A DNA stretch of 64,000 nucleotides from Gracilimonas mengyeensis. GTDB lineage: Bacteria; Bacteroidota; Rhodothermia; Balneolales; Balneolaceae. The stretch spans positions 124,001-188,000 of the forward strand of contig NZ_FXTP01000003.1 in the NCBI RefSeq assembly GCF_900182705.1. Direction: 5' to 3'. Position 1 is the first letter of the stretch. Every line of letters begins with the position of its first letter. A program made the position numbers and the translations under genes. The notes beneath the pieces were generated by a model. That model worked only from the letters and a program-made list of their open reading frames with translations, was not told the origin of the DNA and did not search any database. This document shows, one piece after another, positions 1 through 64,000 of the stretch.

Positions 1-1284
1 GTTTTCTACATCGTTAATCACAGCTAAACCAACCGGGTTGGGGCCCTGGCTACTGCCTTCAAAATCGCCCAGCGGGCCTGCGTATTGTCCATCCCGAAAT
101 ACGGGTACGGTAGGAGACATTTCCAATGCACCAACAATGCGGTTATCCGTGGCAAATGGATAATCTTCAGGGATAGAAGCCTGATTGGTTCGGGCCAAAG
201 AAAGACGGTTACCAATTTTGAAGTAATCGTTGATCTTATAATCAGCGTTAGCTTGTATTGAGCCGCGTTCAAAACCACTGCCCACCAACACTCCTTCCTG
301 GTCGTAATATCCACCCGATACGAAATATTGCAAGTCCTCAGTTCCACCTGATACCGACAGGTTATACTTTTGCATCACCGCATTTTGTGATAATTCATCC
401 TGCCAGTCGGTTCCTTTTCCTAATGAAGAAGGGTTATCCCAATACGTTTCCAAACCGGAGGCTGCGCGGGCCTCATTCTGCATGCGGGCATATTGCTCGG
501 CATTCAACATGTCCATCTTATTAGACAGCTGCTGGATACCACGAGTCATGTCAAAATCAATTTGAGCTTCCCCAATCGTACCGCCTTTGGTAGTTACAAG
601 CACTACACCGTTGGCTCCATTGGCCCCATAAATAGCGGCAGCTGAAGCATCCTTAAGAATTTCTATCGATTTGATATTCTGCGGGTTGATGGAGTTGATA
701 TCCCCGCCAGGGATCCCATCTATAACATATAATGGACTACTATTCCCAATGGTACCAATACCTCGAACATCTACCGAAATACCCGCGCCGGGAGCACCAC
801 TATTCTGCGTAATATTTACACCAGCCACCCGACCTTGCAGCGCCTGGTTTAAATTTGTTGTGGTTTGCTGGGCTATTTCAGTTGCCGGAACGGAGGATAT
901 AGAAGAAGTCACTTCCATACGTCTTTGGGTTCCATACCCAACCACCACAACTTCAGACAGGCTGCCGATACGCTCAACCAGTTTAACGTCTAAATATTCT
1001 TGTGATCCTACCGTAATTTCTTGTGTTTCGAAACCTACGTAAGAAAAAACAAGAATTGTATTTGAACCTGGCACCCTGAGGGTAAATTCCCCGTCAAGAT
1101 TTGTTGTAGTTCCATTTAATGTCCCTTTTATGACGATGTTTACCCCAGGCAAGGTTTCCCCTGATTCACTATCAGTCACCCTTCCCGTAACGGTAATTTC
1201 ACTATTTTCACTGTCCTGTCCATGTGCATCAACAGCCATACCCCATACCAATAGGATAAACAGTAAATTGCCTAATATTCGCAT
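1..1284 (-). CDS. SusC/RagA-family TonB-linked outer membrane receptor (N-terminal part, cut by window edge)
   Basis: The minus-strand reading frame stays open for 428 codons from the ATG at 1284 to the window edge, so the C-terminal barrel is missing. It starts with a signal peptide (MRILGNLLFILLVWGMAVDA). A carboxypeptidase-regulatory-like domain follows (about residues 28-95, GRVTDSESGETLPGVNI... ending FSYVGFETQ), then the linker LSEVVVVGYGTQ and the plug domain (ALQGRVAGVNI, VDVRGIGTIGNSSPLYVIDG, EILKDASAAAIYGANGANGV). These are hallmark SusC/RagA motifs. Family members import oligosaccharides or other large nutrients across the outer membrane with a SusD lipoprotein and TonB energy; the SusD partner would lie beyond the window. 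Its promoter region is shared with the divergent sugar-metabolism genes, so a carbohydrate substrate is plausible. Substrate unknown. Confidence 0.95.
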   Translation of the reverse strand, partial: MRILGNLLFILLVWGMAVDAHGQDSENSEITVTGRVTDSESGETLPGVNIVIKGTLNGTTTNLDGEFTLRVPGSNTILVFSYVGFETQEITVGSQEYLDVKLVERIGSLSEVVVVGYGTQRRMEVTSSISSVPATEIAQQTTTNLNQALQGRVAGVNITQNSGAPGAGISVDVRGIGTIGNSSPLYVIDGIPGGDINSINPQNIKSIEILKDASAAAIYGANGANGVVLVTTKGGTIGEAQIDFDMTRGIQQLSNKMDMLNAEQYARMQNEARAASGLETYWDNPSSLGKGTDWQDELSQNAVMQKYNLSVSGGTEDLQYFVSGGYYDQEGVLVGSGFERGSIQANADYKINDYFKIGNRLSLARTNQASIPEDYPFATDNRIVGALEMSPTVPVFRDGQYAGPLGDFEGSSQGPNPVGLAVINDVEN

Positions 1285-1350
1285 ATCGACTTGCCTTATT
1301 ATTTAGAGTTAAAAGCGATTTTTACACGATTTTTCAAAGAATAAGCATTA

Positions 1351-1362
1351 GCAAGCGCTTAC
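1351..1362. promoter_or_regulatory. Candidate LacI-family operator upstream of the susC-like gene
   Basis: The sequence GCAAGCGCTTAC contains the palindrome AAGCGCTT centred on CG. That is the typical core of LacI/GalR-family operators. It lies about 67 bp upstream of the receptor start codon, a reasonable place for repressor control. No lacI-type gene is in the window, so the regulator is not identified. Confidence 0.4.
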
Positions 1363-1557
1363 AACTTTGTTTCGTTATTACTAAATCACTTTTTGGTTTC
1401 AGTTTCTTACTACTTTCCAAGTAATGGAATTTTAAAATAAATTCAAAACAAAAATTTTATAAAAAATAATGCCGTTAAATAGCCTTAAAACGGACATTAT
1501 TAATACAAAAGCCTTGAGAGAGAAAAAAACATTCACTTATTTAAAATAATTCTTTGC

Positions 1558-1577
1558 CTTTCGTTTCCTTATTTTTT
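1558..1577 (+). promoter_or_regulatory. Candidate DeoR/AgaR-type operator upstream of the transporter-agaS-aldolase genes
   Basis: CTTTCGTTTCCTTATTTTTT resembles the TTTCRTTTYRTTTY-like repeats reported for E. coli AgaR. It lies 40-60 bp upstream of the first gene of the sugar cluster. A related T-rich TTTC stretch (5520-5534) sits just upstream of the DeoR-family gene start, on the other side of the cluster. Support is by eye only. Confidence 0.3.
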
Positions 1578-1620
1578 AGAATTACCTGTAGTTAATTCCA
1601 TTTACCCGAATCAATTATTT

Positions 1621-2538
1621 ATGAAAATCAATCAATCAAAAAACTGGCTTTTATATGCCATCGTAACCACTCTCTTTTGGGGAGTATGGGGAGCTCTTAT
1701 CGAAATTCCAGAAAAAGCAGGCTTCCCGGCCACCCTCGGCTATTGTGTTTGGGCTTTAACCATGATCCCCCCTGCCCTGGTGGCGTTACGAAATATCAAC
1801 TGGAAGCTTGAGCATTCTAAAAAAGCAATTTTACTGGGCTCTCTTGCTGGTTTTACCGGCGCCGGCGGACAACTTGTTCTTTTTGAAACGCTTCGTCTTG
1901 GACCCGCATATCTTGTGTTTCCTATTATTTCATTATCTCCCGTAGTAACCATAATACTATCCACCCTCTTTCTTAAAGAAAAGACCGGCAAGTTGGGCTG
2001 GCTCGGCATCGCAATGGCGTTAATTGCTATTCCCTTGCTTTCTTATCAAGAGCCTTCTGCTAATGGAGAAATGAATTTACTATGGCTGGCACTGGCCCTG
2101 GTTGTATTTCTGGCCTGGGGTTTCCAGGCATACGTCCTGAAGTTTGCTAATGAAAGCATGCAAGCCGAAAGCATTTTCTTTTATATGATGGCAACGGCTA
2201 TTGTATTGATTCCCTTCGCTTTATTTATGACCGATTTTTCGCAGGATATAAACTGGGGATGGGACGGGCCTTATTTAGCCGCCCTCATTCAAATCCTCAA
2301 TTCTATAGGTGCCCTGGCCCTTGTTTTTGCCTTTCGATATGGCAAAGCCATCATTGTTTCGCCCATGACCAACGCTCTGGCCCCCGTAATAACTATTGTA
2401 CTATCGCTAACCATTTACGCGGTCATCCCTCACCCTGTTATCATTTCAGGCATGGTGTTAGCCGTGGCTGCGGTGTTGCTATTGACCTATGAAGAAGATC
2501 TAACCCAAGAAGAAGACAAACCGGTACTGGAGAAGTAG
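1621..2538 (+). CDS. DMT superfamily (EamA-like) transporter
   Basis: A 305-aa integral membrane protein with about ten hydrophobic segments forming two EamA-like halves. The first segment is WLLYAIVTTLFWGVWGALI; the second half starts near LLWLALALVVFLAWGFQAYV. There is no signal peptide, and the short C-terminal tail is acidic (EEDLTQEEDK). Such proteins move metabolites across the inner membrane. The gene starts a plus-strand series with the AgaS-type isomerase (75 bp later) and the aldolase, so an amino sugar or hexose derivative is a reasonable substrate guess. No PTS components are seen, which differs from the enterobacterial aga cluster. Family assignment is good; substrate is inference. 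Confidence 0.85.
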   Translation: MKINQSKNWLLYAIVTTLFWGVWGALIEIPEKAGFPATLGYCVWALTMIPPALVALRNINWKLEHSKKAILLGSLAGFTGAGGQLVLFETLRLGPAYLVFPIISLSPVVTIILSTLFLKEKTGKLGWLGIAMALIAIPLLSYQEPSANGEMNLLWLALALVVFLAWGFQAYVLKFANESMQAESIFFYMMATAIVLIPFALFMTDFSQDINWGWDGPYLAALIQILNSIGALALVFAFRYGKAIIVSPMTNALAPVITIVLSLTIYAVIPHPVIISGMVLAVAAVLLLTYEEDLTQEEDKPVLEK

Positions 2539-2613
2539 TTAAATAAAAAAAGGAGTGAAGACGGAATTAATAAAAATTACCTCTAAGACTATCTAACCAT
2601 TTATCAAAATATA

Positions 2614-3765
2614 ATGCAGCTTACATCTAATAAAAATAGCTCTTGTGACGACACTTTTACGTGCAAAGAGATTTTAGGGCAGCCAGAACTCTGGCAGAAA
2701 ACATATACACAGTTGCTGAAGAAAAGCAGCGAGATTAAAGACTTTTTTGATGCACAAAACATCCACCCCGGAAACGAAATTAATATTATTCTTACCGGGG
2801 CTGGAACATCGGCTTATATCGGAGAGATTACCCGTTATGCATTCCTGAAGGCAGGATTTCATCGAACACAGGCAATCCCAACTACCGATCTTGTAACCCA
2901 TTACGAAGATCTTTTAGACACCGAAACCCCATTACTGCTGATTTCTTTTGGCCGATCCGGCAATAGCCCGGAAAGTGTAGCCGCCCTGAATCTTGCAAAC
3001 GAACATTGCAAAAAAGTTAGCCACCTTATCATAACCTGTAATCCCAGCGGCAAGCTTTCTCAAAAAGCCGACCCTTCAAATTCTTGCATCTTTACTTTAC
3101 CCCCTGAAGCTGAAGACAAAGGGCTGGCCATGACCGGCAGTTTTTCCAGCATGGTTCTGGCTACGACCCTAATTGCGGATCTGCCCAATATTCAAGAGCA
3201 CCAAGCTTCTGTAGATACTTTAGTTGCGCTTGGCAATGAAGTGATAGACAACTACAAAGACGAACTCCAGTACATCGCAAATAAAGACTTTACCAGGGTC
3301 ATATTTCTCGGAGATGGTCCCAATTTGGGGTGCGCCAGAGAATCTCACCTGAAAGTGCAGGAATTATCAGACGGCATCTGCATTGGAAAATTTGATTCCT
3401 TTTTAGGCTTCCGGCATGGTCCAAAAGCCGTGGTAGACGAACACTCTTTGATTGTTTACCTGCTGAGTAACAATGAACACGTCTCCAGGTATCAGTTTGA
3501 CTTGATTGAACAAATAGCCGATCAAAAACTCGGACTTCACCATATAGCTATTGGAAATAAGATCAGGGACAAAAAGCTGGTAGATACTTTCATTCACTTA
3601 CCGGAATCCTCTTCTTGCCCGGAACATTTTCTGCCCATCCCCTATGTGCTGGTTGCTCAAATGCTGGGTTTCTATAAATCTGAAGCATTAGCTCTTGATC
3701 CGGATAACCCTTCCAAAAACGGAGCTATTTCAAGGGTCGTAAAAGGAGTAACCATCTATGAATAA
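2614..3765 (+). CDS. agaS: AgaS-type SIS-domain sugar isomerase/deaminase
   Basis: 383 aa with two SIS (sugar isomerase) domains. The first has ILTGAGTSAYIGE and LLISFGRSGNSPESVAAL (about residues 48-130); the second includes RVIFLGDGPNLGCARES and FLGFRHGPKAVVD (about 228-275). The order and spacing match AgaS/tagatose-6-phosphate ketose-aldose isomerase proteins, which deaminate galactosamine-6-phosphate to tagatose-6-phosphate in N-acetylgalactosamine catabolism. It sits between a transporter and a class II aldolase, with a DeoR regulator after them, which fits that pathway. No kinase or N-acetyl deacetylase gene is in the window, so the pathway is incomplete here. Glucosamine-type deamination is an alternative. 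Confidence 0.85.
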   Translation: MQLTSNKNSSCDDTFTCKEILGQPELWQKTYTQLLKKSSEIKDFFDAQNIHPGNEINIILTGAGTSAYIGEITRYAFLKAGFHRTQAIPTTDLVTHYEDLLDTETPLLLISFGRSGNSPESVAALNLANEHCKKVSHLIITCNPSGKLSQKADPSNSCIFTLPPEAEDKGLAMTGSFSSMVLATTLIADLPNIQEHQASVDTLVALGNEVIDNYKDELQYIANKDFTRVIFLGDGPNLGCARESHLKVQELSDGICIGKFDSFLGFRHGPKAVVDEHSLIVYLLSNNEHVSRYQFDLIEQIADQKLGLHHIAIGNKIRDKKLVDTFIHLPESSSCPEHFLPIPYVLVAQMLGFYKSEALALDPDNPSKNGAISRVVKGVTIYE

Positions 3766-3852
3766 GACCCTCATTTGTAGCATATCCCACTTTGAAAATA
3801 TCGAAGTCATGCGAAGCATCTTTTTTTAATACCCAACCTATTTCTCAAATAA

Positions 3853-4674
3853 ATGAAACCACTTAAAGAAAAGTATAAACAGCTCGAAGATGAAGGCAAA
3901 GCTCTTTTAGCCGTCAATTTCTACAACTTTGAAACCCTGGCAGGTACTTTGCAAGCAACCAAAGAGCGAAACTCTTCGATTATCCTCCAAGCCACCAGCT
4001 CCTCCATTAATTATATGGGATTGCCAGTAACCGTTGGATTAGCCAAATATGCCCGAGAACAGTTTGGGGTGGAAGCCTGGCTCCACCTGGATCATGCAAA
4101 CGACATTGAACTTATCAAAAGATGTCTGGATGCAGGCTTTGATTCCGTTATGATTGATGCCAGCGAAGAGCCTTACGAAAGGAATATTGAATTATCCCAG
4201 AAAGTGGTAAGCCTTGCAGAACCCTATGGCGCTAATGTAGAAGCAGAATTAGGCTACGTGGCTAAACTGGGACAAAACTATGATAAAGTTCAATTTACTC
4301 AGCCCGATGAAGCTCGTGCATTTGTTAACGAAACCGGGGTAAATGCCCTTGCGGTTGCCATCGGTTCTGCCCATGGCTTTTACAAAGAGGAGCCAAAACT
4401 GGATCTGGAGCTGCTTGCAGCCATTCACGAAGTCACCCCGGCTGCCCTGGTGCTGCACGGTGGCTCAGGTATTCCCGCTGATCAGCTAAAAGGCGGTATT
4501 GAACGGGGCATTCGCAAAATAAATGTTGCTACCGAGGTAAAGAACACCTTCATGCAAACCTTAAAAGAAGACCTAAAAACCACCGATGAAATAGATCTTC
4601 GAAAAGTATTTCCTTCCGCCATTAATGAGGTTAAAAAGCTGATTGAAGGCAAACTGGATATCATAAACAGTTAG
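3853..4674 (+). CDS. Class II aldolase, GatY/KbaY/Fba type
   Basis: 273 aa, the normal size for short class II fructose/tagatose-bisphosphate aldolases. Visible elements are the zinc-binding LHLDHAND (about residues 78-85), DSVMIDASE, the second metal ligand region in AVAIGSAHGFYKEEP (about 168-182), LHGGSGIP and the phosphate-binding KINVATE. The enzyme splits a ketose-1,6-bisphosphate into dihydroxyacetone phosphate and glyceraldehyde-3-phosphate. With the upstream AgaS-type isomerase the likely substrate is tagatose-1,6-bisphosphate, which still needs a 6-phosphate kinase not found here. Fructose-1,6-bisphosphate cannot be excluded. A strong terminator follows. Confidence 0.88.
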   Translation: MKPLKEKYKQLEDEGKALLAVNFYNFETLAGTLQATKERNSSIILQATSSSINYMGLPVTVGLAKYAREQFGVEAWLHLDHANDIELIKRCLDAGFDSVMIDASEEPYERNIELSQKVVSLAEPYGANVEAELGYVAKLGQNYDKVQFTQPDEARAFVNETGVNALAVAIGSAHGFYKEEPKLDLELLAAIHEVTPAALVLHGGSGIPADQLKGGIERGIRKINVATEVKNTFMQTLKEDLKTTDEIDLRKVFPSAINEVKKLIEGKLDIINS

Positions 4675-4697
4675 TCTTTGTTGACGGTCACCCCATG

Positions 4698-4739
4698 CCT
4701 GCAGTTTAGTTACTAAACTCACTAAGCTGCAGGTTTTTT
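4698..4739 (+). terminator. Rho-independent terminator after the aldolase gene
   Basis: A stem CCTGCAGTTTAGT pairs with ACTAAGCTGCAGG (one G-T wobble) and is followed by six T. It ends the plus-strand sugar cluster and separates it from the converging DeoR gene. Confidence 0.85.
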
Positions 4740-4751
4740 CTTATCCGGATG

Positions 4752-5516
4752 TTATACTTTAATAACCTCTATCCCAATCTTGTTAAACTTCCCTTCTATT
4801 TCTTTACTGATTCCTTTGTCGGTAATAATCGTACTAATTAAATCGACATCTCCTATGTAGGAAAAACTGTGTCTTCCAAATTTTGAAGAATCCGTAACAG
4901 CAATCACTTCGCTGGCCCGCTCCACCATAATTCGGTTTAGTTGTGCCTCCAGGGGATTGGAGGTCGTCAGACCATAGTCAAAATCTAATCCATCCACCCC
5001 AATAAACAGCTTGTCGAAGTAATAGTTTCTCAGTGTATTTTCCGCTTCAGGGCCTACAATAGAATACGATTTATCGCGCAGCACGCCTCCGGTTAACATC
5101 ACCTCTACATCTGATAAACCTGCAAGCTCCACGGCGATATAAATCGCATTGGTCATTACCGTAATGTTCTTTTTATCCTTCAGGCGGATGGCAATTTCTT
5201 TGGTGGTAGTACCCGAATCTAAAATAATGGCATCTCCATCTTTTATGAGTCCAGCTGCGTACTTGCCAATTCTTCTTTTTTCATTGGCATTAATCTTTTC
5301 TTTCTCTTCCAGGGATGGGTCTTTATATACGCTATTGCGTAAAAGCGCCCCGCCATAGGTACGATGAATCAATCCTTTCTTTTCAAAAAAATCGAGATCA
5401 TTTCTTATGGTTACCGAAGATACATCAAAAAGCTCACTTAACTCATCCACCGTCACAGAGCCCGACTCATTCAGCACTTGTATTATCTTGTCACGTCGCT
5501 TAACTGTTGATTTCAT
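4752..5516 (-). CDS. DeoR/GlpR-family transcriptional regulator
   Basis: About 254 aa. I use the ATG at 5516 (MKSTVKRRDKIIQVL) because the in-frame ATG at 5549 would add eleven atypical residues. An N-terminal winged helix-turn-helix (about residues 5-58) includes VTVDELSELFDVSSVTIRND, the DeoR-family signature, with IHRTYGGALL after it. The C-terminal DeoRC sensor domain has DAIILDSGTTTKEIA, VMTNAIYIA, MLTGGVLRD and KLFIGVDGLD, the pattern that binds sugar phosphates. It converges on the agaS-aldolase genes and is probably their repressor, relieved by a phosphorylated sugar such as tagatose- or galactosamine-6-phosphate (inference). Confidence 0.9.
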   Translation of the reverse strand: MKSTVKRRDKIIQVLNESGSVTVDELSELFDVSSVTIRNDLDFFEKKGLIHRTYGGALLRNSVYKDPSLEEKEKINANEKRRIGKYAAGLIKDGDAIILDSGTTTKEIAIRLKDKKNITVMTNAIYIAVELAGLSDVEVMLTGGVLRDKSYSIVGPEAENTLRNYYFDKLFIGVDGLDFDYGLTTSNPLEAQLNRIMVERASEVIAVTDSSKFGRHSFSYIGDVDLISTIITDKGISKEIEGKFNKIGIEVIKV

Positions 5517-5785
5517 ACGTTTCTTTTTTCCAAAGAATATTAGTAGCAAAGAGAAAAAAAGGAGCTTTGCTTGTTTTTATAGCAAAATATAGGATAAAAC
5601 CCTTTCAAAGTTAAATTAACAATTTATTTTTACTGTACTAAGTTCCATTCACCTGTGTTTAAATCCCCCCCTGAATAAACACACATATTACGACACCCTG
5701 TTTTGATGATACTCTACTATCTTAAACCGGCAAAGTCAACCATTACATTTTGTGGACTAACAAATGTGATGTTTCTTTCATTCTT

Positions 5786-5809
5786 GTTACGAAGGCCCAC
5801 CTTCGTAAC
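5786..5809. repeat. Perfect 10 bp stem hairpin
   Basis: GTTACGAAGG and CCTTCGTAAC are exact reverse complements around a CCCA loop. There is no T-tract on either side, so it is not a standard terminator. It may be a REP-like element. Confidence 0.6.
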
Positions 5810-5818
5810 GCCCTCCCG

Positions 5819-5981
5819 GAAGCTCCTGCTTTCTGTTTATGGGTGCGGAAATCCAAGTATAGCAATAGGTATTAGCCAAATTACTAATTGTATAGCAAGC
5901 ACCGCCCCCTCTTCAATCATCAGACCGCCGAAACTCATTTCCCCTGGCTGCTTTTTCCTGAAACGGTCGGACGAAGAGCGG
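5819..5981. repeat. Left copy of ~150 bp direct repeat flanking the GH28 gene
   Basis: Aligns with 7779-7944. The best-conserved part is CAGACCGCCGAAACTCATTT and, after a short stretch, CGGTCGGACGAAGAGCG. The two copies are in the same orientation, with scattered substitutions and small indels. No transposase is encoded in it. Confidence 0.8.
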
Positions 5982-6001
5982 CGTTTTTCCAAAAAATCAT
6001 T

Positions 6002-6310
6002 AACACAAAAGATGCATCTGTTGTCTCCAACTTCGTAGAGAATGACAACATTGATAATGGGCAGGTTAATAAACGCTCTATTTTTAGTCCAGATACTGAA
6101 ATTAGTCTGGGCGATACCGTTAAAGTAGAAATGCGTTGTATAAGCACCCCTGCCTACACCTATTCCTACACCCTTTCTCAAATTTCGGGAGAAGGCCCCA
6201 TTGGCGGAACAATTCCATCTAATCCGCCCAGTAATATTGCAGGTAGCAATGTTTTGGGTATTTTTATGTACATACCTCAAACATGGACTCAAGTGGTAGT
6301 AGTAGAATAA
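6002..6310 (+). pseudogene. Truncated DUF4249-like C-terminal fragment
   Basis: The plus frame from about 6002 to the TAA at 6308-6310 encodes ~102 residues. It contains DNIDNGQVN, SLGDTVKVEMRCISTPAYTY, TIPSNPPSNIAGSNVLGIF and a hydrophobic end VVVVE. This resembles the C-terminal end of DUF4249 lipoproteins, which often accompany SusC/SusD-type genes. The rest of the protein, with its lipobox, is missing: upstream the frame runs directly into the repeat at 5819-5981. I read it as a remnant left when the repeat or cassette arrived. The family call is from memory of the pattern and moderately uncertain. Confidence 0.45.
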
Positions 6311-6342
6311 GAATTAACCTAATCGCAGTTTAACTGATAACT

Positions 6343-7743
6343 ATGATGATTCTGACCCAAAAACGACAATTGATCTTGCTGTTCGGGATATTCCTGATGA
6401 CTGGCACTGCACTGGCTCAGCAGGAAAATAACAGCAATATTGGGATGGACAGTGTGATAGTAGATGCGCCCTTTGAGATGCCACCAATCACTATCCCGGA
6501 TTTCTCCGCTGCGCCAAGGCTTCCGATCACCGATTTCGGCGCGCAGCCCGGCGATAAGGAATCGACCACACGGGCTATCGATGAAGCAATCGCTCAGGCT
6601 CATGCAGCAGGCGGCGGTATCGTCGTAATCCCTGCGGGCGAATGGCTGACTGGCAAAATTCATCTAAAGAGCAACGTCAATCTCCATGTAGAAGAGCACG
6701 CCGTTCTCAACTTTTCTGAGGACCCCCAGGATTATCTGCCACCGGTCCATACCACGTGGGAAGGCATGGAAGCTTACAACTATTCGCCCCTGATCTACGC
6801 TTTTGAGTGCCACAACGTTGCGATCACCGGCAAAGGCAAGCTCCATGCCCGGCTGGATGTGTGGCGTGATTGGTATGATCGCCCTGAGCCGCATATGGCG
6901 GCCCTGGCCCGGCTATACCACATGGCCGCAAAGGGGGTACCCGTGGAAGAGCGCCAGATGGTGGGTAACCAAGCACACTTGCGGCCTCAGTTTATCCAGT
7001 TCAACCGGTGTGAGAATGTTCTTATGACCGATGTCTCAATTTCAAGCAGTCCGTTTTGGGTCATCCATCCTTACCTGTCGAAGAATGTGGTCATCCGTGG
7101 GGTTAATGTTCAGGCTCACGGCCATAATAACGATGGCGTGGATATCGAAATGAGCCAGAACGTACTGGTCGAAAACTCTACCTTCGATCAGGGCGATGAC
7201 GCCATTGCCATTAAATCCGGGCGCAACCAGGACGCCTGGCGCCTGAATACCCCCTCAAAAAACATCGTCGTGCGCAATTCCTTGATCCGAAATGGTCATC
7301 AGCTTCTGGCAATTGGCAGCGAGCTTTCCGGAGGTGTAGAGAACGTCTTGATCGAAAATTGTCAGTTGGATAAAGAAATTGATGATGTGATGCACCTGCT
7401 TTTTATCAAAACAAATGAACGCCGCGGTGGGTATGTTGATAACATTCACATGCGGAACATTACGGCCGGTGAACTGCGCTATGGCGTGTTAGGTATTGAA
7501 ACCGATGTTCTCTACCAATGGCGTGACTTGGTGCCTACCTACGAACGCCGCCTGACCCCAATCCGTAATGTTCATCTTGAGAATATCAGGACCGGATCGG
7601 TAGATTATATCTCCCAGATAAAAGGTAACGCGGAGCAACCTGTCCAAAGCGTATCCTTAATTGATGTGGAAGTAGATTCGGTGCGAGGAGAGAGGTTTAC
7701 CAATAGCAATGTTGATCATTTTAGTTTTACAAAGAACGAATGA
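6343..7743 (+). CDS. Secreted GH28-family glycoside hydrolase (polygalacturonase type)
   Basis: 466 aa with a signal peptide (MMILTQKRQLILLFGIFLMTGTALA; the next ATG at 6346 is equally possible). The N-terminal TDFGAQPGD and GGGIVVIPAGEWLTG motifs and the right-handed beta-helix repeats are typical of GH28. Active-site elements are HNNDGVDIE (about 260-268), QGDDAIAIKSG (about 283-293, the catalytic aspartate pair), GHQ near 317 (usually GHG) and FIKTNERRGG (the RIK-like site). It should hydrolyse alpha-1,4-galacturonan or a related pectic glycan outside the cytoplasm. It is flanked by direct repeats and followed by a tRNA gene, and by eye is richer in GC than the preceding sugar cluster. It may be an acquired cassette. 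Confidence 0.92.
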   Translation: MMILTQKRQLILLFGIFLMTGTALAQQENNSNIGMDSVIVDAPFEMPPITIPDFSAAPRLPITDFGAQPGDKESTTRAIDEAIAQAHAAGGGIVVIPAGEWLTGKIHLKSNVNLHVEEHAVLNFSEDPQDYLPPVHTTWEGMEAYNYSPLIYAFECHNVAITGKGKLHARLDVWRDWYDRPEPHMAALARLYHMAAKGVPVEERQMVGNQAHLRPQFIQFNRCENVLMTDVSISSSPFWVIHPYLSKNVVIRGVNVQAHGHNNDGVDIEMSQNVLVENSTFDQGDDAIAIKSGRNQDAWRLNTPSKNIVVRNSLIRNGHQLLAIGSELSGGVENVLIENCQLDKEIDDVMHLLFIKTNERRGGYVDNIHMRNITAGELRYGVLGIETDVLYQWRDLVPTYERRLTPIRNVHLENIRTGSVDYISQIKGNAEQPVQSVSLIDVEVDSVRGERFTNSNVDHFSFTKNE

Positions 7744-7778
7744 TGTAGATGTAGCTGGATCACTATTCAACGCCAAAA

Positions 7779-7944
7779 AGCTCAACCAGCTTAAAATTTA
7801 GTGATACGGAAATCCAGCCACAACCATGGGTATTAACTGAACTACCATGTGTAGCAAGTACCTTCCCTTTTTCAATCGTCAGACCGCCGAAACTCATTTC
7901 CACTGGCTGCTATTTCCCGAAGCGGTCGGACGAAGAGCGAGTTG
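7779..7944. repeat. Right copy of ~150 bp direct repeat flanking the GH28 gene
   Basis: Same orientation and same order of conserved blocks as 5819-5981 (GTGATACGGAAATCCAG..., CAGACCGCCGAAACTCATTT, CGGTCGGACGAAGAGCG). It lies between the GH28 stop codon and the terminator of tRNA-Val. Confidence 0.8.
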
Positions 7945-7965
7945 TTTTACAGAAATCCCCAAAAC

Positions 7966-8003
7966 AAAAAAAGCCGGTTGAATCATATGATTCAACCGGC
8001 TTT
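7966..8003 (-). terminator. Terminator of tRNA-Val
   Basis: A perfect inverted repeat at 7973-8000 (GCCGGTTGAATCAT pairing with ATGATTCAACCGGC) is followed on the minus strand by seven T. It lies immediately downstream of the tRNA 3' end. Confidence 0.85.
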
Positions 8004-8081
8004 TGGTGGGCGATGAGGGACTCGAACCCCCGACCCCCTCGGTGTAAACGAGGTGCTCTAAACCAACTGAGCTAATCGCCC
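8004..8081 (-). tRNA. tRNA-Val (anticodon TAC), CCA end encoded
   Basis: The minus strand begins GGGCGAT and ends ATCGCCC plus A plus CCA, giving a perfect seven-pair acceptor stem. The D arm has TAGCTCAGTTGGTTTAGAGC, the anticodon stem CCTCG/CGAGG holds loop TTTACAC (anticodon TAC, reading GUA), and the T loop is GGTTCGAGTCC. All standard elements are present. The gene stands alone and is bordered downstream by the GH28 repeat. Confidence 0.97.
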
Positions 8082-8217
8082 GACTTGCTCGAAGGGCGAC
8101 AAATATAAGAACAATTCTAACTCTCACAAAGAAAAATTTCATCCATTCTTGATTTATTGGTTAACACTGTTAACTTATGGGCGGATATAAAACCGCTTCC
8201 AATAAATCAAATATGCT

Positions 8218-9522
8218 ATGAGTGATCAAAATCGCCCTTTTTATAATGCCGTGCTGGTAGATGGCTGCCGCATTCCTTTTCAGCGATCGGGAACCAACTA
8301 TAACGACCTGATGGCTTACGACCTCGGCCGCATGGCCATTGAAGGTTTACTGGCGCGCAACCCCGTAGAGCCTTCCGCCATCGACCGGGTGATTATGGGC
8401 ACCGTGATACAGGAAGTTAAAACCAGCAACGTGGCCCGCGAAAGTGCGCTGGGCGCCGGCATCCCCGATTCCGTCCCCGCCTTCACCACCACTATGGCGT
8501 GCATTTCCTCCAACCAGGCCTTTGCCAGCGGCGTGGATTTAATTCGTACCGGTCAGGCTAAAATTGTACTGGCCGGAGGAACTGAAACCATGTCGGATAT
8601 CCCGGTGCGGTTCAAAAAGAAATTCCGGCAAAAAGTACTGGAGGCCCGCAAATACAAAAAGCCCACCGATTTCCTCAAGTTTTTCAAAGGGCTGGGATTC
8701 AAGGATCTCCTGCCCGAACTGCCTGCTATCGCTGAATTCTCTACCGGCGAGGTGATGGGCGAAAGTGCCGACCGCATGGCTGCCCGCTTTGGAGTGAGCC
8801 GTGAAGATCAGGATGAATACGCCCTGCGCTCGCATCAGCTGGCTGCCAAAGCAACCAACAAAGGTTGGCTGGACCAAGAGCTGATCCCCGCTAAAATACC
8901 TCCAAAATTTGAAGTAGTTCCCCACGATAATGGCTTCCGGGAGGACACATCTTTGGAAAAGCTTGCCAAGCTTCGTCCTGCTTTCATCAAACCACACGGA
9001 ACGGTTACTGCCGGCAATTCTTCCTTTCTAACCGATGGCGCCTCAGCCAGCTTCATCATGGAAGAAGAGACGGCACTGGAACTGGGCATCAAACCCAAAG
9101 CGCGTGTGCGGCAGTATAATTTTGTGTCTCAAGATCCCGGAGAGGAACTACTGCTGGGACCGGCCTATGCCATCCCCAAAATCCTGGCTGCCATGAACCT
9201 CAGCCTGCAAGACATTGATGTATTTGAACTCCACGAGGCCTTTGCCGGACAGGTACTTTCCGTACTCACTGCCCTCAACTCCGACAAGTTTGCCAAAGAA
9301 TCATTGAAGCGGGATCAAAAAGTCGGCGAAATTCCTATGGAGAAACTGAATACCTGGGGCGGATCTTTGTCGCTGGGGCATCCCTTTGGAGCAACGGGCG
9401 TCCGCCTGGTAACCACCGCCGCCAACCGGCTGATCAAAGAAGACGGGAAGTTTGCCTTGGTTTCTGCCTGCGCTGCCGGCGGGCAAGGCCATGCCATGGT
9501 GTTGGAGCGGTATGGGAAGTGA
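8218..9522 (+). CDS. fadI: Acetyl-CoA acyltransferase (thiolase, FadI type)
   Basis: 434 aa. The nucleophilic cysteine is in TTMACISSNQA (about Cys95). The C-terminal catalytic parts are ELHEAFAGQ, GGSLSLGHPFGATG (about 383-396) and SACAAGGQGHAMV. The length matches FadI/trifunctional beta-subunit thiolases rather than the ~390-aa biosynthetic type. It cleaves 3-ketoacyl-CoA to acetyl-CoA and a shortened acyl-CoA in beta-oxidation. Its expected partner, the FadJ-type alpha subunit, lies 1.2 kb downstream on the same strand, with a DUF559 gene and repeats inserted between them. That suggests an ancestral fadI-fadJ pair interrupted by the repeat cassette. Confidence 0.92.
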   Translation: MSDQNRPFYNAVLVDGCRIPFQRSGTNYNDLMAYDLGRMAIEGLLARNPVEPSAIDRVIMGTVIQEVKTSNVARESALGAGIPDSVPAFTTTMACISSNQAFASGVDLIRTGQAKIVLAGGTETMSDIPVRFKKKFRQKVLEARKYKKPTDFLKFFKGLGFKDLLPELPAIAEFSTGEVMGESADRMAARFGVSREDQDEYALRSHQLAAKATNKGWLDQELIPAKIPPKFEVVPHDNGFREDTSLEKLAKLRPAFIKPHGTVTAGNSSFLTDGASASFIMEEETALELGIKPKARVRQYNFVSQDPGEELLLGPAYAIPKILAAMNLSLQDIDVFELHEAFAGQVLSVLTALNSDKFAKESLKRDQKVGEIPMEKLNTWGGSLSLGHPFGATGVRLVTTAANRLIKEDGKFALVSACAAGGQGHAMVLERYGK

Positions 9523-9566
9523 TTAAAGATTGAAGATTTAGGATTTTTCATTCTTAGTTACTTTTT

Positions 9567-9840
9567 GACCTCTTTTGTTTTCTCCTTCATAATGAGAAAG
9601 ACTTGTTGATATACCTTTTAATTATGAATAAGCCTATGATGCTCCGGACAAGTCCTCTCCTTACCAAGGAGAGGATTTAGTGAGGTAAAAGTTTTGGGCT
9701 TGAAGCTTGGCAATATTTAAAACCTCATTTTCGAACACGTTGTAATCACCACAAACATTAAGTCACCAACAAAACCGAAACCAACTTTTTGACCTCCTCT
9801 GGCTCCTCCTTCATAAGGAGGAGGACGCTTATAAAACATT
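9567..9840. repeat. Direct repeat copy A upstream of the DUF559 gene
   Basis: A block with three hairpin-forming pieces: GACCTC...TCTCCTT...GAGAAAGAC, then TCCTCTCCTTACCAAGGAGA, then CTCCTCCTTCATAAGGAGGA. It matches copy B (10264-10546) over its whole length, including the shared TTTTAATTATGAATAAGCCT and CCAACTTTTTGACCTCCTCT. It fills almost all of the 341 bp between fadI and the DUF559 gene. Confidence 0.85.
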
Positions 9841-9863
9841 AGACCTATAAATTATAAATAACC

Positions 9864-10235
9864 ATGAGCCTCAAGAACCCCCGACATACCAAAGAGCTCA
9901 GACGACAGCTTCGTCAGAATATGACCGATGCCGAGCGATTACTTTGGGATCGGCTTCGCAACAAACAGCTTTGTGATGTTCGGGTGAAAAGACAATATGG
10001 AATCGGACCTTATGTGCTCGATTTCTATGTACCAAAAGCAGACTTGGCAATTGAAGTGGATGGGAAAATTCACCTCAATAAAGAAACCGCAGAAAAGGAC
10101 GTTAATAAAGATGTTTTTTTGAAAAGAAATCAGATTGACGTTATTCGCATTAAAAATGAAGAAGTGTTCGAAGATCTCGACGCTGTAATTCGTCTATTGG
10201 AAAAAGTAGTTCAAAGCAGACTAAAAAGTAAATGA
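9864..10235 (+). CDS. DUF559 endonuclease-like protein
   Basis: 123 aa, the usual length for stand-alone DUF559 proteins. The PD-(D/E)XK/Vsr-like core is visible: LRQNMTDAERLLWDRLRNKQ (about 13-32), VKRQYGIGPYVLDFY, then AIEVDGKIH (the E-x-D catalytic region, about 68-76) and a C-terminal VIRIKNEEV. The family is predicted to cut or bind nucleic acid; the cellular role is unknown. It lies between two ~280 bp direct repeats rich in short hairpins, and its start codon is just beyond copy A. DUF559 genes with such repeats are common in this group of bacteria (general recollection), suggesting they move together. Confidence 0.85.
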   Translation: MSLKNPRHTKELRRQLRQNMTDAERLLWDRLRNKQLCDVRVKRQYGIGPYVLDFYVPKADLAIEVDGKIHLNKETAEKDVNKDVFLKRNQIDVIRIKNEEVFEDLDAVIRLLEKVVQSRLKSK

Positions 10236-10263
10236 TATGAATTGTGCCAAAGCCCAACACCCC

Positions 10264-10546
10264 GACCTCTTTTTTTTCTCTTTCAAAAGGAGAAAGACTC
10301 TTTTGATATGCTTTTTAATTATGAATAAGCCTATGAACTTTTAGATGCTCCGAAAAGCCCTCTCCTTATGAAGGAGAGGGTTGGGTGAGGTCGAAGTTTA
10401 AGACCTTGAGTCATGAACAATTTTAAAAACAATATTCACGCACATGTTAGACACATCAATCCTTAAATCACCAACAATTTCGAATCCAACTTTTTGACCT
10501 CCTCTGTCTCCTCCTTGAAAAGGAGGGGGACGCGTTGATAAACATC
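10264..10546. repeat. Direct repeat copy B downstream of the DUF559 gene
   Basis: Homologous to 9567-9840 in the same orientation, with about 10-20% differences by eye. A third, partial copy of the central hairpin with its flank (ACAAGTC...TACTTACCAAGGAGAGGATT...GAGGT) follows at about 10566-10612, just before the fadJ-type start. Together they occupy the 447 bp between the DUF559 gene and fadJ. Confidence 0.85.
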
Positions 10547-10682
10547 TTAATCAATGATTACACGCCACGACAAGTCCCCTACTTACCAAGGAGAGGATTT
10601 AGATGAGGTCGAAATAACGGGCTCCAAGTATTGCACTAAGCCTATTTCAACATTCAGAATTCAACATTTAAAATTTCAGAAC

Positions 10683-12800
10683 ATGAGCTACCTCAACATC
10701 ACCCCAAAAGACTCCGTTGCCGTTGTTACCCTGGATATGCCGGATGAAAAAGTGAACAAACTGAATGAAATCCTGATTGAGGAGTTCTCTGAATTTCTGG
10801 ATACGCTGGAGAGTGATGATTCCCTTAAAGGCGCGATTCTGATCTCGGGGAAAGAAAACAACTTCATTGCCGGGGCTGATATCGACATGTTTCAGGAGCG
10901 GGATACCGCCGAGGAGATAGAGCAGCTCAGCAAAACGGGTCATCAGATTTTAAATCGCATTGCAGATTTCGAAAAACCCATTGCGGTGGCCGTTCATGGC
11001 AGCTGCATGGGGGGCGGGCTGGAACTCTCGCTGGCTTGCCATTACCGGGTGTGCTCGGATAGTTCTGACACGGTGTTTTCCCTGCCGGAAGTGAAGCTGG
11101 GACTGTTGCCGGGAACGGGCGGAACGCAGAGGCTTCCACGGCGCATCGGCATCCAAAAAGCCCTCACTTATATGCTGACGGGTAAAAACATCTATGTGCG
11201 TCAGGCGCGCAATACGGGCCTGGTGGATGAAGTAGTTCACAAGGACGCTCTGGAAACCGCCGCTATCAAGGCCGTGCATAAAATTACTGAAAACGGTGCC
11301 TCCCATAAAGTTAAACGCTCCTTCTTCGAGAAGCTTTTGGAGGGGAATCCGCTGGGACGAAAAATCATATTCTCACAGGCACGCAAAAAGACAGCCGGAA
11401 GAACGCGGGGCAACTATCCGGCTCCGCCCAAAATTATCGATGCGGTGGAATACGGCTACAAACATGGTCTGGAGAAAGGCCTCGAAAACGAAACCGTACT
11501 CTTTGGTGAGCTGGGAGCCACGCAGGAATCCCGCAATTTGGTGAATTTGTTTTTCGGGATGAATGCTTCCAAGAAAGTCCCCAAGCCGGATTTGGTGAAA
11601 CCGGTGAACAAGATCGGGGTGCTGGGCGCCGGGTTGATGGGATCCGGCATCGCCGATGTCAGCATAAACAAAGGCGGTTATCGTGTGTTACTGAAAGATC
11701 AGGATATGGAAAGTGCTGCCAAGGGTGAAAAGGAAATCTGGAAAGCCCTGAATGAAAAGGTAGACAAACGCATCATCAGTGAGTTTGAACGGGATAAGAC
11801 GGCTGCCAAAGTCACCGGCACCGATTCGTACGAAGGCTTTGACGATGTAGAACTCGTGATTGAGGCCGTTTTTGAAGATCTGGATTTAAAGCGCAACATC
11901 ATACAGGAAGTGGAAGCGAAAACCCGCGATAATTGTATCTTTGCCTCCAATACCTCCTCGCTGCCCATCTCAAAAATTGCCGAGGCGGCTAACCGTCCCG
12001 AAAATGTTATTGGGATGCACTACTTCTCTCCCGTCCAAAAGATGCCTCTGCTGGAAATCATCGCTACCGAACAAACAGCGGACTGGGTGATTCAAACCGC
12101 TTGTCAGGTTGGGGTGAACCAGGGCAAAAACGTGATTGTAGTCGGTGACGGTCCAGGTTTCTACACCACACGCATTCTGGCCCCGTACATGAATGAAGCA
12201 TTAAAACTGCTGGAAGAAGGTGCCTCTATTGAATTCCTTGACAAAATCATGAAAGACTTCGGCTTCCCCGTCGGCCCCATGGCACTGTTTGACGAGGTAG
12301 GCATCGACGTAGGCGCCCATGTAGCCGAAACGATGTCGCCCATGTTTGCCGAACGTGGCATCGACACCAATAACCGCGCCCAGGAACTTCTGGATGCCGG
12401 CTACAAAGGTCGCAAGAATAAGAAAGGGCTCTATCGATACTTTGACGATAAAGACAAAGAGGTAAACACTGACATCTATAAACATTTCGGTGGCTCCAAT
12501 CGCACCAACTCTGATAAAGAAACGGCCCAACAACGCATGGCCCTCACTATGATCAACGAAGCCGCCTGGTGCCTGCAGGAAGATATCCTTAAATCACCAA
12601 ATGATGGTGATCTGGGCGCTATCCTTGGCTTGGGATTCCCTCCTTTCCTGGGCGGACCTTTTCGGTATATCGATCAAACTGGAGTGCAGAAGGTGGTTGA
12701 TCGATTGGAGAAGTTTGAGGGTGAATTTGGACCGCGGTTTAAGTCGGCAGAAATTTTGATTGATTATGCCAAGGACAAGCGAAAGTTTTATGAAGATTAA
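10683..12800 (+). CDS. fadJ: Multifunctional enoyl-CoA hydratase / 3-hydroxyacyl-CoA dehydrogenase (FadJ type)
   Basis: 705 aa from the ATG at 10683 (MSYLNITPKD). The longer open frame from 10554 is rejected because its extra residues come from repeat DNA. The N-terminal crotonase domain (about 1-190) has NFIAGADIDMF and GSCMGGGLELSLACHY (oxyanion hole). After a linker, the NAD-binding dehydrogenase domain starts at about residue 310 with GVLGAGLMGSGIA and continues through FASNTSSLPI and GMHYFSPVQKMPLLE. The C-terminal helical domains include GFYTTRILAPY and GFPPFLGGPFRYID. It catalyses the hydration and dehydrogenation steps of beta-oxidation and should pair with the FadI-type thiolase upstream. 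Confidence 0.93.
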   Translation: MSYLNITPKDSVAVVTLDMPDEKVNKLNEILIEEFSEFLDTLESDDSLKGAILISGKENNFIAGADIDMFQERDTAEEIEQLSKTGHQILNRIADFEKPIAVAVHGSCMGGGLELSLACHYRVCSDSSDTVFSLPEVKLGLLPGTGGTQRLPRRIGIQKALTYMLTGKNIYVRQARNTGLVDEVVHKDALETAAIKAVHKITENGASHKVKRSFFEKLLEGNPLGRKIIFSQARKKTAGRTRGNYPAPPKIIDAVEYGYKHGLEKGLENETVLFGELGATQESRNLVNLFFGMNASKKVPKPDLVKPVNKIGVLGAGLMGSGIADVSINKGGYRVLLKDQDMESAAKGEKEIWKALNEKVDKRIISEFERDKTAAKVTGTDSYEGFDDVELVIEAVFEDLDLKRNIIQEVEAKTRDNCIFASNTSSLPISKIAEAANRPENVIGMHYFSPVQKMPLLEIIATEQTADWVIQTACQVGVNQGKNVIVVGDGPGFYTTRILAPYMNEALKLLEEGASIEFLDKIMKDFGFPVGPMALFDEVGIDVGAHVAETMSPMFAERGIDTNNRAQELLDAGYKGRKNKKGLYRYFDDKDKEVNTDIYKHFGGSNRTNSDKETAQQRMALTMINEAAWCLQEDILKSPNDGDLGAILGLGFPPFLGGPFRYIDQTGVQKVVDRLEKFEGEFGPRFKSAEILIDYAKDKRKFYED

Positions 12801-13260
12801 ATCCTATTGAAATTTTCCAAAAATTGTCACAACCTGACGATAGAAAGTAGGGCCTAACGTCAGTTAGGACAGAAAAATCCGCCCTTAAGATAATACCGTT
12901 AGGGATTGCACACCAAGGCGTTTACTCTTCCTGCTATTTTTTCCAACATGCATGTGCCGTCACTATGTGACCTGGTCTCGATTTCTATTTTCCATCCCGG
13001 ATTAACATCCGGGGCTATTTTCTGTCGATTCCAACGAATCTTAATCTTGGTGACCTGCCAAAACCTCACAGTTTTATGAACAGCTTGACATATCTATCAT
13101 ATGCTAAAAAACTGTGCCTTGCCCATTTTGATTTCAATTCCTCAAAAACATGGTGTAGTAAATATCTGTTTTGTTGAAAACCAAAAACTTTGCACTTTTC
13201 TGTTTCTCAACTTCGGTATATGAAATTAACTTAGTCCTTATCCAAAAAAAATTTACCTGC
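12801..13260. other. Intergenic region with small palindromes
   Basis: No supported gene. It holds a short palindrome CTAACGTCAGTTAG (12852-12865) and a hairpin CCCGGATTAACATCCGGG (12997-13014) next to CTATTTTCTGTCGATTCCAACGA. These phrases look like the degenerate REP-type repeats common between genes of Bacteroidota relatives. The promoter of the SWIM gene probably lies in the AT-rich end. Confidence 0.5.
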
Positions 13261-14991
13261 ATGAACCTTAAAGATTTTGAACGCAATATCAGCTCCACCA
13301 TCCTGGATAGTGGATATGATTATTTTGTACAGAATGCGGTGGACGGTCTGGAAAAAGTCGCGCCCGGCATGTGGTTGGCCAAGGTGCATGGCTCTGAGAT
13401 ATATACCGTAGAAGTAAACACGCACAAAACAAAAATAAAGGGATGGGAGTGCAATTGTCCATATGATCACAGCCCGATTTGCAAGCATGTGGTAGCACTA
13501 TTTTATGCTATTGAGGAAAGGATGAATGATGCAAAAACATTCCCCAAAAACAAGAAGAAATCAGCTAAGAAAAACCGGGTGCAGGAAATCTTCAAGAAAA
13601 CATCCAAAGAAGAACTGCAGGAATTTATTATTGCGCAGTTTGGCCGCGATGCAGGAATCAAAAATGCGTTTATGGCCCATTTTGTTGAATATCTGGATGA
13701 AGATCAGCAGCAAAAATACAAAACCATTGTCCGGAATATTTATAAAGCGGCTCAGGGTCCTTACGAATTTATCGACTATTATTCGGCTGCTTCTCTAACT
13801 TCACCGTTATATAAACTTGCTGAAAAGGCCAACGATTTACTGGCTGGTGAAAACATAAAGGAAAGTCTGGCCATCTGTAAAGCACTTATTGAAGAAATCC
13901 CGGTTTTTCTTAATAACATGGATGACTCGGATGGCTCAGCCGGAGACCTTCTCTATTATGCTTTTGAAACACTTGGGGCTATCGTGCAGCAGGCTCCGCC
14001 AATGTTAAAGGATGAACTGTTTACCTATTGCACGGAAGAATTCCCTAAACAAAAATATCATGGCTTTGGCTTTGAGAGTCACTTTCTGCACTATCTCCCG
14101 GAACTCATCACTACTGAAGAACAGGAAGAGCAATTCTTTGAGCTGATTGACCGGCAAGTTAAGATTGAGCAAAAAGAATCATATTCTGATTACGGGATCA
14201 CTCAGCTCATAAAAACAAAAGTTGAGTACCTGTTGAATAGCCGCAGGGAAGATGAGGCCATTAAGTTGATCAAATCACATAAAAACTACCCGGATCTTAG
14301 GAAAATGTTGGTTGATAGGGCCATAGCACAAAAAGAGTTCAAGCTTGCTAAAACCCTGTGTCATGAAGGGGTTGAAGCTGCCAAAGAGAAAAATCACCCG
14401 GGCATTGTTACCAACTGGCAGCAAAAATTACTGGAGATTTCAAAAATTGAGGAGGATACTCCTGAAGTTCGCCGGTGGGCCGAAAAACTTTTTTTCGAGC
14501 ATTATTATGCCATGGGCTATTACAGGGAATTGAAAGCCACTTATTCCCAAAATGAATGGCCTGATAAATGTGAAGAACTGATTTCTGCCATAAAAAACAA
14601 AAACCGCCAGTGGATACAAGGTTCATCAGGGATTCTTGCAAATATTTACGCAGAGGAAAAACATTTGGACCAATTGCTAAAAGTACTACAGCAGCCGCCT
14701 GTACAGCTTTCGTTTATAGATAGCTATGCTTCACTTTTAATAAAGGAGTACCCGAATGAGTTATTGGATATTTATGAAGAGGCCATTACCAACTACGCCA
14801 CCCAAACCGGTCGTAATATTTATAATGACATTGCAAACTACCTCAAAAAAATGACACAGATTGAGGGTGGAACGGAAAAGGTTCATCAAATTATTAAAGG
14901 CTTCCGGCAGCGGTACAGCAATCGTCCTGCCATGATGGAAGTAATGAACAGAAACTTTCCCGGTACGATGCCCAAGTCGCAAAAACCTTAA
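13261..14991 (+). CDS. SWIM zinc-finger domain protein
   Basis: 576 aa from the ATG at 13261 (MNLKDFERN); the in-frame ATG at 13171 adds thirty residues that do not look like family sequence. The SWIM motif CNCPYDHSPICKHVVALFYA (CxC...CxH, about residues 64-84) lies after a short N-terminal region starting with FERNISSTILDSGYDYF. A Lys-rich linker (about 98-112) leads to a long alpha-helical, TPR-like C-terminal region. SWIM domains bind DNA or proteins; many bacterial members are uncharacterised. It stands alone, converging with the giant cadherin-like gene. No enzymatic motif was seen. Confidence 0.85.
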   Translation: MNLKDFERNISSTILDSGYDYFVQNAVDGLEKVAPGMWLAKVHGSEIYTVEVNTHKTKIKGWECNCPYDHSPICKHVVALFYAIEERMNDAKTFPKNKKKSAKKNRVQEIFKKTSKEELQEFIIAQFGRDAGIKNAFMAHFVEYLDEDQQQKYKTIVRNIYKAAQGPYEFIDYYSAASLTSPLYKLAEKANDLLAGENIKESLAICKALIEEIPVFLNNMDDSDGSAGDLLYYAFETLGAIVQQAPPMLKDELFTYCTEEFPKQKYHGFGFESHFLHYLPELITTEEQEEQFFELIDRQVKIEQKESYSDYGITQLIKTKVEYLLNSRREDEAIKLIKSHKNYPDLRKMLVDRAIAQKEFKLAKTLCHEGVEAAKEKNHPGIVTNWQQKLLEISKIEEDTPEVRRWAEKLFFEHYYAMGYYRELKATYSQNEWPDKCEELISAIKNKNRQWIQGSSGILANIYAEEKHLDQLLKVLQQPPVQLSFIDSYASLLIKEYPNELLDIYEEAITNYATQTGRNIYNDIANYLKKMTQIEGGTEKVHQIIKGFRQRYSNRPAMMEVMNRNFPGTMPKSQKP

Positions 14992-15327
14992 TAACAGAAA
15001 TGATAACAAAGGGCGACTACCCAATTCTAATCTGCGCCTATTGTAATTTGAAATTAAGGACATCCATTTCCCAATCGAGACATGAGGAAAAATAAGAAAT
15101 CAGCTCTTATACAATGCCTTTTTCAAATGAATTACAAACCATTTAGGAGTTTTATATAAAAAAGCCGGACCTACTAAAGCCCGGCTTTTAGGAAGGAAGT
15201 ACAATCAGGTATTTATCCTATTGTACACTGTTAGCCATTTTATAATAATGCTACTACTTAAATCAATAAAACCTAATATTTACAACTTTATTTGTTAGTC
15301 CTTGCCAAGACTAAGTGTTGCAGAAAA
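14992..15327. other. Intergenic region between converging genes
   Basis: Apart from the terminator hairpin at 15158-15189, I see no gene or structured element in this 336 bp stretch between the SWIM gene and the cadherin-like gene. Confidence 0.6.
15158..15189 (-). terminator. Terminator of the cadherin-like giant gene
   Basis: AAAGCCGG pairs with CCGGCTTT; on the minus strand the stem is followed by six T. It lies ~140 bp beyond the stop of the 1643-aa gene. A weaker T-tract on the plus strand could also help end the SWIM transcript. Confidence 0.7.
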
Positions 15328-18300
15328 TTATTTTATTAGCATCATTTTTTTAGTCTGAGTGTAATTACCGGCCCTTATCTGAAAGATATAAATACCACTA
15401 GTTAGGTTTCTAGCATCAAATGTAACCGTATATCGTCCTGCCGCTTTTTGTTGATTTATTAGAGTCGACACTTTTTGCCCCAATGTATTAAACACTTCAA
15501 GTGTAACTTTGCTCGCTTCAGGAAGTCCATACGAGATCTGAGTAGTTGGATTAAATGGGTTAGGATAATTCTGGTTTAGCACAAATGTTTCTGGTAATCC
15601 CTCTTGCTCTAAACCTACACTGTTGTTCACAGTAATGGTCGATGAAGAAGTCACCTCATCAAGTCCATCAGAAATTTCCACATCGATGGTATGTTCCCCG
15701 TCTTCGCCATCGAGTATCTCCCAAGAAAAGGCCCCTGTCTCAGCGTTTAATGAGGCACCTTCCGGACCATCCAACATTGTAAATACAAGCTCATCACCGT
15801 CCGCATCTTCCGCTTCAAAGACAAACTCGAAGAGTTCTCCTTCGTTGGCGGTGGTGTCGGGAAGAATCGTGATAAATTCAGGTAAGCGGTTTACATTTTC
15901 TACAGTCAGTGTAGCTGAGTAGGAATCGCTTAATTCTCCGTCAGAAACTTCAACTGTGATGGCATACTCCCCTGCGGATTCGAAATCTGCTTCATAAGAA
16001 AGTTCACCGGTTTCTCCGTTTATAGATGCTGCATCCGGTCCTTCTGTTAGACTAAACGTAAGTTCATCACCATCAGGATCTTCTGCCAAAAAAGTAAATT
16101 CTAAGGTTTCATTTTCGGCGATGATGGTATCTGGAAGAACAGCAGTAAATGACGGTGGTTCATTGCTAACACTCACAGTTACGGTGGCAGAGGTAGAAGC
16201 AGCACCTTCACCATCAGAAACCTCAACTTGAAATGTATATTCTCCAATATCCCCTTCCCAGGTAAGTATACCGGTCTCACTGTCTAAAGAAGCATCTGAC
16301 GGTCCTTCTTCCAGACTAAACGCAAGATCATCCCCATCCGGGTCTTCTGCCTGGTAGGTAAATTCCAGTAACGTACCTTCTTCTATAGTGGTGTCGGGTA
16401 GTACCGCGGTAAAGGTCGGGATGACATTTTCTATTTCCACCACCGTTAAGGTAGCTGATGTTGATGCCGATAGATTACCATCAGAGACCTGAACCTCAAT
16501 CATATACTCTCCGGAAACGTCCTCACTAACTGCCCAACTAAGAGCTCCTGTTTCTTCATCAATACTTGCTCCATCAGGACCTTCTGCCAGGCTAAAAGCA
16601 AGATCATCCCCATCCGGGTCTTCTGCTTCGTATGTGAAGTTCAGCGTTTGCCCGCTATTGATCGATCCATCTTGCAACACCGTTGAAAATGCCGGAGGGC
16701 GATTCACATTATTAACCGCAATAGTAGCCGTGGTTGTATCTGCTTGGGTTCCGTCGGTTACGCGGGCTCTCAGGGTATAGGTTCCGGCAGCTTCAAAATC
16801 AGGTGTGTAAGTAAGTACTCCCGTTTCCGAGTCGATGGAGGCTCCTTGGGGACGCTCAATAAATGAAAAGGTCAAACTATCTCCATCGGGATCGTCTGCA
16901 ACATAGATAAAGGTTAGTTCACTATTTTCATCTATGGCCGTATCGGGCAGTACTTCCGTAAACTGAGGGGGCTGACTCACTTCAAGTACAGACACTGTTG
17001 CAGTAGTAGTTTCTGTACCACCTCGTCCATCCGTAACCCCTACACTAACGGTATATTCTCCGACCGAACCAATTTCGGTACTCCATTCCAGCTCGCCGGT
17101 TTCTTCATTCAGGGTAGCGCCGTCCGGGGCTTCTTCCAGGGTATAGGTAAGATCATCGCCATCCCCGTCCGACGCATTATAGGTGAACGTTAATGTCTGC
17201 CCTTCCCCTATCGTGGTATCAGATAACACCGAAGTAAATTCCGGTTCCTGATTCACATTTGTTATGGTAAGTGTGGAAATAGTGGTATCCGATAATAATC
17301 CGTCGCTCACCATAATATGAAGCTCATGACTTCCTGCCATATAATAGCCTGCTGTGTATGTGAATACTCCAGATTGCTCATTTATAAATGCACCATTTGG
17401 GGCCTGTAGTATGGAAAAGGCTATTTCATCCTCATCTACATCGGTAGCCGCGTAAGTAAAGCTTAGATTCTGGCCCTCCGCCATGGACGTATCAGGTAAA
17501 ACTTCTGTAAATTCCGGAGGAAAATTAATGCTGACTACGGCAGTGTCTGTGACGGGATGTTGAACCCGGCCGTCACTCGCCCCTACAATAAATGTATAAT
17601 CGCCGGAAGCCTCAGCTCCAGCAGTCCATTCCAGCTCGCCAGTTAAAGCATCTATAGTGGCACCGGCGGGGCCACTTTCCAGTGAATAAACCACCTCATC
17701 TTCATCAGCATCTGTAGCTGAGTAGGTAAAACTCAATGTTTGAGTAGCACCGATGGATGTATCTGGCATGGTTATAGCAAATTCAGGCGCACGATTCACA
17801 TCATTAACCGTAACGCTGGAAGTATCAGACGTAGTAGTCGTTCCGTCACTTATTTCAACAACTAAATCAAAGGAGCCGGCTGCTTCAAAATCGGGGGTGT
17901 ATGAAAGATCACCGGTACTGGCGTCAATAACTGCTTCCTCCGGTCCCTCAGTAATAGAAAAAGACAACTCATCCCCATCCGGATCACTGGCTTCATATGT
18001 AAAGGTTAATTCTTCATTCTCATCAATGGTGGTATCGGGAAGTGCCTCTGAAAATACCGGTGGACGATTTACATTATTAATGGTAACAGTAGCGGTCGAT
18101 GAGACTGAATTATCTTCATCACTTACTTCTACCGTAATATCGACCGTGCCGGCCTCATCAAAACCGGGAGTGTAGGAAAATGTGCCAGTTTGCCCATCAA
18201 TTGCAGCACCTTCCGGACCTTCAGACAAAGTAAATAAAAGATGTTGGCTATCAATATCACTTGCCTCAAAGGTATAGTTCAGCTCCTCGTTTTCGTCGAT

Positions 18301-20259
18301 GGTGGTATCCGGTAGTGCTTTGCTAAACTCCGGTGGCGCATTTACATCATTAATAGTTAAAGTAGCTTCGGTGGAGACCTCATCGGTGTCATCACTTACT
18401 TTTATAGAGATCGTTGCTGTACCGGCATCCTCATATCCCGGTGTAAATGAAAGCTCACCGGTGGCCTCATCCAATGAAGCACTTTCAGGCGCTTCCACGA
18501 TGGAATAGCTTAGATCATCTCCATCAGGATCTGTGGCCACATAGCTATAGATAAGCTCTTCATTTTCATCAATCGTCGTATCCGGTAAGGCTTTGGTAAA
18601 TTCAGGGGCACGGTTTACGTTGTTGATGGTGATTGTAGTGGAAGTAGTTACAGCGTCGGTGCCATCGCTTACTTGCACCGTAATATCCTCAGTTCCCGCC
18701 TCGTCATAACCAGGCGTATATGAGAATTCCCCGGTATTGGCGTCAATAGCAGCGCCTTCCGGTCCTTCCGTAATGGAAAAGGTGAGATCGTCGCCGTCTT
18801 CATCGGTAGCCGTGTAGGTGAAGGTTAGTTCTTCATTTTCATCAATAGTGGTATCGGACATTACTTCACTAAAAGAGGGCGCTATGTTAACTTCAGTTAT
18901 CGTAATGGTTGCCGTTGTATTGGCAGTTAATGTGGCGTCGGATACTTCTACAGTAATATCTACATTCCCTGCCTCATTATTTCCTGGTGTGTAAGAGAGA
19001 AGACCGGTCTGCGAATCAATGGTAGCATCTTCAGGTCCATCAGTTATTGAATAAGTTAAATCATCCCCATCTAAATCAGTTGCTTCATATGTATATAACA
19101 ACTCTTCATTTTCGCTAATAGATGTATCTGGTAATACCGAAGTAAATTCAGGGGCTACATTTACATTATTAATGGTAATTGTTGAAAAGCTCGTATCGGA
19201 AGCTGTTCCATCACTTACTTCAACTTTAATGATTTTAGTTCCTGCATCTTGATATCCAGGCGTATATGAGAAATCACCAGTAGAAGTTCCGATACTCGCA
19301 TCGTCTGGGCCCTCAATAATTGAAAAACTAAGATCATCATCGTTTGCATCTGAAGCAGTATAGGTAAACAATAATTCTTCTCCTTCATCTATCCCAATAT
19401 CACCGAGTTCACTTTCGAATACCGGTGCATCATTAACTCCTGTTCCTTCCAGAGTTATATTAAGAGGTGAATCCTCATTTGTTCCATCATGGGTAAGCTG
19501 AAGTTCAGCTGTATGTGTGCCTTCAGCATCAGGTGTATATTCAACTCTAACTGTATCTTTTCCGCCTGCGGAAATTTGCATAGAACTTCCATCAGTAATA
19601 CTAAACTTATCGTTATTCGTACCAGCAATAGCTCCCTCAACCGATAAGGTGGCAGTACCAATATTTTCAATAATCACTTCATTTTCTTCTGTACTGTTAA
19701 TACTGATATCACCAAAATTAATACTTGTTGAGCTTAAACTTATCCCAGGCTCTTCCTCTACTTCATTGGGCAATACTACCAACACAAAGCCCTCTGACAA
19801 CACCCCATTTTCTTCCGAAGGCGTAAACTCTCCATTAAAAGAGGCTAAATCCTTACTAACTATACTCCCTCCAAACCTATCTTTCACCGTAAATGTACCA
19901 TAATCATCCAGTACTGAATGATCCCATGTAATAGTTATCGGCCCCTCATCACTTGCTGGTGCATAACTAAACTCAAATTCTTTTTCCGAAATGTCATTGG
20001 CTCGGTATTTAGTGAAATAATCATCGCCTCCTACTGAAAGACGGCTATCAAAAGCCCCGGAAGGTGGAGCTGGAGGAGCATATTGGTCTAAGCCATCCAC
20101 AAATGAACTACTTCCATCCGGATGTATCCCTACTGTTAATGCCTTGCTATTGGTACCATCTGATACCGTAAATGGCACCGAAAATTGCTGGGCCAGTACA
20201 TTACCCGTGGTAGTTACAAATGATAAAATGAGCGAAACAAATAGAATCTTTTTTAACAT
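15328..20259 (-). CDS. Giant secreted cadherin/Ig-like repeat protein with T9SS sorting tail
   Basis: 1643 aa with a signal peptide ([20 protein letters not shown]). Residues ~25-165 carry a domain with [17 protein letters not shown] that is related to domains in the two neighbouring giants. Next comes an ASH/HYDIN-like domain (about 175-275, [11 protein letters not shown]...[17 protein letters not shown]). About fourteen tandem repeats of ~85-90 aa follow, each with the pattern [18 protein letters not shown], a DxDGDDLxFSI strand, GASIDxxTGxxSYTPG and VSDG; these are cadherin-like/putative-Ig domains with calcium-binding acidic loops. The C-terminal 85 residues contain [18 protein letters not shown] and end KKMMLIK, a T9SS type-A signal. 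It is probably an adhesin at the surface or released. Last of three giants on this strand. Confidence 0.93.
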
Positions 20260-20317
20260 ATATACCCTGAATTAGAAGTTTGTATTTCTTACTCCTTTCC
20301 TATTCAAGCACCTGCAG

Positions 20318-20350
20318 AAAAAAAGCCGAACTTTTTTAAAGTCCGGCTTT
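20318..20350 (-). terminator. Terminator of the LRR giant gene
   Basis: AAAGCCGAACTTT pairs with AAAGTCCGGCTTT (one mismatch), followed on the minus strand by seven T. It lies between the LRR gene stop and the cadherin-like gene start, so these two giants are probably transcribed separately. Confidence 0.8.
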
Positions 20351-20380
20351 CATCCCATCATTCCCCTAATTTTAAATCTC

Positions 20381-21920
20381 CTATTTCAACAATACCATAC
20401 GCTTGGTTTGCACGAAGTCCTCCGCCTTGATTCGGTACAGGTACATACCGCTGGATAGCATCGAGGCATCAAAGCGTACTTCATGGAACCCGGCGGACTG
20501 CTCTTCGTTCACCAGTGTTTGCACCAGCTGACCCATTACGTTAAAGATTTCTACCCGCACTTCTGATTTTTCCGGCAGGGCATAACGGATGGTCGTCTCT
20601 GGGTTAAAGGGGTTGGGATAGTTTTGCAAGAGTTGGTACTCCTCAGGGGTACCTAATAGTTCCAGTTCTGTAAGCGCCTGGACTATTACCCGAGTGGTAG
20701 AACTTTGCAATTGTAGCTTCCGCCCACCTTCCAATACCGTTTCACGGGGAGGAGCCTGCCCTCCGTATTCGGTAAGCTTAAATACTTCCTTGCTGGTCTG
20801 ATCCGAAAAACCCAAAGTGAAAGTGACAGGAACTTCTGCCTGCTGTACCTTGATGGTAATACTGTCCCGTGCCAGCCACCAACGGTCACTATTCAAACGA
20901 GCATCAAAAGCACCTTTAGGCGGAAGAGGAGGAAGTATAACTTGCTGGTTATCTATCGCTTTTTCCATTTCAGCACCGGTCTCACCAAAGTACAAGGTCA
21001 TACCCTGTTGGTCTCCGCTATGCACCTGAACCTGATGGTAGCTGCCTGACAAGACTTGTTGCAGGCTTGGCTCTTTACTTTTGGCCAATGGTGCGGGCTC
21101 AATACTCACTGTGCCGGCATCGCTGGTGCGCAGCCAATAGCCATGCCCACCATTCAGCCCGTCGGCCGATTGATATACCCCGTTAAAACCAAACATCGTT
21201 CCCGGAATTACAATCCCTTCAGAATCCTCTAACTGGCAGGACGGGATACAACCAGCATGACCAGATATCAAGTTCCATCCTTCTTGCAAAGTACGATCAA
21301 CTTTATCTACCGTTGTACCGGTATAGCTCACCTCTTCGGATTGGCTAAATCGCAGCCAGTAGCCCTCACCCATGCCCAATGTATCGCTGACGTAATAGGT
21401 GCCATCAAACCCAAACAGAGTGCCAGAAATAGCATCACTGAATAGTTCACTAAAGTGTTCGTGATCCTCTTCTAAAGCGAGGCCAACCAGGTTCCAGCCC
21501 TCTGCATAACTGACCTCGTATTCTTCAAATAAGCTATGAGTAATGACGATATCTGTCAGTTCATCTTCGGATATATTCACATGGGAATACTCAGCCATAT
21601 TTAATTGGTTAATGCCTGCACTGGGCGAATTTAGCACAACCACGCCTTCTTGCGGAAGGGCCGCTGGATCCCACGAAATACTCAAACTGGTCGTGCCCGA
21701 GGCTCCGCGCAGTCGCACCGGCCACTCGGTGGAAGTGGATGTGGTAGGTTGGTAAAAACGCAGGTAATCTTCATCGCCAAAACGGATGCGTGCATCAAAA
21801 GCACCCGTGGGAGGGGCCGGAGGTGCATATTGGTCGTAAGCCGCATCGTAACCGGTGGTAGCATCGGGAGCGGTACCGATGGTGAGCGTAGTGGTATGGT
21901 CCACATCATCGGAAACAGAT
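20381..21920. repeat. 1.54 kb duplicated 3' module, copy 1
   Basis: Homologous to 29168-30707 at a fixed offset of 8787 bp. The two copies appear identical from 20381 to 21605, then differ by scattered substitutions to about 21920, where homology stops abruptly. It encodes the C-terminal ~515 residues of the LRR giant. Confidence 0.95.
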
Positions 21921-24900
21921 AGCATGATCGAATAGTCCGCATTATTGGGCAGCCCTTCCCCTTCCTCAAGAATGATGGGCTCACTTTGCAGGGTTAAATC
22001 TGCAAGAGCAGGATTGGTTACTAGCGCAGTATATGTTCCATAATCAGATTCAGAAACAGAAGTGATGGTTATTTGCTTAGAGGTTTCTCCATTCAATACG
22101 GTTCCGTCTTTATACCATTGATACTCATTCCCTTCATAATCCAGGTTTATCCCAAAAGTTATAGAAGAGCCTTCAGGTGCAGCAAGCGTATCCCGTTCTC
22201 CAAAGGGTTTTTGAGGGTTATACCAAAAATAATTTGCTACATCTTTATTCGGCACTAAATCGTCAAAAGTAAACTTAGCATCCCATACCTCCAGACCCCA
22301 TAAATTAGATAAACTACTTAAATCAGGTAGCGAATCTAAATTTGTTCGGTATAGATATAAATCACTTAGCCGGGTAAGATTGGTAAATTCTGACGGGACT
22401 GCTCCTTTTATCAAATTATCACTTAGATCTAACATCCATAGGTTTGTCAAATTTCCTATCGTTGCAGGAATTTCGCCTACAAATTCATTCCCATCCAGAT
22501 CTAACTCCCTCAAGTTAGTTAAATTCCCCAGTCCTGATGGTATAGTACCCCCGAAATCATTGTCATCCAGATATAAGGACTCCAAGCTTTGCACATTACT
22601 TACATCAACAAGTACCTGCGGGTCTAACTGGTTGTCATTCAGACGAAGTTGCTCCAGGGGCAGGTTTTCAAAACTTGCAGGCATCGTCCCTTCAAACTGG
22701 TTATAATCCAACTCTAAACTGCGCAAATTAGGCAGATTGGCTAATGCTGAAGGTATCTCTCCTTGAAACCCATTCCAACCAAGATCTAAACCTCTCAAGC
22801 TGGATATAGCACTAACATCGGTCATTACCTGTGGATCCAACTCATTGCTACTCAAGTATAAATAATCTATCGAAAGACTGGAAAATGCAGAAGGAATACT
22901 GCCTTCAAATTGATTTCCAGAAAGATTTAACGTTCTTAGATTCGCAAGATTGGCCAGCCCTGGAGGTATCGTGCCTCCAAAATTATTATAGGAAAGATAT
23001 ACTCTTTCAAGGCCTACCATATCTTGTACTACATCGAATACTTGTCTATCCAGTTGGTTACTGCTAAGATTTAAGTATGTCAATGGCAGATTAGAGAAAC
23101 TCTCCGTAAGCGTACCTTCTAAATCATTATTGGATAGGTTTAAACTTTCCAACTGTGTTAAATTGGATAACTCTTCTGGGATGGTTCCGGTGAGTTCATT
23201 GCTACGTAAGGTCAAGTAAGTAAGACTTACTAAATCACCTATTTCTTCAGGAATGCTATCCTTAAAATCATTATTTCCCAGACTCAAATAATTCAGACTT
23301 GTAAGCTGCCCGATTTCTGCCGGTATAGGACCATTTAGATTATTACCATATAGATCTAATACTTGAAGGGCTGTTAAGTCCTCTATGGCTTCGGGAAGTT
23401 CACCACTCAAGTTATTGTATCTTAAATTTAACTCTACCACCCGTCCACTAAAACCTACAGTTACGCCTTCCCAAGTATCAAGCGGACCTTCCAGCCAATT
23501 TGTATTGGTATTCCAGTTTGGGCCTTCGGTAGCATTGTATAACGCAACGAGCGCTAATGAATCAGCTTCTACTGCTCCGTCCTGTAACAGTGAAATAGGC
23601 TCGCTCTCCAGTATTAAATCCGGGAGGGCAGGGTTAGTCACTTCGGCTATATAAGTGCCGTAATCACTTTCAGTAACATGAGAGATAGTGATTTCCGTAT
23701 CTGTTGCTCCTTCCAGAAGCACCCCATTCTTGTACCATTGATATTGATTGCCTTCGTAGTCCAGATCAATGCTAAGGGTAAGGGTTTCCCCAAGTTCTGG
23801 CTCCAGTAGTTGCGGGTTGCCAAAAGGCTTTTGAGAATTGTAATAGAAATTATTGGGGACGTCTTTGTTGGGCACCAAATCATCAAAAGTAAATTTTGCT
23901 TGCCATACATCCAATGTCCATAAATTTGACAAAGCACTTAAGTCAGGCAATGAATCTAAATTTGTTTGGTATAGATATAAACCATTAATCTCGGCAAGAT
24001 TATTGAATTCTTCTGGAACTTCTCCAATCAACTCGTTGTAACTTAGATTTAAATAATTAAGATTCGACAAATTTCCTAATTCAGCAGGAATTTCCCCTTC
24101 AAACTCATTCCTTTCCAGATATAAATCCTCCAGGTCGTTTAAATTACCGAGTTCTGGTGGTATGTCACCTCCGAAATCATTGTCATTCAGATATAAAGAT
24201 ACTAAGCTCTCCATATTGCTTACGTCAATCAATACCTGTGGATCTAACTGATTACCATTTAAACGCAGATACTCCACAAGCAGGTTTTCAAAACCGGAGG
24301 GAATGGTTCCCTCAAACTGATTATAATCCAACTCTAAACTGCGCAAATTGGATAGATTAGCTAATGCAGAAGGTATCTCTCCTTGAAAACCATTAGAACT
24401 AAGATCTAAACCTATCAAGCTGGATATGGTACTCACATCGGTCATTACCTGTGGATCCAACTGGTTGCTACTTAGATATAAATACGTTAGCGGAAGATTG
24501 GAAAAACCTGAAGAAATACTTCCTTCAAACTGATTTCCAGATAGATCTAACTCCACCAAGTTGGTTAGATTTTCCAGCCCTGAAGGTATCGTGCCCCCAA
24601 AATTATTATACCCAAGATACAAGCTTTCAAGGCTTGTAATATCATGTACCACATCTAATACCTGTCTATCTAACTGATTACTGCTAAGATTTAAATACGT
24701 CAACGGAAGATTAGAGAAACCCTCTGCAAGCGTTCCTTCTAAATCATTGTATGACAGGTTTAAACTCTCCAAATGTGTTAAATAGACTAACTCTTCAGGG
24801 ATACTATCCGAAAACTCATTGCCACCCAAACTTATATAAATCAGTCTCTTAATTTGACCAATTTCTACCGGTATCGAACCACTTAAGTTGTTACCATACA

Positions 24901-27900
24901 GATTTAATATTCGTAAAACATCTAAATCTCCGATCTCTGATGGGATCTGACCGCTCAAGTAATTATACTGCAAACTTAACTCCACCACCCGGCCAAAGGC
25001 ATTGGTGGTTACGCCTTCCCACGTACTTAGGGGGCCGTCCAGCCAATTATTGTTGTTATTCCAGTTAGGGCCACCTGTGGCATTATACATTGCAACCAAG
25101 GCCAGCGAATCAGCTTCTACCTCCTCTTCATATCCTTCGGGTACAACGGCTATCGGCTCACTCGCCAACGTTAAATCCGGGAGAGAAGCGTTGGTCACTT
25201 CGGCTACATAGATCCCATAATCACTTTCGGTAATATGAGAAATACTTATTTCCGTAGCTGTTTCTCCTTCCAGCAGTACCCCATCTTTGTACCATTGGTA
25301 TTGATTGCCTTCGTAATCCAAATCAATACCAAACATGATGCTTTCTCCAAGTTCCGGTTCCAAAAGTTGCGGGCTTCCAAAAGGTTTTTGAGGATTGTAG
25401 TAGAAATTATCAGCAACGTCTTTATTGGGTACTAAATCATCAAAAGTGAATTTTGATTGCCATAGATCCAACGTCCATAAATTAGTTAATGCACTTAAAT
25501 CCGGTAAATAGTCCAAGTCAGTGTCAAGTAGGTATAAATATCTTAGATTAGGGAGATTTGTAAATTCATCTGGAATTGCACCGTTTAGTGGGTTGTTTGA
25601 TAAATCTAACCTTTCCAGGTTCGTTAAGTTAGACAGTTCCACCGGCACATTACCCGGTAAATTATTACTCCACAGATATAGCCTCTCAAGACTCTCTATA
25701 TTACTCACATCTGTTAGTATTTGTTGATTTAATTGGTTGTTGGAAAGATTTAAATAGGTTAATGATAAATTGCTAAAACCAACTGGAAGGCTCCCTGTCA
25801 ACTGATTCCCATAAAGGCCTAAACCTCTAAGATTTGTAAGATTGGTCAGTTCTGAAGGGATCGTCCCTCCAAAGTTATTATCTCCTATATATAAATCTAC
25901 TAAGCTAGAAATAGTACTTACATCAGCTAATATCTCTCGGTTCAATTGGTTCCTGCTAAGGTTTAAATACGTCAATGGAAGATTAGAGAAGCTCTCTGCA
26001 AGAGCACCTTCTAAATCATTGTTGGACAGGTTTAAACTCTCCAGTTGTGTTAAATCAGCTAACTCTTCAGGAATACTACCCGAAAACTCATTATTCCCAA
26101 GACTTAAATAGCGCAGTTTGGTAAGCTGACCAATTTCTTCCGGTATAGAACCACTAAAATTATTACCATAGAGGTTTAATATTCGTAAGGCATCTAAATC
26201 TCCGATCTCTGAGGGGAGCTGACCGTTCATAGTTTCCCAATTATATCGCAGGCTTAACTCCACCACCCGGCCAAAGGCATTGGTGGTTACTCCTTCCCAA
26301 GTACTTAGTGGTCCGTCCAGCCAGTTGTTGTTGGTGTTCCAGTTGGGACCGCCCGTAGCATTATACAACGCTACCAGGGCCAGCGAATCAGCTTCTACGG
26401 CTTCTTCATAACCTGCGGGCACCACGGCTATGGGCTCACTCGCCAGCGTTAAATCCGGGAGAGCAGGGTTGGTCACTTCGGCTACATAGATCCCATAATC
26501 ACTTTCGGTAATATGAGAAATGCTTATTTCCGTAGTTGTTTCTCCTTCCAGTAGTACTCCATCTTTGTACCACTGATATTGATTGCCATCGTAATCCAGA
26601 TCTACCCCAAAGGTGATGGTTTCCCCAAGTTCTGGCTCCAGTAGTTGCGGGTTGCCAAAAGGCTTTTGGGGATTGTACCAGAAATTATTGGCGACGTCTT
26701 TGTTGGGTACCAAATCATCAAAAGTGAATTTTGATTGCCATAGATCCAACGTCCATAAATTAGTTAATGCAGTTAAATCCGGTAAATAGTCCAAATCTGT
26801 ATCGTACAGATATAAATACCTTAGATTAGAAAGGGTTGTAAACTCATCGGGTATTGCGCCGTTTAGTGGATTATCAGACAGATTTAATCTTTCTAAGTTA
26901 GTTAGATTAGCGAGTTCTACAGGTACTGTACCAGAGAGATTATTATTGGTAAGATATAATGTCTCAAGGCTCTCTATTGTACTTACATCAACCAATACCT
27001 GCTCATCTAAGTTGTTCGAATTTAGGCGTAGATAATCTAATGGCAAGTTTTCGAAACCTGGCGGAATAGTTCCTTCAAACTGATTATACGCCAGATCTAA
27101 ACGGCGCAAATTTGGTATATTCGCTAAATCTACGGATATCGTACCACCAAAAGAATTGCCTCCGATATATAACGATTCGAGAGTCTCTATCGCGCTTACA
27201 TCGGTCATCACCTGTCGGTCTAATTGGTTGTTGGAAAGATTCAAATAGGTTAATGATAGGTTGCTAAAACCAGAAGGAATACTTCCATCAAACTGATTTC
27301 CTGATAGGTCTAAAACTACCAAGTTTATTAAGTTTGATAGCTCTGAAGGTATCGTACCGCCAAAATTATTCTCTCCTGCATATAATATCACTAAACTTGA
27401 AATGCTACTTATATCGATTAATACTTGTCGATCCAAGTTATTATCATCAAGTCTCAGGTAACTTAATGAAAGACTACCAAATCCGGGAGGTGTTCCTCCT
27501 TCTAATTCATTCCCAAGAAGATCTAATTCTACAAGATTGGAAAGAGAGCCTACCCCTTCAGGGATACTTCCACCAAAATCATTATCCCGGAGGTATAATC
27601 CTTCCAAAGTTGAAATGTTACTCACTACAGACAGTACTTGCCGATCTAACTGGTTTCCACTTAGTTGAATATATCTCAATGGCAAGTTGGAAAGGCCTTC
27701 CGGAATGGTACCTGTGAGCTCATTATATGGCAGAGTTAATTGTATTAACTCGCTTAGATTAGCTATTTCCTGTGGTAACTCCCCGCTTAAATTATTACTC
27801 CAAAGATATATGCTTATTACTCTCCCTTCTTCATTCAGATCAACTCCATACCAGGTATTCAAAGGCCCATCCAGCCAATTCTCATTGTTGTCCCAGTTAT

Positions 27901-29044
27901 CCCCATTTGTAGCATTATATAAAGCAACCAAAGCCAGGGAATCGGTTTCATTGGCTTGCACTTCCATCCCCGCCGCCTGATCCATATTCATCGCTCTTAC
28001 TTCTTCATCGGATTTTTTCCTTTTTTCGGACCATGCTCTATTTCCGTAACCTTCTTCTGCCTTTCGCTCTTCCTGCAAATACTCTCTTTCTGTATCTAAT
28101 CCAGGATGTACCGGATTTTCTTGTCCGTTTTGATATGAAAGTCGGTTTCCATTTTGTATTAATTGTCCCCTTGGAATTTCTGCATTTCTATTCTGGAACT
28201 GTTGTATATCAATGCCTTCAAATTTCACCTTTGGTTTTTCCGTCTGAAAGGTTGCTCGAATATTTTTTAAAATCTCTTCTTCTCTTTCCTTTCTTTCCTG
28301 CTCATGCCTTTCTTTATCACGCTGGCCGGCTTGCTGCATATACCGTCTTTCATCATCTGATTCTGAGCTTACTTTTAGCTGTTGCCTTTCGTACTCCTCC
28401 TTAAGCTTTTTGACCTTTTCCCGAATTTGTCCATTTTCTACTTTCTCGGTCTCAAAAGTTGCCCTGATCTTTTCCAGTATTTCCTGTTCTTTCTCCTTTA
28501 TCTTCTCTTCATACCTTTCTTTTTCATCCTCCTGCATGTTCCGGTATTCAGGGGTATTTCCATTTCCCTCTAACTTTTCTTGCTCATATGCAGGCTGAGT
28601 TGCCTTTTCCTTCCGCCCCAATGGAGGTTGTGGTGATATCTGTTTTTTCTTTTTTAGCAGACTTTTTTCCCTGAACAAATATTCTGCCTGCTGCAGTATT
28701 TGTTGTTCTTCCTGCTGCAGGCGCCCATAATCTTCTACCCGATCATTCCGGGTTTTAAAGAGTTTCCTAAGGCTTTTTTTGAACAACGCTCTATATGCGG
28801 CTGTATCAATGACACCATCTTTATAATACGATGCTGCATTTGCTTCCATAGCCTTTATAACTGTTTTCTCCAATTCAAGCTGGACCTCTTCTAAACCAAC
28901 TTTTTCTGTTTTCCTTGCTTTATCCTGTGCCAAAGCTGGTACTGTAAACATCCCCGCAAAAACCAGCAAAAGTGCTAATGCCCTAATAATTGTTACGCTT
29001 TTATTTTGTACCTGCTTTTTTTTAATGGATAGTGGATTAGCCAT
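20381..29044 (-). CDS. Giant secreted leucine-rich-repeat protein with Ig-like domains and T9SS sorting tail
   Basis: 2887 aa. The signal peptide is in the first 40 residues (IIRALALLLVFAGMFTVPAL). Residues ~45-360 are highly charged and probably coiled coil. Four modules follow, starting near 365, 885, 1311 and 1828; each opens with DSLALVALYNAT...NWLDGPLSTW, carries plant-type LRRs (LxxLxLSxNxLxGxIPxxL) and closes with an Ig-like domain (YQWYKDGVLLEGET...SDYGIYVAEVTNP). Residues ~2372-2887 are the module shared with the subtilisin giant: [17 protein letters not shown], two segments containing GxxFGFDGTY/FGFNGVY and GYWLR, a second LPPLPPKGAFDARL domain, and the T9SS tail ([18 protein letters not shown] to MVLLK). 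Probably a surface or secreted binding protein; ligand unknown. Confidence 0.93.
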   Translation of the reverse strand: MANPLSIKKKQVQNKSVTIIRALALLLVFAGMFTVPALAQDKARKTEKVGLEEVQLELEKTVIKAMEANAASYYKDGVIDTAAYRALFKKSLRKLFKTRNDRVEDYGRLQQEEQQILQQAEYLFREKSLLKKKKQISPQPPLGRKEKATQPAYEQEKLEGNGNTPEYRNMQEDEKERYEEKIKEKEQEILEKIRATFETEKVENGQIREKVKKLKEEYERQQLKVSSESDDERRYMQQAGQRDKERHEQERKEREEEILKNIRATFQTEKPKVKFEGIDIQQFQNRNAEIPRGQLIQNGNRLSYQNGQENPVHPGLDTEREYLQEERKAEEGYGNRAWSEKRKKSDEEVRAMNMDQAAGMEVQANETDSLALVALYNATNGDNWDNNENWLDGPLNTWYGVDLNEEGRVISIYLWSNNLSGELPQEIANLSELIQLTLPYNELTGTIPEGLSNLPLRYIQLSGNQLDRQVLSVVSNISTLEGLYLRDNDFGGSIPEGVGSLSNLVELDLLGNELEGGTPPGFGSLSLSYLRLDDNNLDRQVLIDISSISSLVILYAGENNFGGTIPSELSNLINLVVLDLSGNQFDGSIPSGFSNLSLTYLNLSNNQLDRQVMTDVSAIETLESLYIGGNSFGGTISVDLANIPNLRRLDLAYNQFEGTIPPGFENLPLDYLRLNSNNLDEQVLVDVSTIESLETLYLTNNNLSGTVPVELANLTNLERLNLSDNPLNGAIPDEFTTLSNLRYLYLYDTDLDYLPDLTALTNLWTLDLWQSKFTFDDLVPNKDVANNFWYNPQKPFGNPQLLEPELGETITFGVDLDYDGNQYQWYKDGVLLEGETTTEISISHITESDYGIYVAEVTNPALPDLTLASEPIAVVPAGYEEAVEADSLALVALYNATGGPNWNTNNNWLDGPLSTWEGVTTNAFGRVVELSLRYNWETMNGQLPSEIGDLDALRILNLYGNNFSGSIPEEIGQLTKLRYLSLGNNEFSGSIPEELADLTQLESLNLSNNDLEGALAESFSNLPLTYLNLSRNQLNREILADVSTISSLVDLYIGDNNFGGTIPSELTNLTNLRGLGLYGNQLTGSLPVGFSNLSLTYLNLSNNQLNQQILTDVSNIESLERLYLWSNNLPGNVPVELSNLTNLERLDLSNNPLNGAIPDEFTNLPNLRYLYLLDTDLDYLPDLSALTNLWTLDLWQSKFTFDDLVPNKDVADNFYYNPQKPFGSPQLLEPELGESIMFGIDLDYEGNQYQWYKDGVLLEGETATEISISHITESDYGIYVAEVTNASLPDLTLASEPIAVVPEGYEEEVEADSLALVAMYNATGGPNWNNNNNWLDGPLSTWEGVTTNAFGRVVELSLQYNYLSGQIPSEIGDLDVLRILNLYGNNLSGSIPVEIGQIKRLIYISLGGNEFSDSIPEELVYLTHLESLNLSYNDLEGTLAEGFSNLPLTYLNLSSNQLDRQVLDVVHDITSLESLYLGYNNFGGTIPSGLENLTNLVELDLSGNQFEGSISSGFSNLPLTYLYLSSNQLDPQVMTDVSTISSLIGLDLSSNGFQGEIPSALANLSNLRSLELDYNQFEGTIPSGFENLLVEYLRLNGNQLDPQVLIDVSNMESLVSLYLNDNDFGGDIPPELGNLNDLEDLYLERNEFEGEIPAELGNLSNLNYLNLSYNELIGEVPEEFNNLAEINGLYLYQTNLDSLPDLSALSNLWTLDVWQAKFTFDDLVPNKDVPNNFYYNSQKPFGNPQLLEPELGETLTLSIDLDYEGNQYQWYKNGVLLEGATDTEITISHVTESDYGTYIAEVTNPALPDLILESEPISLLQDGAVEADSLALVALYNATEGPNWNTNTNWLEGPLDTWEGVTVGFSGRVVELNLRYNNLSGELPEAIEDLTALQVLDLYGNNLNGPIPAEIGQLTSLNYLSLGNNDFKDSIPEEIGDLVSLTYLTLRSNELTGTIPEELSNLTQLESLNLSNNDLEGTLTESFSNLPLTYLNLSSNQLDRQVFDVVQDMVGLERVYLSYNNFGGTIPPGLANLANLRTLNLSGNQFEGSIPSAFSSLSIDYLYLSSNELDPQVMTDVSAISSLRGLDLGWNGFQGEIPSALANLPNLRSLELDYNQFEGTMPASFENLPLEQLRLNDNQLDPQVLVDVSNVQSLESLYLDDNDFGGTIPSGLGNLTNLRELDLDGNEFVGEIPATIGNLTNLWMLDLSDNLIKGAVPSEFTNLTRLSDLYLYRTNLDSLPDLSSLSNLWGLEVWDAKFTFDDLVPNKDVANYFWYNPQKPFGERDTLAAPEGSSITFGINLDYEGNEYQWYKDGTVLNGETSKQITITSVSESDYGTYTALVTNPALADLTLQSEPIILEEGEGLPNNADYSIMLSVSDDVDHTTTLTIGTAPDATTGYDAAYDQYAPPAPPTGAFDARIRFGDEDYLRFYQPTTSTSTEWPVRLRGASGTTSLSISWDPAALPQEGVVVLNSPSAGINQLNMAEYSHVNISEDELTDIVITHSLFEEYEVSYAEGWNLVGLALEEDHEHFSELFSDAISGTLFGFDGTYYVSDTLGMGEGYWLRFSQSEEVSYTGTTVDKVDRTLQEGWNLISGHAGCIPSCQLEDSEGIVIPGTMFGFNGVYQSADGLNGGHGYWLRTSDAGTVSIEPAPLAKSKEPSLQQVLSGSYHQVQVHSGDQQGMTLYFGETGAEMEKAIDNQQVILPPLPPKGAFDARLNSDRWWLARDSITIKVQQAEVPVTFTLGFSDQTSKEVFKLTEYGGQAPPRETVLEGGRKLQLQSSTTRVIVQALTELELLGTPEEYQLLQNYPNPFNPETTIRYALPEKSEVRVEIFNVMGQLVQTLVNEEQSAGFHEVRFDASMLSSGMYLYRIKAEDFVQTKRMVLLK

Positions 29045-29106
29045 GAATATACCCTGTAATTGGAATTTGTGTATTTATGGCTCCTTACCTACTTCCACCA
29101 CTGCAG

Positions 29107-29135
29107 AAAAAAAGCCGAACTTTTTTGTTCGGCTT
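29107..29135 (-). terminator. Terminator of the subtilisin giant gene
   Basis: AGCCGAAC and GTTCGGCT pair around a TTTTTT loop, followed on the minus strand by a run of seven T. It sits between the subtilisin gene stop and the LRR gene start and closely resembles the terminator at 20318-20350, as if the intergenic sequences were copied too. Confidence 0.8.
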
Positions 29136-29167
29136 CTATCCCATCCCTGCCCCTAATTTTGATTTCT

Positions 29168-30707
29168 CTATTTCAACAATACCATACGCTTGGTTTGCAC
29201 GAAGTCCTCCGCCTTGATTCGGTACAGGTACATACCGCTGGATAGCATCGAGGCATCAAAGCGTACTTCATGGAACCCGGCGGACTGCTCTTCGTTCACC
29301 AGTGTTTGCACCAGCTGACCCATTACGTTAAAGATTTCTACCCGCACTTCTGATTTTTCCGGCAGGGCATAACGGATGGTCGTCTCTGGGTTAAAGGGGT
29401 TGGGATAGTTTTGCAAGAGTTGGTACTCCTCAGGGGTACCTAATAGTTCCAGTTCTGTAAGCGCCTGGACTATTACCCGAGTGGTAGAACTTTGCAATTG
29501 TAGCTTCCGCCCACCTTCCAATACCGTTTCACGGGGAGGAGCCTGCCCTCCGTATTCGGTAAGCTTAAATACTTCCTTGCTGGTCTGATCCGAAAAACCC
29601 AAAGTGAAAGTGACAGGAACTTCTGCCTGCTGTACCTTGATGGTAATACTGTCCCGTGCCAGCCACCAACGGTCACTATTCAAACGAGCATCAAAAGCAC
29701 CTTTAGGCGGAAGAGGAGGAAGTATAACTTGCTGGTTATCTATCGCTTTTTCCATTTCAGCACCGGTCTCACCAAAGTACAAGGTCATACCCTGTTGGTC
29801 TCCGCTATGCACCTGAACCTGATGGTAGCTGCCTGACAAGACTTGTTGCAGGCTTGGCTCTTTACTTTTGGCCAATGGTGCGGGCTCAATACTCACTGTG
29901 CCGGCATCGCTGGTGCGCAGCCAATAGCCATGCCCACCATTCAGCCCGTCGGCCGATTGATATACCCCGTTAAAACCAAACATCGTTCCCGGAATTACAA
30001 TCCCTTCAGAATCCTCTAACTGGCAGGACGGGATACAACCAGCATGACCAGATATCAAGTTCCATCCTTCTTGCAAAGTACGATCAACTTTATCTACCGT
30101 TGTACCGGTATAGCTCACCTCTTCGGATTGGCTAAATCGCAGCCAGTAGCCCTCACCCATGCCCAATGTATCGCTGACGTAATAGGTGCCATCAAACCCA
30201 AACAGAGTGCCAGAAATAGCATCACTGAATAGTTCACTAAAGTGTTCGTGATCCTCTTCTAAAGCGAGGCCAACCAGGTTCCAGCCCTCTGCATAACTGA
30301 CCTCGTATTCTTCAAATAAGCTATGAGTAATGACGATATCTGTCAGTTCATCTTCGGATATATTCACATGGGAATACTCAGCCATATTTAATCGGTTAAT
30401 GCCTGCACTGGGAGAACTTAACGTAACCACGCCTTCTTCGGGAAGGGCCGATGGATCCCAGGAAATACTCAAACTGGTCGTGCCCGAGGCTCCGCGCAGT
30501 CGCACCGGCCACTCGGTGGAAGTGGATGTGGTAGGTTGGTAAAAACGCAGGTAATCTTCATCGCCAAAACGGATGCGTGCATCAAAAGCACCAGTGGGCG
30601 GGGCCGGCGGGGCATATTGGTCGTAAGCCGCATCGTAACCGGTGGTAGCATCGGGGGCAGTTCCAATGGTGAGCGTGGTCGTGTGGTCCACATCATCGGA
30701 GACGGTG
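29168..30707. repeat. 1.54 kb duplicated 3' module, copy 2
   Basis: Copy of 20381-21920; see that entry. First difference at 30393 (C versus T at 21606). Differences further on include synonymous and amino-acid changes, for example ALPEEGVVTLSS here versus ALPQEGVVVLNS. Confidence 0.95.
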
Positions 30708-33700
30708 AGAACCAGGGTAAAATCATCATTCAATTCTTCGTCATCAACAATGTTTAAGTCATCTGGCCAGCCATCGGGAGTCGTTCGTATCATCTCGCCC
30801 CCTTGCTCTTGCCAAAGAACCCCATCATCCCAGGGCGTAATCGTAAATAACTCAGATTCGTCTGCATTTAACCCGGCTGGGTCAAATTGACTTTCTACAA
30901 AGGTTACAAATCCTCTAAGATTCACCGTTTCCCCGGCTTCCGGGGGCACATACGCCCCATCTTCTACTCTTCGAAAATTATATCCCTGGCGATATGTATT
31001 TCTATCATTCCTGTACCTAAGCGACATATCTTTTGTGTAGAGTTTAACCCCCCCGTCATTTACATAAAACCAGGGCCGGTTTCCATCATTATTCAGGCTC
31101 CCATTTTCTTCTACTGTTGTCTGTTCAATGTGAACATATCTATTTACATACTTTGTGTAGTTTTCCAGATTTGTTTTAAAGCCACTGCCCGAGGGCTCTA
31201 TTAATGCATCGGCTGAAATGATTGTAGGTTCGAGGAGATGCTGGTATTCAGGAAAATGGTTAAATACATCTCCTCTAAAAATGACACTGTCCGGCTCAAA
31301 CTGTACCTCGTTCAGATAATAAGCCAGCCTTCCCTTAATCCTAACAACATCCCCCCAAGTGAACTGCTCTATTTGCGTTAATACATCGAAATAAGAAACC
31401 ACATGCATATACATGCCATCCTTACCCGAAGTGTTTGCAGAAGTATCCACCACAAAAGTGTGTAACCGATTAATATCAACAGTTAAAGCCGGGTTATATC
31501 CTGCATATCCCGAGTTCTTCGGCTCGGAAAGAATAACCGCGGTAAAAGTTACATCTTCCCCAACTTTGGGGTGATTGGGGATATCATTAACCGAATTCAA
31601 CTGATCATATGTATTCAGTTCTCGTACTGTGACTTCCTGGTATTCTTTTACCGGCGGGGTACCCGGCTCTGAAAGTATTTCCAGATCATCGGGCCAATCC
31701 TGGGGAGTCGTTCTGACTAAACTACCATCCTGCTCTGTCCATAACACGCCATCATCCCAGGGTGCAATGGAAAATAATCCATCCGTTGTATTTACTTTGA
31801 TGCCGCCTTGATCTGTATTCGCGTGATAGAGTTCTACAAATCCGCTTATATTGATCTCGGAACCTGCAATCGGCGCATCGAAAACCCCATCTTCTTCCCG
31901 TCTCAGGTTATACCCTGTTCGATATTGATCCCATTTATTTTCGTATCGAAGGGAAGTGGAACGGAAATATACTTGTCCATCACTATTCTGAAAATAGAAC
32001 CAGGGCGTACCGGTTGAAGATGGCTTACTATCCTCAACCGTAGCCGACTCCACTTTTACGTATCGGTTTACATACTTGGTATAGTTATCAAGGTTGATTT
32101 GTTGGCCGTCTCCGGTCATCTGGTTCAATTCATCGGTAGTAATGACAGTTGGCTCCAGTAGATCTGCATATTCTTCCATTCCATCAGATATACTTCCAAC
32201 AAACTCCACATTGGTAGGGACTAACTGAACTTCATTATTGAAAAAATTGTGGATTCCCGTAATGGTTACAATATCCCCCCGTCTGAAATCTTCAATCTGT
32301 TCCATCACCTCGCCGTCAGAAACCACTTGCATATACATGCCGTCTTTCCCCATGGTGTTGGCAGAAGTATCTACTACAAAAGTGTGCAGCCGATTGATCA
32401 TATCGGTATCCGGATTATAACCGGCCAGCCCGGAGTTTTTGGGATGAGAAACGATGACGGCTGTAAAGATTACTTCTTCACCCGCCAGGGGATGGTTTGG
32501 TATGTCATTAACAGAATTAAGCTGATTGTATGTATTGAGGTCGCGGATAGTTATATCTCCTCCATCTCGAATAGCTAACTCGATATCTACAATGAATTCA
32601 CTGTTTACCGGATCGTTCGTACTTATTTGAATTTCACCTCTATATACTCCCGGATCGAGATCAATGTTTTCAGGTCCAAAAAACACCTCCAGATCTTGTT
32701 CATCTCCGGCAGGTATCACCCCACTTGTTGGCTCTATATGTACAAACTCCGGCACACTACTTGTTACGGTACCCAACCAAGAAATCTGAACCAATTCCCC
32801 TGGTTCTTCTCCTCCTAATACTCCTAATAAAGTCGTATTTCCTGTCTCAAGATTAACAGCTCGTAACTCCGGTTGACCGGAATCAATATTAAAAGCTGCC
32901 ATATACATGATATCTGTAGCGGCATCATAACTCATGCCCTGCCCGAAATTTGCATCAAAACCTATCGGACCAACCGCACTGGCTTCGGCAGTCTCTTTAT
33001 CAATCACAAACAATTGATCTGTTACTATATCATAGGTATACAGGTTACCATCTCCCGCTACCGACAACGCAATAGCTCCCGCTACGTCAGCCACTTCACC
33101 TATCAATGTTGAAGTGGCGTTATAAATATCAATGATATATAGGTAGGAGAATTCTATATCGGTGGATATCCCATAATACAATTCGTTGAATGGGTCATAG
33201 GTCATGCCACTTAACCCTTCTGGCACATCCAGGCTTCCAAGATATGTAATCGCACCGGTTTCCAGATCGGTTTTATATAACTCATCTCCTTCTACATGGT
33301 AAGCAATAGTTGGATCCGAGCCGTCTAATGTACCACCTCCTGGAAAATTCTCATTTGGAAAACCACCAATTGGAGTAAGAATTTCGGCTTCCCCTAAATC
33401 AAATGAAACAATTTGTCCTGAAAGCGACTCTGCACCATAGGCCAAAACCCCTAATTCTTTAAAATCTATAGACTTTGCTCTTTTTTTTGTCATTCTTGAC
33501 TGGGGAGCCTTACCAAAAGAATGGTGATATTCACTGTTGGAAAAAGATTGAAGCAGCGGCCCATTCTTTGTGAGCTCTTTAACTTTGGTCGTAAATTCAT
33601 CAAAGCTTTTATCTCGAACCTGAACGTTGAAGTTAAGGTCACTACCTCCTGTAACATTACTAATATGTAAGTTTTCGATTTTTGTTTGGCTGGAAACCAT

Positions 33701-36700
33701 TTCAACATTAAAGGCTTCCGGAGTAACCACAGCAATAGGAGGAAGAATAGAAGATGCTACTAAAGATATTTCTACTTCACTTTCATCGGGATCGTCGCTA
33801 TTAATTGTTAAAGTCCCTTCACGAGTTCCTTCTGATTCAGGATAATATATTACCTCTACATCCACAGAATCACCTGGGCTTAGATCAAAAGAAGTTGTAT
33901 CAATAGAAAACTCTGCTACGTCCAAGATAATATCAGTGACAGAGAGTAAATGGGTGCCTTCATTGTAAACGGTTAAAATTTGAGAACCGGTTTCGTCAAC
34001 AAATACCTCGCCAAAATCTAAGTAGGAATCAGATACTGCAATATCCTGAATTCCCGTCACATCAACTGTAGCTTCTATTGTGGTCAAAAGTTTATTTGGA
34101 TCATTGGATGCTAAATCCAGAACCGAAGTATACTCTCCTGTTTCCAAGCCATTTACATCGAAGGTAAAATCAACATCAGTATTATCCCCAGCAGCCAGAC
34201 TTGCCTCTACAGGATTGATATCTGTAATAAATTGTGGTGCTTTGGAAAAGCTAATAGCCAATTCATCATGAACATATTCACTATTAAAAACTACCTGCAA
34301 CCCATCAGTACCATCTGTATTTTCTAAACCAATGGTAGAGGTGTTAGTTGGGTCTGACATTGATTGGAATTGAAGCTTTATTGTACCGTTACTTGAAAGC
34401 AATGCCTGGAAAGTGTAAGAGAATTCATCATTGTCGTAGCTATAATGCGTAATCTCATTAAATTGTATGATGAACTGTCCTGACTCATTATGGTACTCAT
34501 AAAAGATTTCTCCACCTTCGGATGGGTTAAGATCATCCCAAAACATTGCTATTAAATTATTTGGTCCACTCGAATCAGGAATTGGAGTATTCGCAAGCAC
34601 GTACAATAATTGGTCATCAAAACTTAGCAAGCCATTTGAAGTAAGATATGCTTCACTATAAGAAACACCATAAAAAGGAAACTCAAATGGCAAGGTTATT
34701 TTAATATAATCATCATCACCTAAGTTCACGGATGTACCGGTCTCTGAAATATCTACCCAATTAAAAACCGGGCCTCCGATTTCATCACTATCAATCCATC
34801 GATAACCAAACAGGTCTGGGCCTCCCCCCCCTAAAACGACAGGATTGCCTTTTCTCGTATCATTTTCTCCTTTCGCAGGTATTTGATAATTGAAGTTATT
34901 AGATATATCATTTTTCTGAAGATTAGGCTGATTTAATAACTGTAAAGCACCTATTGCGGGAAAGCTAAACTCAAGTACTCCATCACCCGAATTTGCAAAA
35001 TTAAGTGATTCAACTGACGTCTGCCCTGATAATAGTTCCACTGAAATTATATCAGCACTTAAAGATAATGTAGGTATTCCTAAAGTAGTGGTGCTCGGTA
35101 CATTTGAGACCTCTGATTCGTTTTCCCATTCATCATACGCTTTTATTGCAAAGTGATACGTTGTGTTATATTCAAGGCCAGAAACCTTTAACACCTCAGG
35201 TTCCCCAAATTCAGATGAAATCAAGTCTTGGTTTACTTCAGTAGCTTCTGAAAAATTGACTTCTGATATTGGCTGAGTTGAATGCCGAATATCATATCTA
35301 TTAGCGGACCCAACTGTCCCATCGTCTCCCGTAGCAGACCATTTTAATAGCACTGAGGTGGAAGCAACATCTGATATTGAAAGATCTGTTATAGTTCCAG
35401 GCTTGACCGTATCTGCTACACCTACCGCCTGAAATGCATTTAGCCGGCCGCCAGTCGTAGTTTTACCCTCAAGAGCCGGTAGTAGTTCTACGGAATTAAA
35501 TATTTTATCACGGACCGTTTCATAAGAAACTAGATTGTTGGAGAGTTCAGGATCCTGAGAAAGAATAAGAGCCGCCACTCCTGTAACATGAGGAGTAGCC
35601 ATCGACGTACCACTAAAATAAGAATAAGTATCTCCCGGGGTTGTACTCAAAATGGATGAACCAGGTGCAGCTAAGTCAACAGAAATGGCCCCGTAATTTG
35701 AAAAACCAGATAAAGCATCATCGTCTGTTGTGGATGCAACAGCTATTACATTATCAAGGTCATAGCTGGATGGATAGTGCGGCATTAGGTCATTGTCATC
35801 TCCAATATTATCGGCGCCTCCATTTCCGGCCGCCGCTATAAATAGCTGGCCGGCATCGCCAGCGGCTTCAATAGCATCACTCAAAGCTTGGGAATAACCG
35901 CCGCCGCCCCAGCTGTTGCTGGTTATATGGGCTCCCATCATAATAGCATATTCTAAAGCCGATATTGCATCAGAGGTATTTCCCCCATCGGGTCCTAAAA
36001 ATTTTAGCGCCATTATTTTGGCTTCCCAGTTTACACCTGTCACCCCTATTCCATTATCTCCAACAGCTGCGATTGTACCCGCCACATGGGTACCATGCGC
36101 ATCTCCATCAGCTACATCGTATGGATCCCCATCATCATTCCAAAAATCATACCCATATACGTCATCAATATATCCGTTGCCATCGTCATCAATACCATTT
36201 CCTGGAATTTCCGCCTCATTTACCCACATATTTTCGGATAAGTCTTCATGGGTATAGTCTACACCGGAATCAATCACCCCTATAATTATTTGATCACTCC
36301 CGGTAGTAATATCCCACGCTTCCGGAGCATCTATGTCAGCATCTGCCGTGCCTTCTGTTTGCCCATCATTATTAAGCCCCCAAAGATTATTAAACGATGG
36401 ATCATTTGGAGTTACCGAAGTAGCACCAGGAACCGCTTCAATAGCTCTTAAAATATAATTTGGTTCAGCATACTCTATATTGGGATTATTGTTCAATACG
36501 TTCAATGCTTGAGGTACTATCCCCTTACTAACCCTCCATAATTCAGCTTCAATAAGCTTGAATTTTTTGTAAGACACAATTTGGTGATTCTGCTTCATGA
36601 CTTCTCTTGCGGAATCTGGAATATCAGATTTATATTTCACAATCATCTCTCCCGGCACATACTCTTGAGTGGATTGAGCTTCTACATTTGAAACAATAAA

Positions 36701-36757
36701 TAATATAGAAACAAGGATTAGAAGTATTTGAATTCTAATAGATGATATTAAAATCAT
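29168..36757 (-). CDS. Giant secreted subtilisin-like serine protease (S8) with T9SS sorting tail
   Basis: 2529 aa. Signal peptide to about residue 28; a propeptide follows (VPGEMIVKYKSDIPDSA, about 34-105). The S8 catalytic domain (~115-450) has Asp163 in IGVIDSGVDYTHEDL, His221 in DAHGTHVAGT, the oxyanion Asn near 312 in AAAGNGG and Ser385 in GTSMATPHVTG, so it should be active. It is followed by an fn3 domain (~455-560), domains resembling choice-of-anchor-D/ASH repeats, and a tandem pair of ~270-aa domains (ITIRDLNTYNQLNSVNDIPN and VTVRELNTYDQLNSVNDIPN, each ending in PWDDGVLW). The C-terminal ~515 residues are the module shared with the LRR giant. It is likely exported by T9SS and digests external protein or processes the neighbouring giants (inference). 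Confidence 0.95.
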   Translation of the reverse strand: MILISSIRIQILLILVSILFIVSNVEAQSTQEYVPGEMIVKYKSDIPDSAREVMKQNHQIVSYKKFKLIEAELWRVSKGIVPQALNVLNNNPNIEYAEPNYILRAIEAVPGATSVTPNDPSFNNLWGLNNDGQTEGTADADIDAPEAWDITTGSDQIIIGVIDSGVDYTHEDLSENMWVNEAEIPGNGIDDDGNGYIDDVYGYDFWNDDGDPYDVADGDAHGTHVAGTIAAVGDNGIGVTGVNWEAKIMALKFLGPDGGNTSDAISALEYAIMMGAHITSNSWGGGGYSQALSDAIEAAGDAGQLFIAAAGNGGADNIGDDNDLMPHYPSSYDLDNVIAVASTTDDDALSGFSNYGAISVDLAAPGSSILSTTPGDTYSYFSGTSMATPHVTGVAALILSQDPELSNNLVSYETVRDKIFNSVELLPALEGKTTTGGRLNAFQAVGVADTVKPGTITDLSISDVASTSVLLKWSATGDDGTVGSANRYDIRHSTQPISEVNFSEATEVNQDLISSEFGEPEVLKVSGLEYNTTYHFAIKAYDEWENESEVSNVPSTTTLGIPTLSLSADIISVELLSGQTSVESLNFANSGDGVLEFSFPAIGALQLLNQPNLQKNDISNNFNYQIPAKGENDTRKGNPVVLGGGGPDLFGYRWIDSDEIGGPVFNWVDISETGTSVNLGDDDYIKITLPFEFPFYGVSYSEAYLTSNGLLSFDDQLLYVLANTPIPDSSGPNNLIAMFWDDLNPSEGGEIFYEYHNESGQFIIQFNEITHYSYDNDEFSYTFQALLSSNGTIKLQFQSMSDPTNTSTIGLENTDGTDGLQVVFNSEYVHDELAISFSKAPQFITDINPVEASLAAGDNTDVDFTFDVNGLETGEYTSVLDLASNDPNKLLTTIEATVDVTGIQDIAVSDSYLDFGEVFVDETGSQILTVYNEGTHLLSVTDIILDVAEFSIDTTSFDLSPGDSVDVEVIYYPESEGTREGTLTINSDDPDESEVEISLVASSILPPIAVVTPEAFNVEMVSSQTKIENLHISNVTGGSDLNFNVQVRDKSFDEFTTKVKELTKNGPLLQSFSNSEYHHSFGKAPQSRMTKKRAKSIDFKELGVLAYGAESLSGQIVSFDLGEAEILTPIGGFPNENFPGGGTLDGSDPTIAYHVEGDELYKTDLETGAITYLGSLDVPEGLSGMTYDPFNELYYGISTDIEFSYLYIIDIYNATSTLIGEVADVAGAIALSVAGDGNLYTYDIVTDQLFVIDKETAEASAVGPIGFDANFGQGMSYDAATDIMYMAAFNIDSGQPELRAVNLETGNTTLLGVLGGEEPGELVQISWLGTVTSSVPEFVHIEPTSGVIPAGDEQDLEVFFGPENIDLDPGVYRGEIQISTNDPVNSEFIVDIELAIRDGGDITIRDLNTYNQLNSVNDIPNHPLAGEEVIFTAVIVSHPKNSGLAGYNPDTDMINRLHTFVVDTSANTMGKDGMYMQVVSDGEVMEQIEDFRRGDIVTITGIHNFFNNEVQLVPTNVEFVGSISDGMEEYADLLEPTVITTDELNQMTGDGQQINLDNYTKYVNRYVKVESATVEDSKPSSTGTPWFYFQNSDGQVYFRSTSLRYENKWDQYRTGYNLRREEDGVFDAPIAGSEINISGFVELYHANTDQGGIKVNTTDGLFSIAPWDDGVLWTEQDGSLVRTTPQDWPDDLEILSEPGTPPVKEYQEVTVRELNTYDQLNSVNDIPNHPKVGEDVTFTAVILSEPKNSGYAGYNPALTVDINRLHTFVVDTSANTSGKDGMYMHVVSYFDVLTQIEQFTWGDVVRIKGRLAYYLNEVQFEPDSVIFRGDVFNHFPEYQHLLEPTIISADALIEPSGSGFKTNLENYTKYVNRYVHIEQTTVEENGSLNNDGNRPWFYVNDGGVKLYTKDMSLRYRNDRNTYRQGYNFRRVEDGAYVPPEAGETVNLRGFVTFVESQFDPAGLNADESELFTITPWDDGVLWQEQGGEMIRTTPDGWPDDLNIVDDEELNDDFTLVLTVSDDVDHTTTLTIGTAPDATTGYDAAYDQYAPPAPPTGAFDARIRFGDEDYLRFYQPTTSTSTEWPVRLRGASGTTSLSISWDPSALPEEGVVTLSSPSAGINRLNMAEYSHVNISEDELTDIVITHSLFEEYEVSYAEGWNLVGLALEEDHEHFSELFSDAISGTLFGFDGTYYVSDTLGMGEGYWLRFSQSEEVSYTGTTVDKVDRTLQEGWNLISGHAGCIPSCQLEDSEGIVIPGTMFGFNGVYQSADGLNGGHGYWLRTSDAGTVSIEPAPLAKSKEPSLQQVLSGSYHQVQVHSGDQQGMTLYFGETGAEMEKAIDNQQVILPPLPPKGAFDARLNSDRWWLARDSITIKVQQAEVPVTFTLGFSDQTSKEVFKLTEYGGQAPPRETVLEGGRKLQLQSSTTRVIVQALTELELLGTPEEYQLLQNYPNPFNPETTIRYALPEKSEVRVEIFNVMGQLVQTLVNEEQSAGFHEVRFDASMLSSGMYLYRIKAEDFVQTKRMVLLK

Positions 36758-36855
36758 GGCTTTATGATTGTGTTAACATGAACAGTATTGTATTACTGTT
36801 TGTAAATCATCATCCCCACAAATCTACCTCGCAGAAAAAAACGGCTTTTTATTTT

Positions 36856-37086
36856 CTAACCTGTAAATACTCGTTTACATCTTTTCATTATTTTTAAAAT
36901 CCCTTTTTCATCCCCTTTCCCAGGCAAATCCAATTTATCCCGGTTATGCACCACACAACTTTGGCAGACATAGATCTCTTTCCCTTTTTGGGTTTTCACT
37001 TTTTCTAACTCTACTATAAACCTTCCAAGCGGACGTGGTTTTCCCTCTACAGCTTCACAAAATTCGCATCTATGTTTCTCTTTCAT
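36856..37086 (-). CDS. Small CxxC/CxxC protein, putative zinc ribbon
   Basis: 76 aa with two cysteine pairs, CEFC (about residues 8-11) and CQSC (about 41-44), the spacing of a small zinc ribbon. The chain is basic at its C-terminal end (IMKRCKRVF). Start ATG at 37086 (MKEKHRCEFC). It lies 44 bp downstream of the second Lon-like gene and 98 bp upstream of the subtilisin giant on the same strand, so it may be co-transcribed with the Lon-like genes. Function not recognised; nucleic-acid or protein binding are options. Confidence 0.6.
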   Translation of the reverse strand: MKEKHRCEFCEAVEGKPRPLGRFIVELEKVKTQKGKEIYVCQSCVVHNRDKLDLPGKGDEKGILKIMKRCKRVFTG

Positions 37087-37130
37087 AATAATAAACTGCT
37101 TAATTTTACTTTTTAAGTCCCTGTTATTTT

Positions 37131-39290
37131 TTACTTAGAAATCTCTTCTTGTACAATCATGCTTCCATCCCAGTATATCACTGAATCTTTAAATGCCTCC
37201 CAGTACTCGTAATCCGGGATAAAAGGGACATCACCTTTTTGGTAAAGTTCCCGAGCGATAATGTCGTAGTGATTGCTGGTTATGAAACTGACCGGCTCAA
37301 GATTATAATTGAAATAGATATATACGGAAGCTTCCTGCTTGCCATAATTTTCTATTTCACGGCTCACCTCCCTTACTTTAACCCAAAACAGTTCTCTACT
37401 TTTGTCAATATAGACCTGCCAGCCAAAGTTAAATTTCTCTACAAAACTATAGTATTTGCCTACTATTGTTTTAGGGATAAACAAGTATTTATCCTCATTG
37501 GCTCTTCCCATTCCTTCTACTACATAATCACCCTGTAACGGTGAATGGCCTTGTAAGTCAGCAGGATCTAATACAAACACCGTGGCCAGCCAAAATGCAT
37601 TATTAACCCCGGTAAACACCAAATCTTCTTGACCATCTTTATCCAGATCAAGTACGGCCATATCGCTAATTTGACCAGCATGCATGTACTCTTGTTCTTT
37701 AGCTCCGGTGATTAAATTAAGCCGTCTCACAGATGCCGGGAAAAAATTCCCCACATTCGCAGTCACGATTAATTTTGAAATGCCATCAACTTCTACTACT
37801 GCCATCTCAGTGATATTCAGTGAACCCTCATTAGCTAAATACTGACGGGGAAAACCATATTCCATTTTGACAGGTTGCTGCCAAATTATCGAATCTCCAC
37901 TGACTGACCATGCTTGTATAAAAGTATTTTCCCGATTATAATTCTCCATAGATTTTGACCAAATCAATTCATTGACACCGTCACCATTCATATCGTAAAG
38001 CAAGCCCCGGGGGTTTTCTCCATGCTTTTCTACCATTTTTTCTACAGCTACCTCTCCAAGCTCTATACGGTCTACCGTGATATCATACTGATTTTTAAGC
38101 ACCAGGTATTCTCCAGAATATTCTATACTCACTGGGTTTTGATCTACAGGACCAAATTGTAACCACGCTATGATACCGATCAATATGGCTATTATTAGCC
38201 CAAACACTGCATTTACTTTCTTTTTCCAAACCTGCTTTGCTGTCAAACTGATCAAGGACCTTTGGACGTGCAAAGAAATTCGACGGTCATAAAACAGTTC
38301 CCTGAGGTGTCCTACTCCTTTTAGAATTAAATGTCTGTTTGGAAACCTTTTATTGAGTAGCTGCACATATTCAGTAACCTGCTCTAATTGGTCCATAGGT
38401 ACCACCATCACCTGCACCCAAGAGAAAAAAGCAGCATGTACTTTTTCTCTTAGTCCCTTTTCCTCAACTGGCAATACCTTTCCATCTTCATCTATATCAC
38501 CCGTAACTGCCATACTTGGGTTAAGCTTAAAATATTCTCGGCTATTCTCCCCTTGAAGCATTTCACAATAAAATAGTCCGGACAGTGCTAAATTAGCTGA
38601 ATGACCTGCATGCCAGGCGTGGTTTAGCTCAAAAGAAGCTGTGGAACTCCAATATTTGGTTCTCACACCGTTTTCCTGAAAAAGTTTGCCTGCAGCCTTT
38701 GCTGCTCTTTGACCTATTTTTCCTGCATCTGCACCAATCACTCCAAATAAGGGTTTTATCTCATATTTTGACCTCCGAGCTTCCCCTACTAATTGTACTT
38801 CAAGTTTTCTCAAACGCCCCCGAGTATTCTTAGCTCCACCGCCTCTTACCACTGGAATAAAAACCTTTCCCTCTTCCGACTGAGTTTGTCTACCTGATTT
38901 TTCTTTCAGAACCAAGGCATTATCATCTGTAAATCGTTCTACTCCGAGCCATTCATTCAGGTAATGAAGTCCCTGCCGTAAATAATCTATTTTTTGTGCA
39001 AGTAACTCATCCTGTTTCAGCTCTTGCACCTTTTCAACTACCTGCTCAATCTTTTTAATCTGTACTTCAAATTCATCCGGGTGCATTCCAGTGAATAATA
39101 ATGGTGATTTCATCCATGGAAATTCGTGAAAAAGCTGAATCAGATAAGAATCAAAACTGGAATAGTGGCCCCGAACGCTGTTAACAAATTCCAGGATTAA
39201 GTATAACTGATCCCATTCTGAAAACGATTGCAGTAGTTCATGGTGTATGCGCTCATAAAGTTCTTCTACCCGAATTGGATCTGGTAACAT
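37131..39290 (-). CDS. Membrane Lon/S16-like protease domain protein with extracytoplasmic FG-GAP-like domain (paralogue 2)
   Basis: 719 aa without a signal peptide. Residues 1-130 form a helical domain of unknown type (LLFTGMHPDEF). Residues ~140-335 match the Lon (S16) proteolytic domain: FGVIGADAGKIG, then Ser231 in WHAGHSANLALSGLFYCE (the Lon PSAG serine position), AVTGDIDEDGKVLPV and GLREKVHAAFF. The position of the Lon catalytic lysine seems to hold Arg281, with Lys283 two residues later, so activity is uncertain. KQVWKKK precedes one transmembrane helix (~360-378), which predicts N-terminus inside and C-terminus outside. The outer part has FG-GAP-like calcium loops DMNGDGVNE and DLDKDGQED. 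Paralogue of the next gene upstream. Confidence 0.75.
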   Translation of the reverse strand: MLPDPIRVEELYERIHHELLQSFSEWDQLYLILEFVNSVRGHYSSFDSYLIQLFHEFPWMKSPLLFTGMHPDEFEVQIKKIEQVVEKVQELKQDELLAQKIDYLRQGLHYLNEWLGVERFTDDNALVLKEKSGRQTQSEEGKVFIPVVRGGGAKNTRGRLRKLEVQLVGEARRSKYEIKPLFGVIGADAGKIGQRAAKAAGKLFQENGVRTKYWSSTASFELNHAWHAGHSANLALSGLFYCEMLQGENSREYFKLNPSMAVTGDIDEDGKVLPVEEKGLREKVHAAFFSWVQVMVVPMDQLEQVTEYVQLLNKRFPNRHLILKGVGHLRELFYDRRISLHVQRSLISLTAKQVWKKKVNAVFGLIIAILIGIIAWLQFGPVDQNPVSIEYSGEYLVLKNQYDITVDRIELGEVAVEKMVEKHGENPRGLLYDMNGDGVNELIWSKSMENYNRENTFIQAWSVSGDSIIWQQPVKMEYGFPRQYLANEGSLNITEMAVVEVDGISKLIVTANVGNFFPASVRRLNLITGAKEQEYMHAGQISDMAVLDLDKDGQEDLVFTGVNNAFWLATVFVLDPADLQGHSPLQGDYVVEGMGRANEDKYLFIPKTIVGKYYSFVEKFNFGWQVYIDKSRELFWVKVREVSREIENYGKQEASVYIYFNYNLEPVSFITSNHYDIIARELYQKGDVPFIPDYEYWEAFKDSVIYWDGSMIVQEEISK

Positions 39291-39588
39291 GCTGTCTGTA
39301 TATCATCTCTTGTTATGAGTTGTGTGAGTGGCTGATCCTGTAAAGTTCGTTACATACTTTTGTTAAGAATATCTTGCATCACTTTGATCTATTCTCCTTA
39401 CACCTCCCTCGCGTAGCAGAATTTTTTTTAATCTTAGACTCTTCTAATCCACATGGTGATATTTTCTGTACGCTTTACCACATTTAGTAAAGTGCCTTTT
39501 TTAAAAACTATTTAAGTTACAGCCCATCCAGATAAGAACAATATCAGTACCTCCAACTGACTCCCACACCCTGTTTTAAGAATGTCTC
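39291..39588. other. Intergenic region between the two Lon-like genes
   Basis: 298 bp. The only structure seen is a small inverted repeat CTTTAC...GTAAAG (39473-39492). Its size suggests paralogue 2 could have its own promoter here. No gene is supported. Confidence 0.5.
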
Positions 39589-41757
39589 CTACTGTTTAGA
39601 AAAGTTATCACCCATGACAAACTCTTCTCCATTCCAGAAAAGAAGAGAATCCTTAAAGGCCTCGAAATAACCATAATCTGGGATAAAAGAGATGTGGCCT
39701 TCATTATATAAATTTCGTGCTACTACATCGTAGTCATCACTACTCACAATACTTTGTACGGACAAATCATGATTAAATGTGTACACTATAAATCCTTGGT
39801 TTTCCACGCCCATGAACTCATGAGGAGGAGTATCAAACACCTCTACCCAAAAAAGATCCTTTTTCTTTCTTATTACCCTACCAACATTGAATTTATATAC
39901 ATCGCTGAAGGCCTCGCCAACACTAGTTCTGGGCATCAATATATAAGCATATTCCTTAGCAGATTTTATATTTTTGGGGATATAATCCCCTTGAACTGGA
40001 GAATGCCCTAAGACATTCTCAATGTCTAAAACAGCTAGGTATGCCGACCAAAAGGCATTATTTACTCCTGTGATAAAAATCTCGTCCGTGCTATCATCAT
40101 CAAGATCCATAATTTCCATATCATTGATGTTTCCACTGTGCAGATAGTATCCTAACAATTTTCCATTCGACAGATCATATTTGGCCACAATACCTGGAAA
40201 ATGAAGTGATGCATCGCCCCTGACTACTAATACAGGTGTATTATTTTTATCTATAGCTATTGCAGTTTCACTCACGTAAAAAAACATTTCATCCATCCCT
40301 TGTTGGCGAGGAAATTCAACATCAAATGCAAAATTACTCTCCCATATAAGTTCATTCGAGTTTACATCTCTTACTTTTAATATACTGTTTGCTGGAGCTT
40401 GCCTACTTAAACCTTCCGCATATATAACTTCATTTATACCATCTCCGGTTATATCGTAAAACTCAAAAACGGGTTCATCTAATCTCTCACTTACTTCAAT
40501 ATCCTCCTCATATTTGGCCGTTATAAGAGCTATTTCTGATCCACTCTTATTTTGAAAAATATATTGATCTCCTCCATATTCAACTGAAACCGGGTTTTTG
40601 TCAATTGGCCCATACACAAGCTTGGCTATAATCAATAATAAAATTAAAAATACGCCAATTACTACTGTGCTTTTGCGCTTTGCGTATGCCTTTTTTGTTA
40701 CATACTCTACCAAGGGAGTCTTCTTATAAAGTGTCAGCCTTCGATCAAAAAATAGCTCTCTTAACTCTCCAATTCCTTTAACTGCTAAATGCCTGTTAGG
40801 GTATTCCTTTCTGAGCTCATCCACATGACTACTTGCCTGTTCCAATTGCTCAACCGGAACCACCAGCACCTGTGCCCAGGAAAAAAAAGCTGCCTCAACT
40901 TTTTGTTTTATAGTAGAAGCAGCAACTGCTTTAACTTTTCCTTTTTCCTCTATGTCTCCGGTTACCGCGATAGCCGGATTAAGTTGAAAGTATTCACGCT
41001 TGCTTTCTTTTTTCAGTACTTCGCAATAGAAAAGCCCCGCTAAAGCCAAATTCGCTGAATGACCTGCATGCCATGCATGGCTGAGTTCAAAGGCGGCAGT
41101 GGCACTCCAGCGTTTGCTGCTTTGTATATTTTCTTTTAGCAGATTATCTGCAGCCTTCACAGAATTGTATCCGATCGTACCGGCATCGGCACCAATCACT
41201 CCAAAAACTGGTTTTATTTGATGGTTTTTAGATGATGATTCCCCCATCAACTCTACTTTTAGAGTACGCAACCTTCCTTTCTGTGAGCCCTGTTGATATG
41301 CCTCAACTACCGGAACCAACACTTCCCCCTGCCCGAAATCCTTTTTACGCCCCCCTATTTCATTATCAAACTTGTAAAGCGCTGCTACTTTTGTACCGGT
41401 TTTATCTTCCCCAAGCCAATTAAACAACAAGTTTAAGCCTTCCCTGAGCCAATCTAACTTCTTTAGAAATTCCTCATCCTGCTTTAGCTCTGGTATGTGA
41501 TCAATAGCTTTTTCTAAATCATCCAATAACAATTGTAAATATTTAGGATGCATCCCTGTAAAAAGTAATGGATACTCCATAGAGGGCAAATAGTCCAATA
41601 CCTGTATAAGATATGACTCGTATTCCCGATTTCTTCCATTTAGCCTTTTAAGAAACTTTTGGATAAGATAAAGCTGACTTCGTTCTGAAGTTGAAACCTT
41701 TAAACCTGCCAAAGTCTCATTAAAAAAATCCTCAATTTTAAGTGGATCTATACCCAT
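39589..41757 (-). CDS. Membrane Lon/S16-like protease domain protein with extracytoplasmic FG-GAP-like domain (paralogue 1)
   Basis: 722 aa, collinear with the 719-aa protein downstream: same helical N-terminus (LLFTGMHPKYL), same Lon-like domain, same single helix, same outer domain. The presumed nucleophile is Ser234 (HAWHAGHSANLALAGLFYCE); AVTGDIEEKGKVKAV leads to STIKQKVEAAFFSW, where Lys284 sits at the expected lysine of the Lon dyad. This copy is therefore the better candidate for an active protease. Basic KKAYAKRK precedes the transmembrane segment (~363-380), predicting a cytoplasmic protease domain and outer C-terminus with DITGDGINE and DLDDDSTDE loops. It follows the 258-aa gene by 97 bp. 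Inferred role: sensor protease acting on the upstream-encoded regulator. Confidence 0.78.
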   Translation of the reverse strand: MGIDPLKIEDFFNETLAGLKVSTSERSQLYLIQKFLKRLNGRNREYESYLIQVLDYLPSMEYPLLFTGMHPKYLQLLLDDLEKAIDHIPELKQDEEFLKKLDWLREGLNLLFNWLGEDKTGTKVAALYKFDNEIGGRKKDFGQGEVLVPVVEAYQQGSQKGRLRTLKVELMGESSSKNHQIKPVFGVIGADAGTIGYNSVKAADNLLKENIQSSKRWSATAAFELSHAWHAGHSANLALAGLFYCEVLKKESKREYFQLNPAIAVTGDIEEKGKVKAVAASTIKQKVEAAFFSWAQVLVVPVEQLEQASSHVDELRKEYPNRHLAVKGIGELRELFFDRRLTLYKKTPLVEYVTKKAYAKRKSTVVIGVFLILLLIIAKLVYGPIDKNPVSVEYGGDQYIFQNKSGSEIALITAKYEEDIEVSERLDEPVFEFYDITGDGINEVIYAEGLSRQAPANSILKVRDVNSNELIWESNFAFDVEFPRQQGMDEMFFYVSETAIAIDKNNTPVLVVRGDASLHFPGIVAKYDLSNGKLLGYYLHSGNINDMEIMDLDDDSTDEIFITGVNNAFWSAYLAVLDIENVLGHSPVQGDYIPKNIKSAKEYAYILMPRTSVGEAFSDVYKFNVGRVIRKKKDLFWVEVFDTPPHEFMGVENQGFIVYTFNHDLSVQSIVSSDDYDVVARNLYNEGHISFIPDYGYFEAFKDSLLFWNGEEFVMGDNFSKQ

Positions 41758-41854
41758 CTGCTAAAACCCTTTTGAACCTATTATTTTACAACACAATTCT
41801 GTTGTAAACTGCACAAATCACCCCGAAATGTGCTTTTATTGTGTAATTATATCC

Positions 41855-42631
41855 CTATTTATAAAAGTAAAATATAGCCTCCATCCTACCTCTAAAACTA
41901 AATGAGGTACCTTCGGGATCTATACGATTTAAAATCACCTCGTCAGATTTCTTATTAACCATTAGAATCCGGGATAAGCTACTTTCCTGATCTTTAACAA
42001 CAAAAGTAACCTCTTCTTTGGTTTGATTTATCTTTACCTCCGAGCCTCCCACATCTCTTAATGAATACAGCTTACCATGATTTACTTTATTCATGTTAAA
42101 CCTAAAAACCGGTATCCGAAGCACTGCAGAAACCTCTTCCCATTGAATATCTGAAAGTTCACGAACTTGCTTTAACTTTCCTTCCTCATCGGTAACCAAA
42201 TCCAGTTTGGGGTTTTGGAAAGAGACAATCACCCGCTCGGTAGTACCCGGCTCTTCTCCATGAACATGAAACTGCAGCGTATCATCCATTTTATTTTCAA
42301 GCACCCTAACCACTGTTTTTGGTCTCTCTGAAACCAAGGTTGCCTTAGTGACTAGTGAAGCCTTTTCTGAATTTTCACTCATTGCAGCCAAAACTACCGG
42401 ACTACCAACTCCAGGGTTTTGTTTCTGTCTCTTGAACTCAAGTGGTATAACCGATTCTTTTTCTGACTTAATAGCATCTAACTCTTCGTAATATTCTTTT
42501 AAAAACCGATATATCTTAGACGCTTCTGCTGAATTCTTAATTTCCTCGGATATGAATGTGCGTTCTTCATCACTCAAGGTCTGCGGATACCTCAGATACT
42601 GTTCTATCTTATATTCACTAACTTTTCTCAA
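41855..42631 (-). CDS. Uncharacterised protein with anti-sigma-like N-terminus
   Basis: 258 aa starting with TTG at 42631 (read as M, then RKVSEYKIEQYLRYP); no in-frame ATG is suitably placed. Residues ~5-50 (IEQYLRYPQTLSDEERTFIS, then SAEASKIYRFLKEYYEEL) have the length and pattern of anti-sigma N-terminal domains of the YLxGxLSxEERxxxE type, but without the zinc-binding His/Cys residues. The rest is predicted beta-rich and contains no transmembrane helix or signal peptide. It is 60 bp downstream of the sigma-like gene and upstream of the Lon-like genes. I suggest a soluble anti-sigma-like or adaptor protein that could be a Lon-domain substrate. The similarity is weak, and no family is recognised for the C-terminal part. 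Confidence 0.5.
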   Translation of the reverse strand: MRKVSEYKIEQYLRYPQTLSDEERTFISEEIKNSAEASKIYRFLKEYYEELDAIKSEKESVIPLEFKRQKQNPGVGSPVVLAAMSENSEKASLVTKATLVSERPKTVVRVLENKMDDTLQFHVHGEEPGTTERVIVSFQNPKLDLVTDEEGKLKQVRELSDIQWEEVSAVLRIPVFRFNMNKVNHGKLYSLRDVGGSEVKINQTKEEVTFVVKDQESSLSRILMVNKKSDEVILNRIDPEGTSFSFRGRMEAIFYFYK

Positions 42632-42690
42632 ACTACTTTCTTGAAATTACTATTAATTTATTGCCTTATTCTGTCCTTATTTGTAGTTCG

Positions 42691-43710
42691 TTACCATCTT
42701 CTAAACCTGCTGAAATATTCTTCCCTTTTTAATTCACTGACTAGGAATTCTCTGACTTTCCGTACAAGATATTCCAACCGCGTGCGATGTTCTTCTCGAT
42801 ACCTTCCATAAGAAACTTCGGGAAAATAAAATTCAAAATGTTCAAAATAGCCCTCTTTAGGTGATTTTTTTACAAAGTCTGATTCTAATATGTCCTTTAC
42901 AGCCTGTAAATACTTTTCAAAATGTATGGGATGTAGTTTATCAGAATCAACATAGGTGGAAAATAATTGCGGTTTCAATTCAATGATACTTTGTTCGATA
43001 AACTCGTTGATTTCATCAGCGCGTAAATCAGATTTTTGATAAACAATATCTTCTTTGATGTTTAATCGGCGAGCAAATGATTTGCGCAGGACAATTGCAA
43101 AATTTACCAGTGAAAGCTTTGCAGAATACCCAACCTCGAATTCCAGGATACTTTTTAATTGATACACGGCTTCAACACTATTTGATATTTCAGAGAGTCG
43201 CCCAGATAAACGAATTTCCAATATTTCATCGGTAATATTCGGTTTTTGTATTCTAATAAAATCAACAAATTCAATCTCTCCGGTATTCGAATCATACACG
43301 CCCCCTTCCACTTTTCCCTCTTCGAGTGTTCGTTTTAGGTTCCTTATAATCTTTGAAAGAGACGGATCAAAACTGCGGTAATTCTTAAAAAGTCCCTCAT
43401 TAACTTTGCTGAAAATCAGGCGCCTAATTTTTGAAACAACTTCTGGCTCCGTCATGACGCTACATTCTGCCCTATCCATATACTCCTCTATCTGAAATAA
43501 AGAATTACCTTTTCTCCCAAATAAATCGGCAATGCAGTCTAAGGCAAGATCATCTACTGAACTGTAGAGGTGCTGCAACAAAAAATCATCATGTTTAACC
43601 TTTGTCCGTAAATATGCCACTGCCACTCTTCGGCAATGGTTACACAATCTTACTGTCGCTCTTTCATCTCCTTCTAAAGCTTGTACCAGCGTATTTTTTA
43701 ATTTCTCCAT
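42691..43710 (-). CDS. Possible divergent sigma-factor-like regulator
   Basis: 339 aa, start ATG at 43710. The N-terminus ALEGDERATVRLCNHCRRVA...VDDLALDCIADLFGR recalls the start of sigma-70 region 2 (ALxGDExAFxxLY...xDLxQDxFxxxW). The C-terminal segment YFPEVSYGRYREEHRTRLEY, with following basic helices, could be a helix-turn-helix. The centre (about 130-250) is not recognised. It is much longer than ECF sigma factors, so this is tentative. It heads the minus-strand series of anti-sigma-like, Lon-like and giant-secreted genes and begins 93 bp after copA. A short inverted repeat sits immediately upstream of its start. An alternative is an unrelated helical regulatory protein. Confidence 0.45.
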   Translation of the reverse strand: MEKLKNTLVQALEGDERATVRLCNHCRRVAVAYLRTKVKHDDFLLQHLYSSVDDLALDCIADLFGRKGNSLFQIEEYMDRAECSVMTEPEVVSKIRRLIFSKVNEGLFKNYRSFDPSLSKIIRNLKRTLEEGKVEGGVYDSNTGEIEFVDFIRIQKPNITDEILEIRLSGRLSEISNSVEAVYQLKSILEFEVGYSAKLSLVNFAIVLRKSFARRLNIKEDIVYQKSDLRADEINEFIEQSIIELKPQLFSTYVDSDKLHPIHFEKYLQAVKDILESDFVKKSPKEGYFEHFEFYFPEVSYGRYREEHRTRLEYLVRKVREFLVSELKREEYFSRFRRW

Positions 43711-43718
43711 ACATAACC

Positions 43719-43741
43719 CGTTAATTCGTCACCAATTAACG
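43719..43741 (-). promoter_or_regulatory. Inverted repeat just upstream of the sigma-like gene
   Basis: CGTTAATT and AATTAACG are perfect reverse complements separated by 7 nt, and the element ends 8 nt before the start codon at 43710. It could be an operator or an mRNA leader hairpin that limits translation. No T-tract follows, so a terminator for copA is unlikely. Confidence 0.45.
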
Positions 43742-43803
43742 TGTTTAGTGGTGAAATTTCAACTTCTTAGCATTAAAATTTATACATATTTTTTCATTCA
43801 ACC

Positions 43804-46068
43804 CTACTTCAAATCCGTCTTCCCCAACCTGCGCGAGTTAAATACCACATTAATTGAGCTGAAAGCCATGGCTGCTTCGGCCAGTAGTGGGTGAAGCAAA
43901 CCTATGATGGCCAGCGGAATCATCACCAGGTTGTAGAAGAAGGCCCAGAACAGATTTTGTTTGATTTTTTTGAAGGTGGCGTTGCTCAGTTTTATAGCAC
44001 GCAGTACGCCCGGCAGGTCACCTTTAACAAGTACAATATCGCCGGACTCAATGGCTACATCGGTGCCGGTGCCAATAGCGATACCCACATCCGCGCGGGT
44101 GAGGGCCGGAGCATCGTTGATGCCATCACCCACCATCGCTACCATATGACCGGATTCCTGCAGTTTCCGTATCTCCTCGGATTTCTGATCAGGCAACACA
44201 CCTGCAATCACTTCATCAATCCCGACTTTCTGAGCGATGGCCTTGCCGGTCTTTTCATTGTCACCAGTCAGCATAATTGTTTTCAGGCCTAACTTTTTGA
44301 GCTCACTAATTGCCTGCTTGCTGTCTTCTTTCACCTCGTCGGCAATACCTATCAAACCAATCAAATTCCCCGCATAACTCACATAAACAGCCGTTTTCGC
44401 TTGCTCTTCCAGTTGTTCTTTTTGGGTTGATGGCTCGGCTGCAATCTCTACCCCAAGCTCCTCCATCAGCGAAGCAGTTCCCACACCTACAGCACCATCG
44501 CTTAAAATGGCTTTAACACCTTTGCCGGTAACATTTTCAAAACCAGTACTTTTGCCTGGCTCTACTCCACGTTGTCTTGCCGCTTCTACCACTGCACGGG
44601 CCAGCGGGTGCTCGGAATTATTCTCTACCGTGGCGGCCAATTCGAGTAAGCGTGTTTCATCCATATCCCCAAAAGTAAGTACGTCGGTTACTTCCGGTTT
44701 CCCTTTGGTGATGGTCCCGGTTTTATCCAGCACAATAGCGTCAACATCTTTCATAACCTGTATGGCTTCTCCTTTGCGGATGAGGATGCCGTTTTCAGCG
44801 CCCAGGCCGGAACCTACCATCAAAGCTGTTGGCGTGGCCAGGCCCAGTGCACAGGGACATGCAATCACCAGCACGGCAATCATCGCATAAAAAGCCAGAG
44901 CCACCGGACCCAGTTCAGGATTCACCCAGGGAATAAAGGATGCGGCCCATTCCACTAATCCTCCAAAAAAGCCGGGAAAGACGAGCCAAGCTGTGAGCGT
45001 AAGTAACGCCAGCGCCAGTACGGCCGGTACAAAAACACGAGTCACCCGATCGGCAAAATCCTGGATGGGAATTTTAGAACCTTGGGCTTCTTCCACCATA
45101 CGAATCACCTGGTTCAGAAACGTCTCGCTGCCTATTTTGGTCGCCTTTACTTTTAGTACGCTGTTGATGTTGAGCGTAGCACCAATTACTTCATCGCCCT
45201 CCGATTTTTCTACCGGCATCGATTCGCCTGTGGCCAGCGATTCGTCCAGACTGCTTTGGCCTTCAATAATTTCTCCGTCGGTCGGTATTTTTTCGCCCGG
45301 ACGCACCATCATCACATCCCCTTTTTTCAATTCATTCACGGGAATCTTGATTTCCTGTCCATCACGAATCACTGAGGCTTCTTTGGCGCCCAGCGTCAGC
45401 AGTTTACGAATAGCCTGGGAGGCGCTACCTTTAGCTTTGGTTTCAATAAAACGGCCGGTGAGATGGAAGGCCATAATCATACCCCCAATCATAGCGAAAC
45501 TATGGAAATCCGGAGCCAAGCGGAGGTGGTGAAGCAAGGCAACAAAACCCGTAGAAAGTGAGGCCAGAGAGCCCATGGCAATCAGCACATCCATATTGGG
45601 ACTTAGGTTGCGGGTTGATCTCCAGGCACTTTTCACCGTTTCCCAACCCGGTACAATAATGGCAAAGCCAGACAAGGTGATCATCGCAATTTCCATCACT
45701 ACCGGACCTAAAAACATATAGCCCGTGAGCCACATCGGCAGCATCCACATCACCATAATAACCACTGGCACCCAGGACCAAATCATATTACGACGGGCGG
45801 TATCGTATTTCCGCTGCTCACGTTCTTCAGTTTGCTCGGCACGGGATACGGTTTCAGAATCATTCCGCACCAAAGTGAATCCACCTTTGGCAATAGCTTC
45901 GGCAAAATCATCCATGGTCAGGTCGCCCTCGTATTCTACCACAGCCGATTCCGTAGCCAGGTTTACCTGTGCCGACTTCACACCCTGCAGAGATTCTAAC
46001 TGTTTGTCCACTGCATTGACACAACCGGCACAATGCATGCCATCTATTTGAAGAGTTGCCTTACTCAT
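43804..46068 (-). CDS. copA: Copper-type heavy-metal P1B ATPase
   Basis: 754 aa. An N-terminal HMA domain has the metal site GMHCAGC (about residues 9-15). Membrane helices follow, with the actuator motif [11 protein letters not shown], the intramembrane CPCALG (copper/silver class), the phosphorylation site [13 protein letters not shown], the nucleotide-binding SEHPLARAV and the hinge [12 protein letters not shown]. The C-terminal helix pair includes NLVMIPLAI and [12 protein letters not shown], a typical CopA ending. It exports monovalent copper from the cytoplasm. The CopZ-like chaperone gene lies 106 bp upstream on the same strand, forming a copper-resistance pair. No copper regulator is present next to them. 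Confidence 0.93.
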
Positions 46069-46174
46069 GTTTGATCCTGACTCTTCTGAGTCTTACTAAT
46101 TGGGAAATATTGGGTACCTGTGATAAGCCTGTCAGTTCTTGAAACCAACACGCTCTTTAGTCCTTGACAAGAAA

Positions 46175-46393
46175 CTATCCTTTTACACCGCTCATGGAAT
46201 AACCGGCTCCCTCGATGGCTTGCCGAAAAGAACCTTTCTCCACTTCATCTTCGTTATAGCCTACTTCTGCGATGCCTTTGTCCAAATCCACTTTTACGGC
46301 TCGGACGCCTTTAACTCCTCGCAGCGCACTATCCACCGCATCCACGCAGTTGGCACATCCCATTCCTTCAATAATTAAAACTTTTGATCTCAT
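46175..46393 (-). CDS. copZ: CopZ-like heavy-metal (HMA) chaperone
   Basis: 72 aa, a single HMA domain: VLIIEGMGCANCVDAVDSAL (metal-binding GMGCANC near residues 10-16), GVKGVRAVKVDLDKGIAEVG and a C-terminal FRQAIEGAGYSM. Such proteins deliver copper(I) to CopA. It precedes copA on the same strand and probably shares its promoter. Cadmium/zinc variants use similar motifs, but the CPC motif of the neighbouring ATPase favours copper. Confidence 0.9.
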   Translation of the reverse strand: MRSKVLIIEGMGCANCVDAVDSALRGVKGVRAVKVDLDKGIAEVGYNEDEVEKGSFRQAIEGAGYSMSGVKG

Positions 46394-46514
46394 GATACTT
46401 TAATTGCTTTAGCATTTTGTTCGCATTGAAAATACAAAGTATCACGCAGTGCAAAATGTTAAATGGTGACGGGGATTTATCTAATTTTGCGAAAAGAGTA
46501 ACTCTGATGAATAT

Positions 46515-46548
46515 GATTTTTCTGAGGTGCTGTGATTAATTATTAGCT
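46515..46548 (+). repeat. Left 34 bp inverted repeat flanking the toxin-antitoxin pair
   Basis: Begins GATTTTTCTGAGGTGCTGTG and ends TTATTAGCT. Its reverse complement occurs at 47427-47460 with 33 of 34 positions matching. It ends 6 nt before the toxin stop codon. Confidence 0.85.
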
Positions 46549-46554
46549 ATCACA

Positions 46555-46989
46555 TTATTTCTGGTTAAAAGACTCTTCAAGGAATTGGATTGGAGGAAGC
46601 ACTTTGATTTTATCCAACTCCCTTGTTTTAAAATCTGTATGGTTTCGGGAAATAAGAAAATCACAACCTTGCTCAAGAGCTGCATAGTACTGCAGTGCAT
46701 CTTCAAGATCTTTCCAATTGGCATTCAAAGCCTTTGATACAACAGATTGGTTTACCGGAGCTACCGCTATATGCTTAAGCATTAACTTTAACAGATCTGT
46801 AGATTTTTTAGCGCCCATTTGTGGACGCATCACATAAAATAGTGTATCAAAAGATAAACCAGAGATAAACAACGCTACCTTTCCCTCTTCACCCAACTCA
46901 AAAATTTTGCCCGAATGCGATACAAAAGGTTTTCGGTCTAATAAAACATCCAGGCAAACATTTACATCCAACAACAGCTTAGGCGCCAT
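46555..46989 (-). CDS. PIN-domain toxin (VapC-like ribonuclease)
   Basis: 144 aa, a PIN domain of normal size. It opens with LLLDVNVCLDVLLDRKPF (first catalytic Asp in the LDVNVxLDVLL pattern). The central acidic region is NWKDLEDALQYYAALEQGCD, and DFLISRNHTDF carries the C-terminal acidic/N-D site. These proteins cleave RNA and are held inactive by a cognate antitoxin. The start overlaps the end of the upstream antitoxin gene by 11 bp, as in many toxin-antitoxin operons. The pair is enclosed by inverted repeats. Toxin activity is inferred from family. Confidence 0.88.
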   Translation of the reverse strand: MAPKLLLDVNVCLDVLLDRKPFVSHSGKIFELGEEGKVALFISGLSFDTLFYVMRPQMGAKKSTDLLKLMLKHIAVAPVNQSVVSKALNANWKDLEDALQYYAALEQGCDFLISRNHTDFKTRELDKIKVLPPIQFLEESFNQK

Positions 46990-47239
46990 GCTTTTTGAGT
47001 ATCTCCCTTTGCTTAATGGTTTTGTAGTCCTCTTCCTGATCTTTTTCTTCCATCACTACACTGCCCAGCAATTTACTAGTCCATGAATTTTTCCTGGGCT
47101 CCCAGTCCCCGGCTTCTTTTGTTTTCTCAGCGAGATAGTTCTCTACCATTTCTGATACACTCGTACCTTCGCTTTTTGCTAACCGCTTGGCTCTTTCTGT
47201 GACCTGTTTATCTATGGTAAGGGTAAGTTTCTTTTTCAT
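46979..47239 (-). CDS. Antitoxin, ribbon-helix-helix type (DUF6364-like)
   Basis: 86 aa. The N-terminal ~40 residues form a ribbon-helix-helix (KKLTLTIDKQVTERAKRLAK then GTSVSEMVENYL), the DNA-binding part; the C-terminal half, charged with WEPRKNSWTSKLLG, should wrap the toxin. It lies directly upstream of and overlaps the PIN toxin gene. Two palindromic sites upstream of its start fit autoregulation. Confidence 0.88.
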   Translation of the reverse strand: MKKKLTLTIDKQVTERAKRLAKSEGTSVSEMVENYLAEKTKEAGDWEPRKNSWTSKLLGSVVMEEKDQEEDYKTIKQREILKKHGA

Positions 47240-47252
47240 GAGAAGAATTTTT

Positions 47253-47285
47253 ATTACACGTGTAATATAATTTAATACACGTATT
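47253..47285 (-). promoter_or_regulatory. Palindromic operator pair of the toxin-antitoxin operon
   Basis: ATTACACGTGTAAT (47253-47266) is a perfect palindrome, and AATACACGTATT (47274-47285) is a near copy about two helical turns away. Both lie within 50 bp upstream of the antitoxin start codon, the typical place for ribbon-helix-helix antitoxin binding and autorepression. Confidence 0.65.
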
Positions 47286-47426
47286 TCATCAACAAACTAT
47301 AAAATTGTAATGGGCTTTTTTTGCAGAATAAAACAGGCCCGAACAGTGCCCCTCTTTAGCCGGCTCCGAGACAGAAGATATGAGGCGATGGATAATTATG
47401 AGTTCCAAATTCTTTAACGTTTAGGA

Positions 47427-47460
47427 AGCTAATGATTAATCACAGCACCTCAGAAAAATC
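47427..47460 (-). repeat. Right 34 bp inverted repeat flanking the toxin-antitoxin pair
   Basis: Reverse complement of 46515-46548 with one mismatch. The repeats and what they enclose span 946 bp. No transposase lies between them and no clear target-site duplication is visible at their outer edges. Confidence 0.85.
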
Positions 47461-47567
47461 ACAGATATCATAGTCCAATCCCCCCTACCATTTTTTGCAA
47501 TTTTTATCCCCTAAAGTTTTTATCCTCAAAGGCACTCTTTTATCAGGTTAATTATCAGCATACATAC

Positions 47568-49643
47568 ATGAAAAAACTATTCGCATTACTTGTCTTTATT
47601 GTATTTGCAGGGATCAATGTTCAGGCGCAACAGTTTCCTGAGGCGCTAACAATGAAAGACATTTTCCATGAGCCTTTCATCCCCGGCACACGCCCCTCCT
47701 TTTCTCACTTCTCCCCCGATGGCAGAACCGTGTATTTTCAATGGAGTGATTCTGCTACTTCTGATACCGATTTATTCCAGGTTGGACTCACGGGTAAAAA
47801 CCAGCAGGAGGCGCCGGATGATATTATCCGGAATTACGAGCTTTCGCCGGATGGCAAGCATGTGCTGTACACCGAGAAAGGGGACCTGGTTTTAGCCAAT
47901 ACCGACTTTGAGAATAAACGTATAATCGTTGCCACCAAAGATCCCGATTATAGCCCGGTTTGGAATGCGGACGGTTCCAGGTTCGCTTTTGTGAAAGGTG
48001 GAGATATCTGGGTTTCTGGGGTGAACCAGGCTTTCATCAAACAAATAACCCGAAAAAAGGAAGACGCCCCCAATTACGATGTTGAAACCTGGGCCGGAGA
48101 CAAACTGGTTCTTATCCAGCGGGATGAGTCCGATTACCGAGAATACTACTTCCCTGAATATGCTGATACCTATGTGAAGCCCGGAGGCGATCGCCGGGGT
48201 ATACCTACTCAAATCGTATCTATTGCTCCGGTTGATTCCGGCGAGATAAAAGTCATTTTCAATCGGAAGGGTTATGTAGACATTGATGCAAGTGCTTCCG
48301 GTAAGCATGTAGCCCTCGACTATGTAGACCCGCCGATGAAGAACCGCCAAATCATTGTATATAAAGTGGAGGATTACAGCTCAAAAACTTTGTTTGAAGA
48401 TCAAACCGAAGGCTGGATGTATGGCACTAATATGGAGTTTGCACCTGCTACCGACCGGCTGATGTTCCAGAGCGAAAAGGACGGTTGGAACCATCTCTAC
48501 ACCATTAATCCGGATGGTACCGGTTTTGAGCAGCATACCTTTGGTGAATACGACATCCCATGGGCAAGATGGATTGACGAACGTACGATTGTGATGGCAA
48601 CCAGTGAGATGGACCGTGGCGAAATTCAGCTTTCCCGCCTGGATATCATCACCAACATGCCTGTTAAACTTACTACTGAAGAAGGATACCGTCGCGACTT
48701 TGAACTGAGCCACGACCGCCGTTACGTAGTATATGAGAAAACCTTTTTTAATGAGCCCTTTGATCTGCATCTGGTAGATACCAAAATCCCCAAAAGAGAA
48801 ACTAAACTGACTAATTCTGTCCCTGAGAGCTTTTTCGAGTACAACTGGCAGCAAGAAGAATTTGTTCGCTTCAATTCCCGGGATGGCAAAACTCGCCTTT
48901 CTATGTCGGTATTGCGCCCGGCCCGCCGCAATCCGGCCGGTAATCCCGTAGTGGTGTTTGTGCATGGCGCCGGTTCGCTGCAAAATGTGTACAAAGGCTG
49001 GAGTAACAGCTACTGGCGCGAATACCTGTTTCATCAGTATTTAACGCTGCAGGGCTATTACGTGATTGAAGTGGATTACCGCCACAGCACCGGATACGGA
49101 CGCAAATTTCGGGAAGACGTAACCGGCTGGATGGGCAAATACGAAACCCAGGATATTGAAGACGGTCTCGCTTTTCTTACGGATAACTTCCCTAAGGCTG
49201 ATACATCACGTGTAGGTATCTATGGTGGTAGCTATGGAGGATTTATGGCTCTTTATGCCGTTAGCGTTTCTCCCGAGCGTTTTGATGCGGCTGCGGCTCT
49301 GCGCTCCGTCACCAATTGGGAAAACTATTACTACACCAACCCCTGGTACACCCTGCCACGCTTGGGCACACCCGAAAGAGATTCTGTGAATTATGCCAGA
49401 AGTTCACCCATTACTTATGCTGATTCGCTGGAGCGACCCGTATTGTTATTGCATGGTTTGATTGATGACAACGTGGGTTTCCAGGATGTGGCTCAATACA
49501 TCGAAAAGCTGGTACAGTCGGGTAACGAAGACTTTGAGCTGATGATCTATCCGACCGAGCGCCACAGCTTTCGCGACGAAGATGCCTGGTATGATGAGTA
49601 CCGGCGAATCTATGAGTTTTTTGAACGGGAGTTGAAGCCGTAA
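47568..49643 (+). CDS. Secreted S9-family prolyl oligopeptidase-type serine peptidase
   Basis: 691 aa with a signal peptide ending in AGINVQAQ (about residue 21). The N-terminal half (~35-410) is a WD40/DPP-type beta-propeller with repeated SPDGKHVLY-like blades. The alpha/beta hydrolase domain follows, with catalytic Ser555 in YGGSYGGFMAL, Asp633 in HGLIDDNV and His666 in TERHSF. It resembles the dipeptidyl-peptidase IV branch. It probably degrades peptides in the periplasm or at the outer surface. It is monocistronic, next to but outside the inverted repeats around the toxin-antitoxin pair. Confidence 0.93.
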   Translation: MKKLFALLVFIVFAGINVQAQQFPEALTMKDIFHEPFIPGTRPSFSHFSPDGRTVYFQWSDSATSDTDLFQVGLTGKNQQEAPDDIIRNYELSPDGKHVLYTEKGDLVLANTDFENKRIIVATKDPDYSPVWNADGSRFAFVKGGDIWVSGVNQAFIKQITRKKEDAPNYDVETWAGDKLVLIQRDESDYREYYFPEYADTYVKPGGDRRGIPTQIVSIAPVDSGEIKVIFNRKGYVDIDASASGKHVALDYVDPPMKNRQIIVYKVEDYSSKTLFEDQTEGWMYGTNMEFAPATDRLMFQSEKDGWNHLYTINPDGTGFEQHTFGEYDIPWARWIDERTIVMATSEMDRGEIQLSRLDIITNMPVKLTTEEGYRRDFELSHDRRYVVYEKTFFNEPFDLHLVDTKIPKRETKLTNSVPESFFEYNWQQEEFVRFNSRDGKTRLSMSVLRPARRNPAGNPVVVFVHGAGSLQNVYKGWSNSYWREYLFHQYLTLQGYYVIEVDYRHSTGYGRKFREDVTGWMGKYETQDIEDGLAFLTDNFPKADTSRVGIYGGSYGGFMALYAVSVSPERFDAAAALRSVTNWENYYYTNPWYTLPRLGTPERDSVNYARSSPITYADSLERPVLLLHGLIDDNVGFQDVAQYIEKLVQSGNEDFELMIYPTERHSFRDEDAWYDEYRRIYEFFERELKP

Positions 49644-50127
49644 TCTTTGCCACAAGCGGACGCTTGCGGCAGGGCTAAAGTTGCGGTGTGCGGTGTGCGG
49701 TGTGCGAAAATTACAGATTGCAAATTGAAAATTGCAGATTGTTTGCTATCTGAATAGCTGCTTTGCTTTACCCGATTCTTGTGTGTCGGATAAATTTATC
49801 CTTCTTACAAGCAATCAATTCACCCTCGTTCCACACGCTCTGCGTTGGAACTAAAAAACGTAGGTCGGACAGATTTGTCCGACCAGTAGCACCAAAGCAA
49901 AAGAACGTGAATCAAAACTTCTACACGCTCCAACCGCTCCGCGGCGGAGGCCCGGAATCTAATTATCCTTTTGTCATCAACCAATTGACTTTATGGCAAT
50001 AATAAGATCTCTGCCTGCGCAGGGATGACCCCAATATTGCATTATGCCCTTTTCTACTCGCTCCAATCGCTCTTCGTTGAGACAAAGGAATTCAGTCTAA
50101 ACAATCCCAATTAAGAATAGCAGGAAG
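49644..50127. other. Intergenic region with short tandem and hairpin repeats
   Basis: 484 bp between converging genes. It contains a GTGTGCG triplet-like tandem (about 49684-49708), an ATTGCA/AATTG-rich tandem (49714-49741), and a perfect hairpin at 49863-49884 in a phrase (CGTTGGAACTAAAAAACGTA then GGTCGGACA...) that looks like a dispersed REP-type repeat. No gene is supported. Confidence 0.55.
49863..49884. repeat. REP-like hairpin
   Basis: GGTCGGACA and TGTCCGACC pair perfectly around GATT. There is no T-tract, so it is more likely a dispersed palindrome than a terminator. Confidence 0.6.
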
Positions 50128-51309
50128 CTATTTCTTAGAATCCTCATCATCTTTATCAGGTCGTGTTTGAGATGATTTTTCATCCTCACCATCATCCTTT
50201 TTCTCCACTTTGGCCTCGTTACTCTCCGAAACTTCTTCTTTGCTTTCGCTTTTTTTCTTTTGGGATGATTTCTCGTCTTTGGCTTTTTCTTCTTTCTTCG
50301 ATGACTGCTTATCCTCTTTCTTTTCTTCTCCGCTTGCCACTGGGGTAAGTCCGGAACGCACATGCAAATCTCTTTGCGGGAATGGAATTTCGATATCGTA
50401 CTCGGCAAACTTGCGCACGATGGCTTGATTGAGTTCATTTTGCACCCTGTATCGATTTTTTACGTCCGCAATCCAAACCAACAGCTTCATATCCCATGAC
50501 GAATCCCCAAAACTACGGAGCTGTACTTCGTGCTCGATGGTCCGCAGAACACTGTCGCTTTCTTCCGCAACTTCATTCAATGCTTTTAAAACCGTATCCA
50601 GATTAGAGGAATAGCTCACCCCCACATCAATGGAAAGCCGGTAGGTAGAATCCCCGTGAGAAAAGTTGATCACATCCTTCGAAACAAACTCGGAATTAGG
50701 TACGATAATGGAAATATTATCCAGGGTCTTTACCTTGGTAGAGCGGATGTTTATCTCTTGAATATCGCCTTCAATATCATTCACCGAAACGCGATCCCCC
50801 ACACTAATGGGTCGCTCAAACAACACAATCAAACCTGAAATAAAATTGGAGGTAATGTTTTGGAGACCAAAACCAATACCAACCGATAGGAAACCAAAAA
50901 TCACCGCAAGGCCCGTCATGTCGATCCCTAAAAACTGGAAGGCAAAGAAAATTCCAATCACCGTAACAATGTATTGCGAAATACGGGCCAGGGTATACTG
51001 CAACCCGCTGTCTCTAACAAAACGGGGCAACACACGCTTATGCAGCAACCTCTTAATAAAAGAGGCAAACAAGGAGAAACCTATCAGCAGCATCACAAAA
51101 ATGATCAGCTTCAGAAAGGTGACCGGCGTGTTTTGGATGCTGAATAACTGAACCTGTAATAAATCCCAGATATACTGAAACGTTTCCGTAATGGAATAGT
51201 CCGTGGGATCAGGAATTTTCATAGCTGAGTCAGCTGAAATGATAGCATCCGCACTATCGGGTTTCAGTGAATCAACTTGAGCTGTTGGATCTAAGGGTAT
51301 TTGTTGCAT
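50128..51309 (-). CDS. MscS-family mechanosensitive ion channel
   Basis: 393 aa. Three or so transmembrane segments lie at ~60-165 (FLKLIIFVMLLIGFSLFASF; YIVTVIGIFFAFQFLGI). The pore/TM3 region has LSVGIGFGLQNITSNFISGL. The beta domain follows with LFERPISVGDRVSVNDIEGD and the VPNSEFVSKDVINFS strand. The last ~70 residues are a low-complexity Lys/Glu/Asp/Ser tail (EEKKEDKQSSKKEEKAKDE and similar), longer than in typical MscS and probably disordered in the cytoplasm. It opens under membrane tension to release solutes after osmotic downshock. Stands alone after glgP. Confidence 0.92.
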   Translation of the reverse strand: MQQIPLDPTAQVDSLKPDSADAIISADSAMKIPDPTDYSITETFQYIWDLLQVQLFSIQNTPVTFLKLIIFVMLLIGFSLFASFIKRLLHKRVLPRFVRDSGLQYTLARISQYIVTVIGIFFAFQFLGIDMTGLAVIFGFLSVGIGFGLQNITSNFISGLIVLFERPISVGDRVSVNDIEGDIQEINIRSTKVKTLDNISIIVPNSEFVSKDVINFSHGDSTYRLSIDVGVSYSSNLDTVLKALNEVAEESDSVLRTIEHEVQLRSFGDSSWDMKLLVWIADVKNRYRVQNELNQAIVRKFAEYDIEIPFPQRDLHVRSGLTPVASGEEKKEDKQSSKKEEKAKDEKSSQKKKSESKEEVSESNEAKVEKKDDGEDEKSSQTRPDKDDEDSKK

Positions 51310-51320
51310 GGCCCAAAAGT

Positions 51321-51377
51321 AAAAAAAGCACCATCTCGTGGCAAAAAAATTAACTTCTGCCCAACATGGTGCTTTTT
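51321..51377 (-). terminator. Terminator after the glycogen phosphorylase gene
   Basis: AAAAAGCACCAT at one end pairs with ATGGTGCTTTTT at the other around a ~31-nt loop; on the minus strand the stem is followed by seven T. The loop is long, but the stem is perfect. Confidence 0.6.
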
Positions 51378-51396
51378 AATCTTGTTTTAACAGTAA

Positions 51397-53880
51397 CTAT
51401 TCAGGTTTAAGCTCACCAATTTCGGGAGCTTGCCAGATCTCATCATTGTAATCCCGGATGGTTCTGTCACTGGAAAACTTGCCAATATTGGCTGCGTTGA
51501 GAATAGCCTTCCGGTTCCATTCATCCTGATCTTTGAACAACTCGGAAACTTCTTCCTGCCTTTTCACATACGCCTCGTAATCGGCCAGTACCATAAAGTA
51601 GTCGCCTTCATGTAGCAGCGCATTGATGATTGGATGAAATAGCTCTTTGTTCTCGGGGCTAAAGTGTCCGTCCCGGATTTGATCCAGCGCTTTCTTCAGC
51701 TCCTCGTTTCCGTTGTAATAATTCCATGGGTTGTAACCTTCGCGGCGCATTTGCTCCACGTCTTCTACTTCAAGCCCAAAGATGAAAATGTTGTCATCGC
51801 CAACTTCTTCTTTGATTTCAACATTGGCTCCATCCAGCGTACCGATCGTGAGCGCGCCGTTCAGGGCAAACTTCATGTTTCCAGTTCCGGAAGCTTCCAT
51901 ACCGGCCGTAGATATCTGCTCAGACAGGTTGGCTGCCGGAATCATTTTCTCCGCCAGTGACACACTGTAATTTTGCAGGAATACGCACTTGAGCTTGTCG
52001 CTTACATCCGGGTCGTTATTTACTACTTCCCCAATGCTGTTTATTAGTTTGATGTGAAGCTTGGCCATGGTGTAACCCGGTGCCGCTTTTCCGGCAAAAA
52101 TCACCGTACGTGGTGCGATGTCCAGATCCGGATTTTCCTTCAGTCGGTTATACAGGGTAATCACATGCAGTGCCGCCATCAGTTGACGTTTATACTCGTG
52201 AATACGTTTAATCTGGATATCAAACATGGAATTGGGGTCTACATCCAGATTGTTGTTTTCTTTGATGTAATCGGCCAGACGTTTTTTGTTCTCCACCTTG
52301 ATATCGGCAAAGGCTTTTTGGAATTCCTTATCGTCCGCCAGCTTGTTGAGCCCCTTCAATTCATCCAGCTTGGTAATCCAGTCATCACCAATATGCTTTG
52401 TAATCAGCTCAGAAAACTTGGGATTACATTGCTTCAGCCAGCGCCGCGGGGTAATACCGTTGGTTTTATTGGTAAACTTGTCCGGGTACATCTCATTGAA
52501 GTCCTTAAACATAGATTCCTTCAACAAACGGGAGTGTAGTGCCGCAACCCCATTCACTTTTCGGGAACCAACAATACCCAGATGTGCCATATGCACTACG
52601 GGGTTTTCGCCTTCCCCAACAATACTCATGCGGCTCAGGCGATTCTTATCATCACCCAGTTTAATCTTCACATCGTTCAGGAAGCGTCGGTTAATTTCGT
52701 AAATGATATGCAGGTGTCGTGGCAACAGGTTACGCATCAGCGATACCGGCCATTTTTCCAAAGCCTCAGGCATCAGCGTGTGGTTGGTATAAGCCATGGT
52801 ATTTTTGGTGATATCCCATGCTTTGTCCCAGTCCATATGCTCTTCGTCCAGCAGGTAACGCATCAATTCCGGAATAGCCAGGTTTGGATGCGTATCGTTG
52901 CATTGAATAGAAACTTTTTCGGGCAGCTTGGTAAAGTCGGAAGACATCTTCTTGAACCGGCGAATAATATCCTGCAGCGAAGCCGATACCAGGAAATACT
53001 CCTGCTTCAGGCGTAATTCCTGCCCAACAAATACTTTGTCGTTAGGATACAGCACGCGCGAAATATTTTCTTCCAGCTGGTTATCCCGAACCGCATCAAT
53101 GTATTGCCCCTGGTTGAAACTCTTCAGGTCAATAGCAGCCGATGATTCAGCTTTCCACAAACGCAGGTAGTTCACAATGCCATTGTCGTAACCGGGAATT
53201 GGAGTATCATAAGCAACAGCTTTTACACGGTGGGTGTTCTCCCATTTGTAGTGCACATTTCCATTGCTGGAATTTACCGTACCCTGGTTACCATAAAACT
53301 CTACCGGGTACTGCACTTTAGGGCGTACAATGTCCCATGGGTTTCCATACTTGAGCCACAAGTCAGGGCGCTCAACCTGGTAGCCATTCTGAATTTTCTG
53401 GTAGAAGATACCATAGTCATACCGGATACCATGTCCGATGGCAGGAATACCCAGCGTTGCCATGGAATCCAGGAAGCAGGCAGCTAAGCGGCCCAAGCCT
53501 CCGTTACCCAAACCGGCATCCCATTCATGCTCGCGAATATCTTCATAGTCCAGACCTACCTCATCCAAGGCTTCAGCTACAATATCACGCACATCAAGGT
53601 TTACCAGCATATTATCCAACAGGCGGCCAATCAGGTACTCCATCGACAGATAATACACGCGCTTGGCATCCGATTTATAGAAATGTTGCTGGGTGTTTAA
53701 CATCCGGTCGTTCAAGCGATCCATGACGGTAAGCGCTACACTTTTATACCGGTCCCAGTTGGTGGTGGAATATTCATCTTTCGCCAACGTATGGCGCAGG
53801 TGCAGTTTAATATCTTCTCGGAGTGAATCTTTATCCATCCCGGAACGGATGTTAACTCCATTATTCTTTTTCTTACTCAT
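51397..53880 (-). CDS. glgP: Glycogen/starch alpha-glucan phosphorylase
   Basis: 827 aa, the normal length for the classical GT35 family. Visible motifs are YLSMEYLIGRLLDNML, GLGNGGLGRLAACFLDS, QCNDTHPNLAIPELMR and, near the C-terminus, EASGTGNMKFALNGALTIGT, which carries the lysine that binds pyridoxal phosphate. It releases glucose-1-phosphate from glycogen using inorganic phosphate. No other glycogen gene is adjacent. Upstream lies a MITE-like inverted-repeat element that separates it from ispE and may contribute promoter sequence. Confidence 0.96.
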   Translation of the reverse strand: MSKKKNNGVNIRSGMDKDSLREDIKLHLRHTLAKDEYSTTNWDRYKSVALTVMDRLNDRMLNTQQHFYKSDAKRVYYLSMEYLIGRLLDNMLVNLDVRDIVAEALDEVGLDYEDIREHEWDAGLGNGGLGRLAACFLDSMATLGIPAIGHGIRYDYGIFYQKIQNGYQVERPDLWLKYGNPWDIVRPKVQYPVEFYGNQGTVNSSNGNVHYKWENTHRVKAVAYDTPIPGYDNGIVNYLRLWKAESSAAIDLKSFNQGQYIDAVRDNQLEENISRVLYPNDKVFVGQELRLKQEYFLVSASLQDIIRRFKKMSSDFTKLPEKVSIQCNDTHPNLAIPELMRYLLDEEHMDWDKAWDITKNTMAYTNHTLMPEALEKWPVSLMRNLLPRHLHIIYEINRRFLNDVKIKLGDDKNRLSRMSIVGEGENPVVHMAHLGIVGSRKVNGVAALHSRLLKESMFKDFNEMYPDKFTNKTNGITPRRWLKQCNPKFSELITKHIGDDWITKLDELKGLNKLADDKEFQKAFADIKVENKKRLADYIKENNNLDVDPNSMFDIQIKRIHEYKRQLMAALHVITLYNRLKENPDLDIAPRTVIFAGKAAPGYTMAKLHIKLINSIGEVVNNDPDVSDKLKCVFLQNYSVSLAEKMIPAANLSEQISTAGMEASGTGNMKFALNGALTIGTLDGANVEIKEEVGDDNIFIFGLEVEDVEQMRREGYNPWNYYNGNEELKKALDQIRDGHFSPENKELFHPIINALLHEGDYFMVLADYEAYVKRQEEVSELFKDQDEWNRKAILNAANIGKFSSDRTIRDYNDEIWQAPEIGELKPE

Positions 53881-53902
53881 AAATCTCTTTGTTGTGTGAT
53901 GA

Positions 53903-54026
53903 GGGTAATAAGGTGTTATAGTAATATGGTGATGGTGCCCTTATTAATCGACTTGCTAAAATTATCTACAGAATTAAAGGTATAATTTTTATAAAACCAC
54001 CATATTACTATAACACCTTATTACCC
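53903..54026. repeat. MITE-like 124 bp element with 29 bp perfect inverted repeats
   Basis: 53903-53931 (GGGTAATAAGGTGTTATAGT...) is the exact reverse complement of 53998-54026, with 66 bp between. The right end overlaps the ispE stop codon; the left end is 22 bp from the glgP start codon. It is too small to code for a transposase. Confidence 0.75.
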
Positions 54027-54893
54027 CTCCTTTAAATAAATTCCTTGATCAGGTTTAAAGCCCGGCCGTGTTAAGTTAGCCGGGAAACCAAGTTTATGAA
54101 ACGACTCATACGCGTTAATTGCAACAAAATCCTGTTCAAAAACGCCGAAAACGCTGGAACCGCTTCCACTCATACTGGCGTACTCGGCCCCAAACTCGTA
54201 CATCTGATCTTTCACATTGCCCACCAAATGCAGGCGTGGAAATACCGATTTCTCCAGGTCGTTCATTAGCAGATAGCGCCACTCATCGGGCTCTTCATCT
54301 ACCAAAACATTTTTGAGCGAAAACTCCGGCTCAGCAGGCTCACAAAACTGATAGGCTTCTGCCGTACTGCTTTCAATGTTTGGGTATACCGTTACAATCC
54401 ACGAATCAGGTTGAATATCCAGCGGCTCGATGTCATCGCCGCGCCCGGTACCCAAGCCCGGTTCACCCTTTAAAAAGAAGGGCACATCAGCACCAATGCG
54501 TCCTCCCAGCTTTATCAGGTCCTCCTGCGAAAGCCCCAGGTTGGCAATTTTGTTCATCATACGCAGGATAGTGGCCGCATTGCTACTGCCCCCACCTAAA
54601 CCGGCACTGGTCGGTATATTCTTTTCTACTTTGATGTGAAACTCGTCTTTTAGTCCGGCTTCTTTCTGCAATAACTTCACGGCTTGAACAATCAGGTTGC
54701 GATCGTCCACCGGAATTTTTTCATCCGACATCTCCAGATCCATGCGGCCCGAGGGCTTTACTTCAAAACGGTCATTCCATTCAATAAAACAAAAGCCGGT
54801 TTCGATGGCATGGTAGCCATCATCCAAACGCTCAATGACATTAAGTCCCAGGTTAATCTTTGCATACGAATTCGAAATCCACAGTTCAGCCAT
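54021..54893 (-). CDS. ispE: 4-diphosphocytidyl-2-C-methyl-D-erythritol kinase
   Basis: 290 aa, a GHMP kinase of usual IspE length. It starts with SNSYAKINLGLNVIERLDDG and has the ATP-binding glycine-rich loop IPTSAGLGGGSSNAATILR (about 91-109), RIGADVPFF, and the C-terminal motif SMSGSGSSVFGVF. It phosphorylates CDP-methylerythritol in the non-mevalonate isoprenoid pathway. Its start codon overlaps the end of the CCA-adding enzyme gene by 8 bp, so the two are translationally coupled. The stop codon falls inside one arm of a 29 bp inverted repeat. Confidence 0.95.
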   Translation of the reverse strand: MAELWISNSYAKINLGLNVIERLDDGYHAIETGFCFIEWNDRFEVKPSGRMDLEMSDEKIPVDDRNLIVQAVKLLQKEAGLKDEFHIKVEKNIPTSAGLGGGSSNAATILRMMNKIANLGLSQEDLIKLGGRIGADVPFFLKGEPGLGTGRGDDIEPLDIQPDSWIVTVYPNIESSTAEAYQFCEPAEPEFSLKNVLVDEEPDEWRYLLMNDLEKSVFPRLHLVGNVKDQMYEFGAEYASMSGSGSSVFGVFEQDFVAINAYESFHKLGFPANLTRPGFKPDQGIYLKEG

Positions 54894-56310
54894 TGTCTAA
54901 AAACTCCTCTTTGTGTTCCATCATATAATTAAAAGCGGCCTCATGGTTATTGGGGATATCTCCGTTCAGTATCGCCTCTTTCACTGCATCTTTTACATCT
55001 CCCACCGTGCGACTTGGCTTGATATTGAGCGCCTCCATAATATCCTCACCGGATAGCGGATTCTTCCAGTTGCGAATGCGGTCTTTCTCTTCCACTTCCT
55101 GAATACGCCGCTCTACATAATCAAAATTCTTTTGGTAGCGCTCTTGCTTATAGTCGTTTTTGGTAGTCACATCGGCTCGGCAGAGTTTCATGAGGTCGTC
55201 AATATCATCCCCGGCCTCAAAAATAAGACGGCGGATGGCAGAGTCGGAAACCTCATCCGATACCAGCGCGATAGGCCGAAGATGCAGCCGCACCAGTTTT
55301 TGCACGTATCGCATGCGCTCATCCAGCGGCAAACCCAGCCGACGAAAGATCTTCTTGGTCCATTTGGCGCCCAGGGCATCGTGACCGTGAAAAGTCCATC
55401 CGGCTTCTTTATGAAATCTTTGGGTTGGAGGTTTGGCGATATCGTGCATAATAGCCGCCCAGCGCAGCCACAAATCGGCGCCCAGTTCTATCACATTATC
55501 CAGCACCTTCAGTGTATGCCAGAAATTATCTTTATGGCGCACACCGTTGCGTTCTTTCACCCCATGCAGGGCGCTCATTTCGGGGAAGAACTCTTTGAGC
55601 AATCCCGTTTTAAACAACATGGTGAAACCCAACGAAGGATTATCACTCAATATTATTTTATTGAGCTCCTCAATAATACGCTCTTTAGAGATAATATTGA
55701 TACGCTCAGCCATGTCGGTAATGGCCTGAAAGGTTTGCTCTTCAATCCTGAAATTCAGCTGGGAAGCAAAACGGATCGCCCGCATCATCCGCAGTGGATC
55801 ATCATCAAAGGTTTGATGTGGATCGATGGGCGTTTTGATATTTTCGTTTTCCAGATCCTTCATTCCTTCAAAAGGATCATTCAGCGCACCGTAGTCTTCT
55901 TTATTCAGCGACCACGACAAAGCGTTAATAGTGAGATCACGCCGCAGCTGATCATCTTCCAGTGTGCCGTCTTCCACGATAGGCTTGCGGGAATTTTTAC
56001 GATAGCTTTCTTTGCGGGCGCCAACAAATTCCAGTTCCAGGTCGCCGGCTTTTACCTGGGCGGTTCCAAACTGTTTGTACACGGCCAGGCTTGATCCATC
56101 AATGCGCCGGGCTACCTCTTTGGCTAATTCGATGCCGGAGCCTACGGTTACAAAATCGATGTCAATACTATCTTCCTTGAGTCGATCGAGGTAGTAATCG
56201 CGCACATAGCCACCTACTACATAGGCGGGCGTACCGAGCGCGGCTGCCGCGTCGCTAATAATGGAAAATACGGTTTGATGTGAATCGGGTATGTTTTTCA
56301 TGTGTTCCAA
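54886..56310 (-). CDS. cca: CCA tRNA nucleotidyltransferase with HD domain
   Basis: About 474 aa; either M1 or M4 (MKNIPDSHQ) could be the start. The nucleotidyltransferase head has AYVVGGYVRDYYL (about 29-41) and the DxD metal site in DIDFVTVGSG. RRDLTINALSWSLN and DDPLRMMRAIRFASQL are class II tRNA nucleotidyltransferase motifs. The HD domain follows with WAAIMHDIAKP. It adds or repairs the CCA end of tRNAs. The tRNA-Val in this window already encodes CCA, so here the enzyme would mainly serve repair or other tRNAs. Overlaps ispE downstream. Confidence 0.94.
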   Translation of the reverse strand: MEHMKNIPDSHQTVFSIISDAAAALGTPAYVVGGYVRDYYLDRLKEDSIDIDFVTVGSGIELAKEVARRIDGSSLAVYKQFGTAQVKAGDLELEFVGARKESYRKNSRKPIVEDGTLEDDQLRRDLTINALSWSLNKEDYGALNDPFEGMKDLENENIKTPIDPHQTFDDDPLRMMRAIRFASQLNFRIEEQTFQAITDMAERINIISKERIIEELNKIILSDNPSLGFTMLFKTGLLKEFFPEMSALHGVKERNGVRHKDNFWHTLKVLDNVIELGADLWLRWAAIMHDIAKPPTQRFHKEAGWTFHGHDALGAKWTKKIFRRLGLPLDERMRYVQKLVRLHLRPIALVSDEVSDSAIRRLIFEAGDDIDDLMKLCRADVTTKNDYKQERYQKNFDYVERRIQEVEEKDRIRNWKNPLSGEDIMEALNIKPSRTVGDVKDAVKEAILNGDIPNNHEAAFNYMMEHKEEFLDNG

Positions 56311-56447
56311 AGCACCGCAAAGATAGGAATGTTGAAGGTTGCTTTCAGAGGAGATCGCGGATTATTTGCTGTATGCTGATTTTTGCCCATCGAGCCTGCG
56401 GAACGATACCGGCTTGTAATTTCATTGGACCGCTCTGCAGGCCGTGA

Positions 56448-57302
56448 TTAATCCTGATACATTTCTGCAATGTTGAGCAGGTTTTTAAGACTTTCCATGC
56501 GTCCGGGCTCCTCAAGGCGCTCGTAACTGTGAATGAGATTGCGCAGGCAGCGGAGTACGATATCCAGGTTGGTTGCAATGCGGAAATGCTCGGGACGCGG
56601 CTCTATGTTGTTTTTCTTCAGAAAGAAATAGCACTGATCGTAGGTGACTACTTCCCCGTTGTCGTACGGGTCAATGAGTAGCTCTTCTTTATCACCCACA
56701 AAATTTAGCATAAAATGAATAGGCATGTTGATCCCAAAAAACGGCAGCTCCAGGCGGCGGGCGATAAACATCACCACCAGGCTAAGTGAGATGGGCAGGC
56801 CTTTGCGGCGGTCAATCACGTTGCTCAAGTAACAGTTTTCCGGGGCGTGATAGTTGGAAGCATCCCCACGGAAATTCAGGTCTTCAAAAATGAAGGCGAG
56901 AAACTTCTTCATTTTCTTTCGCTCATCCAGCTTGTACTTAATCTGGGGCTCCACCACTTGTGCAAAATGATCCAGCTTGTGCTGGTAATCAGAAATTCGC
57001 AAAGTTGGATTGCCGAATCGGGAAAGCGTCAAAATAGCTGTTTCCAGTGATTTTCGGGTTTTCAATCCGCCTTCCATCACCTCAATGAAATCAGACTCCA
57101 GCGCATCAAAGGTCAGCTTGTGGATAACCTCATTCACTCTCTTTCTTTCGTTCTTATTACTCGTCTCGGCACGATACTGGTCCAGTATAGGTACTGCTTT
57201 TTCTCCTAATTGGTGTAGCCGGTTCTCCACGCTTTCCTGCACAAAGGGATCCGGGTCGTCCATCAAAAAAAGCAAGGACTCTATTTCTGATTTTGTTGTC
57301 AT
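56448..57302 (-). CDS. SirB1-family (transglutaminase-like) protein
   Basis: 284 aa. The first ~90 residues look like HEAT-type helices (LLFLMDDPDPFVQESVENRL). The SirB1/transglutaminase-like core follows: NYHAPENCYLSNVIDRRKG, LPISLSLVVMFIARRLELPF, FGINMPIHFMLNF and LLIDPYDNGEVVTYDQC. The C-terminus is helical, with TPR-like LRNLIHSYERL. The usual transglutaminase Cys seems to correspond to the region around NCYLSNV; enzymatic activity is not established for the family. It lies upstream of cca on the same strand, 137 bp apart. Confidence 0.85.
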   Translation of the reverse strand: MTTKSEIESLLFLMDDPDPFVQESVENRLHQLGEKAVPILDQYRAETSNKNERKRVNEVIHKLTFDALESDFIEVMEGGLKTRKSLETAILTLSRFGNPTLRISDYQHKLDHFAQVVEPQIKYKLDERKKMKKFLAFIFEDLNFRGDASNYHAPENCYLSNVIDRRKGLPISLSLVVMFIARRLELPFFGINMPIHFMLNFVGDKEELLIDPYDNGEVVTYDQCYFFLKKNNIEPRPEHFRIATNLDIVLRCLRNLIHSYERLEEPGRMESLKNLLNIAEMYQD

Positions 57303-57469
57303 AAATATGGTCTCTTTTTATTGAGGCTAAAGATATTGATTCACTCAACCAATTACCCCCGATTTCTTTCCCGGAATTTTCTTGGGGAATAATCCGGGTT
57401 GGCGCTTATATATCCGGCTGTTAACCTGTATATTTCACAGCTTTCATCAATAATTACTAAGCGCGTACT

Positions 57470-58702
57470 ATGGAAATCAATGTTTCTTCTGAAATCGGTC
57501 ACCTGCAAGGGGTGATTGTGCATACACCGGGGCATGAAGTGTCTCTGGTAAACCCCGAGCTCAAAGATGAGCTGCTTTTCGATGATATTATTTTTGAAGA
57601 TGACGCCCGCGGCGAGCACCTTGACATGCTGGACGTATTTAAGACTGCCATGCCCGCTGATGGAAAAGTGATCGAAATCCTGGATATTTTTGAAGAAGTA
57701 TTGCAAAAAGAAGATGCCCGGGCCTATTTCATTGAGCAAATGGTGAAAGAATTTCCCGAAGCTAACCTCCAGTTGGTTGAGCCTGAATTACTGAAATTGG
57801 ATCCCAAAGAACTCTTGGTGTTTATCACGCAAGGGTATTTAAAAAACTCCAAAGGGTTTACCCTGCATCCTTCCCCAAACCTGCTTTTTACCCGCGACCT
57901 GGCTGCCGTCGTAGACAGTGGCATTCTCATTTCCAGGGCGGCAAAGAAAGCGCGTCTCCGGGAATCACTGCTCATGGAAACCCTTGTGCAGTTTCATCCG
58001 CTTTTTGATTCCGTTCGTGATAACGCTATTCGCATCTCCGGCCATCAATCCATTGAGGGCGGCGACGTGCTGGTGGTAAATAAGAAACTGGTGCTTATCG
58101 GGATGAGTGAGCGCACCTCTTTTAGCGGATTGATGAAAGGGACCGAAGGCTTATTGAAAAGCGGTGTGGAAACCGTGCTGGCGGTTGACATCCCCAAACA
58201 ACGTTCGTCCATGCACCTGGATACCATTTTTACTTTTGCCGACCGTAATGAATGTATTGCCTTCCCGCCTGCCATCATGGAACAAAAAAACAATGTAGTG
58301 GCTTTGTTTAAAGACGGCGACTCTATCAAAACCGAAATGCGGATCTCATTGCAACAGGCGCTGGAAGAAAGCACCGGTGAGAGCTTCAACTTTATAAAGT
58401 GTGGAGGAGAAGACCGAACCAACCAATTCCGCGAACAATGGACCGACGGCGCGAACGTTTTTGCTTTGGCCCCCGGAATAATTGTAGGCTACGAACGTAA
58501 TACCAACACTTTTAATACGCTGGTAGATCACGGATATGATTTGATGACCCAATTTGAGTTTGTTGAAGAATACGGCAACAAAGAATTTTCCCCTTCCAAT
58601 GGACAAAAGATTGCCATCAGTTTCCAGGGACACGAATTGTGCCGGGGACGCGGAGGGGCACGTTGCATGACACTGCCCATTTCCCGAAAACCACTACATT
58701 AA
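57470..58702 (+). CDS. arcA: Arginine deiminase
   Basis: 410 aa. The amidinotransferase-fold motifs are FTRDLAAVVDSGILIS (about 143-158), the Glu/Asp site in SIEGGDVLVVNKKLVLIG, the catalytic His in SSMHLDTIFTFADRNE, and the nucleophile Cys near residue 399 in GRGGARCMTLPISRKPL. It hydrolyses arginine to citrulline and ammonia. The carbamoyltransferase and carbamate kinase genes of the usual arc operon are not adjacent, so the product's fate cannot be read from here. It is followed 23 bp later by an M50 peptidase gene on the same strand. Confidence 0.93.
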   Translation: MEINVSSEIGHLQGVIVHTPGHEVSLVNPELKDELLFDDIIFEDDARGEHLDMLDVFKTAMPADGKVIEILDIFEEVLQKEDARAYFIEQMVKEFPEANLQLVEPELLKLDPKELLVFITQGYLKNSKGFTLHPSPNLLFTRDLAAVVDSGILISRAAKKARLRESLLMETLVQFHPLFDSVRDNAIRISGHQSIEGGDVLVVNKKLVLIGMSERTSFSGLMKGTEGLLKSGVETVLAVDIPKQRSSMHLDTIFTFADRNECIAFPPAIMEQKNNVVALFKDGDSIKTEMRISLQQALEESTGESFNFIKCGGEDRTNQFREQWTDGANVFALAPGIIVGYERNTNTFNTLVDHGYDLMTQFEFVEEYGNKEFSPSNGQKIAISFQGHELCRGRGGARCMTLPISRKPLH

Positions 58703-58725
58703 CCTAACCCCATAAACCAAGACGA

Positions 58726-59940
58726 TTGAGCACTGACACCCATCAAGAGGAAATTACGACAGACTTTGAAGTACTTGACTCTCACGAGGAGCCAACCAAC
58801 AAGCTGGATACCCGGACCATTTTAAAACACCTTGGGCTTTTTCTGCTCACCTTTTTCTGCGTAACCATGGCCGGTGCCAATTATGTAGGTTTTGCTCCCA
58901 GTGGTTTTCCTTTCGCTTTGCCAAGCTGGCCTGACACCTTACGGGGATTGCTGTTTGCCGTTTTGTTTCTGTGTTTTCTTACCGTGCATGAATTTGGTCA
59001 CTATCTAGCCGCGGTAAAGCATAACATCAAAACCACCTTGCCCTACTACATCCCGATCCCTTTTGCCATTGGCACCATGGGCGCCGTTATTCGTATTAAG
59101 GAGCGGATTCGTCGGATGTATCAATTGTTTGATGTAGGCGCAGCAGGCCCGGTCGGCGGATTCATTGTGGCCCTCGTTGTGTTACTGATCGGCTTTGCCA
59201 CCCTCCCTGAGCCCGATTATGTGATGAACTTTGCGGGCCATGAGGAGTTGAAGGAATACGTAGCGCAAAATGGCACATACCCGGAACACATCACCGACCG
59301 GACCGAAATGGGCGTTCTTACCTTCGGCAATACCTTACTCTACAGCGGAATTGCTTCCTTTTTTGATAATGTCCCGCCGATGTGGGAGATGTACCACTAC
59401 CCCTTTTTATTAGCAGGATGGCTGGGCCTCTTTTTCACCGCATTAAACCTGATGCCGGTAGGACAACTGGACGGCGGCCACATTCTCTATTCGCTGATTG
59501 GATACCGCAAGCACAGCATGGTAGCAAAAATATTCTTTGCCGGTATCACGGGTCTGGCGGGTACGAGTGCGGTTCCCTTTTTGGGGGATTTCATCTCGGG
59601 CTATATTAACCTGCCATATGTGGAATGGCTGGTTTGGGGAGGTGCCTTGTATCTTCTCATGCGCAAAGCTTTCCGCACAAACGACGGATGGGTCAACGCC
59701 ATGGTAGTAACTTCACTCGCATTCACCGCAGGCTATACTGCCTTCTTTGCTGACGCTGCCACCAGTCAAAACTCCCTTGTATGGCTATTCTGGTGCTTTT
59801 TTATTGCATTCGTGGTTAAAGTAGAACACCCGCCGGTAGATTACGAGGAAAAATTATCTCCCACGCGGCGCGTGATAGGCTGGCTGAGTATGCTTATCTT
59901 TATTCTCTGTATTAGTCCAAACCCAATTTATATCAATTAA
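58726..59940 (+). CDS. M50-family (site-2-type) membrane metalloprotease
   Basis: 404 aa starting at a TTG codon (58726, read as MSTDTHQEE); the first ~45 residues are acidic and cytoplasmic. The zinc site is in LTVHEFGHYLAAV (HEFGH, residues ~88-92), and the second metal-binding region is NLMPVGQLDGGHI. Between them lies GAVIRIKERIRRMYQLFDVG, and there are about eight hydrophobic segments. No PDZ domain is seen. Site-2 proteases cut substrates inside the membrane, often anti-sigma factors. The next gene begins with an overlapping TAATG, so the pair is co-translated. Substrate unknown. Confidence 0.88.
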   Translation: MSTDTHQEEITTDFEVLDSHEEPTNKLDTRTILKHLGLFLLTFFCVTMAGANYVGFAPSGFPFALPSWPDTLRGLLFAVLFLCFLTVHEFGHYLAAVKHNIKTTLPYYIPIPFAIGTMGAVIRIKERIRRMYQLFDVGAAGPVGGFIVALVVLLIGFATLPEPDYVMNFAGHEELKEYVAQNGTYPEHITDRTEMGVLTFGNTLLYSGIASFFDNVPPMWEMYHYPFLLAGWLGLFFTALNLMPVGQLDGGHILYSLIGYRKHSMVAKIFFAGITGLAGTSAVPFLGDFISGYINLPYVEWLVWGGALYLLMRKAFRTNDGWVNAMVVTSLAFTAGYTAFFADAATSQNSLVWLFWCFFIAFVVKVEHPPVDYEEKLSPTRRVIGWLSMLIFILCISPNPIYIN

Positions 59941-60356
59941 TGAAACATCTACGATTATTTTTTCTTGGGGTGATGGCTCTCGGGCTCATTACCGCCTGCT
60001 CCGAATCTACCCAAAACCTGGAACAACAGGTGGACAGCCTGATTGCCGAACAGAAATTTGAAGAAGCCCTAGAACTGCTGGAAGATCAACCGGCCTCTGA
60101 AGAGGTGACCGCACAAAAAGAGGAAGTACACCTGCAATATGGTATTTACCTGATTTACAATGCAGACCCTTCGCAAATGCGGGAAAATGCGAATGAGGCA
60201 CTGCGACAGTTTATTGCCGTGCTGGAAATCAATCCTGATAACGAAAAAGCTATTGCGGAAACGGAGCAAATTCTTTCCATTTACCGCACTTTCCCAAACC
60301 GACAGCCGGAACAAGAGGTCTTGGATAAGCTACAAGAATTAGGCTTCCAGGTTTAG
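59940..60356 (+). CDS. Small lipoprotein with TPR-like helices
   Basis: 138 aa. The lipoprotein signal MKHLRLFFLGVMALGLITAC has its lipobox (LITAC) at Cys20. The mature part is helical, with TPR-like pairs (QKFEEALELLEDQ; EALRQFIAVLEINPDNEKAI). It overlaps the stop of the M50 peptidase gene (TAATG) and lies 48 bp before smpB. Not assigned to a named family; a membrane-anchored interaction protein is likely. Confidence 0.8.
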   Translation: MKHLRLFFLGVMALGLITACSESTQNLEQQVDSLIAEQKFEEALELLEDQPASEEVTAQKEEVHLQYGIYLIYNADPSQMRENANEALRQFIAVLEINPDNEKAIAETEQILSIYRTFPNRQPEQEVLDKLQELGFQV

Positions 60357-60403
60357 TATTACAAAACCTGAGCAATCCTTAAATCACAAAAATCTGTGAT
60401 ATT

Positions 60404-60877
60404 ATGAGCGATAAAAAGACGACACCTACCATTCAAAACCGGAAAGCCCGGCATGACTACTATGTAGAAGAAACCTACGAGGCAGGCCTTGCATTGAAAG
60501 GGACCGAGGTGAAATCGCTGCGACAAGGCAAAGCCAGTTTTACCGATTCGTTTGCCTACCTGCAAAATGGGGAAGCATGGCTGCGTGAGCTATACATCAA
60601 ACCTTACGAACATGGTTCTTATTATAACCATGACCCGCGTCGGCCACGCAAGTTGTTGCTCCACAAACGAGAAATCCGCGAGCTCGATAAAGCCATCCAA
60701 CAAAAAGGCTTTACCATTATTCCGCTGAAATTGTACTTTAAGCGCGGTAATGCCAAGGTATTGATCGGCGTAGCCAAAGGTAAAAAGCAGTACGACAAGC
60801 GCGACTCCATCAAAGAAAAAGATGTGAAACGCCAGATTGAGCGGAACGTGAAAGGCAATTACAAGATTAATATGTAG
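60404..60877 (+). CDS. smpB: SsrA-binding protein
   Basis: 157 aa, standard for SmpB: NRKARHDYYVEETYEAGLAL near the N-terminus, GTEVKSLRQGKASFTDSFAY, YIKPYEHGSYYNHDPRRPRK and the basic end KGKKQYDKRDSIKEKDVKRQ. It binds tmRNA and places it on stalled ribosomes. I looked for the tmRNA gene in the following intergenic region and did not find it. Confidence 0.96.
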   Translation: MSDKKTTPTIQNRKARHDYYVEETYEAGLALKGTEVKSLRQGKASFTDSFAYLQNGEAWLRELYIKPYEHGSYYNHDPRRPRKLLLHKREIRELDKAIQQKGFTIIPLKLYFKRGNAKVLIGVAKGKKQYDKRDSIKEKDVKRQIERNVKGNYKINM

Positions 60878-61197
60878 GTCTGCTAATATCTGATACTGGA
60901 TATAAGTAGCTCCGGTTAAGTATTTTTTAAATAAAAGAACCCGAGCCAATGATGGCTTACAGGTCAATAATTGAACCGAGGGTTATATCCATATATTTTA
61001 GATGCCGTGATTGCCAAAGCTTTTGTTTCTGGTTATCCTTTATCATCAGTGGGGCAAAGCTTTAGTTACTGACTTTACTTTCACCGACCTAAAGGCCGGA
61101 GCAATTAATAAAATACAAGCTTTTGCATGTTGCCGTACTAAATCTCGGCGAATTCAGTTATTTTTTATCCACAAACTTCATCCCTAACAATTTCATT
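60878..61197. other. Intergenic region after smpB
   Basis: 320 bp with no supported gene. Short inverted pieces (GGATATAA versus TTATATCC at 60898-60905 and 60983-60990; CCTAAAGGCCGG) are present but weak. There is no tmRNA-like acceptor end. Confidence 0.5.
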
Positions 61198-61677
61198 ATG
61201 AAGAACAAGAATATTTTAATTATTGGATTATTGATCACCGCCGGCGTTGCTGCTTTTCTGTTTTGGCCCGGTAACTCCAGCAGCCAGCTTTTGGCTTCTG
61301 ATAAAACCCAGGTGGTGATGTATAAAAACCAGGGTTGCCAGTGCTGTACCAAGTGGGGCGATCATATGGCCGAAGGTGATTTTACTGTAGAAGAAAAACC
61401 CACTCCTGTTTTGATGCAGGTTAAACATGAGAATGGCATCACGCGTGAGCTGGCCTCTTGCCACACCGCCATGATTGATGGTTACGTAGTGGAAGGCCAC
61501 GTTCCCCGTGAAGATGTGGAGCGCCTTCTCTCAGAACGCCCCGACGCTATAGGTATAGCGGTACCCGGCATGCCTACCGGCTCTCCCGGCATGGAAATGC
61601 CCGGTCGCCCAGCCGACAACTATGATGTACTGCTGGTGCACAATGATGGCACAACCAGCGTGTATGCCTCGCACTAA
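61198..61677 (+). CDS. DUF411 metal-binding protein, membrane-anchored or exported
   Basis: 159 aa from the ATG at 61198 (MKNKNILIIGLLITAGVAAF), which gives a proper signal/anchor sequence; an upstream in-frame ATG at 61123 does not. The DUF411 core has VVMYKNQGCQCCTKWGDHMA, with its clustered cysteines, and ELASCHTAMIDGYVVEGHVP. The Met-rich VPGMPTGSPGMEMPGRP and a final HNDGTTSVYASH complete the family pattern. The Cys/Met/His content suggests copper handling in the periplasm, as proposed for this family. Followed by a strong terminator. Confidence 0.9.
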   Translation: MKNKNILIIGLLITAGVAAFLFWPGNSSSQLLASDKTQVVMYKNQGCQCCTKWGDHMAEGDFTVEEKPTPVLMQVKHENGITRELASCHTAMIDGYVVEGHVPREDVERLLSERPDAIGIAVPGMPTGSPGMEMPGRPADNYDVLLVHNDGTTSVYASH

Positions 61678-61701
61678 ATAAATTTGTGACTTAGATTTTA
61701 T

Positions 61702-61738
61702 AGTCCTCCTAAAGCATCTGCTTTTGGAGGACTTTTTT
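61702..61738 (+). terminator. Terminator of the DUF411 gene
   Basis: AGTCCTCCTAAAGCA pairs with TGCTTTTGGAGGACT (one mismatch) around a TC loop and is followed by six T. Confidence 0.9.
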
Positions 61739-62096
61739 GTTTAACATTCCTAAACAACTTTTCCAGAGATAGGTATTGAGATAAGGATAGATTTCAAACA
61801 TCTACCCAAAGACTGTCATCGCGAGGAGGCAAGTTGCATACACTCTGGCCTTGCGGGTGCCGACGTGGCGATCTTTTGAAGCTTAGCAACTCCCATACCA
61901 ACGGTGGGGAGTCATCCAGAAGCTACCGCCGAAGGATCTTGCATTTTGCAAAGCATCAGCCCATCATACATGAACTACTTTTTTCGGTAACAGATATTAG
62001 GACAATAATGGATTTCAAGAATCTACCTAATGTCTAACATCAACAGCAATGACAACAACCCAATCTGTAATATGAAATTTCAAATCTGCAATTAAT

Positions 62097-62129
62097 AAAA
62101 AAAGCCCCTCTGTTTCCAGAGAGGCTTTT
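62097..62129 (-). terminator. Terminator of the DUF2911 gene
   Basis: AAAAGCCCCTCTG pairs with CAGAGAGGCTTTT (one mismatch) around TTTC; on the minus strand it is followed by seven T. It lies ~25 bp beyond the stop codon. Confidence 0.85.
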
Positions 62130-62154
62130 GCTTTTCAATAATCAAGCGACCCAG

Positions 62155-62703
62155 TTATTCCGTGGTAATGGGCACGGCTACTTTGGTTGCTCCCCAGTGT
62201 AAATTCATGTGGGCTTTGTCAGCCGAGAGTTCATCAAAATAGATTTCAAACCACTCGGATTCGTCGGCTTCCATGGGAGATGCCATAACGCGTACTACAT
62301 CTTCGGCTTCATCATATTGGGTTCCCCAAGACAGCTTGTTGTTCAAGATGATGGTCCATTCATCTTCGCCAGGAATGGTGTAGAGTGAATAGGTTCCGGC
62401 ATCAACAGATTCTCCGCCAAAGCTCAAGTCATCAGAAAAGGTAATAGCGGTAGATTCGTTAGCGCCTGTTCTCCAAACGGTTCCAACCGGAGCCAATTGA
62501 GAGCCTTCCCCAAAATAGGAACGCCCTTTCAAACCAGGACGTCCGTAGGTCACTGTTACTACGGTGGTACCAATAGTTTGGCTTACTGAAGCATTTGGAC
62601 TTGCACGGTTTTGATCACTCCCACGCTCCTGTGCATAGCTAAATTCCGTCGCAAAAAAAGCGGTTACTACCATCAAAAAGGTTAGTTGCAGTAGTTTCTT
62701 CAT
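62155..62703 (-). CDS. DUF2911 secreted protein
   Basis: 182 aa with a signal peptide (MKKLLQLTFLMVVTAFFATE). The DUF2911 core is recognisable: SPNASVSQTIGTTVVTVTYG, RPGLKGRSYFG, PVGTVWRTGANESTAITFS, VDAGTYSLYTIPGEDEWTII and a final MNLHWGATKVAVPI. The family is a beta-sandwich of unknown function widespread in Bacteroidota, probably periplasmic. It is 23 bp downstream of the amidohydrolase gene and probably shares its transcript. Confidence 0.92.
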   Translation of the reverse strand: MKKLLQLTFLMVVTAFFATEFSYAQERGSDQNRASPNASVSQTIGTTVVTVTYGRPGLKGRSYFGEGSQLAPVGTVWRTGANESTAITFSDDLSFGGESVDAGTYSLYTIPGEDEWTIILNNKLSWGTQYDEAEDVVRVMASPMEADESEWFEIYFDELSADKAHMNLHWGATKVAVPITTE

Positions 62704-62726
62704 AGTATCCCTGTTAATTATTTGTG

Positions 62727-63839
62727 TTAGTTGGTTGTGAATAAAGATGCATCGATGCCCGGTACGACCTTGAGGGCATTTTTATAATACACTTTTTCTA
62801 ACACTTCGTCCGGTAAATTCAATCCATACATTTTCCAGAATGCGTGGCGTTTTCTGAAATAGTCAAAATACTCGTCATCACTTTCCAGCACACGAAAATA
62901 CACCCAATATTCTTTGGGGCGATAAGTATCTTTGCCGAATAAAATCCGGTCCTGATATTTAACGAAGAAGTCATGGGCAAATCGGGGCTGCCGACCGATC
63001 TCAGCCACCGCAGCAGAAATCTCGGTATACACATTCGGAAATTCATCCAGTAAATCACCCAGCCGGGCCAGGTCGTTGCCCATCCAGCCAAGATGTGCGT
63101 TAATGAAGGTGGTTTCCGGATGTTTGCGAAATACATTCCATTGTTCCTGCATCACCACTTCCCAGCTGGGATAGCGGGTAGAATCGCCCCGGTGTCGATT
63201 AGGGAAGTTCTTCATTTCCAGCCAACGCTCATTTTTTTCGTTGATGGGTGCCCAAAATACTTCCGGCTCGCCGGTATGGATAAGCACCGGAATACCCAAT
63301 TCCCCTGCTTTGGCCCACACCGGGTCCAGGCGGGGATCATCCGTGTGCAATCGGTTGCCTTCTGAATCTGTTACGGTAAGCCCGAGATTTTTGAAAATCT
63401 TGAGTCCGCGTGCTCCATTCTCGTAATCTTCCTGCAGTTGTTGCACGGTACGTTCGGTCCAGTCCGGGTCGTCAATGCCATCAAAATCGAGGTTGGCAAA
63501 TACGATAAATCGTCCGGGGGCCTGAGCCTCAGCCGCCTCCACCATTTGTTTGAGGCGCTCGCCGGAACGTCCGCTCAGATTCACCAGCACTTTCATATTC
63601 AGGCTATCCATCTCTTTTGCAGTGACCGACAGGTCCATCTCGCTCATCCGCCATAAGTGGCTATGTACATCCACAAAAGGATACTTCGCTGATTTAATGA
63701 CCTCGCCAGGTACTACCAGCGTGGATTCGGGGTCATATTCCTCGAAACTCATAGTAGTATCGGGTTCCTGTGCCAGGGTAGTGTTGCCGCTTAAGAGAAG
63801 AACAGCAACGATAAAGTAGAATAGTCGTAGATTTTTCAT
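62727..63839 (-). CDS. Secreted amidohydrolase-family (amidohydrolase-2 type) protein
   Basis: 370 aa with a signal peptide (MKNLRLFYFIVAVLLLSGNT). The TIM-barrel metal site begins with PFVDVHSHLWRM (HxH, about residues 58-60). VLIHTGEPEVFW (about 190) and TTFINAHLGWMGNDL (about 245-260) supply further metal-binding His, and ILFGKDTYRP holds the C-terminal Asp. This matches the amidohydrolase-2 (aminocarboxymuconate-semialdehyde decarboxylase-like) branch, whose members hydrolyse or decarboxylate small molecules. Substrate unknown. It starts the pair with DUF2911. Confidence 0.88.
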   Translation of the reverse strand: MKNLRLFYFIVAVLLLSGNTTLAQEPDTTMSFEEYDPESTLVVPGEVIKSAKYPFVDVHSHLWRMSEMDLSVTAKEMDSLNMKVLVNLSGRSGERLKQMVEAAEAQAPGRFIVFANLDFDGIDDPDWTERTVQQLQEDYENGARGLKIFKNLGLTVTDSEGNRLHTDDPRLDPVWAKAGELGIPVLIHTGEPEVFWAPINEKNERWLEMKNFPNRHRGDSTRYPSWEVVMQEQWNVFRKHPETTFINAHLGWMGNDLARLGDLLDEFPNVYTEISAAVAEIGRQPRFAHDFFVKYQDRILFGKDTYRPKEYWVYFRVLESDDEYFDYFRKRHAFWKMYGLNLPDEVLEKVYYKNALKVVPGIDASLFTTN

Positions 63840-63934
63840 GCCTAAGTATAGCTAATGCACGGTTTTTGTGCTACTGGTTTTGGGGTGATGATTTTATCAA
63901 CCCGCTCATCCCCAAAAGTGAATTCGAAACAATA

Positions 63935-63966
63935 CCATAGCCCACGGATAAATCCGTGCGCTATGG
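63935..63966. repeat. REP-like palindrome near the window edge
   Basis: CCATAGCCCACGGAT pairs with ATCCGTGCGCTATGG (one C-C mismatch) with an AA loop. The phrase 'cacggataaatccgtg' with 'ctatg' ends resembles dispersed palindromes between genes in this group; no T-tract. Confidence 0.6.
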
Positions 63967-64000
63967 GTTTATTTCTAAGAACAAATTACCTCGAATTGGG

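Follow-up and report, generated by a model that had tools for sequence, protein, structure and literature searches.

Five minus-strand genes in the window (the whole 64,000-nucleotide stretch of Gracilimonas mengyeensis DNA that was analysed) raise the question of whether a signal from outside the cell can reach a sigma factor through a membrane receptor that is itself a protease. The envelope-sensing sigma pathways with proteolysis of which we are aware work by stepwise cutting of an anti-sigma factor that spans the membrane, and no description of a Lon-TM-propeller protease combined with a soluble anti-sigma factor and a sigma factor was found in the open papers searched. We propose that SIG is a sigma factor that would be kept inactive by the soluble ANT; that LON1 and LON2 would act as one-pass inner-membrane receptor proteases, in which a signal sensed by the FG-GAP-like propeller outside activates a cytoplasmic S16 (Lon) domain; that the active Lon domain would cut the disordered linker of ANT, most likely just after Leu81-Ala82-Ala83; and that the freed anti-sigma fragment, ending in ...VLAA and so in the last three residues of the tmRNA tag, would be degraded by ClpXP, freeing SIG and switching on genes. 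To this explanation as a whole we assign a probability of roughly 0.72.

A conserved gene module

The five open reading frames of the initial annotation (339, 258, 722, 719 and 76 aa) were all confirmed at their positions, and are given here with the gene downstream.

42691..43710, minus strand: SIG, divergent sigma-70-like protein, 339 aa (AF2 model and VIA-align)
41855..42631, minus strand: ANT, soluble anti-sigma factor, 258 aa (AF2 model; HxxxCxxC in relatives)
39589..41757, minus strand: LON2, 722 aa, with N-domain, S16 (Lon) domain, one TM helix and FG-GAP-like propeller
37131..39290, minus strand: LON1, 719 aa, LON2 paralogue with an intact dyad (Pfam match to FG-GAP)
36856..37086, minus strand: CxxC/CxxC protein (CEFC/CQSC), 76 aa, probable bystander
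29168..36757, minus strand: subtilase with T9SS sorting tail, 2529 aa (Pfam S8 and Por_Secre_tail), possible regulon member

SIG, ANT and the Lon-TM-propeller proteins (LON) are a conserved module that recurs across the phylum: the order SIG, ANT, LON holds in every one of the 15 family genomes that have LON in a readable locus, and relatives among other Rhodothermia, the Chlorobi and the Ignavibacteria show it too; of the 394 genomes sampled from the phylum, 51 contain the SIG family. A first scan of genome contigs with LON2 as query found no relative; the neighbourhood check, when run, did not refute the earlier proposal that Lon-TM homologues neighbour sigma- and anti-sigma-like genes. The 76-aa CxxC protein, which had been counted as part of the module, is placed outside it because no homologue occurs in the 18 other loci compared, and on this comparison is probably a bystander. 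No claim is built on the number of sigma-70 promoter sites in the module (17, against 21.9 expected) or of terminator-like sites (7, against 4.4 expected, sd 2.1).

Genes with a T9SS tail also lie downstream of the module in loci L031, L033, L034, L035 and L040; the next gene in L032 encodes BACON domains and no T9SS tail. Por_Secre_tail matches number 83 in the genome, and the downstream genes of other loci are mostly unscanned. A link between the module and T9SS cargo is a hint only, and any regulon is inferred.

The sigma-like and anti-sigma-like proteins

Two segments of these proteins are located as follows.

43369..43710, minus strand: SIG residues 1-114, sigma region 2-like (VIA-align to WhiG and sigma-S)
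42365..42421, minus strand: ANT residues 71-89, the sole stretch of at least three residues with pLDDT below 50 in the AF2 model

The structure check of the 339-aa protein, earlier described as sigma-like, gives moderate support for a predicted sigma region 2 fold. The best six VIA-align chains for the AF2 model (pLDDT 82.1, pTM 0.42) are all sigma factors (ShbA, Z 9.4; sigma-S, 7.5; WhiG, 7.2 and 7.1; sigma-S, 6.9; sigma-32, 6.8), and the first unrelated chain stands at Z 6.0. Residues 1 to 114 align with WhiG (Z 7.1, rmsd 3.2 over 91) and with sigma-S (Z 6.9, rmsd 3.0 over 89); ShbA has the highest Z, 9.4, but an rmsd of 10.9 over 108. The stretch DDLALDCIADLF of SIG is presumably region 2.2. 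Support is only moderate because the Z values are middling for helical proteins, 9.4 falling short of what the tool regards as safe for helical bundles.

Sequence searches add little: ShbA is the best PDB sequence match and the only NCBIfam match of SIG, both far below threshold; a single-sequence PDB search gave nothing significant; and no Foldseek match reached E 0.001, the ShbA row standing at E 5.0, probability 0.69 and rmsd 3.3. No Pfam sigma model matched any of 14 family SIGs or 5 distant members, and no Pfam or NCBIfam sigma model rose above its cut-off for the SIG members scanned. In hhalign comparisons with the ECF sigma factors of the same genome, region 2 aligned as expected at a probability of 2.9-6.6%, and the C-terminal part of SIG aligned to region 2, not region 4 (2.4%). 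Weak matches to Linker_histone and Spc7 were taken as chance, and a link to SigI was rejected, NCBIfam giving no SigI match.

The TTG start codon of ANT agrees with the starts of its homologues. In its AF2 model (pLDDT 83.2, pTM 0.68) a helical domain of residues 6-55 (helices 6-14, 21-33 and 35-55) is followed by a disordered linker and a beta domain of residues 93-258; there is no hydrophobic helix, as the helices stop at residue 55 and only linker and strands follow. A profile of the helical domain, made from the family's ANTs and nothing else, matches six proteins in which an anti-sigma domain is fused to a propeller (below) at domain E 8.7e-7 to 0.024, and all 27 such fusions have the HxxxCxxC zinc motif, along with 10 of the 40 LON-adjacent ANTs. 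The motif is absent from the window ANT, which is therefore filed as a homologue of zinc anti-sigma domains and not as a zinc-binding member. Like ZAS-type (zf-HC2) anti-sigma factors, ANT has a helical N-domain, with HxxxCxxC in its relatives; unlike them, the window protein lacks zinc ligands and carries an LAA-containing linker and a beta domain.

The earlier reading of the 258-aa protein as anti-sigma-like is borne out to the extent that its N-domain meets the description of a class I anti-sigma domain, being helical, homologous to the HxxxCxxC domains and encoded next to the sigma-like gene; inhibition of a sigma factor is inferred. Foldseek on ANT gave nothing at E 0.001 or better. The VIA list holds no anti-sigma chain, but it barely tested the helical part, covering only residues 173-258 with beta sandwiches (Z no higher than 7.4) too common to interpret. 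Weak matches to Cas4_II (E 0.0032) and VapB15 were taken as chance. SIG and ANT are very probably a sigma/anti-sigma pair, of which promoter-directed transcription, binding and inhibition are inferred.

Membrane Lon proteins and their exchange for fusions

The catalytic residues and the membrane helix of the two LON proteins are placed as follows.

41056..41058, minus strand: LON2 catalytic Ser234 (conserved dyad)
40900..40902, minus strand: LON2 catalytic Lys286 (conserved dyad)
40615..40671, minus strand: LON2 TM helix, residues 363-381 (7 K/R before, 1 after)
38598..38600, minus strand: LON1 catalytic Ser
38442..38444, minus strand: LON1 catalytic Lys

The description of two paralogous Lon-TM-FG-GAP proteins stands: they are 42-43% identical, each has one TM helix, and the FG-GAP match of LON1 exceeds the Pfam cut-off. 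Assignment to S16 is weak from one sequence, the Pfam Lon_C match of LON1 (E 0.0029) lying below its cut-off, LON2 having none, and NCBIfam single-sequence matches reaching only E 0.0012 (lon) and 0.0059 (LonB); it is firm when judged by profile, since hhalign matches the LON profile to true Lon proteins at a probability of 83% (E 8.9e-6) and brings the dyad into register, while the six control cross-comparisons gave 0.2-0.6%. A single-sequence PDB search with LON2 found nothing significant, nor did profile searches with three alignments, in which Lon protease 2 (8dvh) appeared merely at E 0.22; interleukin-4 matches in one of the three were taken as chance. The PADLOC CARF-Lon match is weak and covers the S16 part only (E 0.0079 for LON2, 0.058 for LON1).

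Of 57 distinct LONs, 54 retain the Ser-Lys dyad, both window copies among them, and the two LONs that lost it each adjoin an intact one. An S16 match in L117 (E 0.02) was excluded from these counts because the sequence by eye resembles an ECF sigma factor. LON shares the dyad and S16 core with the peptidases Lon, LonB and SepM; unlike them it joins S16 to a TM helix and propeller, and neither Pfam nor NCBIfam, read up to E 1, shows an AAA+ ATPase domain in LON1 or LON2. Serine and lysine are 52 residues apart in LON and 43 apart in Escherichia coli Lon. An N-domain of about 130 residues is conserved between the LONs and uncharacterised. The charges KKAYAKRK and KQVWKKK, from which a cytoplasmic protease domain had been deduced, do lie N-terminal of the helices, and the protease side is the richer in K/R in 53 of 55 LONs (the C-terminal helix being used for L207). 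The LON of L043 has no propeller though its contig is uncut.

In 27 loci SIG is accompanied by one protein that combines an anti-sigma domain, a TM helix and a LON-type propeller without a Lon domain (in L217 it lies 1.4 kb behind SIG, not adjoining). A propeller profile made from LON proteins alone matches the first six of these fusions at E 3.8e-14 to 1.9e-59. The fusions were chosen as helical-domain and propeller matches lacking an S16 match, so that the absence of S16 is partly selection; no listed protein combined helical domain, propeller and S16. Since the propeller is kept in Lon-less fusions, it belongs to the sigma switch, and from this it follows that the signal in the window must pass through the Lon domain. 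This natural swap is the best evidence for the putative propeller-Lon-anti-sigma path, and it strengthens the initial proposal of a route from outer propeller through membrane, Lon domain and anti-sigma factor to sigma factor, in which cleavage of ANT by LON, the cut site and the ligand remain inferred.

On the sigma tree the fewest changes between split and fused forms are three, and supported branches alone require two changes of the fusion label. Branches are supported by SH-aLRT values only, and these are weak at several deep forks. Labels were assigned by locus; 25 of 99 SIGs, some at contig ends, received neither form, and those labelled split include two L139 SIGs with a truncated anti-sigma domain, one contig-end L132 SIG and six SIGs with LON elsewhere in the genome.

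The LAA motif, alternative readings and known systems

42383..42391, minus strand: LAA, ANT residues 81-83, candidate cut site and cryptic ClpX degron (conservation; tmRNA tag)

LAA sits within the only low-confidence stretch of the ANT model. It is invariant in the ANTs of the family (15/15), and an LAA-type tripeptide occurs in all 40 LON-adjacent ANTs (strictly LAA in 33), in none of the 27 fusions, and in six of seven ANTs with LON elsewhere in the genome, two of the six having FAA. Genomes G254, G285, G316 and G435 carry both forms, with the motif in the split ANT and not in the fusion. The ANT of L046, from a genome (G065) without a LON-TM protein, has lost LAA; the soluble ANT of L228 (G279) keeps it though no LON was found; and the soluble ANT of L236 (G502) is without it, yet that genome has LON beside another SIG. 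The relaxed motif is loose and, two alignments excepted, was located from the pattern or visually. The comparison leaves out contig-end ANTs (L132|7091, L137) and the truncated anti-sigma domains of L120, L121, L128 and L139|5410, whose pattern matches fall within the helical domain or, for L120, right at the end of that domain. The first pattern match was off-site in L045, L129, L132|4203 and L142, where the aligned tripeptides are LAA, LSA, LAA and LAA.

The organism's own tmRNA tag, DNNYSYRLAA, ends in LAA, and ClpX is present in the genome. In the available part of a study of RsgI, seven anti-sigma fragments ending in XAA or SVA were degraded by ClpXP in vitro, and the sole FAA fragment tested resisted (PMC12203970). 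That LON cuts ANT, for which there are no cleavage data, we infer as likely; a cut at LAA followed by a ClpX step is an inference that we favour with reservations.

LON might instead sense through its propeller and cut ANT elsewhere, in the linker or in the beta domain that comes after it, leaving LAA as a docking or folding element or as a degron bared by another protease. LAA is merely three residues, and L228 has it with no LON detected; against this, the motif falls in the one low-confidence stretch of the model, matches the last residues of the tmRNA tag, was lost along with LON in L046 and is missing from every fusion, and we consider a cut elsewhere unlikely without dismissing it. Nor has any substrate been demonstrated, so that SIG, an envelope-stress protein or the uncharacterised LON N-domain itself could be the target and ANT merely a binding partner of LON, an idea to which we give little credence when gene order, fusion swap and LAA pattern all link LON with ANT.

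The divergence of the S16 domain and the loss of the dyad in two LONs would suit a protease-inactive scaffold in a binding relay, but retention of Ser and Lys in nearly all distinct LONs, with both losses adjoining an intact paralogue, makes this very improbable. As for SIG, the missing Pfam matches, the non-significant Foldseek result and the middling Z values would be compatible with a DNA- or RNAP-binding regulator that merely resembles a sigma factor; that the best six VIA matches are all sigma factors, that ShbA is twice the best sequence match and that the neighbour is of anti-sigma type, with a zinc motif in relatives, leaves little room for it.

The receptor-protease pathway preferred here has two partial precedents. 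In the sections available of the reports on Calp (CalpL-CalpT-CalpS of type III CRISPR), a Lon-type protease, an anti-sigma substrate and a sigma factor form one system, as proposed for the window, and the last step is proposed to proceed via ClpXP (PMC11417357, PMC12751052). There CalpL has a SAVED domain switched by cyclic tetra-adenylate, whereas LON is membrane-anchored with an outer propeller; no Calp-type SAVED or CARF sensor is joined to Lon in the window. RseA/DegS/RseP and RsgI-SigI, so far as the accessible portions of their descriptions go, share with the proposed module an outside signal, stepwise destruction of an anti-sigma factor and an end recognised by ClpXP (PMC10202637, PMC12203970). 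In such RIP-controlled ECF systems, to the same extent, the anti-sigma factor crosses the membrane and is cut within it, whereas in the window the protease is part of the receptor and ANT is a soluble protein. A TM helix, missing from the window ANT, is present in the 27 fusions of other genomes, which by analogy alone look like the RIP type.

It appears somewhat probable that these proteins represent a widespread receptor-protease class, whose built-in Lon domain exposes an ssrA-like degron, LAA, of a soluble anti-sigma factor, and which has been exchanged with a one-piece form more than once. With receptor and protease apparently one and the same protein, the path would be shorter and would offer a clear, testable cut site, and the swaps between Lon-split and fused forms provide ready-made experimental controls. 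If the explanation is true, a large signalling branch that curated Pfam and NCBIfam sigma models miss, in the members scanned, would gain a mechanism, and the CRISPR Calp cascade would be linked to ordinary envelope signalling.

Gene content and conservation of the module

The initial annotation had described a sigma-like protein (SIG), an anti-sigma-like protein (ANT), two Lon proteins (LON1 and LON2, each with an S16 domain, one transmembrane (TM) helix and an FG-GAP-like domain, here called the propeller) and a CxxC/CxxC protein, transcribed in that order from the minus strand; analysis of the window confirms this order.

42691-43710, minus strand: SIG, 339 aa, first in transcription order
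41855-42631, minus strand: ANT, 258 aa, second
39589-41757, minus strand: LON2, 722 aa, third
37131-39290, minus strand: LON1, 719 aa, fourth
36856-37086, minus strand: CxxC/CxxC protein, 76 aa, between LON1 and the subtilase
Within 15328-36757, minus strand: S8 subtilase with a T9SS tail, 2529 aa, sixth

Membership of the 76-aa protein in the module could not be upheld, as its gene has no homologue in any of 18 other loci compared. Upstream of the module lies what visual inspection identifies as a P-type ATPase with a metal-binding motif at its N-terminus; it is likewise not common to the 18 other loci.

With LON2 as query, 16 of 92 family genomes are matched; one (G073) retains only a C-terminal LON remnant, and in the remaining 15 ANT is directly upstream of LON and SIG upstream of ANT, counting one genome (G055) whose contig breaks off within SIG, so that just the last 30 profile positions are visible. 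Some loci have a single LON; two copies stand in tandem in the window and in L039, where the contig end truncates the array, and three in L036. The SIG profile matches 17 of the 92 family genomes and 45 of 244 genomes of the class, a wider SIG profile matches 51 of 394 genomes sampled across the phylum, and a scan of named genomes with SIG reaches Ignavibacteria, Chlorobi and others. At three loci (L114, L115 and L116, family f13) SIG is divergent from a gene for a 551-568-aa membrane protein, with a DnaJ domain in L114, and there is no ANT match; the membrane protein is perhaps another kind of SIG partner.

The subtilase is one of three giant T9SS-sorted proteins encoded in a row (15328-36757, minus strand), together with an LRR plus Ig protein (2887 aa) and a He_PIG/cadherin-like protein (1643 aa). 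Six of the family loci (window, L031, L033, L034, L035 and L040) have T9SS sorting tails on the next large gene or genes, and a scan found none on the next gene of L032; the genome has 83 sorting-tail matches, and this downstream cargo is no more than a hint of a possible regulon. In L031, L033 and L035 the large secreted proteins that follow the module contain cohesin and/or dockerin domains, which recalls the control of cellulosomes by RsgI-SigI.

Identity of SIG, ANT and LON

The sigma-like character attributed to the 339-aa protein is supported in part. No curated sigma model exceeds its own cut-off for SIG, and the ECF sigma factor ShbA is both its best PDB sequence match and its sole NCBIfam match, each far below threshold and covering the same N-terminal stretch. 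With the AlphaFold2 model of SIG (pLDDT 82.1, pTM 0.42), Foldseek finds nothing significant (ShbA at rank 10, E 5.0), whereas VIA-align fills places 1-6 with sigma factors (ShbA Z 9.4; first unrelated chain Z 6.0). This model-based ranking lends a sigma identity moderate support, since the program itself cautions that for helical bundles a Z below about 13 can be of little significance. When SIG is aligned by hhalign to the genome's own ECF sigma factors, region 2 falls in the expected register, at 2.9-6.6% probability against 0.2-0.6% for six controls, but the C-terminal part is placed on region 2, not region 4. Together with the neighbouring gene, these results indicate that SIG is likely a divergent sigma factor.

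The model of ANT (pLDDT 83.2, pTM 0.68) consists of three N-terminal helices (6-55), a stretch of pLDDT below 50 (71-89) and a beta domain. The anti-sigma-like assignment is strengthened by a helical-domain profile built from family ANTs, which recovers the same domain in six proteins that fuse it to a TM helix and propeller (domain E 8.7e-7 to 0.024). These fusions bear HxxxCxxC, the zinc anti-sigma motif; it is present in 27 of 27 fusions and 10 of 40 LON-adjacent ANTs, and ligands of this type are absent from the window ANT and its family. Pfam zf-HC2 matches, all below the model's own cut-off, occur in four of five ANT or fusion proteins scanned.

The S16 domain of LON, though weak in single-sequence searches, holds up in profile comparison with true Lon (hhalign, 83% probability, E 8.9e-6), where GHSANLA falls on GPSAGMA and a LON Lys on the catalytic Lys of E. 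coli Lon. Ser and Lys are kept in 54 of 57 distinct LONs; one of the others is cut by a contig end, and two, lacking both residues, each adjoin an intact paralogue (tandem pairs at L132:145-4199 and L139:13653-17755), as if the dyad-less copy were a non-catalytic partner. In 53 of 55 LONs, Lys/Arg are commoner before the TM helix, where the protease lies, than after it, and the other two show no difference (mean counts 5.2 before and 1.3 after); this puts the protease inside, in agreement with the cytoplasmic placement first suggested, and the propeller outside. One LON (L043:9245-10561) ends after the TM helix without a propeller, on a contig that is not cut there.

Split and fused forms and a proposed path for the signal

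In Ignavibacteria, Chlorobi and the other groups reached, and in further genomes of the phylum, the split form (SIG, ANT and LON) alternates with a fused form: at 27 distinct loci the companion of SIG is a single protein comprising an anti-sigma domain, a TM helix and the same propeller, encoded directly behind SIG except at L217, and the S16 domain is absent from this protein in all 27. When the propeller profile is made only from LON sequences, it still matches the first six fusions (E 3.8e-14 to 1.9e-59). A quickly made tree of 99 SIGs (47 split, 27 fused, 25 other) requires at least three changes between split and fused, and if only its well-supported branches are trusted the fusion label must still change twice; four genomes (G254, G285, G316 and G435) contain both forms. 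Since fusions replace the split form, the propeller is part of the sigma switch, on the outer side, and in the split form LON is the part able to pass the signal on.

The original report on the Calp system dates from 2023. Calp is the nearest known system and works alike (PMC11417357, PMC12751052); however, the present module cannot be counted as a member, its LON having a TM helix and propeller in place of the SAVED or CARF domain. The earlier view that this layout is undescribed still stands: no description was found in the open-licence literature (for the two broader queries, among the leading 15 matches out of 558 and the leading 10 out of 2,315), and such absence is not proof.

Within the disordered linker of the ANT model lies L81-A82-A83, a tripeptide that all 15 family members share without variation. 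Strict LAA occurs in 33 of 40 LON-adjacent ANTs and near forms in the other seven (MAA 2, LSA 2, MMA 1, LVA 1, RAA 1; the L129 tripeptide was read from the alignment, not from the pattern scan), and no LAA-type motif was found in the cytoplasmic linker of the 27 fusions. Seven soluble ANTs lack an adjacent LON but have one elsewhere in the genome or further along the contig, and six keep a motif (LAA 3, FAA 2, LVA 1), L236 being the sole exception. Among full-length ANTs, two belong to genomes in which no LON was detected: that of L046 (SIG and ANT at 8234-10120; genome G065, no LON-TM protein found) has lost the motif, and that of L228, exceptionally, keeps it. The G. mengyeensis genome encodes ClpX and a tmRNA tag, DNNYSYRLAA. 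In vitro, ClpXP degrades fragments of the anti-sigma factor RsgI whose last residues are VAA, IAA, SAA or SVA, but did not degrade one with an FAA end (PMC12203970), and cleavage of RseA by RseP likewise exposes a degron for ClpXP (PMC10202637). The best reading, which is inference as to the cut, the site of cutting and the role of ClpXP, is that a signal reaching the propeller would switch on the Lon domain, which would cut ANT after LAA; ClpXP would remove the released anti-sigma fragment, and SIG would then act.
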